A stretch of 64,000 nt of DNA, from contig JAVGWX010000001.1 in NCBI GenBank assembly GCA_036924085.1, forward strand, positions 4,444,200 to 4,508,199. The letters run 5' to 3'. The DNA is from Ariolimax columbianus (lineage: Eukaryota; Mollusca; Gastropoda; Stylommatophora; Arionidae). The notes below the pieces were generated by a model. The model was not told the origin of the DNA and ran no database searches. It worked only from the letters and a program-made list of their open reading frames with translations. Numbering within the stretch: the first letter of the stretch is position 1; each line of letters opens with the position of its first letter. Shown here piece after piece: positions 1-64,000 of this stretch. A program made the translations under genes and the position numbers.

Positions 1-499
1 CGAGCTGTTCTGGAAAGGAGTTCCAAATGTACACATTTATGTTTATTTTCACAGTCATGCTGACCTATTTCTTATATTCCTTTTTTGTGTTTCGCTATAG
101 GTCATAGAAAGGTAATATTAATGTAATATTTACCTTTCCACCTGGCCAGCACAACCGAAGGTGCTCAGATGGGAGAGCCAAACTCTATCGCGGGGACTTA
201 GAGAAAGCATGAAAGAACAGAACGTACTACTCCACAGCTGAATAATGGACATGTGTGCCAAGAATCTGCTGAGCTAGAATCGATCTATATGTCCACATGA
301 GAACACATCTCGCAACACGTTTACTGATATCGTCATCTTCACTAGCGATATGCAACTATTAAACTGCTGTGAAACTTGACGTCCGAAGTCTGACCTTGAA
401 AGCCAAAGGTAGAAGAGGAAATTAGTGGGACAATATATTTTGTGCAACATGGAGGTAATTTTGCGAGTAAATCTAATACTGATCTAGAAATCTTTAACG
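1..499. other. Unassigned AT-rich sequence
   Basis: I see no convincing coding, RNA or repeat signal here. The short minus-strand open frame that overlaps the end of this stretch is accounted for by the tandem array that begins near 500. Confidence 0.5.
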
Positions 500-942
500 C
501 CGTAGCGACATTTCCAGGCGCCGTGTCATGACCTAGGTAGCATAGCGACATTTTCAGGCGCCATGTCACGCCCTGAATTGTCATAGCGACATTTTCAGGC
601 GCCATGTCACGTCCTGGGTTGCCATAGCGACATTTTCAGGCACCGTGTCATGACCTAGGCAGCATAGCGACATTTTAAGACGCCCTTTCATGCCCTGGTG
701 ACCAGAGCGACATTTTAAGACGCCCTTTCATGCCCTGGTGACCAGAGTGACATTTTAAGACGCCCTTTCATGCCCTGGTTACCATAGCGACATTTTAAGA
801 CGCCCTTTCATGTCCTGGTGACCAGAGCGACATTTTAAGACACCCTTTCATGCCCTGGTGATCATAGCGACATTTTAAGATGCACTTTTGTGCCCTGGTG
901 ACCAAGGCGACATGTTCATGCACCGTGCCACGCCCTGGTTTA
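500..942. repeat. Minisatellite, 40-41-bp unit, about 11 copies
   Basis: The core TAGCGACATTTTAAGACGCC or a close variant recurs at about 502, 543, 583, 624, 665 and every 40-41 bp to about 940. The first four or five units carry TTTTCAGGCGCC where the later ones carry TTTTAAGACGCC, so the array has two subfamilies in blocks. Units differ by a few substitutions. No transposon source is recognised. Confidence 0.93.
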
Positions 943-1226
943 TCAGATCCCAGAAATCAAACACGACAACGAGACTATCCTCATGACGCCAACACAAGTT
1001 AGAATATAAATCATATCGTTTAAACAACAACAAAAACACAGCGAGGTACATACGTTTTATTTAAACATCAACACACTAAAACTAATACAACAAAATGGTC
1101 AACAAATCAAAATAGAAGATTAAAAGGAATTGGAGTATTTGAGATTACAATAAAAAATGATGACGACTTTTCTAAAGAAATTTAAAGTTAAGTTTAAAGA
1201 TGTCATTGTATGATGTTGGTTGGCTT

Positions 1227-1319
1227 GACCAAAGTCACGATGTGTTCTATGTGTAGGTCTGACCAAAGTCCCAATGTGTTTTATGTGTAGGTCTGACCAA
1301 AGTCCCAATGTGTTTTATG
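1227..1319. repeat. Short tandem repeat, 34-bp unit, about 2.7 copies
   Basis: GACCAAAGTC starts at 1227, 1261 and 1295, each followed by an ATGTGTT..TATG segment, giving a 34-bp period. Confidence 0.9.
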
Positions 1320-1429
1320 CTGCCGCAACAGAAACTGCGTTATGGAAATAATGGGTCACATGATGATGGTTCACTCAACTCTGGCGTGAATCTATCATTA
1401 CTATGCACACAATACAACAAGATCATCTT

Positions 1430-1449
1430 CAACAACAACAACAACAACA
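1430..1449. repeat. (CAA)n microsatellite
   Basis: A run of about seven CAA trinucleotides. Similar short A-rich triplet runs form 3' tails of LINE families elsewhere in this window, but no LINE 3' end is identified beside this one. Confidence 0.8.
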
Positions 1450-1548
1450 GTAAGAGTCCATAGATGTCGACGAGGAGCCATCTGGCAATGATGTCTAGTA
1501 ACGTGGGAGGCCAATGGGAGGCGACGTGACTGGTTTCGCACATCAGTT

Positions 1549-2478
1549 GGTGTTAGACATGGTTGTACACTCTCTCCAACTCTTTTAAATATATTCCTTG
1601 AGGGAATTATGAGTGAGGCACTTGGAGGTCATGTTGGTACTACCAAGATAGGGGGCCGAACGATTACCAACCTTTGTTTTGCAGATGACATCGACGGGTT
1701 GGAGGGCTCAGAAGCAGAACTCCAGGAATGGGTAATAAGGCTCGATGAAACAGCTCTTGACTATGGTATGGAGATAAACGCTGAATAGACACAATTAATG
1801 ACCAACAACGCCGAGGGCTTCAACAGCAGGATAAAAGCTAACAGTCCGGAACTAGAAGTGGTTGACCTTTTTAAATGTCTTGAATCGATTGTCAGTGATG
1901 AAGGATCAAAATGTGAGGTGTTGGCCAGAATAGCACAGACATTAGCGGCGCTTGCACGGCTTAACAAAATCTGGCAAGATAAACGGTTAGCACTAGGCAC
2001 GAAAATCAGATTAATGCGTACACTGGTCCTGTCAATATTCCTCTATGCTTGTGAGACATGGACAGTTACATCTGACCTGTAACGAAGGATACGGGCCTTG
2101 TAGATGAGATGTTTCCGTAGACTTAAACGTCACGTGCAAAGATCGAGTTACAAATGAGGAAATACGAGATAGACTTACAACAGCAATATGGCCTTTTGAA
2201 GACCTCTTGGCAACTGTCAAAAGAAGGAAACTCGTTTGTTACGGTCACATATCGAGATCAAATGGTCTTGCAAATAGGATCCTACACGGAAAGGTGCAAG
2301 GCAGACGACGAAGAGGCCGGCCCAAAAAGAGATGGGAGGACAACATAAAAGAATGGACCAATCTTCGACCAGAAGAGTCACAGGCAGCGGCATCTGACAG
2401 AGAGAGTGGCGTGGGGTTGTGAGGATGTCTTCATGTGTGCCCCAAAGACCTTGCCGGTTTCGGGATGACCTAACCTGA
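1549..2478 (+). pseudogene. RTE-like LINE reverse transcriptase, 3' half, decayed
   Basis: Frame 1 begins with GVRHGCTLSPTLLNIF, the loop before the catalytic motif, then reaches the palm motif FADD at 1678-1689. Next come the YACETW block near 2046, and after a frameshift the ATVKRRKL...GRPKKRWEDNIKEW block (2207-2370) and a final CPKDLAGFGM-like segment. This order (palm, thumb, C-terminal GRPKKRW motif) is typical of RTE-type non-LTR retrotransposon ORF ends. The frame is broken by a TAG at 1786, stops near 2080 and 2131, and at least one frameshift near 2120. The element is 5' truncated near 1548, so no endonuclease is present. A dead copy; no host function is implied. Confidence 0.85.
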
Positions 2479-2594
2479 CGTGTCTCACATGTCCTACCGT
2501 TCGAGAGAGAATCAAAGAAACATGTCATATGTGTATGTGTGTGCCTGTTTGTGTTTGATTATCCAAGTACATTTGTCATGGTGTTGGCATATTT

Positions 2595-3143
2595 GCGCAC
2601 CGTCTTCATTTTCGCTGCACTGCTGATTTTGCGCTCCGAAGATTTTCTCTAGTGCATTCAGGGGGTTTTTGTTTGAAGTCCAGTAGTGCCATTCTCTTTG
2701 TTTGAAGTCCAGTAGTGCCATTCTCTTTGTTTGAAGTCCAGTAGTGCCATTCTCTTTGTTTGAAGTCCAGTAGTGCCATTCTTTTTGTTTGAAGTCCAGT
2801 AGTGCCATTCTCTTTGTTTGAAGTCCAGTAGTGCCATTCTCTTTGTTTGAATTCCACTAGTGCCATTCTCTTTGTTTGAAGTCCAGTAGTGCCATTCTCT
2901 TTGCTTCAGTAAGTGGGATAAGGGTCGCTGCCTCCACGCAGTCTTCTTTTGGGATGATTATCTGACGCCAAAAGCGGAGACGGCACAGTCGTCAATATGT
3001 GTTTTGAGGATGTTCCACGTGTCGTTTCTGGAGGCTTCCTCTTCTGTTCTCTCTCCTAGACTGCTAAATTCTTGCTTGAATATCGCTTTCTTCTCCTGCT
3101 CCTTCAGCACCTTGATGTTGATTTTGGGTTTTGGGCGGTCCAT
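2595..3143 (-). pseudogene. LINE ORF2 linker (between endonuclease and RT), fragment
   Basis: On the minus strand the frame opens as MDRPKPKINIKVLKEQEKKA and continues through an EEEASRNDTWN segment. After a frame change comes EAKRMALLDFKQ, and beyond the tandem array PPECTRENLRSAKSAVQRK and RRCAN. This order resembles the charged spacer between endonuclease and reverse transcriptase in RTE-like LINEs. No RT motif follows on the low-coordinate side, so only the linker survives. A 29-bp repeat expansion (2671-2904) sits inside the coding segment for KRMALLDFKQ. Family assignment is by remembered pattern. Confidence 0.55.
2671..2904. repeat. Minisatellite, 29-bp unit, 8 copies, inside LINE coding sequence
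   Basis: GTTTGAAGTCCAGTAGTGCC starts at 2671 and repeats every 29 bp to about 2904. On the minus strand each unit encodes AKRMALLDFKQ-like residues. Because 29 is not a multiple of three, successive units are read in rotating frames (ALLDFKQ, WHYWTSNK, GTTGLQTK). It interrupts the LINE linker described above and appears to be an expansion of that linker's own codons. Confidence 0.93.
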
Positions 3144-3384
3144 TTGATTAGTAGATTTTCTTTGGTATTAGTTTGACTCTGCTAAATGACTAAAACATGA
3201 TCAGTATTGCAATCCGCGCTATAGTATGCACGTGCTATTTGGACTGCATTTGGATGTACCTGCGCGTAAGTACAAAATTAATTTGATGCCAGTGGTCTGA
3301 TCTTGGATGGCGCCATGTTACCTTGTGATTCTGCCTGACGTCAAAATAGGTTTTTATCACGCACAATTTGTTGTATGATGCAAG

Positions 3385-4786
3385 ATAGTGTCGCTGTACA
3401 AGAATAAAGGTGACAAGAGGCACTACAATAACTTCAGAGGCATCTCCCTCCTGAATATCGCAGGTCAACATTTTTCACGTGTAATCCTAAAGAGGTTGCA
3501 GAGACTCGCAGAACGTGTATTGGCTGAGTCACAATGTAATTTCAGAACCGGATGTTCTATAACCGGTATGTGTGTCACACTTCGACAGCTCTAGGAAAAA
3601 TGCAGAGGGCAGAGGAGGCCTCTCTGCATTGCGTTTGTAGATCTCACAAAGGCATTTGACTCAGTCAGCAAACAAGGACTCTACCAAATTCTGGAGCGGA
3701 TAGGTTGCCTTCCAAAGTTACTCCATCTTATTATTCCCTTCCATGAGGGCATGAAGGTGAGCGTGCAGGTGGATATCATAACAACTGCCAGTTTTGACGT
3801 CAAAACTGGAGTGAAACATGGTTGTGTCCTTGCCCCCACACTATTTGGTATTCTACTTGCTGTCCTTCTGGAAAATGCTTTCGAAAATGTTCCTGGAGAC
3901 GTCTGCATTCGCATCAGATCTGATGGTTCGCTCTACCACCCAGCACGACTAAGAGCAAAGACAAAAACCACGGACGTCCTACCCAGAGACCTTCTTGTCC
4001 CTGAGGATGCTGCCCTTCTGGCTCACGACGAGGTCACCTTACAATCTTTAGTTTGACAGTTTAGCCGGGGCATGCGATTTGTTCTCGTTGTCAATAAACG
4101 TCTCAAAGACTGTGGTCCTGGGGTCAGGTACCGTCAATCCAGCAAACATCACTCTCAATGGCAATCTCCTAGCATAAACCAAAACTTTCAGCTTCCTCGG
4201 GTCAACAATTTCAAGCGCCCTCTCTCTAGACGAGGAAATAAATATAAGAATTGGCGGTTTTTCCAAGAGGGCGTGGATAAATATTAAACTGACTTTGCAG
4301 ACAAAAATGCAGATATATCGGGCCTGTGTTTTCAGCACCCTGCTGTACGCATCAGAGACATGGACGACATTCTCTAGGCACGAGAGACGACCTAACGCTT
4401 TTCATCTCCACCGCCTGTAGGAAATTATGAACATCAGATGGCAGGACAAGAAAACAAACACAGAAGTACTGCAACGCGCAAATCTTTCTTATGCTATAGG
4501 ACCGTTACGTGCTAGACGACTGGCCTGGCTGGGTCACGTGAGTAGTAAGGACAATGGGCGCATTCCAAAACGGGTGTTGTATGGTGAGCTGTCAGAGGAG
4601 AGAAGACTACCAGACATAGCCCTGCTCAGATATAAAGATGTTTGCAAGACATAAATGACAGACTTTTCCATCGACCACAAGGCATCAATGACAGACTTTT
4701 CCATCGACCACAATGCTTGGGAAAACTCAGCCGCAGTGCGAACCACATGGATGATATCACTCCGAAATGACCTAACGACATTTGAA
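3385..4786 (+). pseudogene. LINE reverse transcriptase, near-complete RT to C-terminus, decayed
   Basis: Frame 1 runs from SLYKNKGDKRHYNNFRGISL (fingers) through FRTGCSITGM, a TAG at 3592 and FVDLTKAFDSV (palm motif A, catalytic Asp kept). It continues through GVKHGCVLAPTLFGILLAVL (motif B) to VPEDAALLAHDE at about 3998. Relatives carry FADD or YADD at that place, so the motif has become VPED and one catalytic Asp is lost. After a TGA at 4054 and frameshifts come the thumb (LLYASETWTT, about 4341), WQDKKTNTEVL, RRLAWLGHVSSKDNGRIPK and a YKDVCKT segment near 4650. The C-terminal codons run directly into the 24-bp array. A dead element, 5' truncated at about 3385. Confidence 0.85.
4653..4718. 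repeat. 33-bp direct duplication within the LINE C-terminus
   Basis: AATGACAGACTTTTCCATCG occurs at 4653 and again at 4686, an offset of 33 bp (11 codons). It duplicates the residues MTDFSIDH in frame, just upstream of the larger 24-bp array. This is a small, young-looking example of in-frame tandem duplication of transposon coding sequence. Confidence 0.9.
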
Positions 4787-6893
4787 GCTACTCGGAGAGA
4801 GAGACTTGAAGCTACTCGAACAGAGAAACTTGAAGCTACTCAGACAGAGAAACTTGAAGCTACTCGGAGAGAGAAACTTGAAGCTACTCGGAGAAAGAGA
4901 CTTGAAGCTACTCAGACAGAGAAACTTAAAGCTACACGGAGAGAGAAACTTGAATCTACTCGGAGAAAGAAACTTGAAGCTACTCGGAGAGAGAAATTTG
5001 AAGCTACTCGGAGAAAGAAACTTGAAGCTACTTGGAGAGAGAAACTTGAAGCTACTCGGAGAGAGAAACTTGAAGCTACACAGACAGAGAAACTTGAAGC
5101 TACTCGGAGAGAGAAACTTAAACCTAATCAGAGAGAGAAACTTGAAGCTACTCGGAGAGAGAAACTTGAAGCTACTCGGAGAAAGAAACTTGAAGCTACT
5201 CGGAAAGAGAAACTTGAAGCTACTCGGAGAGAGAAACTTTAAGCTACTCGGAAAGGGACTTTAATCTACTCGGAGTGAGTCTTGAATCTACTTGGAGAGA
5301 GAAAATTGAAGCTACTCGGAGAGAGACTTGAATCTACTCGGAGAGAGAGTTGAATCTACTCAGAGAGAGAGTTGAATCTACTCAGAGAGAGAAACTGGAA
5401 GCTACTCGGAGAGAGAAACTTAAGCTACTCGGAGGGACAAACTTGAAGCTACTCGGAGAAAGAGACTTGAAGCTACTCGTAGATAGAAACTTGAAGCTTC
5501 TCGGAAAGAGAAACTTGAAACTACTCGGAGGGAGAAACTTAAGCTATTCGGAGGGAGAAACTTGAAGCTACTCGGAGAGAGATACTTGAAGCTACTTGGA
5601 CAAAGAAACTTGAAGCTACTCGGAGAAAGAAACTTAAAGCTACTAGGAGAGAGAATCTTGAAGCTACTCGGAGAGAGACTTGAATCTACTCGGAGAGAAA
5701 AACTTGAAGCTACTCGGAGAAAGAAACTTGAAGCTACTCGGAGAGAAAAACTTGAAGCTACACAGAGAGAGAAACTTGAAGCTACTCGGAGAGAGAGACT
5801 TGAAGCTACTCGGAGAGAGAAATTTGAAGCTACTCAGGGGAGAAAAACTTGAAGCTACTCTGAGAGAGAAACTTGAAGCTACTCGGAGAGAAAAACTTGA
5901 AGCTACTCAAGCAGAGAAACTTGAAGCTACTTGGAGAGAGAAACTTGAAGCTACTCGGAGAGAGAAATTTGAAGCTACTCAGACAGAGAAACTTGAAGCT
6001 ACTCGGAGAGAGAAACTTGAACCTAATCAGAGAGAGAAACTTCAAGCTACTCGGAGAGAGAAACTTGAAGCTACTCGGAGAGAAATTTGAAGCTACTCAG
6101 GGGAGAAAAACTTGAAGCTACTCTGAGAGAGAAACTTGAAGCTACTCGGAGAGAAAAACTTGAAGCTACTCAAGCAGAGAAACTTGAAGCTACTTGGAGA
6201 GAGAAACTTGAAGCTACTCGGCGAGAGAAACTTGAAGCTACTCGGAGAGAGAAATTTGAAGCTACTCAGACAGAGAAACTTGAAGCTACTCGGAGAGAGA
6301 AACTTGAACCTAATCAGAGAGAGAAACTTGAAGCTAATCGGAGAGAGAAACTTGAAGCTACTCGGAGAAAGAAACTTGAAGCTAATCGGAGATAGAATCT
6401 TGAAGCTACTCGGAGAGAGAAACTTTAAGCTACTCGGAAAGGGACTTGAATCTACTCGGAGAGAGACTTGAATCTACTTGGAGAGAGAAAATTGAAGCTA
6501 CTCGGAGAGAGATTTGAATCTACTCGGAGAGAGAGTTGAATCTACTCAGAGAGAGAAACTGGAAGCTACTCGGAGAGAGAGACTTAAGCTGCTCGGAGGG
6601 ACAAACTTGAAGCTACTCGGAGAAAGAGACTTGAAGCTACTCGGAGATAGAAACTTGAAGCTACTCGGAAAGAGAAACTTGAAACTACTCGGAGGGAGAA
6701 ACTTAAGCTACTCGGAGGGAGAAACTTGAAGCTACTCGGAGAGAGATACTTGTAGCTACTTGGAGAAAGAAACTTGAAGTTACTCGGAGAGAGGATCTTG
6801 AAGCTACTCGGAGAGAGACTTGAATCTACTCGGAGAGAGACTTGAATCTACTCGGAGAGAGAAACTTGAAGCTACTCGGAGAGAGAAACTTGA
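4785..6893. repeat. Minisatellite, 24-bp unit, about 88 copies, with higher-order duplications
   Basis: The core GAAGCTACTCGGAGAGAGAA recurs every 24 bp. Being a multiple of three, the unit encodes an 8-residue peptide repeat (EATRREKL in one frame, KLLGERNL in another). The array is entered in frame from the LINE C-terminus (SLRNDLTTFEATRRERLEAT), so it looks seeded by the last LINE codons. Two larger duplications are visible. A block near 5823 recurs at 6086 (263 bp offset, marked by CAGGGGAG). A block of about 350 bp near 5251 recurs near 6437 (1186 bp offset, marked by GGAAAGGGACTT). The long open frames across it are products of periodicity, not evidence for a gene. Confidence 0.95.
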
Positions 6894-6996
6894 AAATAAT
6901 CGTATTCGTCGAAAGGAGACAAGACCCGTTTAGTGCTACCGTCTACTTCCTTCATGACCGTCTACATAGTTGAAAAACGCCATTTATTATGTTTGC

Positions 6997-7423
6997 ATAG
7001 TATTGTTCAAGTGTATTAGTGATAGAGTTGATTGTGTATGATTGTTCATGTGTATTAGTAATGAAGTTGATTGTGTATGATTGTTCAAGTGTTTTAGTAA
7101 TGGGGTTGATTGTGTATGATTGTTCAATTGCATTAGTGATGGGGTTGATTGTGTATGATTGTTCAATTGCATTAGTAATGGGGTTGATTGTGTATGATTG
7201 TACATGTGTATGATGGAGTTGAGTGTGCATGATTGTCCATGTGTATGATGGAGTTGATTGTGTATGATTGTACATGTGTATGATGGAGTTGATTGTGTAT
7301 GATTGTCCATGTGTATGATGGGGTTGATTGTGTATGATTGTCCATGTGTATGATGGAGTTGATTGTGTATGATTGTCCATGTGTATGATGGAGTTGATTG
7401 TGTATGTTTGTCCATGTGATTGA
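6997..7423. repeat. Minisatellite, 39- to 35-bp unit, about 11 copies
   Basis: GTTGATTGTGTATGATTGT recurs along the block. The left half has about 39-bp units with an ATTAGT segment. The right half has about 35-bp units with ATGTGTATGATGGA. The minus strand is open through much of it because few stop triplets occur in the unit; this is not taken as a gene. Confidence 0.92.
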
Positions 7424-7897
7424 TTGCCGGAATTGTTCTTGTGGTGTTGTTACTGATCCAGCAGTATGTGGGCTCTCGAGGAAGCTCTAGCTGAGATGAT
7501 GATCAACTGTTTCCTATAGATGTGTTAACATTTGGCACTGTGGAATGTGCTGTTGAGTTCTGTTCAACTGCTTGTAAAGTGGGATGTGTTGGGTTCTCTG
7601 CTGGAATATGGTGCTCTGGTCCCTTCTTTTTGTCAGTAGATTGATGCTGTAAATTCAGATTTGTACTTGCCATGTCTGTAGACCTCTGTCCCTGTATTTA
7701 CGGTCATCTGTTGAGCCAAGTTTGTATGATTGTTGTTATTATTAGTAACAGAAATAAAAAATACATACATACTGAACACTTATTGACCAAGTGCGGAACT
7801 GTGGCAATAAATGGATCCAATTGCAAACATGCATTAGTACATTTACGTGGATCAATAAATAACAAGCTCCCCAATAATAAATTTCCACAATGACAGC
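7424..7897. other. Unassigned spacer
   Basis: No motif-supported gene or repeat is seen. The short open frames on either strand lack recognisable domains. Confidence 0.4.
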
Positions 7898-8157
7898 TGC
7901 AGGTTGGTTCAGCTAATCGTATCAAACTCATTCTTCTACAGGTGAGAAACGACAAGACGAGAGTCCACATCTTTAACAGTACGGTTATTCCAGCCATAAT
8001 ATTTGGCTGCCAGGAATGGATCCTAGGAAACAAAAGCAATTGCAGAGACGCCCCGAGTATCTCTGAGAGGAATGGAGCGAAGAACATTGACAATCTATAT
8101 ACTTGACCAAATTAGAAACATAAATCAGACACCTATCTGGCGCGTTGTAGATTCTGC
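7898..8157 (+). pseudogene. LINE reverse transcriptase thumb fragment (left part of a split LINE)
   Basis: Plus-strand translation gives TRVHIFNSTVIPAIIFGCQE followed, after a frame change, by RGMERRTLTIYILDQIRNIN. These match the order of the RT thumb region in LINEs (…NSTVLPALLYG-E-W…, …R-MERR-LG…DR-RN…). It stops at the left terminus of the inserted element at 8158. The next expected LINE segment (K-x-RW-x-x-x-L-K-x-D) is found immediately beyond that element, at 9475. The copy is therefore one LINE split in two. Confidence 0.5.
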
Positions 8158-9474
8158 GTTGTTAATGTAGCAGCGCTAGCTTGCTGACATACCATAGCAA
8201 ATGGTGAAAGGGGTCTGCACTAACTATATTCACACTCAAACAAATTCAAGTAATACTATTTAAATAAAAACACAATAGAACAGATTCTTCATTACTATTA
8301 ACTATAAGTTTCAAACAAATCAAATTCTCTCACACGCTTGCTAAAACACTTCTACAACTTGTTTAACGAAACTACAACTTTGATATTCGTTAGTGGATTG
8401 CCACAGGTTGGATGATTCGTGTTTGTTCTTACACCCAGGTAATTTGTCTGTGGTCCTGTTCTAGTCATCGACGGTGGTTCGAAGGGATCGTTGAGTTCGA
8501 TCGCTGTGATTGTCAAATATATCTCTAGACGTGACTAGATTTCTGGAGAGAACTTATGCTAAACGCTTGACTTCAAATATATCTCTAGAAGTGACTAGAT
8601 TTCTGGAGAGAACTTCTGCTAAACGCTTGACTTCAAATATATCTCTAGAAGTGACTAGATTTCTGGAGAGAACTTCTGCTAAACGCTTGACTTCAAATAT
8701 ATCTCTAGAAGTGACTAGATTTCTGGAGAGAACTTCTGCTAGACGCTTGAAGAAGCTGTTATGAAGATGGCTACTTCATGTGGTTCCCTCGTGGCGCACT
8801 TCTATATCTATTGCTAATACTTTTGCTATTCGAAACAGAATATTCTACATCAATATGTGCATCACTTATTATCTCACCGTGTTAGGGTGGTGTGCATCTG
8901 TACTTAAACTAACGTGGTCTGGTTAAAGGTTCACCACTTCTTTCTCTCTGCCAATATATCGCTGACCGAGCTACTGATCTACTCAACTGCTATCTCAAGA
9001 CTTTCTGTCGACTGTGTTTTCTGATCTTCTCTCTTCTCAACCGCTCGCTCAAGACTGTTCGTAAGACTCATTGCTCCTTATATTCGCGGCTTCGGTCAGT
9101 CACGTGGCCCGCTAACGATGCGGGTATTCTGATCTCGTTCCTAGGTTTTTCATTTAAAAAAAAAATGTAAATAGCATGTCCGGTTTTAACTTAACGACTC
9201 ATCACGCAGTAACAGGTGTCTAGGCGTTACGCAAAAACAGGTTCATGTTACGCAGGTCAACACCTGCGTGGATTTGAAAACAACGCTAGGCATTCTAGGC
9301 ATTCCTGTGCCAGGATTTGAGTAAATCTGCACTGGCTCGGTTCTTAGTTCAATTCTATAATAAAATGAATGGCTACTGACTACCAATACTCAACTCCCAA
9401 CACATCTACCTAAAACATGTCTAAGATCATAATCCTAATAAACCTACACAGCTAAGATCTGTTACACTAACAAC
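8158..9474. mobile_element. Candidate non-autonomous element with imperfect terminal inverted repeats
   Basis: The left end GTTGTTAATGTAGCAG (8158-8173) and the right end CTGTTACACTAACAAC (9459-9474) are inverted repeats matching at 14 of 16 positions. The interior has no transposase-like open frame and carries a 60-bp tandem array. The block lies between two pieces of what reads as one LINE ORF, consistent with an insertion. The 15-mer TTGTTAATGTAGCAG recurs exactly at 44776-44790, supporting a family. I cannot define a clean target-site duplication. The TGTAGCAG...CTGTTACA ends could alternatively be those of a solo LTR. Confidence 0.4.
8513..8750. repeat. Tandem repeat, 60-bp unit, 4 copies
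   Basis: TCAAATATATCTCTAGAAGT recurs at 8513, 8573, 8633 and 8693 with near identity. The unit is a multiple of three, so an 84-residue open frame made of four 20-residue repeats (VTRFLERTSAKRLTSNIS) results. High identity indicates recent expansion. There is no sign of a conventional gene around it. Confidence 0.95.
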
Positions 9475-9625
9475 AAATGCAGATGGGTTGTATACCTGAA
9501 AACGGATGGTTACCATAGAGCCCCCCCCCCCCCCAAATTCCCCCCCCCCCCTACAACGTTAAGCCCTACGCAGACTTCCAGCAATGAGGTGGAGAGATGA
9601 CCTGAGTAAATCCTTTGGTCAAACA
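9475..9625 (+). pseudogene. LINE ORF2 C-terminal fragment (right part of the split LINE)
   Basis: The frame gives KCRWVVYLKTDGYHR and then, beyond poly-C tracts, RRLPAMRWRDDLSKSFGQ. The PxMRWRDDL motif and the following TWHQTLQ are the usual C-terminal block of this LINE group. The WHQTLQ codons lead directly into the 55-bp array. A possible end of the ORF (FGKRLGRG) appears after the array at about 15168. Confidence 0.5.
9521..9551. repeat. Two adjacent poly-C tracts
   Basis: C runs of 14 and 11 are separated by AAATTC. Such runs are prone to sequencing and assembly length errors. Confidence 0.95.
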
Positions 9626-12600
9626 TGAAACACTACAGAGCAAAATACCTCACTGAGATTCAACATTTGGCTACCTGGCATCAAACACTACAGAGCAAAA
9701 TATCTCACTGAGATTCAACATTTGGCTACCTGGCATCAAACACTACAGAGCAAAATACCTCACTGAGATTCAACATTTGGCTACCTGGCATCAAACACTA
9801 CAGAGCAAAATACCTCACTGAGATTCAACATTTGGCTACCTGGCATCAAACACTACAGAGCAAAATACCTCACTGAGATTCAACATTTGGCTACCTGGCA
9901 TCAAACACTACAGAGCAAAATACCTCACTGAGATTCAACATTTGGCTACCTGGCATCAAACACTACAGAGCAAATTACCTCACTGAGATTTAACATTTGG
10001 CTACCTGGCATCAAACACTACAGAGCAAAATACCTCACTGAGACTTAACATTTGGCTACCTGGCATCAAACACTACAGAGCGAAATACCTCACTGAGATT
10101 CAACATTTGGCTACCTGGCATCAAACACTACAGAGCAAAATACCTCACTGAGATTCAACATTTGGCTACCTGGCATCAAACACTACAGAGAAAAAATACC
10201 TCACTGAGAATGAACATTTGGCTACCTGGCATCAAACACTACAGAGCAAAATACCTCACTGAGATTCAACATTTGACTACCTGGCATCAAACACTACAGA
10301 GCAAAATACCTCACTGAGATTCAACATTTGGCTACCTGGCATCAAACACTACAGAGCAAAATATCTCACTGAGATTCAACATTTGGCTACCTGGCATCAA
10401 ACACTACAGAGCAAAATACCTCACTGAGATTCAACATTTGGCTACCTGGCATCAAACACTACAGAACAAAATATCTCACCGAGATTCAACATTTGGCTAC
10501 CTGGCATCAAATACTACAGAGCAAAATACCTCACTGAGATTCAACATTTGGCTACCTGGCATCAAACACTACAGAGCAAAATACCTCCCTGAGATTCAAC
10601 ATTTGGCTACCTGGCATCAAACACTACAGAGCAAAATACGTCACTGAGATTCAACATTTGGCTACCTGGCATCAAACACTACAGAGCAAAATATCTCACT
10701 GAGATTCAACATTTGGCTACCTGGCATCAAACACTACATGGCAAAATACCTCACTGAGATTCAACATTTGGCTACCTGGCATCAAACTCTACAGAGCAAA
10801 ATACCTCACTGAAATTCAACATTTGGCTACCTGGCATCAAACACTACAGAGCAAAATATATCACTGAGATTTAACATTTGGCTACCTGGCATCAAACACT
10901 ACAGAGCAAAATATCTCACTGAGATTCAACATTTGGCTACCTGGCATCAAACACTACAGAGCAAATTACCTCACTGAGATTTAACATTTGGCTACCTGGC
11001 ATCAAACACTACAGAGCAAAATACCTCACTGAGACTTAACATTTGGCTACCTGGCATCAAACACTACAGAGCGAAATACCTCACTGAGATTGAACATTTG
11101 GCTACCTGGCATCAAACACTACAGAGCAAAATACCTCACTGAGATTCAACATTTGACTACCTGGCATCAAACACTACAGAGCAAAATACCTCACTGAGAT
11201 TCAACATTTGGCTACCTGGCATCAAACACTACAGAGCAAAATATCTCACTGAGATTCAACATTTGGCTACCTGGCATCAAACACTACAGAGCAAAATACC
11301 TCACTGAGATTCAACATTTGGCTACCTGGCATCAAACACTACAGAACAAAATATCTCACCGAGATTCAACATTTGGCTACCTGGCATCAAATACTACAGA
11401 GCAAAATACCTCACTGAGATTCAACATTTGGCTACCTGGCATCAAACACTACAGAGCAAAATACCTCTCTGAGATTCAACATTTGGCTACCTGGCATCAA
11501 ACACTACAGAGCAAAATACGTCACTGAGATTCAACATTTGGCTACCTGGCATCAAACACTACAGAGCAAAATATCTCACTGAGATTCAACATTTGGCTAC
11601 CTGGCATCAAACACTACAGAGCAAAATACCTCACTGAGATTCAACATTTGGCTACCTGGCATCAAACACTACAGAGCTAAATACCTCACTGAGATTTAAC
11701 ATATGGCTACCTGGCATCAAACACTACAGAGCAAAATACCTCTCTGAGATTCAACATTTGGCTACCTGGCATCAAACACTACTGAGCAAAATACCTCACT
11801 GAGACTTAATATTTGGCTACCTGGCATCAAACACTACAGAGCGAAATACCTCACTGAGATTCAACATTTGGCTACCTGGCATCAAACACTACAGAGAAAA
11901 ATACCTCACTGAGATTCAACATTTGGCTACCTGGCATCAAACACTACAGAGAAAAAATACCTCACTGAGACTTAACATTTGGCTACCTGGCATCAAACAC
12001 TACAGAGCAAAATACCTCACTGAGATTCAACATTTGGCTACCTGGCATCAAACACTACAGAGCAAAATACCTCACTGAGATTCAACATTTGGCTACCTGG
12101 CATCAAACACTACAGAGAAAAAATACCTCACTGAGATTGAACATTTGGCTACCTGGCATCAAACACTACAGAGCAAAATACCTCACTGAGATTCAACATT
12201 TGACTACCTGGCATCAAACACTACAGAGCAAAATACCTCACTGAGATTCAACATTTGGCTACCTGGCTTCAAACACTACCGAGCAAAATATCTCACTGAG
12301 ATTCAACATTTGGCTACCTGGCATCAAACACTACAGAGCTAAATACCTCACTGAGATTCAACATTTGGCTACCTGGCATCAAACACTACAGAACAAAATA
12401 TCTCACCGAGATTCAACATTTGGCTACCTGGCATCAAATACTACAGAGCAAAATACCTCACTGAGATTCAACATTTGGCTACCTGGCATCAAACACTACA
12501 GAGCAAAATACCTCCCTGAGATTCAACATTTGGCTACCTGGCATCAAACACTACAGAGCAAAATACGTCACTGAGATTCAACATTTGGCTACCTGGCATC

Positions 12601-15175
12601 AAACACTACAGAGCAAAATATCTCACTGAGATTCAACATTTGGCTACCTGGCATCAAACACTACAGAGCAAAATACCTCACTGAGATTCAACATTTGGCT
12701 ACCTGGCATCAAACTCTACAGAGCAAAATACCTCACTGAAATTCAACATTTGGCTACCTGGCATCAAACACTACAGAGCAAAATATATCACTGAGATTTA
12801 ACATTTGGCTACCTGGCATCAAACACTACAGAGCAAAATATCTCACTGAGATTCAACATTTGGCTACCTGGCATCAAACATTACAGAGCAAATTACCTCA
12901 CTGAGATTTAACATTTGGCTACCTGGCATCAAACACTACAGAGCAAAATACCTCACTGAGACTTAACATTTGGCTACCTGGCATCAAACACTACAGAGCG
13001 AAATACCTCACTGAGATTGAACATTTGGCTACCTGGCATCAAACACTACAGAACAAAATACCTCACTGATATTCAACATTTGACTACCTGGCATCAAACA
13101 CTACAGAGCAAAATACCTCACTGAGATTCAACATTTGGCTACCTGGCATCAAACACTACAGAGCAAAATATCTCACTGAGATTCAACATTTGGCTACCTG
13201 GCATCAAACACTACAGAGCAAAATACCTCACTGAGATTCAACATTTGGCTACCTGGCATAAAACACTACAGAACAAAATATCTCACCGAGATTCAACATT
13301 TGGCTACCTGGCATCAAATACTACAGAGCAAAATACCTCACTGAGATTCAACATTTGGCTACCTGGCATCAAACACTACAGAGCAAAATACCTCCCTGAG
13401 ATTCAACATTTGGCTACCTGGCATCAAACACTACAGAGCAAAATACGTCACTGAGATTCAACATTTGGCTACCTGGCATCAAACACTACAGAGCAAAATA
13501 TCTCACTGAGATTCAACATTTGGCTACCTGGCATCAAACACTACAGAGCAAAATACCTCACTGAGATTCAACATTTGGCTACCTGGCATCAAACTCTACA
13601 GAGCAAAATACCTCACTGAAATTCAACATTTGGCTACCTGGCATCAAACACTACAGAGCAAAATATATCACTGAGATTTAACATTTGGCTACCTGGCATC
13701 AAACACTACAGAGCAAAATATCTCACTGAGATTCAACATTTGGCTACCTGGCATCAAACACTACAGAGCAAAATACCTCACTGAGATTCAACATTTGGCT
13801 ACCTGGCATCAAACACTACAGAGCTAAATACCTCACTGAGATTTAACATTTGGCTACCTGGCATCAAACACTACAGAGCAAAATACCTCTCTGAGATTCA
13901 ACATTTGGCTACCTGGCATCAAACACTACTGAGCAAAATACCTCACTGAGACTTAACATTTGGCTACCTGGCATCAAACACTACAGAGCGAAATACCTCA
14001 CTGAGATTCAACATTTGGCTACCTGGCATCAAACACTACAGAGCAAAATACCTCACTGAGATTCAACATTTGGCTACCTGGCATGAAACACTACAGAGAA
14101 AAAATACCTCACTGAGATTCAACATTTGGCTACCTGGCATCAAACACTACAGAGCAAAATACCTCACTGAGATTCAACATTTGACTACCTGGCATCAAAC
14201 ACTACAGAGCAAAATACCTCACTGAGATTCAACATTTGGCTACCTGGCATCAAACACTACAGAGCAAAATACCTCACTGAAATTTAACATTTGGCTACCT
14301 GGCATCAAACACTACAGAGCAAAATACCTCACTGAGATTCAACATTTGGCTACCTGGCATCAAACACTACAGAGCAAAATACCTCACTGAGATTCAACAT
14401 TTGGCTACCTGGCATCAAACACTACAGAGCAAAATATCTCACCGAGATTCAACATTTGGCTACCTGGCATCAAACACTACAGAGCAAAATACCTCACTGA
14501 AATTCAACATTTGGCTACCTGGCATCAAACACTACAGAGCAAAATACCTCCCTGAGATTCAACATTTGGCTACCTGGCATCAAACACTACAGAGCAAAAT
14601 ATCTCACTGAGATTCAACATTTGGCTACCTGGCATCAAACACTACAGAGCAAAATACCTGACTGAGATTCAACATTTGGCTACCTGGCATCGAACACTAC
14701 AGAGCAAAATACCTCACTGAGATTCAACATTTGGCTACCTGGCATCAAACACTACAGAGCAAAATACCTCACTGAGACTCAACATTTGGCTACCTGGCAT
14801 CAAACACTACAGAGCGAAATACCTCACTGAGATTCAACATTTGGCTACCTGGCATCAAACACTACAGAGCAAAATACCTCACTGAGATTCAACATTTGGC
14901 TACCTGGCATCAAACACTACAGGGAAAAATTACCTCACTGAGATTCAACATTTGGCTACCTGGCATCAAACACTACAGAGCAAAATACCTCACTAAGATT
15001 CAACATTTGGCTACCTGGCATCAAACACTACAGAGCAAAATACCTCCCTGAGATTCAACATTTGGCTACCTGGCATCAAACACTACAGAGCAAAATACCT
15101 CACTGAGATTCAACATTTGGCTACCTGGCATCAAACACTACAGAGCAAAATATCTCACTGAGATTCAACATTTGG
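9626..15175. repeat. Minisatellite, 55-bp unit, about 100 copies, with higher-order structure
   Basis: The core GATTCAACATTTGGCTACCT recurs every 55 bp (for example CAACATTTGG at 9661 and 9716). The unit reads TWHQTLQSK in one frame, continuous with the LINE C-terminus upstream, so it probably arose from that coding end. Marker variants show higher-order repeats. The ATGG-type start near 10438 recurs at 11318 (880 bp = 16 units). The pair recurs at 12365 and 13245 (1927 bp, about 35 units), with a further related segment at 14401. Units occur with TACCTC, TATCTC and TACGTC variants in fixed order within each higher-order copy. The 69-residue open frames are products of periodicity. Confidence 0.96.
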
Positions 15176-16042
15176 CAAGCGGCTAGGGAGAGGAGATGGC
15201 TACCTCCCTCATATAGCCGAGCCTTTGAAATGTGAGATCGCTAACACCTCATACCCCTACGGCAGTAATGCTATGGGATACTTTCCTTTTTTTTTTTAAG
15301 ATCATGGTTACTGGGACACAACATGAAAAGACTTGAATAGATACACGTTTCGATGAATAAACCAGCATTCAATTTAAAAAAAATATTTCGGATTGAGGAG
15401 AAAATAAATAAACAACAACAATAATAATAAATGACATTAACAAGGATGCAACACAAAGCCGGGAAAGCTGCCAGCTTGGACATGATGAAGCTTGAAAGAA
15501 CGCCCACACGTTTGTTTAACAGCTTGCATACACGTGCGTTGGAGATGCTGCCTAGATTCACGTGTGCTAATACTTTTTCTCTCCTGACTTCATATTTGTC
15601 GCTTGTTTCTGTAATGCCACACTGCTCTTCCTCCTTTCGATCGGGTTATTTGATTACCGGCACCATCATCTTTGTTTGGTCAGTCCTTGCATGATGTAAC
15701 ACTCTAATCGCCTGGCAACGCACGTGCACAGTATGGCCCAGGGGTCGTGTTATCACACACATCATTTGCCACTGGCTTATTGGACATATTTTCATAACGA
15801 GGTCGTGTCATCTAGATTTGATTTTGTCTTCACTTTGAAAGCATAAAAATACGACTCTATCAACTTATCGTTTGGTAGTATCCATTAAGTGGGTTTTCCA
15901 TTCGGATACTCGAATATGGACCTTTACAAATTTAATGGTCAGTTGATGAGCGTGCTGATCTTGTCAGAACAGACTGAGAACACAGAATCAACTCTAAGAC
16001 TAGTAAACTAATACAGTAGAACAACAATCGCCAACACAGGCA
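15176..16042. other. Array right flank and unassigned sequence
   Basis: The first about 55 bp may encode the residual LINE end (GKRLGRGDGYL). A T10 run (about 15289) and an A-rich segment near 15370-15430 with AACAACAACAATAATAATAA follow. No supported gene is seen in the remainder. Confidence 0.4.
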
Positions 16043-16383
16043 TGTGTCCAGCAGTCTGATAACATACACTTCATACAACACGCGTGTGTCCAGCAGTCTG
16101 ATAGCATACACTTCATACAACACGCGTGTGTCCCCAGCAGTCTGATAGCATAAACTTCATACAACACGCGCGTATCCAGTAGTCTGATAACATAAACTTC
16201 ATACAACACGCGCGAATCCAGCAGTCTGATAACATACACTTCATACAACACGCGTGTGTATCCAGCAGTCTGATGACATACACTTCAAACAACACGCGTG
16301 TGTATCCAGCAGTCTGATAATATACACTTCAAACAACACGCGTGTGTATCCAGCAGTCTGATAACATACACTTCATACAACAC
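16043..16383. repeat. Minisatellite, 42-bp unit, about 8 copies
   Basis: CCAGCAGTCTGATAACATAC recurs at about 42-bp spacing, each unit ending in a CACGCG(T/C)G segment. Units with GTGTCC, GTGTATCC and GAATCC variants alternate. The minus strand reads as repeated YEVYVIRLLD, a periodicity effect. Confidence 0.93.
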
Positions 16384-17069
16384 AACAGATAATAGTGTTA
16401 TTCTTACAGCTAGGTGCACAAGTCAGCTGAAGATCTGTTTTTTAAACCAAGTGTACATCACCGCCGTATCTTGTCTATTGTATGTTGTGTATCAAGTTAC
16501 ATTCAGTCACACAATATTTGCTAACTTGTAATTTTCAAAACATAACATCTGCCATTTGTGTTCAACAGGTATATTTGGGTTCGTTGTGACACGTTCAGTC
16601 CGTTCGTCCATTAATCCGTACCTTCATTAGTCCAGACACACAATCACACATACATACACATACAAACACACACACATATTAATAATATATCCGTGTATCT
16701 TAATATCATAAGTTTATTAGTATATAAATGGTTTATCCCTCATGGTATGTCCAACTAACATCTACTATCTATTTATCTGTTACTAACAACCAGCCCCCAA
16801 AGACAGACTTACGTGGATTGTGCAAGAATGCTGAGAGTCAGTCAAATCTCCTAGATATACCTGCATTTCATTGCCAAACCCTGGCAGGAGTACACCACTG
16901 GTGTCATCGCTTTAAACGTTGAGACAGAACCCGCCAGACTTCAGCATATATTATCGTCGTCTTTTAAGAAATAGATTTTCTCTAATTTATTGAATCCATC
17001 TTTTTTTTTAAAATGAACAGATGTGCGACTAATTCTCGTTTGTTTCAGTCCCAACAAAATCTTACAGTT
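16384..17069. other. Unassigned spacer with CA-rich stretch
   Basis: An ACAC/ACATAC-rich stretch lies at about 16632-16678. No protein family is recognised in the short open frames. Confidence 0.4.
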
Positions 17070-17790
17070 GAAATGCTACATTAGATTCTTCATCATTTCG
17101 CTTGTGCTGCTTTTGCCTTTCAGCGTCTGGTTATGGAGAGGTTTCTTGACCGGGCCCTAGTATGTACTTCGCACATGGGGAGCTTTACTGACTCTGTTAT
17201 TTCTTTTGTCCATCATTTTCATGGGTTGCCCTTGGTTTTTGTATCCATTGTATCTGTGTGGCATTGCTTTCTGAGAGATACTATCTGGTGTTTGTCGGAT
17301 CACGTGGACGAACCATTTGGTTTGCTGTCCCTTGATGAGTTCTTGCACTGGTGTTGAACCTACTTGTCACTTGATATCTTCGTTCCTGATTCTATCTATT
17401 CTTGTTACTCCAAGTATTCGTCGTAGGCATTTTATCTTTGTTGTTACAATATTCTTTTAACTTTGTTTGTTGATGTCCAATTCTGGGACTGCTAGCACAA
17501 AGTGGGTAGGAAAATATTGTTGTATAGCGTTTTTTAATATTTATTGGCACGTGTTTACATTGTAATATCGAGCACATGTACCGAGTGATTTGACTTGCTT
17601 TATTACATCTGTTTTGGAATTTGGTGTCGCCTTGTTCATCTGCTGAGATTATGTTACCCAAGTACGTGAAATTGTTCATGTGTTTTACTTGTTCGTTTTA
17701 TATGAATATTGTTGTTTCTATTTCTTTTCTTGCAATTGTCATAACTTCAGTTTTCTCAAAGTTGATTTTCATACTGTAATACTTGCATAC
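17070..17790 (-). pseudogene. LINE reverse transcriptase 3' half, decayed
   Basis: Reading the minus strand from about 17790: MKINFEKTEVMTIARKE (after the palm), then MNNFTYLGNIISADEQGDTK (the FTYLG block) and NRCNKASQ. Later come MQELIKGQQTKWFVHVIRQT and GYKNQGQPMKMMDKR, equivalent to the GHV..R and GRPRKRW C-terminal motifs, and a tail LVKKPLHNQTL. Frames shift several times between 17390 and 17350. The palm catalytic motif and everything upstream are absent, so this is a 5'-truncated, inactivated copy. Its flanks are not resolved. Confidence 0.75.
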
Positions 17791-17939
17791 CTCATTAATA
17801 TTCAATTTAGTCACACTATTTGTGTTTGTTTGTTAGTAATTGGGAAACACGAAATCGCTGATGTGGCAGTACAGGATATAGAAATGAAGATCTCATCACA
17901 AACAACAGAAAGACACTAATATCCATTATACGTTACTCT

Positions 17940-18195
17940 GAGGAGTAGCTGGTCAAACGGTTTGGAAGTTAGTCGTTGACCCTGAGGACATGCGTTCAAA
18001 TCCTAGGTAAAGCGCTGGGTATTTTCTATAATGTAAAGGACATTACACTTCCTGTTCCGTTACGAGTTCGAAAAAAAAAAGCTGGTGGCCTTTACTCCAC
18101 ACATTTTTCTGGTATCAAATTGATGAGGCTGGATCGACCACTGGATCCGGATTGCAATCGGAAGAAACTCCTTCACCAACTGGGGATTGACCCCT
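17940..18195 (+). mobile_element. Possible tRNA-derived SINE
   Basis: TAGCTGGTCAAACGG near 17946 resembles a degenerate pol III A box. GCGTTCAAATCC near 17990 resembles a B box, with about 45 bp between them. An A10 run and an unrelated body follow. There is no clear 3' tail or target duplication. A short plus-strand open frame over it has no recognisable domain. This is pattern inference only. Confidence 0.3.
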
Positions 18196-18218
18196 AATCG
18201 TTTCAATTAAATTGACAT

Positions 18219-18486
18219 GACTACACTACTGGCAGACTAAAAGGTGCGCAGTCTCTTACTATCACATTGCCATTATTGCACTACTGGCAGACTAATAGGT
18301 GCTCAGTCTCTCACTAAGCACATTAACATGACTGCACTACTGGCAGACTAATAGGTGCTCAGTCTCTCACTATCATATTGACATAACTGCCCTACTGGCA
18401 GACTAATAGTAGTATAGTCTCTCACTATCACTTTGACATTACTGCACTTATGGCAGACTAATAGGTGCTCAGTCTCTCACTATCGT
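18219..18486. repeat. Minisatellite, 55-bp unit, 5 copies
   Basis: CTACTGGCAGACTAATAGGT or a variant recurs at about 18226, 18281, 18337, 18392 and 18447. The unit is unrelated to the 55-bp unit at 9626-15175 despite equal length. Confidence 0.92.
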
Positions 18487-18699
18487 TCATGAAACATGAG
18501 TGAAGTCCTTTGAGCAAGTTTGACAGAACAAGTCAGTAAACTGTTGCAACCAGGTAATTGTGCAGCCTCTGAAAGTGTGTTTCCTCCCCGTGGACGAGAC
18601 GGAGTATTAGATTGTGTTTAGCCTCGAATTCGCTAATATTTTCGACTTGTTCACATATCAGATTTCCCTTTTCATGTTATTTTTGTGTGTGCAGTTCTT

Positions 18700-19362
18700 T
18701 TAAATGAGTCCTGACATCAGTTAGAAACTTAAATGAGTCCTGACATCAGTTAGAAACTGAAATGAGTCCTGACATCAGTTAGAAACTTAAATGAGTCCTG
18801 ACATCAGTTAGAAACTGAAATGAGTCCTGACATCAGTTAGAAACTGAAATGAGTCCTGACATCAGTTAGAAACTTAAATGAGTCCTGACATCAGTTAGAA
18901 ACTGAAATGAGTCCTGACATTAGTTAGAAACTTAAATGAGTCCTGACATCAGTTAGAAACTTAAATGTCCTGACATCAGTTAGAAACTTAAATGAGCCCT
19001 GACATCAGTTAGAAACTTAAATGTCCTGACATCAGTTAGAAACTGAAATAAGTCCTGACATCAGTAAGAAACTTAAATGTTCTGACATCAGTTAGAAACT
19101 TAAATGAGCCCTGACATCATTTAGAAACTTAAATGTCCTGACATCAGTTAGAAACTTAAATGAGTCCTGACATCAGTTAGAAACTGAAATGAGTCCTGAC
19201 ATCAGTTAGAAACTTAAATGTCCTGACATCAGTTAGAAACTTAAATGAGTCCTGACATCAGTTAGAAACTGAAATGAGTCCTGACATCAGTTAGAAACTT
19301 AAATGAGTCCTGACATCAGTTAGAAACTTAAATGAGTCCTAACATCGGTTAGAAACTGAACA
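18700..19362. repeat. Minisatellite, 29-bp and 25-bp units, about 23 copies
   Basis: TCCTGACATCAGTTAGAAAC recurs throughout. Most units contain AAATGAGTCC (29 bp), but several carry a 4-bp deletion giving AAATGTCC (25 bp). The short units are interspersed in the second half, suggesting that they spread by local duplication. Confidence 0.95.
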
Positions 19363-19880
19363 GCACACTACTAATTTTAATTTCTTTTATCTCCGGACAT
19401 TTTCCATTTGACACTTTTCATGAAGAAAGTTTCAATTTTATGGAACACATTTGTTAGCCAATCAAGGTCCTTGCCTCGACTTAACTAACGACCTTTTGTG
19501 TAGTACACAACATCCGCAACTTCACATTCAGTAAGATCCTAGAAATAATTTTTTTTTTAAAAATCAACTGTCGATGCATGAAAGCATTGCTACTTTAAAG
19601 ACAAATCACGATTTTAATGGCTGTGTTCATCAATTCATTCATCGTGTTTTTTCTTGGCTGTGCTGAACAAAGGTTTTCGTAGTGTCAAATATAGTGAAAG
19701 GCATTCATAAATTACACTGCATCGATATATAGTTGTACATTTTCTTAGAAAGATAGCAGACCAGAGATATTTCATGTCTTTGCTGATTCACCGACTGTTG
19801 TCAGAAACTAGTTTTGTTAAATTCAGATCAGGCCTCTGTCAATATGTGCAGACAGGTCCACAAATAAATCGTTTTACGAC
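19363..19880. other. Unassigned AT-rich spacer
   Basis: No supported gene or repeat is seen. A T-rich/A-rich stretch occurs near 19548-19565. Confidence 0.4.
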
Positions 19881-20235
19881 TCAGTCAGTTCAGTTCTGTT
19901 CAGTTCAGTTCAGTCAGTTCAGTTCAGTTCATCCCGTAACCCTTCAGGTCGTTGGGGCACACATGAAGACACTCCCAAAATCCCACGCCATCCCTCTCTG
20001 TCTGTCGCCACCTGACGTATCTCACCGGGACGAAGGCCTGACCACTCCGTGATGTTGTCCACCCATCTCTTCCTTGGACGTCCTCGCCCTCTTTGTCCCG
20101 GTACGGAACCAAAGAGTATCGAGTTGGTAATTCCGCTGGACCTCGTGACGTGCCCGCACCAGGCCACCTTTCGTCTTTTGATAGCTGTGAACAGATCTTC
20201 AAAAGGACCAATAGCGTCTTCAACTAGTTTTAGAA
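19881..20235 (-). pseudogene. RTE-like LINE 3' end with (GAACT)n-type tail
   Basis: On the minus strand: FEDLFTAIKRRKVAWCGHVT, then RGRGRPRKRWVDNITEWSGL, then REGWRGILGVSSCVPQRPEG. These are the C-terminal motifs seen in the 1549-2478 element, so the two belong to the same broad family. The coding end (RDELN) merges into a short tandem tail of GAACT/GACTGAACT units at 19881-19933. Only about the last 100 codons are present. Confidence 0.8.
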
Positions 20236-20239
20236 TATT

Positions 20240-20382
20240 ATGCCTTCACATAATGCCACGTTTAACTTCAAGTGAATAGTTCTCGAACAGTATCCATGGC
20301 GACATTGATGAATTCCTTCAAGGGCCTAAAATGCCACTTTTAACTGTACGGGAATAGTTCTCGAGCAGTTTCCATGGCGACA
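20240..20382. repeat. Two-copy direct duplication, about 78-bp spacing
   Basis: AATGCCAC...TTTAAC...GAATAGTTCTCGA.CAGT.TCCATGGCGAC occurs near 20240 and again near 20329, with several differences. It is not obviously part of the adjacent LINE end. Confidence 0.7.
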
Positions 20383-20822
20383 GTGACAGTGACGCTTTCC
20401 TTTATGATCTCGTCATGCACAAATGACATCATATTGTGTGTAACTAACAGGAAAGCTACTTTATATTTCGCAAACAAGTCTTACTAATTCAGCTTCAGAT
20501 AAAAACGGCCCTATACTTTGCTGCTGTCCCTAATAATTTTTCTTTTGCAATCGATGAATATGTGAAAACTTGTTCTGCAACCCATTTTGGACACTTTGAA
20601 AATGGGAATTGTGATACTATTTTTATTGTCAAAGAAATAGGACATATCAGGTTTTCCTTAATTCGAAATTTAAAACGAAATCATGATTCTATGCTTGATG
20701 TAGATCGTGTCGAATTTCGTTCTGTTTCATCTTTATCTGTACATTTTTTTTTAAATTAGTAGAAACACACGATTCCCTTTCGTCGTATCATCACACTGAT
20801 CCAACTTCGGGCGTTTTACTTA
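20383..20822. other. Unassigned spacer
   Basis: No supported feature is seen. A 65-residue plus-strand open frame (20562-20759) has no recognised domain and no similarity to the transposons in the window. Confidence 0.35.
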
Positions 20823-21230
20823 ATTCTAGTTACAAACTTTTCCGGACGTTTTGCAGTTCTAAATACAGACTTTTCCGGACGTTTTGCAGTTCTAATTACA
20901 GACTTTTCCGGACGTTTTGCAGTTCTATTTACATACTTATCCGGACGTTTTGCAGTTCTAATTACAGACTTATCCGGACGTTTTGCAGTTCTAATTACAG
21001 ACTTATCCGGACGTTTTGCAGTTCTAATTACAGACTTATCCGGACGTTTTGCAGTTCTAATTACAGACTTATCCGGACGTTTTGCAGTTCTAATTACAGA
21101 CTTATCCGGACGTTTTGCAGTTCTAGTTACAGACTTATCCGGACGTTTCGCAGTTCAGTTGCAGACTTCGCCGTACGTTCTGTAATTATAGTTACTAACT
21201 TATCCCGCCGCTTTGCAGTTCTAGTTAAAA
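20823..21230. repeat. Minisatellite, 33-bp unit, about 12 copies
   Basis: CCGGACGTTTTGCAGTTCTA recurs every 33 bp. Early units have ACTTTTCC, later units ACTTATCC. Units decay toward the right edge (GCCGTACGTTCTG, then CCCGCCGCTTTG), so that border is approximate. Confidence 0.94.
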
Positions 21231-21518
21231 ACATCCAGCCTTTTAAGAGTTCTAGTTAGACTTATCCATGTCTGAGAAATACAAATATTACAACGATTAA
21301 TGACAAAATGGGGTTATCGAGAAAAGTTTTCAACTGAATTCAAAAATTAAATGAGTCATTTTATTTCATGTGAAGCATTTCAAGTTGTGCCTATCGCAGA
21401 TTTCAGGGTTATCTTCCCTTGTTTGACATTCTTGAAACATACTCAGAACTTGCGCCATACTCTACCTGATTCGGTGCTCCGCGTTCTCGGTTTACCAAAT
21501 ATATTCAGATTAAAAAAT

Positions 21519-21693
21519 ACTGTCATAGTTTCTACAGATAAATGTACTGTCATAGTTTGTACACATAAATGCACTGTCATAGTTTGTACACATAAATGTA
21601 CTGTCATAGTTTCTACAGATAAATGGACGGGCATAGTTTGTACAGATAAATAGACGGGCATAGTTTGTACAGATCAATGGACGGGCATAGTTT
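21519..21693. repeat. Minisatellite, 27-bp unit, about 6-7 copies
   Basis: CATAGTTTGTACA.ATAAATG recurs every 27 bp (ACTGTCAT at 21546 and 21573). The first units have ACTGTCAT and the last ones ACGGGCAT. The array stops where the RNase H-bearing LINE begins, near 21694-21700. Confidence 0.92.
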
Positions 21694-21699
21694 GTACCA

Positions 21700-22795
21700 C
21701 CAGAGACTAAACAATTTCGGAAATGCGAAACTAAAGTGGAGAATCTTTGAAGAAATAGCCACAGCAAAGATGCACGACGACCCCCATCAACGCACTAACA
21801 ACACGAAAGCCCATCCCTACTGTACGCAAACCTACCTGGAGGCAGCATATATTTCCAGATGTGGTAGAAAATATACCAGGTATTGGAAACAAAAACTGCC
21901 AGACTGAAAAAGAAAGAAGAGATACTACCCTGAGCTACATAACGAAAAACTACTCAAGCCTGAACTGGACCCATGCATACACCGACGGTTCTGTAACAAA
22001 CACTACACAGAACGGAGGGGCAGGAGCATTCCTGAACCTACCAAATGGCAGAAAAACAACACTGTCATTCGCTACTGGAAAATACACAAGTAATTTCAGA
22101 GAGGAGGCAGAGGCAGTGAGGGCGACAGTGGAAGAAATGGTGAGAGGTAAAAGGAATGAAAGCCACATAGTCCTGCTTACAGATGCCTTGGCCGTAGTCA
22201 CAGCACTAAAAAGCCAGAAAAATACTGAACTTAATGATTTAAGAGCAGTACTCTGTCAACTATGCCAGCAGTCCCCACCAAAAAGGGTAGTGGTACAGTG
22301 GGTTCCATCCCACTGCAACATCCAAGGCAACGAGGAGGCAGACAGACTGACAAAAGAAGGTGCAAGACTACCACAACCAGATACTAGTATGACATACGAA
22401 GAGTCAAAACGGCTTATTAGAGCTAGATACATGACCAAATGGGAAACCGAACATACTGGATACACAAAAAACGATGCCTATTACCAGTTAAACAGAAGAG
22501 AGCAGGTCGTGGTCTTCAGACGTCGCACAGGCCACAATAGACTGAGGTACCACCTATTCAACAAATTGAAGATAGGTGGCACTGACGAATGCCCGTGTGG
22601 TAATGGGAAAATGACCGCTGAGCATTTGCTGCAAAACTGCCAGACATACGAGGATCAGAGAGAGCAGATGTGGCCATCACCAGTAGCAACACTAGACAAG
22701 CTCTATGGCAGTGTCGACAGCCTCAGGATGATCGCTGCTTTTAAAAAAAAAATAAAGGTTGATGTCTGACTGCGTACGATGAAGAAGAAGAAGAA
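21700..22795 (+). mobile_element. RNase H-bearing LINE, copy 1, 5' truncated, (GAA)n tail
   Basis: The block contains the end of ORF2 and a terminal GCGTACGATGAAGAAGAAG tail (about 22773-22795). The direct repeat GTACCA at 21694-21699 and 22796-22801 flanks it, a possible short target-site duplication. The same 3' end occurs in the minus-strand copy at 27.7-30.1 kb and the plus-strand copy at 33.8-39.6 kb. RT followed by RNase H in ORF2 is typical of the I group of non-LTR retrotransposons; the group label is inference. An extra base near 21783 breaks the frame just upstream of the 302-codon open frame. Confidence 0.85.
21861..22769 (+). CDS. ORF2 C-terminus: RNase H domain plus CxC...H...C motif
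   Basis: This 302-codon open frame is a truncated end of a LINE polyprotein; the true start lies far upstream and is missing, so the ATG is only the first in frame. RNase H catalytic positions appear complete: D42 (YTDGS), E84 (REEAEA), D108 (LLTDA), H151 (VPSHC) and D161 (EEADRL). In such LINEs this domain degrades RNA in RNA-DNA hybrids during reverse transcription. A downstream C244-x-C246-x8-H255-x4-C260 motif (CPCG...AEHLLQNC) is probably metal-binding. Without an RT or promoter this copy is not expected to be autonomous. It is the best preserved coding segment in the window and useful as a family reference. Confidence 0.85.
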   Translation: MVENIPGIGNKNCQTEKERRDTTLSYITKNYSSLNWTHAYTDGSVTNTTQNGGAGAFLNLPNGRKTTLSFATGKYTSNFREEAEAVRATVEEMVRGKRNESHIVLLTDALAVVTALKSQKNTELNDLRAVLCQLCQQSPPKRVVVQWVPSHCNIQGNEEADRLTKEGARLPQPDTSMTYEESKRLIRARYMTKWETEHTGYTKNDAYYQLNRREQVVVFRRRTGHNRLRYHLFNKLKIGGTDECPCGNGKMTAEHLLQNCQTYEDQREQMWPSPVATLDKLYGSVDSLRMIAAFKKKIKVDV

Positions 22796-22801
22796 GTACC
22801 A

Positions 22802-23120
22802 TCTTACTCTTAGTAATGAGAATATCGACAACAGTATTATATTAAATTGAGATTTTATATTTTCTAAAATTTTCATCAAATTGTAATTTGAATGTTAATC
22901 CGCAACCCGCTTGTCAAAGTACAATATTATTATGGACACTTGACCTCAATTTTTCAGCCGTTGGCTCCTTGTTGCCAATGACAACTGGGCTGTTCATCTA
23001 TAGTTTAGACCATGCTGATTTTATTTACGTGCAGTTTCTAACATAATAATATGTTTCTTCATCTCATATACTGTTTACTTATCAAGTTCTTTTACTGTAC
23101 ACTGTCACTTCGTTGCGAAA
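22802..23120. other. Unassigned spacer
   Basis: AT-rich sequence between the LINE tail and the next array. Nothing else is supported. Confidence 0.4.
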
Positions 23121-23462
23121 CTTGTATCCCACAGTAGAAACAGTGGTCCAGTCCAACATTTAACTTGTATTACACAGTAGAAACATTGGTACAGTCGAAC
23201 ATTTAACTTGTATTACACAGTAGAAACATTGGTGCAGTCGAACATTTAACTTGTATTACACAGTAGAAACACTGGTACAGTCGAACATTTAATTTGTATT
23301 ACACAGTAGAAACATTGGCACAGTCGAATATTTAACTTGTATTACACAGTAGAACATTGGTACAGTCGAATATTTAACTTGTATCACAGAGTAGAAACAT
23401 TGGTACAGTCGAAAATTTAACTTGTATTACACAGTAGAAACATTGGTACAGTCGAATATTTC
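23121..23462. repeat. Minisatellite, 43-bp unit, about 8 copies
   Basis: CTTGTATTACACAGTAGAAA recurs at 23164, 23207 and onward every 43 bp, each followed by a CAGTCGAA.ATTTAA segment. Confidence 0.94.
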
Positions 23463-24520
23463 AGTAGGTTTAATCGGGACTTTATTGGTTTATCTACATC
23501 TACCAAAATTTGTATCCTCCAATCCACAAAAACTATTTTTAACATTGTTACATGATATTAAATCTGTAAAAGTCATATCTGTAAACCTATGTAAAATATA
23601 TGTTGTGAATGTATGCACGTATATTTGTCCTGTCAAACGCTGCATTCTTCGTTAACTGAATCGTTTTTATTCAAAACAAAGAAAACAGGTTTCCTGCAAG
23701 CAGATTTCACTTAACACCACTTTGGGTGACACCAACAACAACTGTTACGTAACAATAAGACCAAAATAAAGGTCTGATTCAGACGCAATAGCGTTTATTG
23801 TCAAGGACACGACAGCCACACAATTAAGGCAGCGGGAAAGAAATGCAGACTTGGTAATGATTATCTGGTTACACCGGACTGTTCAATTTGTCTACTGCCG
23901 GCTCGTGATGACATGACATTATGCTAGAAAGTACAACAAGAAAAATAACAAAACTAGAGACTAAAACGATACAATTAGCGGTTTCGCTTGATTTACTCAG
24001 AAATTACTTGGAACAGAATACAAGGAATCTGTATTACTTTCTCATTCATCATGTTACACATCTACACCTCGTGTTTTCGTAAATAGGGGAGCCTAAAGTA
24101 TTTGAATCCACAAGAAGTAACATTTGGAGAATTGGAAAGACTTTATTTAGAGTTCCCGATGATGCATGTTGAGGTCCATTGAGGAATATATTTAGACACA
24201 TAAAAACGGCTAAAGAAAGAGTATTCAACGTGAAATACTCGTATGTTTGTTAACGATTTTTAACTATCTAGTTTAGAGATTAATATGTAGTAACGATGTT
24301 GTGAAATAATTTACTTTGTTATCCCATCTCATTATCATGCAATCTTTAGACAAGATGTCATCTCCGGCTATGTCTCCAATTGTTTTGTAGGAGGAAGTAA
24401 TGAAGGCATTATTAACATAGATACGCCGGAGACCAGTCCAGGCTCATTTCAACTTGGCTTTCTCCTAACACATCCGTCTAATACACTCTTAGTATATCAT
24501 GTCTTCCTGAACATTTTCGC
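23463..24520. other. Unassigned spacer
   Basis: No supported gene, RNA or repeat. Short open frames only. Confidence 0.35.
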
Positions 24521-25240
24521 CAGCTTCAGCCGGTTTATCTTTTTAAAAGTTAACAGCTTTTTTTCTGAGATGGCAAACAGTATTCTCATGGCTATACAGT
24601 TTTTGTCAGGGTTAACAAAGACGTTTTTTATGTCTATCAAACAGCTTTTATAGATATAACAAATATCTTTTTCAGTTTTTTTCATAACAAACAGCGTTTA
24701 TAATATCTAGCAGCCAGTTTTTTTTAGAGCAAACAGCTTTTTCAGAGCTAAAAAACAGGTTTTATGTCTAAAGAACAGCTTTTTCAGAACTAACAAACAA
24801 ATTTGTCAGAGCTTACATATCTTTGTTTAGCAAACAGCTTTTTATATATTTAGTGAACAGCTTTTTCGGAATTAACAATAAACTTGTGTATGTCTAACAA
24901 GCAGCGTTTTCTCTAGCAAACAGCTCTTTAAGGAGTCACAAACTTTGTTTTTATTGCTGATATGCAGCTTTTTTAGAGGTTAGAAACAGCGTTTTGTGTC
25001 TATAACATAGTTTTTCAGAGTTAATATACACATCTTCTGTGTCTAGTAAGCAGTTTGATCAGAGCTTACAAAATTTTTCTTCCTGAGCTAACAAACAGCT
25101 TTTTTTTTAAAAGCTAGCAAACAGTTTTTGGCACGGCTGACGGACAGCTTTAGTAAGGCTGACATACAGTTCTCTTCTAGGAAAGTAAACAGCTTTCCCA
25201 AAGCTAACAAAAAAGCTTTCAAGGAGCTAACAAGTGTGGC
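24521..25240. repeat. Highly degenerate AACAGCTTTTT repeat field
   Basis: The motif (A)AACAGCTTTTT with flanking (T)CAGAGCTAAC recurs irregularly about every 30-60 bp over 700 bp, with many substitutions and length changes. A similar field lies at 39735-40230. It reads as an old, decayed minisatellite shared by two sites 15 kb apart. Confidence 0.6.
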
Positions 25241-26398
25241 AGTGCCAGTGTCATGTATGAAGCACGGCAGATAACTGCTAACTCTGCTACCGAATGTTAA
25301 CGGTAACTAATACATGTGAAGCGGGACAGTAAACAAGCAAGTCTGGTAGACATTAGCTTGTGGGCTCCAGACAGAGGCTAGATAGATCGGCTAATTTGAG
25401 CGTAGCTGTCTTGGATTTTCATTGTCTGACAAATGGGTCATGGGAACGTTAGATGGTCAGAATTTTACTTCCGCTATTATCAAGAGGTTATTAACATGTT
25501 GAATCTGATAATTGTTTTTAAAACTTGTAGCTAGATTGGCAGCTAAATTGGTAGAGGTTTACAAGCGCTCATGCTGTAGTGTCTATGTGACACATGGAAA
25601 ATGGTAGGGGTGAGTCCTGCCTATGGTTTGAGGACAAGATATTCTAGGAAAAGTTTATAGGAGCTCCAGAGATGATACATTGACGTATTGACAATGGAGA
25701 CACGAGCTGGTCAACGGGTTACGGACATACGTACCACGTGATCTACGCTTGAGAAGAGGCGTGGGAGACCGATAAAGGCTGAAGCACAAGTAACTCCAGA
25801 TAGAGCTGCCCGGGGGGGAGGGGGGGGGGGGTCTGGCTGTGAATGTCATATACATTGCATTGTAATGCCTGCTGATAAAGACCACAGTTTTGTGGCAGTT
25901 CCAGTTCACTGTGAAGCATAGGCGTTTAGAGCAGGGGATAGGGGTTGGCGACTGTGTTCGGTAAATATAAAAAGTTGCTTGAATAGTAGTTAACAGGGCA
26001 CATGTCAAACCCCAGTCACCGCATAGACCAAAGTGAGAGACAGATATTCACGAAAGGAGCAGAGCTTGGCTAATTTAGAGGTGAGGCCAGATTGACCATT
26101 CTGGTCTCAGAGACAAGTGAATAGGGGTTAGATTGACGATAGGACCGCAAGCAACAGGCTAACACCTTTAAAGTGTCAATGACCTTTAGATATTGCAACC
26201 AATGAGATTCTAGATAGGGTTAGACACAATTAATAGTAAGGGCTAACCAGCCAACTGAGAAAGACAACTCAACGGTCATGAATCACATGCGAGTGAGAAG
26301 ATTAGTTTCGGTACGAATTGAGTTGTTTTCCAAGGACCATATTACATTTGGTGACTGTTGCAAGATTGGTGGCTTTTCTGCGATCAAAGTGGCTCGAT
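25241..26398. other. Unassigned sequence with a poly-G tract
   Basis: A G-run interrupted once by A lies at about 25812-25832. The remainder shows no supported coding region. The 117-residue minus-strand open frame across the G tract lacks a recognisable domain. Confidence 0.35.
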
Positions 26399-26510
26399 TA
26401 AGGATTCAGTGGATTCTAGGGGCTACCAGTGGCTCGATAAGGATTCAGCTAATCCTAGGGACTGCGTGCCAGTGCTTGATTAAGGATTCTGTAAATCCTA
26501 GGGGCTGTGA
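26399..26510. repeat. Short tandem repeat, 39-43-bp unit, about 3 copies
   Basis: AAGGATTC starts at 26400, 26439 and 26482, each followed by a (G/A)ATCCTAGGG(G/A)CT segment. Confidence 0.8.
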
Positions 26511-27730
26511 TCCCAAAGGTGCATGAGTTCGGAAAGAAAGGTGCAACACACGAGCATTTAGAGATCGACATTTTTCGATACATGTGTAGCGCGGGCACCA
26601 AAGGGGCGTGTCTCAAACACTTGAGAACTGCTAACAGTTGTAAGTGAAACGAAGCTCATTTGTTAAACCATGCGTGTACGCTTGACAGCCTAAGGCAGTC
26701 AACCCTGACAGAGAACAGTAGATCATTACCAACGTACACGATCAGGAGGACGGCAGGAGACGACTTAGATAGAACCACTGATTTGTAATATTGTAACAGT
26801 TTCAGCTGAAGCATGAGCGTTTAGGGCAGGGGTGATGTGGTCAGCTACTCTGAAAACAAAAAGGTACCTGAATGTGTGCTAAGGTCACTCTCCGTCTCGA
26901 CACTACGCCAAGGTCACTCACCGTCTCGATACTAAGCCAACATAGGAAAACTGGGGGTTGGGGGAAAGAATGTGTCTAGTACAGGTAGGGGCTGGGAGCT
27001 GGTCACTCTGGCGTTCCGATTTGGGTAATGTGGGGCTAGTGACAGACAGAGGCCTGCAGAGCTTGCTGCGACATTTTTAGGGACAGGAATTCAGAGTGAT
27101 TTGTTCCAATAACAACTAAATGGAGATACTTCTAAACTAGAGGATGGCTAGAGCAGACATCTAACAGAGGTCCACTTGACAGCTCTGGTATTGCTTGAGA
27201 CTATAGAATACTAGATAAAGTTTAACTCAAGCAGACTGGCCATGGAGAGAGAGGAGAGAGAGAGAGAGAGAGAGAAAGAGATATATACATTTAGCTAGAA
27301 ATCTGTTTAGCTCGCCGACTTTATAGGAGAGCGATCGAAAGGCTGTTTTACGAGCGTTAGTGAGATAGAATGAAATACAGAGTTGCTGAGCCAGTATAAG
27401 CCTTTGAGTCTTGGCCAGTCGCTCTATAAAGTGTGTGTTGGGTGCCCTGTGTCTAAATGAGAACTGAATGTGTGTTGTACGTGCAGGACACCGATGGAAC
27501 GATGTATGCTCCGGAGTGTGTGTATACGCAGTTCGATTGAGTGTGTGATTACATGTGAGTATACGTTGAATGGATTGAATGTATTATGTCAAGATCACCC
27601 GCCTGAGGGAATTTGAGTGTGAGTGAATGCCCAGAATACGAACGTGAGGACGAGTTTTTGAGGGTGTGTTGAGGATGCAGATAAGGGGAAGAGAGTGTAC
27701 GGCTAGAACTGGGTTAGGGTAGTTCGGAGC
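26511..27730. other. Unassigned sequence with a (GA)n tract
   Basis: A GAGAGA run lies at about 27249-27284. No supported gene is present up to the LINE tail at 27731. Confidence 0.4.
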
Positions 27731-27806
27731 ATTCTTCTTCTTCTTCTTCTTCTTCTTCTTCTTCTTCTTCTTCTTCTTCTTCTTCTTCTTCTTCTTCTTC
27801 TTCTTC
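27731..27806. repeat. (TTC)n microsatellite, the 3' tail of a minus-strand LINE
   Basis: About 25 TTC triplets directly abut the LINE 3' terminus (TTCGTACGCTGTCAAACG on the plus strand). On the LINE strand this is GCGTACGA(AGA)n. It is by far the longest of the three tails of this family in the window. Confidence 0.95.
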
Positions 27807-27814
27807 GTACGCTG

Positions 27815-28736
27815 TCAAACGTCAACCTGTATTTGTTCGAAGAAAGCAGCGGTCATTCTGAGGCTGTCGATACTGCCATAGAGCTTTTCTATTGTTGCCA
27901 CTTGTGATGGCCACATGTGCATTCTCTGGTCCTCGTACATCGGGCGGTTTTGCAGCAGATGTTCAGCGGTCATTTCCCCAATATCACAAGTACATTCGTC
28001 AGTGCTACCTATCTTCAGCTTATTGAATATGTGGTACCTCAGTTTGTTGTGGTCTGTGCGGAGTCTGAAGACCACGACCTGCTCTCTTCTGTTCAACTGG
28101 TAATAGGCATCATTTTTTGTGTAGCCAGTATGTTCTGTTTCCCATTTGGCCATGTATCTGGCCCTGATAAGCCTTTTGGACTCTTCGTTGGTCACACTAG
28201 AATCTGGTTGTGGTAGTCTTGCACCTTCTTTTGCCAATCTGTCTGCCTCCTCGTTGCCTTTAATGTTACAGTGGGATGGAACCCACTGTACCACTAATCT
28301 TTTTGGTGCGGACTGCTGGCATAGTTGACAGAGTACTGCTCATAAATCATTAAGTTTTTCTGGCTTTTTAGTGCTGTGACTACGGCCAGTACATCTGTAA
28401 ACAGGACTATCTGGCTTTCATTTCTTTCGCCTGTTAGCATTGCTTCTACTGCAGCCCTCAGTGCCTCTGCCTCCGCTCTGAAATTGCCCCTCCATTCTGT
28501 GTTGTGTTTGTTACAGAACCGTCGGTTTATGCATGGGTCCAGTCCATGCTTGGGTAGTTTTCCTTTATGTACCTCAGGGTTATGTCTCTTCTTTCTTCTT
28601 CAGTCTGGCTGTTCTTGTTTCCAATACCTGGTATATTTTCTATCACGTCCGGAATGATATGCTGCTTCCAGGTAGGTTTGCGTACAGTAGTGATGGGTTT
28701 TAGTATTGTTACGGTGTTCATAGGGTCTTCGCTCAA
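27815..28736 (-). pseudogene. RNase H region of LINE copy 2, broken
   Basis: The minus strand gives MSEDPMNTVTILKPITTVRK through VIENIPGIGNKNSQTEEERR and MDWTHA, then breaks around the YTDGS position. It resumes from VQWVPSHCNIKGNEEADRLA through ECTCDIGEMTAEHLLQNRPM. The CxC..H..C motif is altered: the last Cys is Arg (LLQNR). The central part with E and D catalytic positions lies in other frames between 28294 and 28527. Confidence 0.82.
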
Positions 28737-28795
28737 CTTTGCTTTGGCTATTTCTACAAAGTTTCTCCGCTTTAGCTTCCCATTTCCAAATCTAT

Positions 28796-30105
28796 TTAGT
28801 CTCTGTGCATTGGATGGTCTGTCAGTTTCTCTTCTTGCTGCTGACCTCTGCAGTCTCTTCTGTCGGTCATGGATTGCAGATTTGTAATCTTTTCAAGTTC
28901 TACAATTGGCGTTGACTTCATGCCTTCTTTTATAACTCTCATGGCTTGGTTTTGGAGTTTGCTAATTTTATCGAAGTTCGCCTTTGCTACTGTTGTCCAT
29001 GCCGCAATGCTATACTCGAGAACTGGTCTCACTCTTCCAGTGTACAGTTTCTTGAGTATTCTTTCGTCTGCTCCCCAGCTTGTGCCAGCAAGTTTCCTCA
29101 TGATTGCCATTCTTTGTCTGGCTCTCATTCGGTTTCTCTCGATCTGACTTTTCCATGTCATGCGCCGATCAAATGTGACTCCCGAGTAGTTTAGGTTGTC
29201 GTTTGGCCACAGGTATTTGCCGTTAAGACTTATTTTGGTGTTCTGTGGTTTATTTGAAAGCGAGAATATCGTACATGTTTTTTCCTCCTTTATTTTGACC
29301 AGCCATGAGTTCGCCCACTCCTCCAACGAATATAGGGCCTGCTTGCTTGCTAGGGTGAGATTTTTTTTTCAGAGGTCCACAGACAGATCGTCTGCAAACA
29401 TGGAGCTGTGGACTCTTCTTGATATATTCTCTGTGATGTTGTTTATATACACCAGGAAAACTCTGGGTGACAGTACCCCCTCCTTCCCTCCCGAGGTACT
29501 CCTTGCTCCAGTGTCACCATTTTGCTCATCTGCCCTTGTACTTGAACTCTGGCTGTTCTGTTTTCGAGGTAGTGGCTGATCAATCTGTACTTTTTCCCAC
29601 ATACTTCACTTCTTCGTAGCTTAAGTCCCTCTTTCCACACCTTGTCAAATGCGTTCTCTAGATCTACCCAAACCGATACTGCATGCTTTTTTTCTTGGTA
29701 AGCATCCAACTATTTCCTGTGCTATGAGAGTGATCTGGTCCTCAGTGGATCTGTGTTGTCTAAATCCTGATTGCTGTGGAATTAGTATTTGTTTTTCTTC
29801 CAGGTGCCACATCAGTCTGGTGTTTATTATACGCTCCATCAGTTTGCCTACACAGCTCAGTAGACTGATGTCCTGTATCCATTTGGATCTGTTCTATCTT
29901 TTTCTTTCTTTGGTACTGGTATAAGTACAGCATCTGTCCATGCCTGCGGTACAATTCCCCTTTTCCAGCTTTGGTTCAGGACTGATAGTAACTTCCTCTT
30001 TGCTGTTTTGCCCAACCCCATCAGCATTTCGTGTGTTACCCCATCTTTTCCGGGCGATTTCTTTTTCTTTAAAGTTCTCATGACCTCATCCATTTCATTC
30101 ATTGA
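28796..30105 (-). pseudogene. Reverse transcriptase domain of LINE copy 2, frameshifted
   Basis: In order on the minus strand: KKKKSPGKDGVTHEML and AVLIPVPKKEKDRTDPNGYR (fingers), QQSGFRQHRSTEDQITLIAQ, and WVDLENAFDKVWKEGL (motif A). Then come EQGVPREGGVLSP (motif B), SMFADDLSVDL (catalytic FADD retained) and a long open segment from MEEWANSWLVKIKEEKT to RDCRGQQQEEK. Several frameshifts separate the pieces (near 29850, 29640 and 29520, and near 29350 where FADDLSVDL runs into a T-rich tract). The enzyme would copy LINE RNA at a nicked target; this copy cannot encode it intact. Confidence 0.88.
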
Positions 30106-30112
30106 GAGCATT

Positions 30113-30823
30113 ATTCAATAGCTTATGCAGATAACCTCCGCACATCTATTTAGTTAAGATGTATTTCTTGTGTTGTTTGTTATCTCATTGCATTCACTTT
30201 AACAGTTCTTGTATGAATATCATGTAATAAATCTGCCACCTGCTGTATGCTATGCTATTTGCTGTATGTTGTCGCGAATTATGTGGATACATGTGGTAAC
30301 ATTCTAGATAGAAAAAAACCCGTTAAAACTTGAACTCTGCTGCAATACTACTAAATTAGACTAAGTTTAGGATTATGTTATTTCAAATGAGACCTACGAA
30401 CTTAGGTTTTAAGTAGTTTACAGAAGTAACATCAAAAGCACTTGCTTGTATCTTCTGTGTTAGTTTTGTATACCATATTATTTAGTTTATAAGTTCTTTT
30501 TGTTTGTTGAAATTATGTAACAGTTAATGCAAATAAATTATATTATTTTGCCTTAATGGTTAACGATAGTTTGAGTGTTTTCTGTGATTGTAGTGTAACG
30601 TCTTATAGTCTATGTTGTGAGTTAGTAAACGCTTCAGATAACTATGCAGCTAAAGCTGACCCTGTTACATATAAATATTGGTCCGCATGACCAGGACATG
30701 AAGTAAGCTACTCACCTATAGACTGACCCCACCGAAAGAGAGAGTTCGTCTAACTAGATTTCAAAGACATGCTCTCGCCTACTGACAATGACATCAAGTT
30801 AAATGTCCCAAACACACAAAAAT
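30113..30823. other. Unassigned AT-rich spacer
   Basis: No supported feature in this stretch. Confidence 0.4.
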
Positions 30824-30856
30824 AAACAGAGAGAGAGAGAGAGAGAGAGAGGGAGG

Positions 30857-30888
<32 letters not shown>

Positions 30889-30890
30889 AC
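30824..30890. repeat. (GA)n microsatellite
   Basis: A nearly pure GAGAGA tract with two GGGA interruptions. Confidence 0.95.
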
Positions 30891-31009
30891 GGGCAGGAAC
30901 GTCGCCTGAAAATGACAGTAAGGGTGACCCGATAGAACGAGAGGTATTTAGTGGAAAATCGACTGTGGACTTCTAAGGGAAGGTTTCTCGCCTACTGAAA
31001 ATGACAGTA

Positions 31010-31133
31010 AGGTGTAACAGACACTAGGTATCATATCCCGAGGTGTAACAGACACTAGGTATCATATGCCGAGGTGTAACAGACACTAGGTATCATATCC
31101 CGAGGTGTAACAGACACTAGGTATCATATCCCG
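31010..31133. repeat. Tandem repeat, 31-bp unit, 4 copies
   Basis: AGGTGTAACAGACACTAGGT starts at 31010, 31041, 31072 and 31103, almost identical copies, so young. Confidence 0.95.
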
Positions 31134-31751
31134 AGAACGAATCGGTAAGGTGAACGGCGGGTGTAGCCTAAAACCCCAGAGAGCGCGTTCCTAAAACACG
31201 AGTGACATGTCATATTTCTTGTATTCCACAGTAGAGACTAGCCGAACAGAAGCTGCCAGTCTGTCAGAGGCCATTCACACCACCAGAGACGAGGACATTG
31301 AGGCCGAAGATGTTAACTAGTATGTTGTTGCTATTGTTAGGAAGAAAAGGAACAATACAAAATTTCAAGACGATCAGGGTTTAAATCCGGAGAGATCATG
31401 AAGTTAATTACTGAAAGTCTTCGATAAGAGGTTTCAGCTGTAGAGAGATTAGACGAGATAAGTGATGCAAGTGGTTAGAATATGCAATAAATGATTAACC
31501 ATGTTTTTGTTATGAAAAATAGAATTTCGATGTTTCCTTTGCTTGGCAGAGAAAATAATGAATGTAAGGGGCATAAGTTGGCTATACGGAACTATCATTA
31601 TAAATTAGTCAACTGACCAGATAGGATCTGTTACATAACGTTAAATGATCTCAGTGACCAATAATTTCTAGATAAGGAAACAAAGTTGGTTACACAAAAA
31701 CATTCTTTGTTTGTCGGACAAGAAGTTTTTTCAGACCTAAGAAACTGCGAC
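31134..31751. other. Unassigned spacer
   Basis: No supported gene or RNA. No repeat structure is seen until the array that follows. Confidence 0.35.
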
Positions 31752-32700
31752 AGTGTCAGAGGTCCCAATGTGAGGACTTCGTTAGTGATCTGGACAAGCT
31801 CACGTAGATGATTCCAGTGTCAGGACCTACCAAGTGATCTGGACAAGCTCACGTGGATGATCCCAGTGTCAGGACCTCCCCCGTGATCTGGACAAGCTCA
31901 CAGAGATGAATAGTGTCAGGACCTCCTCAGTGATCTGGACAAGCTCACAGAGATGATTCCAGTGTGAGGACCTCCCCAGTGATCTGGACAAGCTCACGTG
32001 GATGATCCCAGTGTCAGGACCTCCCCCGTGATCTGGACAAGCTCACAGAGATGAATAGTGTCAGGACCTCCTCAGTGATCTGGACAAGCTCACAGAGATT
32101 ATCCCAGTGTGAGGACCTCCCCAGTGATCTGAACAAGCTCACAGAGATGATCCCAGTGTGAGGACCTCCGCAGTGATCTAGATCTGGACAAGCTCAAAGA
32201 GATGATCCCAGTGTGAGGACCTCCCCAGTTATCTGGACAAGCTCACGTGGATGATCCCAGTGTGAGAACCTCCTCAGTGATCTGAATCTGGACAAGCTCA
32301 CGTGGATGATCCCAGTGTGAGGACCTCCCCAGTGATCTTGACAAGCTGACTTGGATGATCCCAGTGTGAGGACCTCCCCAGTAATCTGGACAAGATCACA
32401 GAGATTATCCCAGTGTCAGGACGTCCCCAGTGATCTGGACAAGCTCACGTGGAGGATCACAGTGTGAGGCCATTCCCAGTGATCTGGACAAGCTCACATA
32501 GAAGTTCCCAGTGTGAGGACCTCCCCAGTGATCTGGACAAGCTAACGTGGATGATCCAAGTGTGAGGACCTCCCCAGTGATCTGGACAAGCTCACAGAGA
32601 TGATCCCAGTGTGAGGACCTCCCCAATGATCTGGACAAGCTGACGTGGATGATCCCAGTGTGAGGACCTCCCCAATGATCTGGACAAGCTCACAGGGGAT
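31752..32700. repeat. Minisatellite, about 49-bp unit, about 19-20 copies
   Basis: GTGATCTGGACAAGCTCAC recurs about every 49 bp (46-55 with indels), alternating with AGTGTGAGGACCTCCCCA. Internal marker variants (ACCTCCCCCGTG, GATGAATAGTG) recur together near 31870-31920 and 32020-32070, indicating a roughly 150-bp secondary duplication of three units. Confidence 0.93.
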
Positions 32701-32857
32701 CAGTGCTGTAGTTGCGGGTTGTTTGAATAAATGCTGGTCAGCGCACTTTTAGAGGAAAGGCTGAATCCAAAAATGGAGCTCTTGCGTATTATTGGCCAGG
32801 CCACAAAATCTGTCGTTTCAACAACCTATCATAACAAGGGTGTTGTTCTTGACCTGA

Positions 32858-33032
32858 AACCTACAGTAAATGAACCACTGTCGACAACACGAGAACCCCT
32901 GACACCTTCAGTACAAGAACCACTGTAGACAGCACGAGAACCCCTGACACATTCAGTACATGAACCCCTGTCGACGACACGAGAACCCCTGACACATACA
33001 GTACAAAAATCACTGTCGACGACACGAGAACC
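32858..33032. repeat. Tandem repeat, 45-bp unit, about 4 copies
   Basis: ACACGAGAACCCCTGACAC recurs every 45 bp with CAGTACA..AACC.CTGT segments. The minus-strand open frame here is a periodicity effect (45 is a multiple of three). Confidence 0.92.
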
Positions 33033-33839
33033 CTTTACATCAAGGGTTTTATTTCTGTTTGGAGAACCACTAGGGTGCAGGAACCGCTGTAATTGTCGCA
33101 AAGTTCCTTGAAGACAATTCAGGACGTTAAGAAGACCCAGACACGTGGGGAATAGCAATTTGTCACCAGCCGATCAAGGACCAGAAGATTGGCGGTTCAC
33201 AGTCAGCTAGTTAAGTTTTGTATCAACTCTAGTGAGAGAAGACTGAATGCGTAAAGAACTTTGGCTACGAATCGTCAAGTGATATGATCTAGGGGTTTAT
33301 TAACTACTTGACAAAGACCTGTGCTACTTGCACGAAGCTCTTGATGGACATTTCATTTAATATAAGTAATTTTCACAAGCTTAGGTTATTATTATTATAA
33401 TGTGTATGGTACTTGCGTAATAAACACACATTTTGTTTTTGCTGCAGCTCCAGTAAGGTACCCAAGTTGTTCACAGTCTCGTGCGTTGCCAGAAGGGTGT
33501 TTAAAACAATATGTCCGAAACACAGATGTTGGCGAGCACCAGAGATCACAACCAATCGCATGAATTCGAGATCTTCATTCCACAGCAAAAACTAAATAGA
33601 TTGAAGCTCCCAGGTCGTCAGAGTTTAGATTCACTGCAGGAGGCGAGAAACAAGACTCGGGGATTTAGTTAGATATTAGATGGTGTTGCTAGTGATTAAA
33701 AATATTTTGACTGAAGGTATAACCCAGTTTAGACCCGGGGGAACCGTTTGATTCTTTGCCAAAACCCACAGAAAAGAGCGTTTAGATAGTGATAGCTTAG
33801 GCTGTGTTGATGCGATCCTTTCAAGTTATTAAATAAATT
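33033..33839. other. Unassigned spacer
   Basis: No supported gene or RNA up to the LINE target-site duplication at 33840. Confidence 0.4.
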
Positions 33840-33851
33840 GAAACATTGAAT
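33840..33851. repeat. Left target-site duplication of LINE copy 3
   Basis: GAAACATTGAAT here recurs at 39588-39599 directly after the (GAA)n tail. The first three bases overlap the tail pattern, so at least ACATTGAAT is unambiguous. Confidence 0.85.
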
Positions 33852-34651
33852 AGAAACGAAAAGACAAAACCGATCCAAATGGATACAGGCCCATCAGCCT
33901 ACTGAGCTGTGTCGGCAAACTGTTGGAACGTATGATAAACACCAGACTGATGTGGCATCTGGAAGAAAAACAGATACCAATTTCACAGCAAGCAGGCTTT
34001 AGACAGCACAGATCCACTGAGGACCAGGTCATCCTCATAGCCCAGGAAATAGAGATGCCTACCAGGAACAGAAACATACAGTAGCGGTTGGGGTGGATCT
34101 GGAAAAGGCATTTGACAAAGTCTGGAAAGATGGACTAAGAGTCCAGCTAAGAAGAAGTGACGTTTGTGGGAAAATGTACAAGTGGGTCAACCACTGCCTC
34201 AAAAAAAGAACGGCCAGAGTCGAAGTACAAGGGCAGATGAGCAAAAAGGTGACACTTGAGCAGGGAGTACCCCAAGGGGGAGTACTGTCACCCACACTCT
34301 TCCTGGTGTATATAAATGACATTACATAGAATATACCAAGAAGAGTTCATAGCTCAATGTTTGCAGACGATCTGGCTATGTGGACCTCTGAAAAGAATCT
34401 CACCATAGCAAGAAATCAGATGCAGCAGGCCCTAACATCGCTGGAAGAGTGGGCGAACTCATGGCTGGTCAAAATAAACGAGGACAAAACCACATGTACA
34501 ATATTCTCGCTATCAATCAAACCCCAAAACACCAAATTAAGTCTAAACGGTAAATACCTTCAGCCAAACGACAACCCAAACTATCTTGGAGTCACATTTG
34601 ATCGGCGCATGACATGGAAAAGTCAGATCGAGAGAAACCGAATGAGAGCCA
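33852..34651 (+). pseudogene. LINE copy 3, RT domain up to the insertion
   Basis: After a decayed start (NPNGYRPISLLSCVGKLLER-like across frames) the frame from 34093 gives MDLEKAFDKVWKDGL (motif A), EQGVPQGGVLSPTLFLVYIN (motif B), a TAG at 34327 and SMFADDLAMW at 34357 (FADD retained). It continues to RMTWKSQIERNRMRA at the insertion point. A deletion or frameshift near 34080 separates the first part. Confidence 0.88.
34641..34651. repeat. Left target-site duplication of the rRNA-derived element
   Basis: AATGAGAGCCA encodes part of RMRA in the LINE RT. An identical 11-mer is at 38185-38195, immediately after the insertion's (GAA)n tail. Confidence 0.92.
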
Positions 34652-35279
34652 ATCTGGGGTAGTTGTCTCGCCGCAGCGACTCAATTTCAACCAGTGTTCG
34701 TAAAGCGATCTCAGTCCCGCCAGGCGGTGCGATAGCGCGGGCTTGCGGAAAACGCTCGCCTGCCTTTCCCCGTAGAGCGAATTGGGTGCGGTTTGTTGTA
34801 GTGGCTCCTCCACCGAGGTGCGCTAGTCTGGTCCGTATCAGGAAACGTGGTGATTTATCTAAGGCTTATAGCAGAGCTCGACAGAACGTTTCGCTGGTGG
34901 TCCGACTCTCGCAAAGAGCTTGTGACCGGCAAATGGAAAGCAGGAATCGTTGCCTCGAGGCCCTGCGTTCTCCTACGGAGAAGGGCAGACTGGCAGGCCA
35001 AATTGTCTCTAGTCCCAGTGAAAATTCATCGCCGAGGTCGTTGGGATCCGTTCTGCACAGAGCGCTGCCATCCCTCCTCGAGCGAGCCCGGTCGGTCGGT
35101 CGTCTGGTGCGTGTGGGAGGCCCCTGTCAGGCGGTCCTAGGTCGACGGAGTGAGGAACGGGTGGAACAACCGTCCGTCCGTCCCGTCAGTCGGTCCCTGC
35201 GGCCGTCGTCCCAGTGAAGCTTTTTACACACCCTTCCTCCGCCGACCGGTGTGTGCTGTACGTACGTCTCCGATAGATA
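34652..35279 (+). other. 5' external transcribed spacer-like leader upstream of 18S
   Basis: About 630 bp of GC-rich sequence, unlike the AT-rich surroundings, lies directly upstream of the 18S start and in the same orientation. If the insertion is a copied RNA, its first base (34652) would approximate the RNA polymerase I start site of the parent rDNA. The ETS label is inferred from position and composition; no ETS is conserved enough to recognise by sequence. Confidence 0.65.
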
Positions 35280-36448
35280 TCTGGTTGATCCTGCCAGTAG
35301 TCATATGCTTGTCTCAAAGATTAAGCCATGCATGTCTAAGTTCACACTGTCTCACGGTGAAACCGTGAATGGCTCATTAAATCAGTCGAGGTTCCTTAGA
35401 TGACACGATCCTACTTGGATAACTATGGCAATTCTAGAGCTAATACATGCTTACCAAGCTCCGACCCTCGCGGAAAGAGCGCTTTTATTAGTTCAAAACC
35501 AATCGTCGTTTCCCCTCGCGTGGTTGCGGCGTCCCCACTGGTGACTCTGGACAACTTTGTGCTGATCGCATGGCCTCATGTGCCGGCGACGCATCTTTCA
35601 AATGTCTGCCCTATCAAATGTCGATGGTACGTGACATGCCTACCATGTTTGTAACGGGTAACGGGGAATCAGGGTTCGATTCCGGAGAGGGAGCATGAGA
35701 AACGGCTACCACATCCAAGGAAGGCAGCAGGCGCGCAACTTACCCACTCCCGGCACGGGGAGGTAGTGACGAAAAATAACAATACGGGACTCTTTCGAGG
35801 CCCCGTAATTGGAATGAGTACACTTTAAACCCTTTAACGAGGATCTATTGGAGGGCAAGTCTGGTGCCAGCAGCCGCGGTAATTCCAGCTCCAATAGCGT
35901 ATATTAAAGTTGTTGCAGTTAAAAAGCTCGTAGTTGGATCTCAGGCGCAGGCGGGCGGTCCGGCTCGCGCCGGTTCACTGCCCGTTGTCTCCTGCCCTAC
36001 CGTCTGCCGGCTCTCTCCCACGGGTGCTCTTCGCTGAGCGTCCTGGGTGGCCGGCGCGTTTACTTTGAAAAAATTAGAGTGTTCAAAGCAGGCCTCGGCT
36101 GCCTGAATAATGGTGCATGGAATAATGGAATAGGACCTCGGTTCTATTTTGTTGGTTTTCGGAACTGGAGGTAATGATTAACAGGGACAAACGGGGGCAT
36201 TCGTATTGCGGCGTTAGAGGTGAAATTCTTGGATCGCCGCAAGACGAGCTACTGCGAAAGCATTTGTAAAGAATGTTTTCATTAATCAAGAACGAAAGTC
36301 AGAGGCGCGAAGACGATCAGATACCGTCGTAGTTCTGACCATAAACGATGCCGACTAGCGATCCGCAGGAGTTGCTTCGATGACTCTGCGGGCAGCTTCC
36401 GGGAAACCAAAGTGTTTGGGTCCCGGGGGAAGTATGGTTGCAAAGCTA

Positions 36449-36493
<45 letters not shown>

Positions 36494-36517
36494 GCGGCTT
36501 AATTTGACTCAACACGG
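35280..36517 (+). rRNA. 18S rRNA, 5' two-thirds, retrotransposed partial copy
   Basis: It begins with CTGGTTGATCCTGCCAGTAG, the universal eukaryotic 18S 5' end. It contains GTGCCAGCAGCCGCGGTAAT (the 530 loop) near 35861, GAGGTGAAATTCTTGGATCG near 36217 and GGAATTGACGGAAGGGCACC near 36458. It follows the 18S order through TTGACTCAACACGG and then departs from 18S abruptly near 36517. The remaining third of a usual 1.8-kb 18S is missing. A few differences from the expected conserved sequence (for example GAAACCGTGAATGG and TAACTATGG) suggest mild decay. This is a pseudogene copy inside a LINE, not a functional rDNA unit: there is no ITS or 5.8S. Confidence 0.95.
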
Positions 36518-36844
36518 CCAACACTGAAATGACTGACATGCCGAGACCACTTTTCTGGGGTCTAATATTAAACTGGTGCTGGATTTAGACCCTCAGAAAT
36601 CTGGGGTTATGCCCTCTGTGGCTCGGTTGGTCTGCATCCAGTGTTTGATAAAGGAATTGACGGAAGAGCACTATCAGGAGTGGAGCCTGAGGCTAAAATT
36701 GACTAAACACGCCAATAGTGTAGAATGACTGTCAAAAGAGAGCACCTTCGTGGGGTCTAATAGTGAACATGTGCTGGTATTAGACCCACGGAAAACAGGT
36801 CAGTCTTCAAACCCCCAAATGAAAGAGCGCCTGCTACGGTAATC
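36455..36844 (+). repeat. 195-bp duplicated module fusing 18S and 28S segments
   Basis: AAAGGAATTGACGGAAG starts at 36455 and again at 36650. Each copy holds the 18S 3'-central segment (through ...GACT(C/A)AACACG) followed by GGGGTCTAATA.T.AAC.TGTGCTGG-like sequence from near the 28S 3' end (GGTTTAGACC region). The second copy is more diverged (GGAAGAGCACTATCAGGAG). The duplication therefore took place after 18S and 28S pieces had been joined, so the junction is part of the element's history rather than a single insertion accident. Confidence 0.85.
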
Positions 36845-37390
36845 TGGTCTTCACCCTGCAGAAATCGCAGGCTTCAGAAACTGGGCCATTGACAAACTAA
36901 AAGCCCTCTATTGATACGGTCTGGCTAATATTAAACGGGTGCTGGAAATAAACCCTCTGAAGACAGGTCAGCTTTACCCTACAAATGACAATGCTCTGCT
37001 ACGGTAATCCTGCTAAGCCCGAGAGGAGCCGCAGACATTTTGGTTCACGTACTAGGCGGATAAGCGAACGGTTCGAGGTGAGGGATTACGGCTGAACGCC
37101 TCTAAGCCAAAAATCCCGCCTAAAAGCAGCCCAGCACGAATGCAAAGGGAGGCTTCGACATGGTGGGGACCTCGGGGTCACGCTCCAGCCCCGCCCGGTC
37201 AAGCCGCAGAATGAGGTCTCTGCCGTCGGCTGATAAAAGCGGGCGGGAAGCTGCTCGATATTCACCCCATACGGCGATGAGGAATGAAATCATTTGTAGA
37301 AGACTTAGTTCTCGGTCGGGTGCCCTAAGCAGTAGATCAGCTACCTCACTGCGAACTGCTGAGACTCAACCCTTGACCATGTCCGCTCCC
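36517..37390 (+). rRNA. 28S rRNA 3'-end-derived modules, diverged and rearranged
   Basis: Segments in 28S order are visible. (G)TCTAATA...GCTGG.TTTAGACCC recurs three times (about 36562, 36757 and 36930). ACAGGTCAGCTTTACCCTAC and CTACGGTAATCCTGCTAAG lie near 36975-37015. GAGAGGAGCCGCAGACATTT follows near 37021, then GGGATTACGGCTGAACGCCT near 37082 and AATCCCGCCTAAAAG. The terminal ATCATTTGTAGAAGACTTAG (near 37289) and CAGCTACCTCACTGCGAAC continue to about 37385. Known 28S ends with these blocks in this order. Divergence is well above that of the 18S part, so this portion is older or evolving under different constraint. Confidence 0.8.
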
Positions 37391-37565
37391 TAGGCGGACA
37401 ACATCTCCGTGCAAGACTAGGCTTGTCACCTGGTCAAATGCACTATTTCGAGAGGAATCACAGGTCGCTAACATTTGGTCCACGTGCTTGGCTGATAAGC
37501 TACCATCTGAGGGATTACGGCCGAACGCCTCTAAGCCAGAATCCCGCCCAAAATCTCAGCACCGC
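37391..37565 (+). rRNA. Additional 28S 3'-end module
   Basis: TTCGAGAGGAATCACAGGTC, ACATTTGGTCCACGTGCTTG, GCTGATAAGCTACCATCTGA and GGGATTACGGCCGAACGCCT occur in 28S order. They duplicate the segment already seen near 37021-37110. This copy retains GCTTGGCTGATAAGC better than the previous one. Confidence 0.8.
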
Positions 37566-38184
37566 TGAGATGGGAGGCTACGACATGGCTGGGGCTTGTG
37601 ACCCGGCCCGATCGAGCCGCAGGAATGCACCTGGTAAAATGCACTCCTTCCTCGCTCTTTGCATCTGTCTGCTATCAGTCATTCCAATGGACGCAGAAGA
37701 GATGCAGTCCAGCGGACACTGCACCTCCTGTCCTATGGTGGCAAGCTCCCGGGTGGCGGGGAATGCTAGGCGTACCATCACTGCAGATGAGCCGAGAAAA
37801 TAGAGCGAGCAAAAAGATACCTCACTCATATGCATATGCTACGTTTCTGGCAGGACGTGACGATCCTGGGAAAAAGTCACACTGGACTGCCTCTCTTCCG
37901 GGATAGTACAAACTAGTACATAGTCCATCATATCATTTCCAAACGCTATAGACACGAGTAGGGAAGACTCGATAGTCCTGCAAGACAACTTCCCAAGAGA
38001 GACAACTCTGACCAAAAACAACTGCTGCCTTGCAGTTAGGCTGGGGACAGCCAAAGGCTAAGGAGGGCAACCCTACAGAAACGCCTGTTGAAATCGGATG
38101 CACTGAGCCACTGGCTAACAAATTAAATCAGTGCAACGTAAATATCGCTGTAAACAGCGTACGAAGAAGAAGAAGAAGAAGAAG
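37566..38184 (+). other. Non-ribosomal 3' region of the element with LINE-like tail
   Basis: About 620 bp of moderate GC content with no recognised RNA or protein. It could include 3' ETS/IGS sequence or an older SINE or LINE body. The last 20-30 bp (TGTAAACAGCGTACGAAGAAG) match the 3' terminus of LINE copy 2 (TTTGACAGCGTACGAAGAAG). That is what a LINE RT would need to recognise the RNA. Confidence 0.6.
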
Positions 38185-38195
38185 AATGAGAGCCA
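38185..38195. repeat. Right target-site duplication of the rRNA-derived element
   Basis: AATGAGAGCCA, identical to 34641-34651, directly after the (GAA)n tail. The LINE coding sequence resumes in register from here. Confidence 0.92.
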
Positions 38196-39543
38196 GAGAA
38201 AGAATGGCAATCATGAGAAAACTTGCTGGCACAAGCTGGGGAACAGACGAAAGCATACTAAAGAAACTGTACACTGGAAGAGTGAGATCAGTTCTCGAGT
38301 ATGGCATTGCGGCATGGACAACAGCCGCAAAGGCGAACTTCGATAAAGTTAGCAAACTCCAAAACAAAGCCATGAGAGTTATAACAGGAGGCATGAATTC
38401 AACGCCAATTGCAGAACTTGAAAACATTACAAAACTGCAATCCATGGCCGACAGAAGAGACTGCAGAGCCTAGCTGCAAGAAGAGAAACTCAGAAGACTG
38501 ACTGACCACCCAATGCACCAGAGACTAAACAATTTCGGAAATGGGAAGCTAAAGCGAAGAAACTTTGCAGAAATAGCCAAAGCAAAAATGCACGAAGACC
38601 CTATGAACGCACTAACCACACCAAAGCCCATCCCTACTGTACGAAAACCTACCTGGAGGCACCATATATTTCCAGAGGTGGTAGAAAATATACCAGGTAT
38701 TAGAAACAAAAACTGCCAGTCTGAAAAAGAAAGAAGAGATACTACCCTGAGTTTAATTACGGAAAGCTACCAAAGCATGGACTGGACCCATGCATACACC
38801 GGCGGTTCCGTAACAAATACAACACAGAACGGAGGGGCAGGAGCATTCCTGAGCCTACCAAATCGCTACTAGAAAACACACAACCAATTTCAGAGCGGAG
38901 GCAGAGGCACTGAGGGCGGCAGTGGAAGAAATGGTGACAGGTAAAAGGAAAGCCACATAGTCCTGCTTACAGATGCACTGGCCGTAGTCACAGCACTGAA
39001 AAGCCAGAAAAATACTGAACTTAATGAATTAAGAGCAGTACTCTGTCAACTATGCCAGCAGACCGCACCAAAAAGAGTAGTGGTGCAGTGGGTTCCATCT
39101 CACTGCAACATCCAAGGCAACGAGGAGGCAGACAGACTGGCAAAAGAAGGTGCAAAACTACCACAACCTGAAACTAGAATGACATACGAAGAGTCAAAAC
39201 GGCTTATTAGAGCTAGATACATGGCCAAATGGGAAACCGAACATACTGGCTACACCAAAAACGATGCCTATTACCAGTTGAACGGAAAAGAGCAGGTCGT
39301 GGTCGTCAGACTTCGCACTGGTCACAATAGACTCATGTACCACCTATTCAACAAATTGAAGATAGGTGGCACCGACGAATGCCCGTGTGGTACCGGCAAA
39401 ATGACCGCTGAGCATTTGCTGCAAAACTGCCCGACATACGAGGATCAGAGAGAGCAGATGTGGCCATCACCAGGGGCAACACTAGACAAGCTCTATGGCA
39501 GTGTCGACAGCCTCAGGATGACGGCTTGTTTTTTAGAAAAAAA
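38185..39543 (+). pseudogene. LINE copy 3, thumb and RNase H after the insertion
   Basis: The coding sequence resumes with MRARERMAIMRKLAGTSWG and continues to DRRDCRA with a TAG near 38471. It then runs from MHQRLNNFGNGKLKRRNFAE through VVENIPGIRNKNCQSEKERR to TGGSVTNTTQNGG. The first RNase H catalytic Asp (YTDGS in copy 1) is Gly here (YTGGS). About 23 bp missing after LSLPN shifts the frame. The second half resumes at MVQWVPSHCNIQGNEEADRL with CPCGTGKMTAEHLLQNC intact. The domain is inactive by both mutation and frameshift. Confidence 0.9.
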
Positions 39544-39587
39544 TAATGGTTACTGTCTGACTGCGTACGATGAAGAAGAAAGAAGAA

Positions 39588-39599
39588 GAAACATTGAAT
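39588..39599. repeat. Right target-site duplication of LINE copy 3
   Basis: GAAACATTGAAT follows the GAA-rich tail and matches 33840-33851. Confidence 0.85.
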
Positions 39600-39734
39600 T
39601 TTTGTGAAAGAATATGTTTTTCTTTATTTAATTAACTTTTTTGTATTTGAGGGGAGAGGTAATTATATTTAAGAAATATAAGTCTGCGGTACGTATATCC
39701 AGGATAGGTGATTGGGATGAGTGGGTCTGGAAGA

Positions 39735-40230
39735 AACAGCTTTTTCAAGAATTAGCGAACAGCATTTGCCAGGGCTAGCAACCAGTTTTTAACAGGGCTA
39801 ACGGACAGTTTTTTTAAGGACTAACGGAGTTTTGTTAACGACAATATCAGATTGTTCAGTTCTAGCAAGGAGCTTGTGGTCAAGACTAGCAAATGGCACT
39901 TTCGAATTTTAGAAACAGCATTATTGAGATCTAACACTTGGCTATTTACAGGTCTAACAAACTTTACGTTTTAGGTTTAGGAAAGACCTATTTTCATATC
40001 CAAAGAACAGCTACTGTCAAGACTAACAAATAGTTTTTTTCAGGTCTAACAAACAGTTATTATTCAGGTCCCACAGACAGCTTTTCTCAGGTCCAACATA
40101 TAATTATGTCTCCGGTGAAACAGCTGTTGTCAGGTTTAATGTACAGGAATTTTCAGGTTTTAGCAACAGCTATTTTCAGGTCCAACATACAATTATTTGG
40201 AAAGCTAACATCTAAATTCAAGGCTAATAA
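39735..40230. repeat. Degenerate AACAGCTTTTT-like repeat field (second site)
   Basis: AACAGCTTTTTCAAG, CAACAGCTATTTTCAGG and CTAACAAACAGTTATT-type motifs recur irregularly. The motif set resembles that at 24521-25240, separated in sequence only by the LINE and rRNA block and the arrays of 26-33 kb. Confidence 0.6.
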
Positions 40231-40269
40231 GCGACTGTTTTATAGACTGAAAATAAGGACAAGTCCTAC

Positions 40270-40775
40270 CACCAATTAGCTCTCTTCAGGGCCAACACGC
40301 AGCTCATGACAGGACTAATATGTTGTACCATTTATGGACAGTACACAACTCTCTTCTTTGTTAATATGCAGCTCATCGCAGGGCTAACATGCTGTCCCAT
40401 TTATTAACCACACACATCTCTCTTCATGGCTAACAAGCAGCTCATGGCAGGGCTAACATGTTGTCCCATTTATTAACCACACACATCTCTCTTCATGGCT
40501 AACAAGCAGCTCATGGCAGGGCTAACATGCTGTCCCATTAATAATACACATCTCTCTTCATGGCTGACAAGCAGCTCATGGCAGGGCTAACATGCTGTCC
40601 CATTAACCACACACATCTCTCTTCATGGCTAACAAGCAGCTCATGGCAGGGCTAACATGCTGTCCCATTAACCACACACATCCCTCTTCATGACTAACAA
40701 GCAGCTCATCGCTAGGCTAACATGCTGTCTCATTTATTAACCACACACATCTCTCTTCATGGCTAACAAGCAGCC
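40270..40775. repeat. Minisatellite, 62-69-bp unit, about 7-8 copies
   Basis: GCTAACAAGCAGCTCATGGC recurs with GGGCTAACATGCTGTCCCAT and ACACACATCTCTCTTCATGG. Units with and without TTTATTAACC give the 69- and 62-bp lengths. Confidence 0.93.
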
Positions 40776-41515
40776 CTGTTGTGGTGTAGTAATCCTTTTA
40801 AGGACAAACACATTACGTCGGGTGACAGCAGGAAAAATTTCAATAACATCAAAATGAAAATATATTACAAAATTGTCCATGTCAATGAGAAAAATATAAT
40901 TACAATGTAAGTTCAGTGTAACCTTAGATCTAATATTGACAAAATCATTTTAACATGACTTAGACAGCGTGTCTTCTCAAAAAAATCGGTAAATATTCCA
41001 TGGCAGCAAATAAAAAGTACTAGTCGCAGTCAAAGAAAGAAAGAAGACGCATTTAGTTATTTCCCCTGTATGCTTTCCCCCACATTTCTACCTCTTCAAT
41101 TATCGTCAACAGGTCCTCTACTGTTTTTTATATTAAAATTTGCTTTTAGTTGCAATTTGGCATCAAATCATGGAACGTAATCGCAGTGTGGATTACTGTC
41201 ATCTTTTGAACTTCCAGCACCATTATAGTTAGGTCCCTTGTCATTTTCCGCCATTATAATCTTTTTTTGTCTACAGAGGTCGCATGCCAGACACATCAAA
41301 CAGCTCCAAGTAGTTCATCTGAAATATCTGCACCACAATCTTACAGTATTACAAAACAAAATAGTGTACGCATAAACCACGCTTCCCTCTTCTATCTCTC
41401 CTTGCCTCATTTTCTTGTCTTCTATCACCACATCCCTCCTCCCCAACCCCCAAACCCCCTATTTTTCTTATTCCCCGTAAACATTAAGAACATTTTTGTA
41501 TTTAAAAAAACTAGC
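40776..41515. other. Unassigned sequence left of the 26-bp array
   Basis: TCTTTTTTTGTCTACAG near 41260 resembles a 3' splice site. Downstream a frame reads EVACQTHQTAPSSSSEISAP before entering the array. No matching upstream exon or protein family is recognised, so an exon is not called. The region just before the array is CT-rich. Confidence 0.35.
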
Positions 41516-43215
41516 AGCATATCTATGTGGTGCAATGCTCAAACATATCTATGTGGTGCAATGCTCAAACATATCTATGTGGTGCAATGCTCAAACATAT
41601 CTATGTGGTACAATGCTCAAACATATCTATGTGGTACAATGCTCAAACATATCTATGTGGTGCAATGCTCAAACATATATATGTGGTACAATGCTCAAAC
41701 ATATCTATGTGGTACAATGCTCAAACATATCTATGTGGTGCAATGCTCAAACATATCTATGTGGTGCAATGCTCAAACATATCTATGTGGTGCAATGCTC
41801 AAACATATCTATGTGGTACAATGCTCAAACATATCTATGTGGTGCAATGCTCAAACATATCAATGTGGTGCAATGCTCAAACATATCTATGTGGTACAAT
41901 GCTCAAACATATCTATGTGGTGCAATGCTCAAACATATCTATGTGGTGCAATGCTCAAACATATCTATGTGGTGCAATGCTCAAACATATCTATGTGGTG
42001 CAATGCTCAAACATATCTATGTGGTGCAATGCTCAAACATATCTATGTGGTGCAATGCTCAAACATATATATGTGGTACAATGCTCAAACATATCTATGT
42101 GGTGCAATGCTCAAACATATCTATGTTGTACAATGCTCAAACATATCTATGTGGTACAATGCTCAAACATATCTATGTGGTACAATGCTCAAACATATCT
42201 ATGTGGTGCAATGCTCAAACATATCTATGTGGTGCAATGCTCAAACATATCTATGGGGTGCAATGCTCAAACATATCTATGTGGTGCAATGCTCAAACAT
42301 ATCTATGTGGTGCAATGCTCAAACATATATATGTGGTACAATGCTCAAACATATCTATGTGGTGCAATGCTCAAACATATCTATGTTGTACAATGCTCAA
42401 ACATATCTATGTGGTACAATGCTCAAACATATCTATGTGGTACAATGCTCAAACATATCTATGTGGTGCAATGCTCAAACATATCTATGTGGTGCAATGC
42501 TCAAACATATCTATGGGGTGCAATGCTCAAACATATCTATGTGGTGCAATGCTCAAACATATCTATGTGGTGCAATGCTCAAACATATCTATGTGGTGCA
42601 ATGCTCAAACATATCTATGTGGTACAATGCTCAAACATATCTATGTGGTGCAATGCTCAAACATATCTATGTGGTGCAATGCTCAAACATATCTATGTGG
42701 TGCAATGCTCAAACATATCTATGTGGTGCAATGCTCAAACATATCTATGTGGTGCAATGCTCAAACATATCTATGTGGTACAATGCTCAAACATATCTAT
42801 GTGGTGCAATGCTCAAACATATCTATGTGGTGCAATGCTCAAACATATCTATGTGGTACAATGCTCAAACATATCTATGTGGTGCAATGCTCAAACATAT
42901 CTATGTGGTGCAATGCTCAAACATATCTATGTGGGGCAATGCTCAAAGCATATCTATGTGGTGCAATGCTCTAACATTTATATGTGGTGCCATGCTCAAG
43001 CATTTCTAGGTGATGCCATGCTCTAACATTTCTATGTGGTGCAATGCTCTATCATTTCTATGTGGTGCAATGCTCTAACATTTCTATGTGGTGCCATGCT
43101 CTAACATTTCAATGTGGTGCCATGCTCAAACATTTCTATGTGGTGCCATGCTCAAACTTGTCTATGTGGTGCCATTCTCAAACATTTCTACGTGGTGCAA
43201 TGCTCAAACGTGCGA
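41516..43215. repeat. Minisatellite, 26-bp unit, about 65 copies, open in all plus frames
   Basis: CATATCTATGTGGTGCAATG recurs every 26 bp (ATCTATGTGG at 41521 and 41547). Because 26 is not a multiple of three and no frame has a stop, every plus frame encodes the same 26-residue cycle (starting ISMWCNAQTYLCGAMLKH), and three overlapping open frames of about 490-580 codons result. A 260-bp (10-unit) duplication is marked by CTATGTTGTA at 42121 and 42381 and CTATGGGGTG at 42251 and 42511. Units decay after about 42950 (ACATTTCTATGTGGTGCCAT). There is no start-context, splice or domain evidence for a real protein. Confidence 0.95.
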
Positions 43216-43317
43216 TTGGTCTATACCATATTTAGTATGACCAGACTTGTTAATGTGCATGTCTTTCATTACCATGAGTTATGCAAGCCCACGTGACTGT
43301 CATAGAAATATGTCAGT

Positions 43318-43465
43318 AGCACAGATCTTGTTGTACACAGAAACGCCTAATTAGCATGGATCTTGTTGTACATAGAAACCCGTTATTAGCACGGATCTTG
43401 TTGTACATATAAATCAGTTATTAGCACGGATCTTGCTGTACATAGAAATGCGTTATTAGCACGAG
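43318..43465. repeat. Tandem repeat, 35-bp unit, about 4 copies
   Basis: AGCACGGATCTTGTTGTACA recurs every 35 bp with ATAGAAA.GCGTTATT segments. Confidence 0.92.
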
Positions 43466-43606
43466 TCATGTTAGTACTGTCTTGCAAACATTGAGCATCA
43501 GGAATTATATATTAGTATGTGTACATTTGATAGAAATCATTGAGTTCAATCGATATATATCATTATGTGTACCTTTTATATAAATAAATTAGTGTCACGA
43601 ATCTTG

Positions 43607-43654
<48 letters not shown>
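43607..43654. repeat. (CAT)n microsatellite, 3' tail of a minus-strand LINE
   Basis: About 15 CAT triplets adjoin the 3' end of the RTE-like LINE at 43655-44650. On the LINE strand it is (ATG)n. Confidence 0.9.
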
Positions 43655-44650
43655 TATCACCATCTAGCATGTCCTTTGTATAACGTCGCTCACATCAGAG
43701 CCCGTGTGAAATAAATTGTTCCCTAGCCAAATCTCCAGCCTCTACCAAAGTCATGCCGAGGCATTCCTTGATATCTTGGTGCCATCGTCTTCTCGGTCTG
43801 CCCCTGCCTCTTGGCGCCATGGTCCTGTCGGTCTGCCCTGCCTTTTTTTGCCTTGCACCATACCCTACATCACCGTTCTCTCAAGACCGTTGTTTCTGTT
43901 GAATGACGAGAGTATTTCAATTTCCTGGTCATGGTGGAATTGTTAAACCGATTCTCAACTATGTCCAACTCATGCCAAATGTCCATATTTGTATTTCTCT
44001 CAGTCCAGGGTAATCTGAGGATCTTTCTGACACATTTTGACTCGGAAGACTCGATTCTCTTTCTAGACGTTTTGGTAACCGTCCATGCTTCGCAGGCATA
44101 TGCTGCAGACAGGCTCTCAAGACTTTTTACTTTTCTCGTTTTGCTCGTGTTCTGCCATATTTTCTCCAGGTTGTTTAGCCTCTGTATTGCCATGGCGTCT
44201 TCTGCTTTCTATTGTGAAGTCGCCATTCTTGTCCATTCTCGAGGCCAGATATTCAAAATGCGTGACCTGATCTATTTCCTCACCACCTATTGTAAATTTA
44301 TGTTGACATTGTCTTTTGTCAGTGTTTTTATATGTTTATTAAAAGTTTTAAATCTGCACTGTATCTATGTACCACTTAAATGAGTTTCTTTAGCCCTTCT
44401 GAAAGCTTTGATAGTATCACTGTGTCATCTGCGTATCGTAACTCTGGGATCTTGTAGCCGACAGTTGTAAGTGGATCCGTATTTTCGGAATTCTCTTTTT
44501 CTCCAACGTTTCTCATTAACATCCCGCATAGAAGTTATGTAGATATGGAGAGAGGACACATTCCTATTGTGCTCCCGTGTGTTCTGCAAACCAGTCTTAT
44601 GTTTGACCAGATACTCGGACAGCCACTTATTGTTCTTGATATAATGATGG
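43607..44650 (-). pseudogene. RTE-like LINE, RT palm to 3' tail, decayed
   Basis: The minus strand gives YLVKHKTGLQNTREHNRNVS, then ELRYADDTVILSKLSEGLKK (YADD retained, near 44430). Next come a region with several stops, MAIQRLNNLEKIWQNTSKTR, YACEAWTVTKTS and KCVRKILRLPWTERNTNMD. It ends with RGRGRPRRRWHQDIKECLGM-like C-terminal motifs near 43800 and an (ATG)n tail. The 5' part is missing. Sequences resembling each other (GTAC(C)TTTTTATATAAATAA) lie on both sides, near 43570 and 44745. Confidence 0.8.
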
Positions 44651-44775
44651 ATAATATGTACATTTAGTACCATATGTTATATAGTAGTATGCGTATCTTT
44701 TATACATATTCTTAATGTCAGGTGTTATGTATTAGTATGCGTACTTTTTATATAAATAATTTAGTGTTAAGAATC

Positions 44776-45935
44776 TTGTTAATGTAGCAGATATAGAATT
44801 ATCCTTAAGACTGAGTTAAGAGTTACAACATCTAATACTTGACGATAAAACTTCAACATAGAAAACACTAAAACTCCCGTTAAACATAAAACAAGTTATT
44901 AATTTATTACATAAAATGTTTGTTACAACATGGTAAATAAACTAAGCTAACTAAACATCAATACTTTCTTCTAACTCATTGAATGTTAGCATGAGTTAGA
45001 TGAAATCCCTGGAACTATAAAAACTAAGTTCGGTAGTACATCCTAATATATATGAAATCCTATACACATCTTGTTCTAACTGCTTAACCACTATCTTGTA
45101 TGGAATTTCGGGTGCCCTCTGGCAGTTGGTGCTGATATTGATCTCTGGTGGTCGCCGGTTCTTCGTTGAACAATGATAGCTTCTTGCTGTGTTCGTGCGT
45201 GTGCTCACGAGGAGTCTTAAGGTACATCTCCATTTGGCTCAGAGATCAATGGTCGAATCGTCTGACCTGACTCGTGCGTACGATCAGTTGGATCACTACC
45301 TCAATAGCACCTTAAGAACTGACGTCTGCTGAATTGCTACTGAGTTTATAAGCTCAGTTTATCTCTCACCATCAACGGGTCAGCCGTGCTGACGACTGTG
45401 AAGGTTACAGATACGGTCGCTTATCTCTCATTCTCACAGAACACTAGAGCCGTCCACTGTGAAGGTTACAGATACATTCATTTATCTCTCGTTGATCATA
45501 GAGCGGCGACCATTTTACTCTAAAATGTACAAATGCAATGGCTTCTGGAATATAATCTGACAGCCTTCTAGATCTGCTCTCGAATGCAAACTATCCAATA
45601 TCTTATCCCTTTTAAAGACCCAATCTAATCCTATTAAACTACAATGGCGGCCGAGTGTTCACTCCTAGCCGACTGGTCATCCGTCAATCTTATCTCGGAT
45701 ATATACCAATTTTGAAATCCTATTGACTTTTCTACTTATCATTACTGTCACTATAAACGTGATAGCCGCACGAACCATTCCCAGTAGCTCAACTAACAAA
45801 TGGCAGCCAAATGCATTACCAACTCAGGCAAACCCATTCTAACCACTAGTAGACAACGCTGCCTCTCGCTGCAGTGGTACTGAAGTTTAAAAGTCGATAA
45901 AAACACACATAGGTAATGGTTCTGTGACAGAACGA
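44776..45935. mobile_element. Second candidate member of the TTGTTAATGTAGCAG element family
   Basis: The left end TTGTTAATGTAGCAG (44776-44790) is identical over 15 bp to the terminus of the element at 8158. A possible right end CTGTGACAGAAC near 45924 is only a weak inverted match. The interior is non-coding, of similar length (about 1.15 kb) and includes a TTATCTCTC...GAAGGTTACAGATAC pair (about 45358-45490). Boundaries on the right are uncertain. Confidence 0.3.
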
Positions 45936-46689
45936 GGTCAAACATAAAAAGATACCATCATTACGACTACAAGGCTTTCGTCAGGGAGAAACAAGAAACA
46001 CAAACTACTAACGAATAACATTGTTTTTAAAAGACGTGATTTAAAATAAAAAGTTTATGATCGTCGCGGTAACAGGATGTGCCAGGTAATTGTAATATGC
46101 AGTATGCCAGTTATGAAATAGAGTTGACCAAACAAGAAATGGCCAATTTGATTCCTAAGATAAGATCAAACGAAACACAAACAATTTACACAAACCGCAA
46201 AATATAAACAAATGTGAACAGAGACACATTTACAAAGATATTGGTACATAAATAATCTAATAAACAATAATAATTATAGAAAAAGGTTTATAAAGAAAGA
46301 GAAAAGCAAGGAAAAAGAGTACGAAAAGACATCCGAAATCTGCGCAAACGAATGGAATGTAATCAAACCATGAAATTAGAGGCATCCCATGAGGAAAATC
46401 AAACAATACTCAAGCTCAAAATGGTGTCGATAATCAGAGGCGTAGTAGACGACACCAGACGTCGCCAGTAACTTTAATAATCTTGGATACCAGGGCACAG
46501 TAGATATAAGAGTCACTTGTATCAAGTTTGGGCTCACTGGATCGACGCGAGAGCAACATATATTTAAACAAAGAAAATGTAAGACACATTTTTCTAGCTG
46601 TCACAGGTAAAATGACATTCACACTTCATAGCGACTGGAGGTGCAGTTGATATTTAATTTTTCAACAATGTAGGCGGATTTCAGCACAA
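45936..46689. other. Unassigned AT-rich spacer
   Basis: No supported gene. A-rich runs and short open frames only. Confidence 0.4.
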
Positions 46690-47096
46690 GCAGGGACTCA
46701 TTATCCGCCGAGTATTGATGCCAAGAGTCATTATCCGCCGAGAAGTGATGCCAAGAGTCATTATCCGCCGAGTATTGATGCCAAGAGTCCTTATCCGCTG
46801 AGTATTGATGCCAAGAGTCATTATCCGCCGAGTATTGATGCCAAGAGTCATTATCCGCCGAGTATTGATGCCAAGAGTCATTATCCGCCGAGTATTTATG
46901 CCAAGAGCCATTATCCGCTGAGTATTGATGCCAAGAGTCAGTATCCGCTGAGTATTGATGCCAAGAGTCATTATCCGCCGAGTATTTATGCCAAGAGCCA
47001 TTATCCGCCGAGTATTGATGCCAAGAGTCATTATCCGCCGAGTAGTGATGCCAAGAGTCATTATTCGCCGAGTAGTGATGCCAAGAGTCATTATCA
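46690..47096. repeat. Minisatellite, 30-bp unit, about 14 copies
   Basis: GAGTATTGATGCCAAGAGTC recurs every 30 bp with ATTATCCGCC. The minus strand encodes a 10-residue repeat (MTLGINTRRI). No known protein family is indicated. Confidence 0.95.
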
Positions 47097-47282
47097 GTGG
47101 AGTATCATTAATAACCTCAGAAATGTGGTAGACACAGTTTTAGTGGCTGAAGGCAAACAGGAAATACATGAATTGATAATTCAAATAAAGAAAAGGAAAA
47201 AGAAACACATGTTGCACATTTACACAGAGAAAACGAAAACTGTATAATAATTGACAAAGTAGACTGGAGATCTACTTTACAG

Positions 47283-47388
47283 ATACACATAGACGGCCAA
47301 CCACTGAAACAGGTCCAGAGATTCTCATATCTTGATACAAATAGACGGCCAGCCACTGGAACAGGTCCAGAGATTCTCATATCCTGTA
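47283..47388. repeat. 52-bp direct duplication, 2 copies
   Basis: AGACGGCC at 47291 and 47343, each followed by A(A/G)CCACTG(A/G)AACAGG and CCAGAGATTCTCATAT. Confidence 0.92.
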
Positions 47389-48734
47389 AATATAATAACA
47401 AAAAATGTTCAATGCAGAAGCGAAATCAGGAAGCTAATAAGGATCGCCATCTCTGTTTGGAAAAAAAGTCAGATGACCGCGCCTTAGTGTCTGCGCTCTC
47501 GACTCTCCGGTATTTGTGAAAAGTTTTCCAATGTTTGGTGGTTCCTGTTCGGATTATATCTCACAACTCCTTCACCAGCTCAAGGACGTCCTTCTGTGGA
47601 ATTGATGTTCTTTCGATCGGCTATCCTGTTTATTATGCTGCATTTCACAGCATTTCAAGCCTGCTTCAAGCCGTGAGAGACCAGTCCATGATGGAGTTCA
47701 ACTTTCAGCTTAACTGCACACCAGAATTCAGTCCAGGCTATCACCACTCAAGGCCATTTCTGTTCGGACTGTAGCCGACTTCCTCCTGCCCGCCCCTCCC
47801 TCCACCGGAGGTTACACAATACCTCTCTCAAAATCGTATTCTCAGCAAAGCAAGGGTCATACTGACGAAAAGGTGGACACAATCAGAAGCCACGGCCGCG
47901 GGACACGCAAAAACAGGAAGCTGGACACGGACAGACACGGAAAGCTTGTCACAAAAATTTGTCTAACACACTCCTCGCGGACCTCATCACAAGGCTGATG
48001 AGTGCATGGCTCCACCCGGGAAGTCTGTAGGGATTTCGGTCGACACGCTTCTCGTGAAAAGAGTCTCAGCAGTTGGACATGGTATTGGTCGATCGACGTA
48101 ACGGGCTTATGGCGCCTTCGCCAACATTATTATTATTAGCATCTATGTTTTCCCCCAAATGAGTCACACATTGACATCCAAACAAGTCACTCACAAATTA
48201 AAATTGAGAGTATCAGATGTACACTGGTCTCTTCTGTATGGCGCCGACACGTAGACAACGGATACATGATTGGAGAAGAGAGTTCCAAATATGAATATAT
48301 GGAAGGGCGGGGTGCATCGCCTAGAAGGAAAATAAAAGAAATTGGGAGCGGCGTTCAAACCAAACCGGGATTTTTTTGTCTAGTTCTACCTGCACCGGTT
48401 ATAACACGCTGGAACTACTATCATTAGTTAGGAGGACTTGTGTCATATTACTACTAGAGGGTCCACTTGCCATGGGCCTGTTAAGTGACAGATAAATACA
48501 AATGGCGACAACATTGTAAGTTCTGGCATGGAACAGCGTGTTGTGATGAAGTAGCTTGTGATACAAGGCGGACATTTACAGAAGACTGCAATCACAACAC
48601 AGTGATGAGACACTCAGTCGCAGTACGACATTTGAAGAGTGTAATAGTTTTAGAGAAGGCCGTACATTTGTGAGTGATAACCCGGCCGTGGTGGCTCTCA
48701 ACCCACTACAGTCATTTATGTAAATATCCAGATT
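47389..48734. other. Unassigned sequence with a possible retroelement 3' end
   Basis: GGCTTATGGCGCCTTCGCCA followed by ACATTATTATTATTAG at about 48108-48140 resembles a retroelement 3' end with an (ATT)n tail, but no upstream ORF motif confirms it. The rest shows no supported gene. Confidence 0.3.
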
Positions 48735-51700
48735 GTTGGTGGGGGAGTGAGGGAGGGCTGATATTTTTGTGGGGCTGATTTTGATGGGGGGGGGGGGTGG
48801 CTGATGATGGTAGGGGGCGATGTTGGTGGGGGGGGGCTGATGTTGGTGTGGGAGGCTGATGTTGGTGGGGGAGGCAGGGAGGGCTGATGTTGGTGGGGGG
48901 CGATGTTGGTTGGGGGGGGGGGCGATGTTGGTCGGGGTAGGAGGGTAGATGTTGTTGGGGGGGGGGCTTATGTTGGTGGGGGGGGGGTTGATGTTGGTGT
49001 GGAGGGCTAATGCTGGTGGGGGAGTGAAGGAGGGCTGATATTTTTGTGGGGCTGATGTTTGTAGGGGGGGGGGGGTGGCTCATGATGGTTAGGGGGGGGC
49101 GATGTTGGTGGGGTTGGCGGCTGATGTTGGTGGGGGGGCGGCTGATGTGGGGGGGGACGATTTTTGTGGGAGGGCCTGCTGATATTGGTTGGGGGGGGGG
49201 CTGATGTTGGTAGGGGGCTGATGTTGGTTGGCGGGCTGATGTTGGTTGTGGTGAGGCTGATGTTGGTTTGGGGGGACTGATGTTGGTGGGGGGGGGCTTA
49301 TGTTAGTTAGGGGGGATGATGTTGGTTGGGGGGGGGGGGCTGATAATGGTGGAGCTGATGTATGTGGGGAACTGATGTTGGTGGGAAGGGCTGATGTTTA
49401 TGTGGGAGCGCTCATGTTGACGTGACGGGGGGGGGGGGGGGGCTGATGTTGGTGAGGGGGCTGATGCAGGTAGGGGACTGATGTTGGGGAGGGGGGTTGA
49501 TGTTGGTTGGGGGCTGATGTTGGTGGGGGGCTGATGTTAGTGTAGGGGGGCTGATGTTGGTGGGGTGCTGATGTTGTTGGGGGGGGGGGGTGGCTGATGT
49601 TGATTTTGGGGGCTGATATTGGTTTGTGGCTAATGTTGGTTGGGAGGCTGATGTTCTTTTGGGGGAGGCTGATGATGGTGGGGGATGATGTTGGTTATGG
49701 GGGCTTATCCTGGTGGGGGGGCTGATGTTGGTTTGGTGGCTGATGTTGTTTGGTGACTGATGTTGATTTGAGGGGCTGATGTTGGTGGAGGGCTGAGGTT
49801 GGTGGGGCGCTTATGTTTGTTGGAGGAGGGCTGATGTCGGTTAGGGGGGGGGGCTGATGTTGGTTGGGGGCTGATGTTGGTTGGGGTGGCGGATGTTGGT
49901 GGGGGGGGGGCTGATGTTGTTGGGGAGGGATGATGTTGGTGAGAGAGCGGCTGATGTGGGGGAGCGATGTTGGTGGGAGGGCCGGCTGATGTTGGTGTGG
50001 AGCTGATGTTGGTTGGAGGCTGATGTTGATTTGCGGTCTAATGTTGGTTGGGGGGCTGATGTTTTGGCTGATGTTGGTGGGGGGTTCATGTTGGTTATGG
50101 GGGCTGATGTTGCTGTGGGGAGGAGGGGGGTTGATGTTGTGGGGGGGCTGATGTTTTTTTTTGTTGGGCGGGGCTGATGTTGGTGGGGTGAGGCTTGACT
50201 TTGGTGGGGGGCTGATGCTGCAGGGGGGGGGGGAGCTGATGTTGATGTGGGGTGGGGGCTGATGTTGATTTCGGGGGGGGGGGCTGATGTTGGTGGGGGG
50301 GGGCTGATGTTGGTGGGGGGGGCTGATGTTGGTTGGGGTGGCTGATGTTGGTGGCATGGGGGGGCTGATGTTGTGGGGGAGGGATGATGTTGGTTAGAGG
50401 GCGGCTGATGTGGAGGAGCGATGTTGGTGGGAGGGCCGGCTTATGTTAGTTGGAGGCTGATGTTGATTTGCGGGCTAATGTTGGTTGGGGGGCTGATGTT
50501 GGTTGTTTGGATGTATGTTTGGCTGATGTTGGTGGGGGGTTCATGTTGGTTATGGGGGCTGATGTTGCTGTGGGGAGGAGGGGGGTTGATGTTGTGGGGG
50601 GGCTGATGTTTTTTTTTTCGGGGAGGGGGGGCTGATGTTGGTGGGGTGAGGCTTGACTTTGGTGGGGGGCTGATGCTGCAGGGGGGGGGGGAGAGCTGAT
50701 GTTGATGTGGGGTGGGGGCTGATGTTGATGTCGGGGGGGCTGATGTTGGTGGGGGGGGGGGCTGATGTTGGTGGAGGGCTGATGTTGGTTGGCGGGCTGA
50801 TGTTATTTGGGGGGGGTGGACTGATGTTGGTGGGGGATGGGGGGCTGATGTTGTGGGGGGGGGCTGGTGTTGGTTTGGGGGCTGATGTTGGTGGCGGGGC
50901 TGATGTTGTGGGGGAGGGATGATGTTGGTGAGAGGGCTGATGTTGATGTGGGTGGACTCATGTTGACGTGGTGGCATGCTGATGTTGGTGCGGGGGCTGA
51001 TGCTGGTGGGGGGCTCATGTTGGTTGGGGGCTATTGTTGTTGTGGGGAGGGACTTATGTTGGTGATGGAGGATGGGAGGGCTGATGTTGGTGGAGGGGGC
51101 AATGTTGGTGGGGGTGAGAGGCTGATGTTGGTTGGGGGGGCGCCACGTTTGTTGGGGTTGGAGGGCTGATGTTGGTGTGGGGGGTCTGATGTTGATTGGG
51201 GAGCGAGGGAGGGCTGATGTTGTTTGACGGCTGATGTTGGTTGGTCGGGGGCTGGCTGATGATGGGGGGGGGGGGGCGTCGTTGGTGGGAGTGCGGCTGA
51301 TGTTGGTGAGGGAGGGGGGGGCGGCTGATGTGGAGGGGGTGGCTGATGTTGGTGGCGGCAGATGTTTGTGGGGTGGGTGCTGTTGGTTGGAGGGGCTGAT
51401 GTTGGTTGGGGCGAGGCTGATGTTGGTGGGAGGGGAAGGCTGATTTTGGTTGGGGGTCCTGATGTTGGTTGGGTGGGTGCTGATGTTGGTTGGGGGGGGG
51501 GATGATGTTGGTGGGGAGGGGGCTGATGTTGGTTGGGGCCTGAAGTTAGTTGGGGGGGGGGGCTGATGTTTGTCGTGGTGCTGATGATGGTGAGTAGTTG
51601 ATGTTGGTCTGGGGGCTGATGTTGGTCAGGGGGCTGATGTTGGTGGGGGGGGGGGGCTGATGTTTATGTGACGGGGGGGGGCTGATGTTGATGTGGTTGG

Positions 51701-54445
51701 GGGGCTGATGCTGATGGTGGGAAGGCTGATGTTGGTATGAAGCAGATCTTGGGGGGGGGGGGCTGATGTTGTTGAGGGGGCTGATGTTTGTGGGGGAATG
51801 ATGTTGGTGGAGCGGCTGATGTGGGGGGGGGGGTGATATTGACTTGGATGGGGGACTGATGTTGGTGAGGGGGGCTGATGTTTGTAGGGGGCTGATGTTG
51901 GTGGAGGGCTGATGTTGGTGGGGTCTGATGTTGATGGGTGGGGGGGGGGGCTGATGTTAGTGGGGAGCTGATGTTGGTGTGGGGTGCTGATGTTTGTTGG
52001 GGAAGCAGGGAGCGCTAATGTTGGGCGATGTTGCTGTCTGATGTTGGTGGGGGGGGGGGGCGGGGGGCGATGTTGGTAGGGGTAGGAGGGTAGATGTTGA
52101 TGGGGGGGGGGGGCTGATGTTGGGGAGGGGCTGATGTTGGTGGGAGAGGGCGGGAGGGCTGATGTTGTTGTGGGGCTGATGTTTGGCTGATGATGGTGGA
52201 GCCGGTTGATGTGGAGGGAGGGGCGATGTTGGTGGGAGGGCCTGCTGATATTTATAGGGGGATGATGTTGATTGTGGTGGGGCTGATGTTGATGTGGGCA
52301 CATTTAGGTGAGGTCATGTTGACGTGATGGGGGAGGAGGGGGGGCTGATATTTCTGAGGAGGCTGAACCTGGTAGGGGGCTGATGTTGGGTAGGGGGGAG
52401 CTGATGTTGGTGGGGGGCGGGCTGATGTTGGGGGCGGCTGATATTGGTTGGGGGCACATTTTGGTGAGGGGAGGGGCTGATGTTTTTTTGCGGTGCTGAT
52501 GTTGGTGGGGGAGGCTTGACGTTGGTGGGGGGCTGATGTTGTCGGGGGGAGCTGATGTTGTTGTGGTGTGGCTGCTGATGTTGATGTCGGGGGGGGGGGA
52601 CTGATCTTTGTGGGGGGGGGGGGCTGATGTTGGTGGGATGGCTGATGTTGATGTGAGTGAACTGATGTCGACGTGGTGGGGGGCTGATGTTCGTGAGGGG
52701 GGCTGGTGTTGGTGAGGGGCTGATTTCGGTGGGGGGCTGATGTTGGTAGGGGGCTGATGTTGGTGTGGGGAGGGGCTGATGTTGGTGTGGGGAGGGGCTT
52801 ATGTTGGTGGGGGAGGGAGGGCTGATGTTGTTGGACGGCTGATGTTGGTGAGGGGGGGCTGATGTTGGTGATGGGGCTGATGTTGGTGGGGGGCTGATAT
52901 TGGTGGAGAGGTTGATGTTGGTGGGGGGATGATGTTGGTGTGGGGCTGCTGTCGCTGATATTGTTGGGGGGCTGATTTTGATGGGGGTTGATGTTGATGG
53001 GGGGAGGCTGATGTTGGTGGGGAGTTATGTTATCGGGGGTTGTGGGGGGGGGGGGGCTGATGTTGGTGGTGTAATGTTGTTTGGGGGGGGGGGGGGCTGA
53101 TGTTGGTCGTGGGTGATGTTATCGGGGAGGGGGGCTGATGTTGGTGTTGTGTAATCTTGTTTGGGGGGGGGGGCTGATGTTGGTGGTGGGTGATGTCGTT
53201 GGGGGAGGGGGGATGGCTAATGTAGGTGGAGGGAGGAGGCTGATGTCGGTGGTGGGAGGAGGCTTATGTTGGTCCCGGGAGGAGGCTGATGTCGGTGTCG
53301 GGAGGAGGCTGATGTAGGTGGAGCTACTGATGTTAGTGTGAGGGGGCTGATGTTGGTGAGGGAGGGAGGGAGGGCTGATGTTGATGGAGGGCTGATGTTG
53401 GTTGGGTGGGCGTTGGTTGATGATGGTGGGGGGCGATGTTCGTAGGAGGCCGGCTGATGTTGGTAGGGGGGGAGGGCGGCTGATGTGGGGTGGAGGCTGA
53501 TGTTGGTGGGGCAGATGTTGATGGAGGGCTGCTGTTGGTTGGTGGGCGGGGGGGCTGATGTTGGTGTGGGGGGAGGCTGATGTTGGTGGGAGGGGCAGGC
53601 TGATGTCGGTTAGGGGGGGGGCCTGATGTTGGTGGGGAGGCTGATGTTGGTTAGGGGGGGAGGCTGATGTTTGTGGGGGGGGGCTGATTTTTTAGGGGGG
53701 GAGCTGATGTTGGTGGAGGGGGGCTGAAGTTGGTGCGGGGCTTATGTTGATGTGGGGGGGGGGGCTGATGTTGATGAGGGGGGGGGGGCTGATGCTGGTT
53801 GGGGGCTGATGTTGATGAGGGTTGCTGATGTCTGTGGGGAGCGGGGGGCTGATGTTTTTGGGGAGGCTGTTGTTGGTGGGGAAGAGCTGATGTTGGTGGG
53901 TAGCTGATGTTTGTGGGAGGCTGATGTTAGTGGGAAGCTGATGTTGGTGAACGGGGGGGGGGGGGGCTGATGTATGTGTGGGGGGGGGGGGGGCTAATGT
54001 TTGTGAGGGGGGCTGATGTTGGTGAGGGGGCTGGTGTTGGTGGGGGGGGGCTGATTTTGGTGGGGGGGGGGTTGATGTTGATGGGGGTGATTTTGATGGG
54101 GGGTTGATGTTTATAGGGGGACTTATGTTGGTGGTGAGTTATGTTAATCGGGGGGGGGGGGAGGGCTGATGTTGGTGGTGGTGTATAATGTTGTTTGGGG
54201 GGGGGGGCTGATGGTGGTGGTGAGTGATGTTGTTGGGGGCTGATGTCTTAGGGGGGGGGGGATGGCTGATGTAGGTGGCTGGATGAGGCTGATGTTGGTG
54301 GCGGGAGGAGGCTGATGTTTGTCGCGGTAGGAGGCTGATGTCGGTGGCGGGAGGAAGCTTATGTTGGTCGCTGGAGGAGGCTGATGTCGGTGGCGGAAGG
54401 AGGCTGATGTTGGTCGTGGGAATGAGGCTGATGTTTGTGGCTTCT
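48735..54445. repeat. 5.7-kb G-rich minisatellite field, about 17-25-bp unit
   Basis: The motif GGCTGATGTTGGTGGGGG recurs hundreds of times with variable G-runs (3 to more than 14). The plus strand has very few C residues (mainly the GCTGATG C), so strand asymmetry is extreme. A secondary duplication of about 455 bp is visible: TGATGTTGCTGTGGGGAGGA near 50105 recurs near 50560 with the same neighbours. Toward the right end a subfamily with GGAGGAGGCTGATGTCGGTG appears. The proline/histidine-rich minus frames (HQHQPPPTNIS) and glycine-rich plus frames are consequences of composition. G-run lengths are likely to be imprecise in any assembly. Confidence 0.95.
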
Positions 54446-54734
54446 GTTAGAAGTTACCAATTGTTGTATCTCCAACATCTGGTGTGAACGCCAAGTAGTT
54501 TTCTGTAAATGTTCTTTTTTTCAAATGTTGACAGTCAGCCTCTGTATGATTTTCTCTTGCAAATGTTCGAGGCGTGATCACAGGAAACTTACCGCAGTGG
54601 CTTTATTAGAAACGTGTGAAATTACTTCAGCAGATGCTGCAGAATTAAACAAAGGAATTATTTGGACTCAATCCTGTACTGGGGTTTGCTAGAGGAAGTC
54701 TCGGTACGCATTCAGATACACATCCCAGTGGATT
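54446..54734. other. Short unassigned segment between arrays
   Basis: A short non-repetitive segment. An 85-codon plus frame across it (54435-54692) has no recognised domain. Confidence 0.4.
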
Positions 54735-55312
54735 GGGAGCGGGCAAACCCATCCCACTGACTAGGGAGCGGGCAGACACATCCCACTGACTAGGGAGCGG
54801 GCAGACACATCCCACTGACTTGGGAGCTGGCAGACACATCCCACTGACTAGGGAGCGGGCAGACACAACCCACTGAATAGGGAGCTGGCAGACACATCCC
54901 ACTGACTAGGGAGCGGGCAGACACATCCCACTGACTTGGTAGTTGTGGGAGCGGGCAGACACATCCCACTGACTTGGTAGTTGTGGGAGCGGGCAGACAC
55001 ATCCCACTGACTTGGTAGTTGTGGGAGCGGGCAGACACATCCCACTGACTTGGTAGTTGTGGGAGCGGGCAGACACATCCCACTGACTTGGTAGTTGTGG
55101 GAGCGGGCAGACACATCCCTCTGACGTGGTAGTTGTGGGAGCGGGCAGACACATCCCTCTGACTTGGTAGTTGTGGGAGCGGGCAGACACATCCCTCTGA
55201 CTTGGTAGTTGTGGGAGCGGGCAGACACATCCCACTGACTTAGGAGCTGGCAGACACATCCCACTGACTTGCGAGCCGGCAGACACATCCCACTGACTTG
55301 GGAGCGGGCAGA
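54735..55312. repeat. Minisatellite, 29-bp and 38-bp units, derived from mariner coding end
   Basis: GGGAGCGGGCAGACACATCC recurs. Outer units are 29 bp (ending CACTGACTA or CACTGACTT). The central eight units carry an extra GGTAGTTGT making 38 bp. On the minus strand the first units continue the mariner transposase reading frame (FLVDGICPLPSQWDVSAGSQ), matching the family's C-terminal DGI..L..RW..C block. The insertion variant therefore arose after expansion and was itself amplified in the centre. Confidence 0.95.
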
Positions 55313-56190
55313 TACCGTCTACCAAAAACGACTTTGGTTGATCGATTAACCATTTGGTCACCGCTGTCATGACGTCTGCATTGGAATGGAACCGCTATCC
55401 CTACTTTGCTTTTTCTATGTGTTCCAAACAAAAGAAAGTCACATCTGTGCTGCAAGCTGCGTGTGACATAACTGTCCACCTTTCTATGCTAACATCCGTA
55501 CTGCATGCTGCGTGTGACATAATTGTCCACCTTTCTACGCTAACACTTTCTGTGCAACGTTCAGGACATGCGGACGAGCATTGTAGCGCAACAGAATCAC
55601 ATCAGCTGAAATATGCCGGGTTGCGAATTCTCGATAGCTTTACGCAGCTTGTCTTGTGTGACCTTGTAGCGGATTATATTGATATTCGTGCTAGGCTCTT
55701 TAAAGTCCGCCAACCACAGCACGTTATGGTAAAAGAAATCCGGTCAGCACAACCTTACCTGTTACTTTAACTGTAGGTTTTCAGTGGTTCTGGATGTTTC
55801 CATTTCATGCTAGCTGTTTTATTGCATGGCTCAAAGTGGTGGTACCACGATTCATCGTCTGCCGCTGTGAGCAACAGAGAAGCGTCACTCCTGTTTCGTA
55901 ACGCATCAAGTGGTTCAAACTACTTATCGTGGTCGGTCAGCATCCGGGGGACCCATTGTGAACACACTTTTCGATACTTGAGTTTCTCCCCAGCCACCAT
56001 TGGAACTGTCCCAAACGACACAGCGAGTTCCTTCGCTAGCTAACAACATTCGCCTGGCCTGGCCACGGAAGATCTTTCGTTAACCCACGTTCTACCCTGA
56101 ACATTCGTACCCAGTCCTTCACTGTTGTCTGCGACACACATTTGTCGACACTGCCTACATTCTTCGATGAATGTCGACTTTGGCTGTTGG
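55313..56190 (-). pseudogene. Mariner-like (DD34D) transposase pseudogene
   Basis: Minus-strand segments in order: VDIHRRM and TTVKDWVRMFRVERGLTKDL (N-terminal helix-turn-helix region, near 56100). Then LAKELAVSFGTVPMVAGEKL, CSQWVPRMLT (WVPR-type motif, near 55945) and ADDESWYHHFEP (first catalytic Asp retained). They are followed by SMKWKHPEP, LADFKEPSTNINIIRYKVTQ, DVILLRYNARPHVLNVAQKV, FLLFGTHRKSK and TKWLIDQPKSFLVDGI. The usual LLHDNARPH is LLRYNARPH, so the second catalytic Asp is lost. Stops and frameshifts are frequent. Mariner transposases cut and paste their own DNA. No terminal inverted repeats could be defined, partly because the 3' side is now a minisatellite. Confidence 0.82.
55441..55545. 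repeat. 51-bp duplication within the mariner pseudogene
   Basis: ACATC(T/C)GT(G/A)CTGCA starts at 55441 and 55492, each followed by GCTGCGTGTGACATAA.TGTC. The length is 17 codons, so the duplication kept frame. Confidence 0.9.
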
Positions 56191-56435
56191 GAACTTTGGA
56201 TAGATTCGGTATCCCACTGGTAGTGTTGTCGACGATCTGCAGAAGAACATATGCATGCGAGGAGAATAAACACGCTCACGCTAGTTCATGAGTCTAGGCC
56301 TACAGGGTGAACTGTAGGGTCATCATGCTCCCCGTGTGCTGGCGTGTATAACGGACAGGTTTCAGTTGATCCTCCCTCGCAGATGTTCATGTTTCCAAAT
56401 TCATATGTCTCTTCATGAAATATTATTCTATCGTC

Positions 56436-56830
56436 TGCATATAGAAGTTCTCCCTACTACATATAGAAGTTCTCCCTACTACATATAGAAGTTCTGCCTA
56501 CTACATATAGAAGTTCTCCCTACTACATATAGAAGTTCTCCCTACTGCATATAGAAATTCTTCCTACTGCATATATAAATTCTTCCTACTGCATATAGAA
56601 GTTCTCCCAACTAAATATAGAAATGTTCTCTTTTACACACAGAAGTTATCTCGGCTACGTATATAAGTTCGTTTTGCTAAATATAGAAGTTCTCTCTAAT
56701 ACATTTATAATTGTCTCTACTATATAAAGAAGTTATCTCTATTACATATAAAAGTTAGCTCTTATACACAAAGAAGTTATCTCGGCTCAGTATATAAGCT
56801 ATCAAAGCTGCAAATAGAAGTTGTCTCTAA
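56436..56830. repeat. Minisatellite, about 22-bp unit, decaying rightward
   Basis: CATATAGAAGTTCTCCCTAC recurs five or six times with high identity and then decays into irregular ATATA.AAGTT(A/C)TCTC motifs to about 56830. Confidence 0.88.
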
Positions 56831-57955
56831 CACATACAGAGGCTATTTCTGTCACTCACATGCTGTCTCATAAACACATATTTTCTAGTTTGTAATATCT
56901 TTTATTGCATAACAAACGAGTTTATTGTCCCATAAACGTTGGAGCTGCCCCCTCCACACCCCGTGCCACTCAACAGTCTTTTATTGTTGTCCCTGGTGAC
57001 ACAAGTTGACCTCATGTTCTCAACAAGTATCTACGTGTTCATTATGTCAGCTGATATTACGTAAACATCTCTGAATTCTTCCTGTATTATCTCAGTCTAG
57101 ATCACTGTTTAAATTCATCAACATATGATATGTTAACGTCATTGGTGACCCTACTGTTGTGCACTGCTTGTTGTTGTTCACTGTTTGTTGTTGTGCACTG
57201 TTTATTCCTGTGCACTCCTAAGCTATTTGTTGTACCTGTTATTGTACAACATGCTACACAATCTTGCCAACCCCTTTCCCCCATCTCATGTTTTTCCTGC
57301 TGAGATCAAGTGACGTGCTCATAAAACACCCCCATTGTGTGTGGAGAGAAATGTCTGTTTGAACTGTGCGGTCTGTCATTAATCATTCACAAGCAAATCA
57401 TGGAGTTTTGAAGCTCATTTTCCCTCATCTGTTCAAGCAACGTACAAGAAACACTTCTCCCTGGATGAAAACCAACTTGTTTTTCTGCATTCCCTTAATT
57501 TATTGAGGTGAATAAATTCACGCGCACACAAACTATGACAGGTAATTGGCAAATGAAAGTGTGCAACTCACAAGAGATGTAGAACAGCGACCTCAAGATC
57601 AAAAATGATATGTTTGCTTCAAAATGGAGCAACACCAACCAACCATCAAGAACAAGTACCCATAACAACATTATACTCTAGATTTGAGCTCAATTACTTC
57701 AGACGATAACAATACTTCTTTGATTCCAGAACGCCATTACAGAATGTGCACCATTGTGATCGTTTCGAAAAATCTCCAACAAAATACTGAACAATCCTTT
57801 ATAGTGTTATGAAAGGACTTTGAACCAATCATCATCGCGTTAATACCTACAGAACATTCACACTTCCACCCAAAGCAACTCTGGTGCAACCAACCTTTCT
57901 AAGTTCAAAGCTGGCGACATCTTTTGTTAAGTGCATAACTGGCAATTTTTTTATT
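56831..57955. other. Unassigned spacer
   Basis: No supported gene. Short TTGTTGTTG(C)ACTG(C/T)TT echoes near 57160-57200 are the only repeat-like feature. Confidence 0.4.
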
Positions 57956-60115
57956 CAACATGTAGAAGCAGCTACCAGAGGCAAAAACACACTCGATTTA
58001 GTTTTTACTACAGAGGAAAATATGATTGAAAACGTTGCTGTTGGGGAACTGTTTGGCTAAAGTGACCATCAAATCATCCGTTGGGGAAAAAAGTAAACAT
58101 ATACACGTGAACATACGACTACTCTTAGGCATATGTTAAGAAGACAAAAGAGGCAGCGAACCACATAATCTGGAAAGATATTGTCGGAGGAACAGATGTT
58201 GAACAGGAGTGGGAGTGTTTTAAAACATTTCTAGAATAGTTAACGATGAATGTATTCCGTGTAGGGAGGTAAACCCCAAGCGTAAAAAGTGGATAACTAG
58301 ATTTTTATTTAAATGTAGAAGTGTAAAATTAAAACATGGACAAAATTATACAAAATCAGGTAAATCTAAATAAAACTTGCTCAGAGGATCAAGACTGACA
58401 GTAACAGCTTCTTCTCTTATGTTAGAAATAAACAAAGAACGAAAGACAAAGTAGGCCCTCTCATAGACAGTACAGGGAAAATAATAAGTGAGAATAGGGA
58501 GGCAGCTAATCTAGTCAATCAGTACTTTGGCACAGTCTACACAAAAGAGGACTGCTCCAAGATCCCAGAGCCTATATATATTTTTTCAAAAAGACATGGA
58601 TACTGCGGGATTAAGATCAATATCTGTATTACAGAAGAAATGGTATTTTTAAAATTGAAGGGTTGAAAGTGGATAAATGTGCAGGCCAAGATGGTATTCA
58701 TCTAAAATTGCTGTTTGAAATTTAAGACCAACTAGCAAAACCATTTACTATATTATGTTCTCAATCACTTGCAAAAGGGATTCTTCCACGGGATTGGAAA
58801 GATGCAGGAGTGATCCCCTATTTCAAAAAGGGCAAAAACTAGATCCAGAAAATTATAGACCGGTGAGTTTAAGGCGCACAGTCTGTAAATTGTTAAGTCA
58901 ATAATAAAAAAGAACATTGTAATGCATCTAGACAGGTTTAATATAATCAGAAATAGTCAACATGTGTTTACAAGAGAGAGATCATGCTTAACAAATCTAT
59001 TAGAATTCATTGAAGAGGTTACGCAATGATAGATAAAGGGGAGTCAGTGGATGTTATTTATCTAGATTTTGCAAAGGCCTTCGATAGAGTACCTCATTAA
59101 AGATTATTTTGAAGGTTAAATGCACATGAAATAGGTCATGAAGTTGCCAAATGGATTGAAAATTGATTAACGGGAAGAAAGCAGAGGGTGGGCATAAATA
59201 AGGAGTACTCTTGAGTGATGTAAAGTTAAAAGTGGTGTGCCACAGGGCTCGGTTTTGTTCTTTATATTTAAATGATTTGGACATTGATACCGGATCCATG
59301 ATTGCAAAATCTGCCGATGACTCAAAAGTATGAAGCAATATCTCATCTGAATCAAAAGTGGACATAATGAGGTCGGATTTCGATAAATTCGAGAATGGTC
59401 TGTAAGCTGGAAAATGGAGTTGAATGCAGATAAATGAACAGTCATCCATATGGGTAGATGCAACATGAAAGATAATTACAGTATGGGCAAGAACAATATT
59501 AGAAAATAGAAAAGGAAAGTGATCGAGGGGCTAAATAGATAATACAGGTAAGGTGAGTGAGCAAGTTCAGGTAGCAGTAAAAAAGGCAAATGCATAGTTG
59601 GGTATGATAAAAAGAAATATTAAATATAGGAGCAAGGAAGTGATAGTCAAACTGCAAAAAGCATTAGTTAGAACTAGATTGGAGTACTGTGTACAGGTGT
59701 GGAGTCCGTATTATAGAAGGGATATAAACAAGCTGGAAAGAACACAAAAAAGCGACAAGTTGATAGTGGTATTCCATAGTTACAGTTATGAGAAAAGACT
59801 CAGAAAAATCGGCCTACAGTGTCTAGAAAAGAGACAAATTCGAGGTGACAATACAGGTTTATAAGATAATCAAAGGAACAGACACATTAGACCATAACAA
59901 GTTTAAAAAAAATTACAATCACCCACAATAAGAAGAGGGCATAGCTACAAATTAACTAAATAGAGGTCCAGATTAGATATTAGGAACTGTTTATTTAGTC
60001 AGAGAAAGGTAAATGGTTGGAATGCATTGCCACAAAAGGTAGTGGAGGCAGGAACAATTAATACATTTAAGAATAAATTGGATGCGCATAGCTTTTTGAG
60101 CAAGGTAATGTAAAT
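57956..60115 (+). mobile_element. CR1-like LINE, decayed, endonuclease end to ORF2 C-terminus
   Basis: Plus-strand pieces in order: AATRGKNTLDLVFTTEENMI (endonuclease C-terminus, near 57970), VRNKQRTKDKVGPLIDSTGK, and VDKCAGQDGIHLKLLFEI. Then come PRDWKDAGVIPYFKKGK (fingers) and DVIYLDFAKAFDRVPH (motif A, near 59050). A degenerate SADDSKV (FADD position, near 59310) follows, then MIKRNIKYRSKEVIVKLQKA (59598), LEYCVQVWSPYYRRDINKLE, RRGHSYKLTK and AGTINTFKNKLDAHSFL near the end. Many stops and frameshifts. The clade label (CR1/L2 supergroup) is by remembered motif pattern. Confidence 0.82.
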
Positions 60116-60439
60116 GAAACTGGTTGTATACAGACTCTGCAGAGTTTTTTTTTAAACCAGTATAAAGACGTTAAGTCAAATCTGTTTCGCTTAGAAAAGG
60201 TGGCTTGAAGTGTCTGGTGAGAATATATACAGCCGGCAAGGTGCAAGAACCATCAGATTACATAACATTGAGCACCTATAAGTGTCATGGAAATGCTGGT
60301 ATACCTATTATGTTTAACAGTGTGCAGTATCCATGACATTAAATACTGAGGCATATATTGGCTACAGACAATCAGGCATTCAGAAGCATCATTTTGTTGA
60401 TGGAGCAAAGACAATGAATAAAGTGCTCGGTACCTGCTC

Positions 60440-61335
60440 ACTCACCTTACCTGTATGATCTATTATAACCCCTAAGTCCCTTTCCTTTTCTATCATACTA
60501 ATATTGTTGTCGCACATTCTGTAATGGTGTTCCATTTTGAATCTACCTGTGTTGATGACTGTACATTCATCTCCATTAAACTCCACTTTCCAGCTAGCAG
60601 ACCATTCTCGAATTTTATCTAAATCCGACCTCAATAAATCCATTTCTAATTTTATATAAGATACTACTGCATAGCTTTCTTATCATAAATATATTTTTCA
60701 AATCATGAATCCGATATCAATGTCCAAATTTATGCCCACCCTCTGCCTTCTTCAGGTTAACCAATTGTCAATAGATTTAGCAACTTCACCACCTATTCCA
60801 TGTGATTTTAACTTTCGAAATAATTGTTGATGAGGTAATCTGTCAAAGCCCTTTGGAAAATCTAGATAAATAACGTCCACTGGCTCCCCTTTATCAATCA
60901 TTTTGTAACCTCCTCCGTGAATTCTAATATATTTGTTAAGCCCAATCTCCCTCTAGTAAACCGATGCTGACTATTTTTGATTAGATTAAACTTGTCTAAA
61001 TGGATTACCATGTTTTTTTTTATTATGATTGATCCTAACAATTTACAGACTATGCTCGTGAAACTCACCGGTCTATAACTTGCTGGATCTGATTGTTTGC
61101 CCTTTTTGAATAAGGGAATCATTCCTGCATCTTTCCAATGTCTGGAAGAATCCCTTTTGCATGTGATTGAGAACATAATATAGCCAAGGGTTTTGCTAGT
61201 TGGTAACTAATATCAAACAGCAATTTTGGATTAATACCATTTTCACCTTGACATTTATCCACTTATAATCCAAACTTCATCAGCTGTCCAGTAACAGTTA
61301 ATTCATCTATTGATGTCATCAATTTCCGATTTTAT
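60440..61335 (-). mobile_element. CR1-like LINE, second copy, inverted
   Basis: The minus strand gives VDKCQGENGINPKLLFDISY (near 61250), HWKDAGMIPLFKKGKQSDPA, SYRPVSFTSIVCKLLGSIII, and QHRFTRGRLGLTNILEFTEE. Then come DVIYLDFPKGFDRLPHQ-like motif A, MDLLRSDLDKIREWSASWKV and MIEKERDLGVIIDHTGKVSE. It ends abruptly near 60440 after the GKVSEQ position, before the C-terminal third. It is the same family as the plus copy and faces it, with about 330 bp between. Confidence 0.8.
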
Positions 61336-62045
61336 TCGCAACTCGTAATCATAGACAGTAGTCAGCTCAAGTTTTTAGATATTGCCGTACATGTTTTCGG
61401 CCATTGAAGGACTTCACTTTATCACCATTAATCATATCTAATGTCCAAATTATATGTTATCCACCCTGTTATACCATTTATCTCATTGCAGTGGAATTGC
61501 AGTGAACCTTAGATCAAAACAAACTGGTTATTATACATTTATATTGTTCTTCTAAGGTCATAAACTCACAGCGAAATACAATATTATTTGAAAATAGGAA
61601 GCCCTCAAGTCTTCGGGGGGAAGAATATATAGAATAAAGACATTATACAAAATGCACTGGAAAATCACATGGCACACTAAATATCATTCCATTTCAGCTA
61701 GATGGACATTTTGAAATTTACGCTTAAACGGCTACATTATCTGCACGGAATAATCAATTATAACCATAGTAATATTGTTTGTCATCATAATGCCAGGTTC
61801 AACATTGCCAACCCTGAAATTCAATCAGGAAGTATTACAGAACAACAATGCTTTCGCATAAGTGAACCAAATAATTCAAAAAAGAAGAATAAAATCATCG
61901 AGAATATTCTGAGAAAGGTGCTTTCAGAAATCATAGTGGCAATGGAAAAACATTACCTCAACCATCTACAATCACATGACAAAACACGACAAAAATTATT
62001 GCGAAATTCTTTTACCGCTTGGGATGTTAACATCTTTCGTTATTA
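61336..62045. other. Unassigned spacer with one 126-codon open frame
   Basis: A plus-strand open frame at 61702-62082 (MDILKFTLKRLHYLHGIINY...) has no domain I recognise. Its last residues read over the (GTT)n tail of a minus-strand LINE, arguing against a real gene. Otherwise nothing is supported. Confidence 0.35.
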
Positions 62046-62215
62046 CGTATATGTTTTTGTTGTTGTTGTTCGTCCTTCATAATCAATGATGACCACTTTA
62101 TGGAAGTGGTTTAATTTGCCACATGACGACTATAGACGGTCCAAGTCTGACATGCTTTCAAGATGGTAGTAAGAACAGCTGCAGCGCAGACCTTGATTTC
62201 TGTTTGAGAGTTGTT
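62046..62215 (-). pseudogene. LINE fragment with (AAC)n tail
   Basis: The minus strand gives [20 protein letters not shown] followed by [10 protein letters not shown], a recognisable thumb block, then jumps to a 3' end. There TCATTGATTATGAAGGAC precedes (AAC)4. The thumb block matches the family at 62645-63690 (LLYACESWTVNSGHARRLNH), but most of the C-terminus is deleted. Confidence 0.65.
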
Positions 62216-62219
62216 CCCT

Positions 62220-62220
<1 letters not shown>

Positions 62221-62255
<35 letters not shown>

Positions 62256-62297
62256 ACACACGCACACACAGACACACACACACACATACACACATAA
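62221..62297. repeat. (CA)n microsatellite
   Basis: Mostly pure CA with a few GACA and GCACA interruptions. Confidence 0.96.
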
Positions 62298-62388
62298 TTG
62301 ATATATTAAATCCTGTCACACCAGATGAAATAACTTGTATATGTTGTGTAATAAAGCCACTAGGTCCGGTTACATTTGAACACGGCTC

Positions 62389-62503
<115 letters not shown>

Positions 62504-62644
62504 AATGGGCCAGATATACATCTACACTAAGCTATGTAAACCATGTAAAACCTTATGTATGTTAATGCTTTCTGTTACAGGATATTACAGGTAGTTCCTC
62601 ACCATTCGACCGTTGTGGGCACAAGACAGGTTTTAGAGTGTAAG

Positions 62645-63690
62645 CATAATAATAATAGCTGTCCATCGTTGTCGATGAGGACCGCCGACATCATCCTTGT
62701 CACAGATTTCCCTGTTGGGTGTGGGTGTGCATGTGGCTGAACAGGCCAATGTGGGCAGGAAAACATCTGCTACATATCGGGCACACGAGATTTGTAGAAG
62801 GTGATGGTGTTCCCGCTGCTCGGGATTTCCGGGTCTCGCGTCTGCTCTTGGCTTTCACAACACGGTCGTCTTCGCCGGTAGCTACACCCGATTTGACTGC
62901 GCTTCTCCAGTCAGATCTGTTTTGCGCAAGACATTCCCAGATGTCGATGTCTATCTGGCAACTTGTCAGTGAGTCCTTCAGACCGTCTTTAAATCGTTTC
63001 TTTGGGCGCCCTTTCTTGCCGTATAGAAGCTTCTTTGGGAGCCGCTCGTCTGACATACGGACGAGGTGTCCGGCCCATCCTAGTCGTGCTGTTTCTAGCA
63101 GTGCATGGATGCTGGGCATGTTAGCCCTCAAGAGAATCTCGATGTCAGTGACACGATCTTGCTATCGGATGTGGAATATTCGCCTCAGGCAACCTGTGTG
63201 GAAGTGGTTTAACCTCCTTGCATGTCCAGAATTTACAGTCCAGCTTTCGCAAGCGTATAGTAGGGTTTGAATGATGGTTGCACGGTAGACTTGGAGTTTG
63301 GTCTTGACGCTGATGCCACGACGTGCCCAGACCATCGAGCGCATTCTACAAAAGGCTGTGCCGGCCTTTGCTATTCTGCTTGCCACCTAATCGTCTAGGC
63401 TGACAGATCTCGACAGTGTGCTGCCCAGATATGTGAATTTGTCTACGACATTTAGCGTCTGCCCGCTGACTGTAGTCTCTGGTTTTGTGTACGGCATGCC
63501 TGATGCTGGTTGGTACATGACCTCTGTTTTTATTTGCATTTATAGTCAGGCCAAAATTGTCGCATTCGGCAGAGAACCGGTCCATTCCAACCTGCATGTT
63601 CAGTTCTAAGTGTAAGCAGAACCAAGAATATAGCCACTGCAACACTGAGAGAATGTCGTCTGAGGCCAATAACAGTACACATTTGGCAGT
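62645..63690 (-). pseudogene. LINE ORF2 3' half with C-terminal C2H2 finger, decayed
   Basis: On the minus strand: MQVGMDRFSAECDNFGLTIN (after the palm), VDKFTYLGSTLSRSVSLDD in another frame, then MVWARRGISVKTKLQVYRAT. Next come LLYACESWTVNSGHARRLNH, MPSIHALLETARLGWAGHLV and KKGRPKKRFKDGLKDSLTSC. The C-terminus carries a zinc-finger pattern, CPICSRCFPAHIGLFSHMHT (C-x2-C-x12-H-x3-H), probably nucleic-acid binding. After the stop the 3' end closes with ACGATGGACAGCTATTATTATTA, a (TAT)n tail (about 62645-62662). The frame is broken near 63390, and the RT catalytic core is absent. Confidence 0.8.
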
Positions 63691-64000
63691 ATAACTGTGA
63701 TAAATTACCAATATTCTCGGACGCTCACCGTGTGACTAGACAGACCCTAAAGAATGGCATACGTAGGTCCCTAGTAAAGGTCTGGTTCTAAGTGTGCATG
63801 AGAGGAGATGTACAGCTTCGGAGGGAAGGAGCACGTCATTTCACAACATATATATGCAATGTATCATGTGGGCTTTTTGTAATTAACGATGCTATTGGTG
63901 ATATATATTACCTTAGTTTGACTTAGATAACACGTTTGTAGCGAAAAGAAAAAAACTAGCTAAGCAATTGAGGGGACTTAACCATTAATACATTAAGCAG
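63691..64000. other. Unassigned end of window
   Basis: No supported feature. The LINE to the left may extend into it in unrecognisable form. Confidence 0.3.

Follow-up and report, generated by a model that had tools for sequence, protein, structure and literature searches.

In the window analysed here (the whole stretch of 64,000 nucleotides from the slug Ariolimax columbianus), a retroposed 3.5-kb copy at positions 34652-38183 joins the 5' external transcribed spacer (ETS) of the ribosomal RNA precursor and 18S nt 1-1240 to decayed 18S/28S modules, a body, and a LINE tail (Table 1). This rRNA block is almost certainly the leader (5' UTR) of an autonomous LINE, with the window element being a deletion derivative. 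The element probably belongs, as a non-autonomous form with an internal deletion, to a LINE group that has the front of the rRNA precursor as its 5' UTR, and whose source would be master copies residing in the rDNA. A first-pass annotation had proposed a large multi-rRNA element, non-autonomous and mobilised by the RNase H-bearing LINE whose tail it carries, a proposal supported by our genome search; that the block is a LINE 5' UTR, and that a fused copy lies inside an rDNA array, goes beyond what that annotation saw.

Table 1. Features of the rRNA element and of the LINE copies in the window
Feature	Position	Strand	Remarks
Target duplication of rRNA element, left (GAATGAGAGCCA)	34640..34651	+	12-nt
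5' ETS, from presumed pre-rRNA 5' end	34652..35277	+	Comparison with rDNA L055
18S nt 1 to about 1240	35278..36517	+	Rfam; comparison with genomic rDNA 18S
Module 1, decayed part: old 18S followed by 28S (from about 36562)	36518..36648	+	
Module 2: old 18S (7/63 off) plus 28S	36649..36843	+	
Module 3: trace of old 18S followed by 28S up to 3' end (model 3399/3401)	36868..37382	+	
Module 4: second 28S 3' copy	37427..37650	+	
Body	37651..38153	+	81% identity to 5' UTR end of full-length LINE L047
LINE 3' tail, ACAGCGTACGA(AGA)n	38154..38183	+	Common to LINE 3' ends
Target duplication of rRNA element, right	38184..38195	+	12-nt
Host LINE copy, 5'-truncated (RT ... RNase H ... tail), split by rRNA element	33852..39587	+	
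Target duplication of host LINE, left (GAAACATTGAAT)	33840..33851	+	Exact 12-mer at both edges
Target duplication of host LINE, right	39588..39599	+	Exact 12-mer at both edges
LINE copy, tail as in element (ACAGCGTACGAAG), spanning empty site	27732..29909	-	
Third LINE copy, 5'-truncated	21698..22796	+	

The block and its edges stand as first annotated. On the plus strand, AATGAGAGCCA occurs within the window solely at 34641-34651 and 38185-38195, and the flanking duplication measures 12 nt once the shared preceding G is counted, being ambiguous there with the GAA tail. The minus-strand LINE copy (27786-29909 in this comparison) provides the empty site, uninterrupted and with a single copy of the 12-mer. 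Rfam matches were obtained for SSU rRNA (35281-36425, 926 bits, with SSU sequence extending to 36454 and further) and for LSU rRNA (36990-37382, stopping at model position 3399 of 3401). The tail had been described as LINE-like, and the same sequence was indeed found at LINE 3' ends.

The composition of the 3' part required some revision. The 18S-28S junction had been placed at 36517, and near-perfect 18S does end at this point, but after 16 missing nucleotides a decayed 18S sequence runs on to about 36561 (3/2000 shuffles), with 28S following only from about 36562. What had been called 28S 3'-end modules do contain 28S 3' sequence, but they are really three 18S::28S units, followed by one more copy of the 28S 3' end. 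The decayed 18S trace of module 3 is also above background (4/2000 shuffles), and the trace after the joint in module 2 gave no signal (473/2000). Conserved 28S sites in this part carry 14/55, 15/60 and 25/88 mismatches, pointing to an old age. Simple insertion of an old element at a random 18S point is disfavoured because modules 1-3, with the module 2 trace not exceeding shuffles, resemble descendants of one 18S::28S joint. A hairpin at the 3' end of the element was not significant (z -1.26). The window showed no Pol III-type head of the kind that characterizes SINEs (tRNA, 5S or 7SL), with only SSU and LSU rRNA reaching the Rfam gathering threshold and no tRNA found. Scans of a viral collection yielded one contig with a 28S fragment, which was taken as reference.

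A genome search with 1443 candidates showed the family to be dispersed and young, with the junction present at 98-100% in 40/40 scored places, a number that is a lower bound on family size and is biased towards young copies, as these were chosen by high identity to 36400-36640 with a junction probe that itself favours copies carrying that joint. As the first-pass annotation had anticipated, the many dispersed copies have the junction and the LINE tail in common and differ in their target duplications. The presence of the same junction at 39 other places excludes an assembly error as the origin of the family; these places, with their distinct duplications, refute a one-off chimera or assembly artefact, to which we assign practically no probability. 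A single chimeric insertion via template switching was also ruled out by the multi-copy search.

Start sites and duplications were counted in 35 of the 40 copies, leaving out two segmental duplicates (L015 and L017) and three type-B copies; L013, probably a third segmental duplicate (of L014), was retained, so that the independent copies are possibly 34. The 5' start lies exactly at nt 1 in 23/35 of these type-A copies, and at nt 5 or less in 25/35. Duplications of at least 8 nt were found in 25/35 copies as compared to 7/1190 mismatched-flank pairs, and of at least 10 nt in 24/35 as compared to 1/1190 (L022 entered this count with 5 nt, and has 13 nt in another scoring); in the other 10/35 copies no duplication reached 8 nt. 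The common (GAA)n-type tail, the duplications of mostly 10-14 nt and the 5' truncations show insertion by target-primed reverse transcription, and the differing duplications among dispersed copies show that the family has no fixed rDNA insertion site of the R1/R2 type. Protein searches that used non-coding frames as proxies for further copies returned no matches.

Two stretches (L047 and L052), when read through, form a 7.4-kb LINE with the same 5' end and leader, followed by an endonuclease-RT-RNase H frame and the tail, and bounded by a 13-nt target duplication (GTATGATGGATTC). L047 contains the Pfam domains PF14529, PF03372 and PF00078 (AP-endonuclease, RT), and PF00075 (RNase H) was found in a LINE copy of the window whose DNA aligns to L047; with RNase H assigned via this aligned copy, the frame behind the leader has the AP-endonuclease, RT and RNase H of a LINE. 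This RNase H-bearing group of non-LTR retrotransposons would be I-superfamily-like. A second LINE (L031/L054) was read at both ends and has the duplication GACCCCTAATC, its middle 1.7 kb lying outside the reading. The frame of L047 is interrupted by one stop and that of L031 is also broken, so that neither is an intact master LINE. The window element has no coding region and keeps both LINE ends (a leader end 81% identical to L047, and the shared tail), as SIDEs do; none of the copies examined proved to be the exact LINE from which the type-A leader descends. A multi-copy element of old age that had newly captured its head and involved no LINE was ruled out, since type-B copies continue into the LINE frame.

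Comparison with genomic rDNA placed the start of the element precisely. The window ETS is 93.8% identical, gaps included, to the rDNA copy L055 over 464 columns beginning exactly at 34652, a comparison that stops ~150 nt short of the spacer's 3' end. Homology to rDNA begins exactly at element nt 1, just after GTATATT, and judging from the sequence the 5' end of the element (ATCTGGGG) very probably corresponds to the pre-rRNA 5' end, presumably the Pol I start. The family 18S, taken as the majority of 24 copies across the 294 nt that end at 36517, equals genomic rDNA 18S (0/294 substitutions), and among 23 sequences compared for the ETS (21 type-A copies and two LINEs) L014, L024 and the LINE L047 differ from today's rDNA by only 1/458 substitutions. 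The ETS-18S head is equal or nearly equal to rDNA, and the 3' part is old.

Comparisons among the copies indicate that the head changes in step with rDNA. In the 24-copy alignment, a selection out of the 40 that contains the duplicate pair L014/L015 as well as L016 (start at nt 19), shared variants number 14 in the ETS, 0 in the 18S, 8 in 36518-37650 and 0 in the body, although private changes per kb per copy are nearly even (ETS 3.00, 18S 2.69, the lowest, and the rest 3.55). The more private changes a copy has, the more its ETS departs from present-day rDNA (Spearman 0.75, n = 24, shared ancestry uncorrected); the ETS of younger copies is closer to it. ETS and 3' haplotypes recombine, with four gametes in 67/112 pairs as compared to 29/91 and 9/28 within blocks. 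The lack of shared 18S variants among the 24 copies would fit a leader that was captured once and inherited clonally, its 18S being under selection for use of the RNA, for example in ribosome docking. However, clonal inheritance does not predict that the ETS tracks today's rDNA (closest copies, 1/458) or that its distance from rDNA rises with the number of private changes. The module-2 18S has drifted (7/63), and we regard such a leader as very improbable.

Sampling of nine rDNA stretches gave seven that were N, one normal unit and one fused unit. The fused unit (C67) has a 100% match to a 110-nt promoter-region probe and an 18S fused to the element's module, at an offset from the promoter region (1937 nt) equal to that in the normal unit L059 of the same array. 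Its module differs from the window at 10/111 positions and from the three LINE copies at 9-10/111, and this unit is therefore not their direct source. One promoter region in C67 is in inverted order, and rDNA contigs are prone to misassembly.

We suggest that LINE masters would be housed in rDNA units, joined to 18S at nt ~1240, and that, judging by position alone, Pol I would transcribe them beginning at the rRNA start. Their ETS-18S head would be held equal to working rDNA by concerted evolution as far as position 36517, where heterology begins, and the LINE protein would spread full-length and coding-deleted transcripts genome-wide, the copies then decaying neutrally. The balance of the sequence evidence tips towards such rDNA-resident, Pol I-driven masters; to a similar degree we favour a family that would multiply within the rDNA array, under control of the Pol I promoter, and insert without site specificity, the rDNA being its source and not its target.

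Alternatively, dispersed LINE copies might have their own promoter, and their cDNA, during target-primed reverse transcription, might jump from the 18S-like module to ordinary pre-rRNA and end at the pre-rRNA 5' end, renewing the head in many of the insertions. Such template switching would account for a head of current or recent rDNA on an old 3' part, for a switch point inside homologous 18S, for one head across lineages that are 75-81% alike in their 3' halves, and for the recombination of heads and 3' parts; in the available text of these reports, switching between RNAs is proposed for HaSE3 (PMC3272025) and for LINE-1/28S chimeras (PMC13174262). It does not predict, however, a fused unit behind an rDNA promoter region, and independent jumps might scatter, whereas 40/40 scored matches share one joint at 98-100% (with a probe favouring that joint). 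We consider it rather unlikely as compared to masters in the rDNA.

A LINE that has the rRNA-precursor start as its leader makes it testable whether Pol I transcripts from the rRNA promoter feed genome-wide retrotransposition. Insertions would be datable by their ETS, and the family would be a natural archive of earlier states of the rDNA spacer, with every insertion being, if our reading is true, a dated snapshot of the host ETS. Near-perfect dispersed 18S copies in such genomes may mislead rDNA and barcoding analyses.

A literature search, not aimed specifically at LINEs with an rRNA leader, showed none in the parts of its sources that it covered. As far as the available text goes, Drosophila R2 and its SIDEs, internal deletions that keep both ends, are co-transcribed with rRNA, and part of one R2/R1 hybrid SIDE is apparently derived from ITS1 (PMC3414825). 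The slug family likewise has internally deleted derivatives and, going by the fused unit, would also comprise non-LTR elements in rDNA; however, R2/R1 use fixed 28S sites, with R2-type self-cutting by a 5' ribozyme, whereas the slug family occupies scattered, varied sites and keeps ETS and 18S as a leader starting at the presumed rRNA start. The 28S-derived SINEs (the mammalian rRNA SINE, Longo 2015; MeloSINE, PMC4844689; SINE28, PMC8010984) are also non-autonomous, LINE-mobilised and carry 28S 3' sequence, but the accessible parts of these reports describe no ETS/18S head, while the slug element is 3.5 kb long and its rRNA is a LINE leader. HaSE3, a 5S rRNA/tRNA-SINE chimera, resembles it in head replacement on a common 3' region, but is, in the text available, a SINE with a Pol III 5S head (PMC3272025). 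LINE-1/28S chimeric insertions share the rRNA-LINE fusion, mostly in sense orientation; in the available text of that report these are isolated chimeras whose 28S part measures 50-482 nt (18 cases; PMC13174262), whereas the slug sequences form a propagating family with a 3.5-kb leader.

The rRNA block of the window element (34652–38183) is the leader of a LINE, and the element itself is a deletion derivative of such a LINE; this joint reading is practically certain. Its leader part rests on contiguous genome sequence in one fetched copy, L047, which carries leader and LINE together with duplications at both ends. The head is common to the window and to the copies L047, L031 and L048 (in L047, 97.5% identity over 2.16 kb), and in these three it is followed by related modules and body, 75–81% identical to those of the window, and then by a coding frame. 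Joined with its overlapping neighbour L052, L047 forms a complete LINE: a duplication, a 3497-nt leader, a frame (3498–7355, with one stop in that copy at 6249–6251), the tail CTGTGTACGCA(GAA)n and, after it, the 5' duplication again. Endonuclease and RT domains lie within the first 917 codons of the L047 frame, and RNase H was seen in the window LINE copy. L031 has the same 5' end and continues into a LINE frame, here broken; 1.7 kb beyond it, L054 holds a LINE end, a tail and a duplication matching that of L031, the sequence of this pair coming from its two ends only. Among named proteins, those closest to the LINE come from two snails, Littorina saxatilis (41% identity) and Bradybaena similaris (44%), which makes a gastropod source likely. 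No LINE with an ETS-18S leader was described in the portions of PMC3414825, PMC3272025, PMC13174262, PMC4844689 and PMC8010984 consulted; since this look at the literature was incomplete on that question, novelty is provisional.

In the window, the element interrupts a LINE copy (33852–39587) that has its own exact 12-nt duplication, GAAACATTGAAT. The first-pass annotation had reported an exact duplication around the element inside this LINE, and GAATGAGAGCCA indeed stands at both edges (11 nt unambiguous, 12 counting a G common with the tail); the uninterrupted site is present in a second LINE copy (27786–29909, minus strand). Across the whole window, GAA runs (15 nt, at most one mismatch) gave 28 overlapping matches, every one of them located either where the element ends or at the 3' end of a LINE copy, two of the three copies having such a run. 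The tail ACAGCGTACG occurs twice in the window, at the element end and in the LINE copy at 27.8 kb; because the element's tail matches this LINE and not L047, the element derives from a sister LINE lineage, the complete form of which was not found among the copies fetched. Elsewhere in the window, 9624–15176 and 48730–54440 hold large tandem arrays, one built of 55-nt units 95–97% identical and the other long and strongly G/C-skewed.

The dispersed copies for which the first pass proposed a search were recovered from the genome (2.29 Gb, 401 contigs) with a junction probe (36400–36640): all 40 places scored, from 1443 first-look candidates, matched at 98–100% over 239–241 nt. The other 39 copies were fetched, and in three (L031, L047, L048) the 3' half differs. 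Among the 35 copies kept that resemble the window element, 25 have duplications of at least 8 nt, as against 7 of 1190 mismatched-flank pairs, and 23 start exactly at nucleotide 1. Most carry the tail GCGTACGAAG; L045, L046 and L051 carry GCGTACGATG, a tail also present on two LINE copies, at 22.8 kb and at 39.6 kb. With a probe inside 18S, 40 of 87 candidates were scored, giving 39 dispersed places besides the window, which is, by eye, the one place shared with the junction set. Three copies (L034, L037, L046) share one 5' truncation point, element nt 1033 (GGAGAGGGAGCA), and have left flanks ending in GAG, suggesting either a recurrent stop or microhomology. The left flank of L033 indicates insertion into 18S-like sequence (TCTTTCAAATGTCTGCCC), perhaps another element copy or rDNA. 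Moreover, 18S 3' halves lie outside the listed arrays, on contigs of chromosome size (C13:37295426, 37415343, 38059949 and 38179377; C6:74592079; others); they are either scattered pieces of rDNA or lineages of the element that include more 18S.

rRNA parts of the window element, in window positions
Part	Position	Modules
ETS	34652-35277	old modules begin after 18S
18S	35278-36517	then old modules

Compared with three unrelated 18S genes, the element is off at 7 of the 302 positions on which all three agree, counted over the part that all three cover (36107 onward). Where two references agree, the element is off at 39/343 sites and the third reference (L002, metazoan-type 18S) at 37/341. With Rfam capital positions as yardstick, 18S was off at 12/466 over the alignment rows compared, and the counts were 6/54 for module-2 18S, 9/54 for module-3 28S and 9/53 for module-4 28S; against two unrelated 28S genes, modules 1 to 4 were off at 14/55, 15/60, 25/88 and 3/23. 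Within the last stretch of 18S, a change-point scan placed a step near 36529 (13/312 versus 7/28; equally large in 8 of 1000 permutations), and direct comparison with rDNA placed it at 36517. The contigs behind L002, L003 and L004 were deposited under genomes of Coleofasciculus, Planomonospora and Dehalococcoidia, yet their rDNA is eukaryotic and probably a contaminant; in a viral contig (IMGVR_UViG_3300009564_000091, L001:1-125), the first 125 nt or so are eukaryotic 28S fused to other sequence, probably through chimeric assembly.

The presumed working rDNA arrays lie on C222, C50, C190 and C67, with a spacing of about 12.2 kb (from coordinates, among the matches listed). Homology between L055, an rDNA unit from C222, and the element starts at the element's first nucleotide, just downstream of GTATATT, a context that we take to resemble a Pol I promoter; from this position and promoter look, the element's 5' end is very probably that of pre-rRNA, the presumed Pol I start. 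The 18S majority of 24 copies equals rDNA 18S at 294/294 positions, the last 294 up to 36517; beyond, the same majority lacks 16 nt and then differs at 5/21. ETS distance to rDNA was lowest (1/458) in L014, its duplicate L015, L024 and the LINE L047, and highest (16/459) in L051, with the window at 13/448; it correlated with downstream private changes (Spearman 0.75, p = 2e-5, n = 24, copies treated as independent of shared ancestry). Per kb and copy, private changes amount to 3.00 in ETS (45 in total), 2.69 in 18S (80) and 3.55 elsewhere (140); from this nearly uniform spread, inserted copies decay close to neutrally. Variants common to at least four copies number 14 in ETS (including three adjacent, perhaps one event), none in 18S, 8 in 36518–37650 and none in the body, so the source 18S is held constant like working rRNA while its ETS drifts like spacer.

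A probe for the promoter region (L055:1-110, made up of 89 upstream nt and a further 21 nt) matched at 100% in 40/40 scored places (130 candidates), all on C67 and C50 among the matches listed; some spacings between these were unusual (17.0, 16.3, 18.6 and 11.2 kb). At C67:137113-137222 the promoter region is inverted within an otherwise minus-strand array; this and the 11.2–18.6 kb spacings could reflect insertions, a true rearrangement or a misassembly. Of nine short stretches taken where the 18S joint was expected, seven consisted of N, one (L059) was normal 18S, and one (L061), lying within the 18.6-kb interval, showed the same fusion as the element. The joint position lies 1937 nt from the promoter match in L061 and L059 (the latter by coordinates) and 1963 in C222 (by coordinates). 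The L061 module differs from that of the window at 10/111 positions, and L061 is therefore a related lineage.

Five observations, namely the start at the rRNA 5' end, the non-drifting 18S, the ETS drifting with the host, the fused rDNA unit and the recombination of head and 3' part, find their simplest account in LINE masters residing in rDNA and driven by Pol I, which we favour with some reserve. The main rival, template switching to pre-rRNA as the source of the head, would also explain the 5' start, the 18S, the host-tracking ETS and the recombination, but it leaves the fused unit L061 unexplained, and we consider it rather unlikely. With rDNA-resident masters, LINE RNA would be made by Pol I from the master and then used for retrotransposition.
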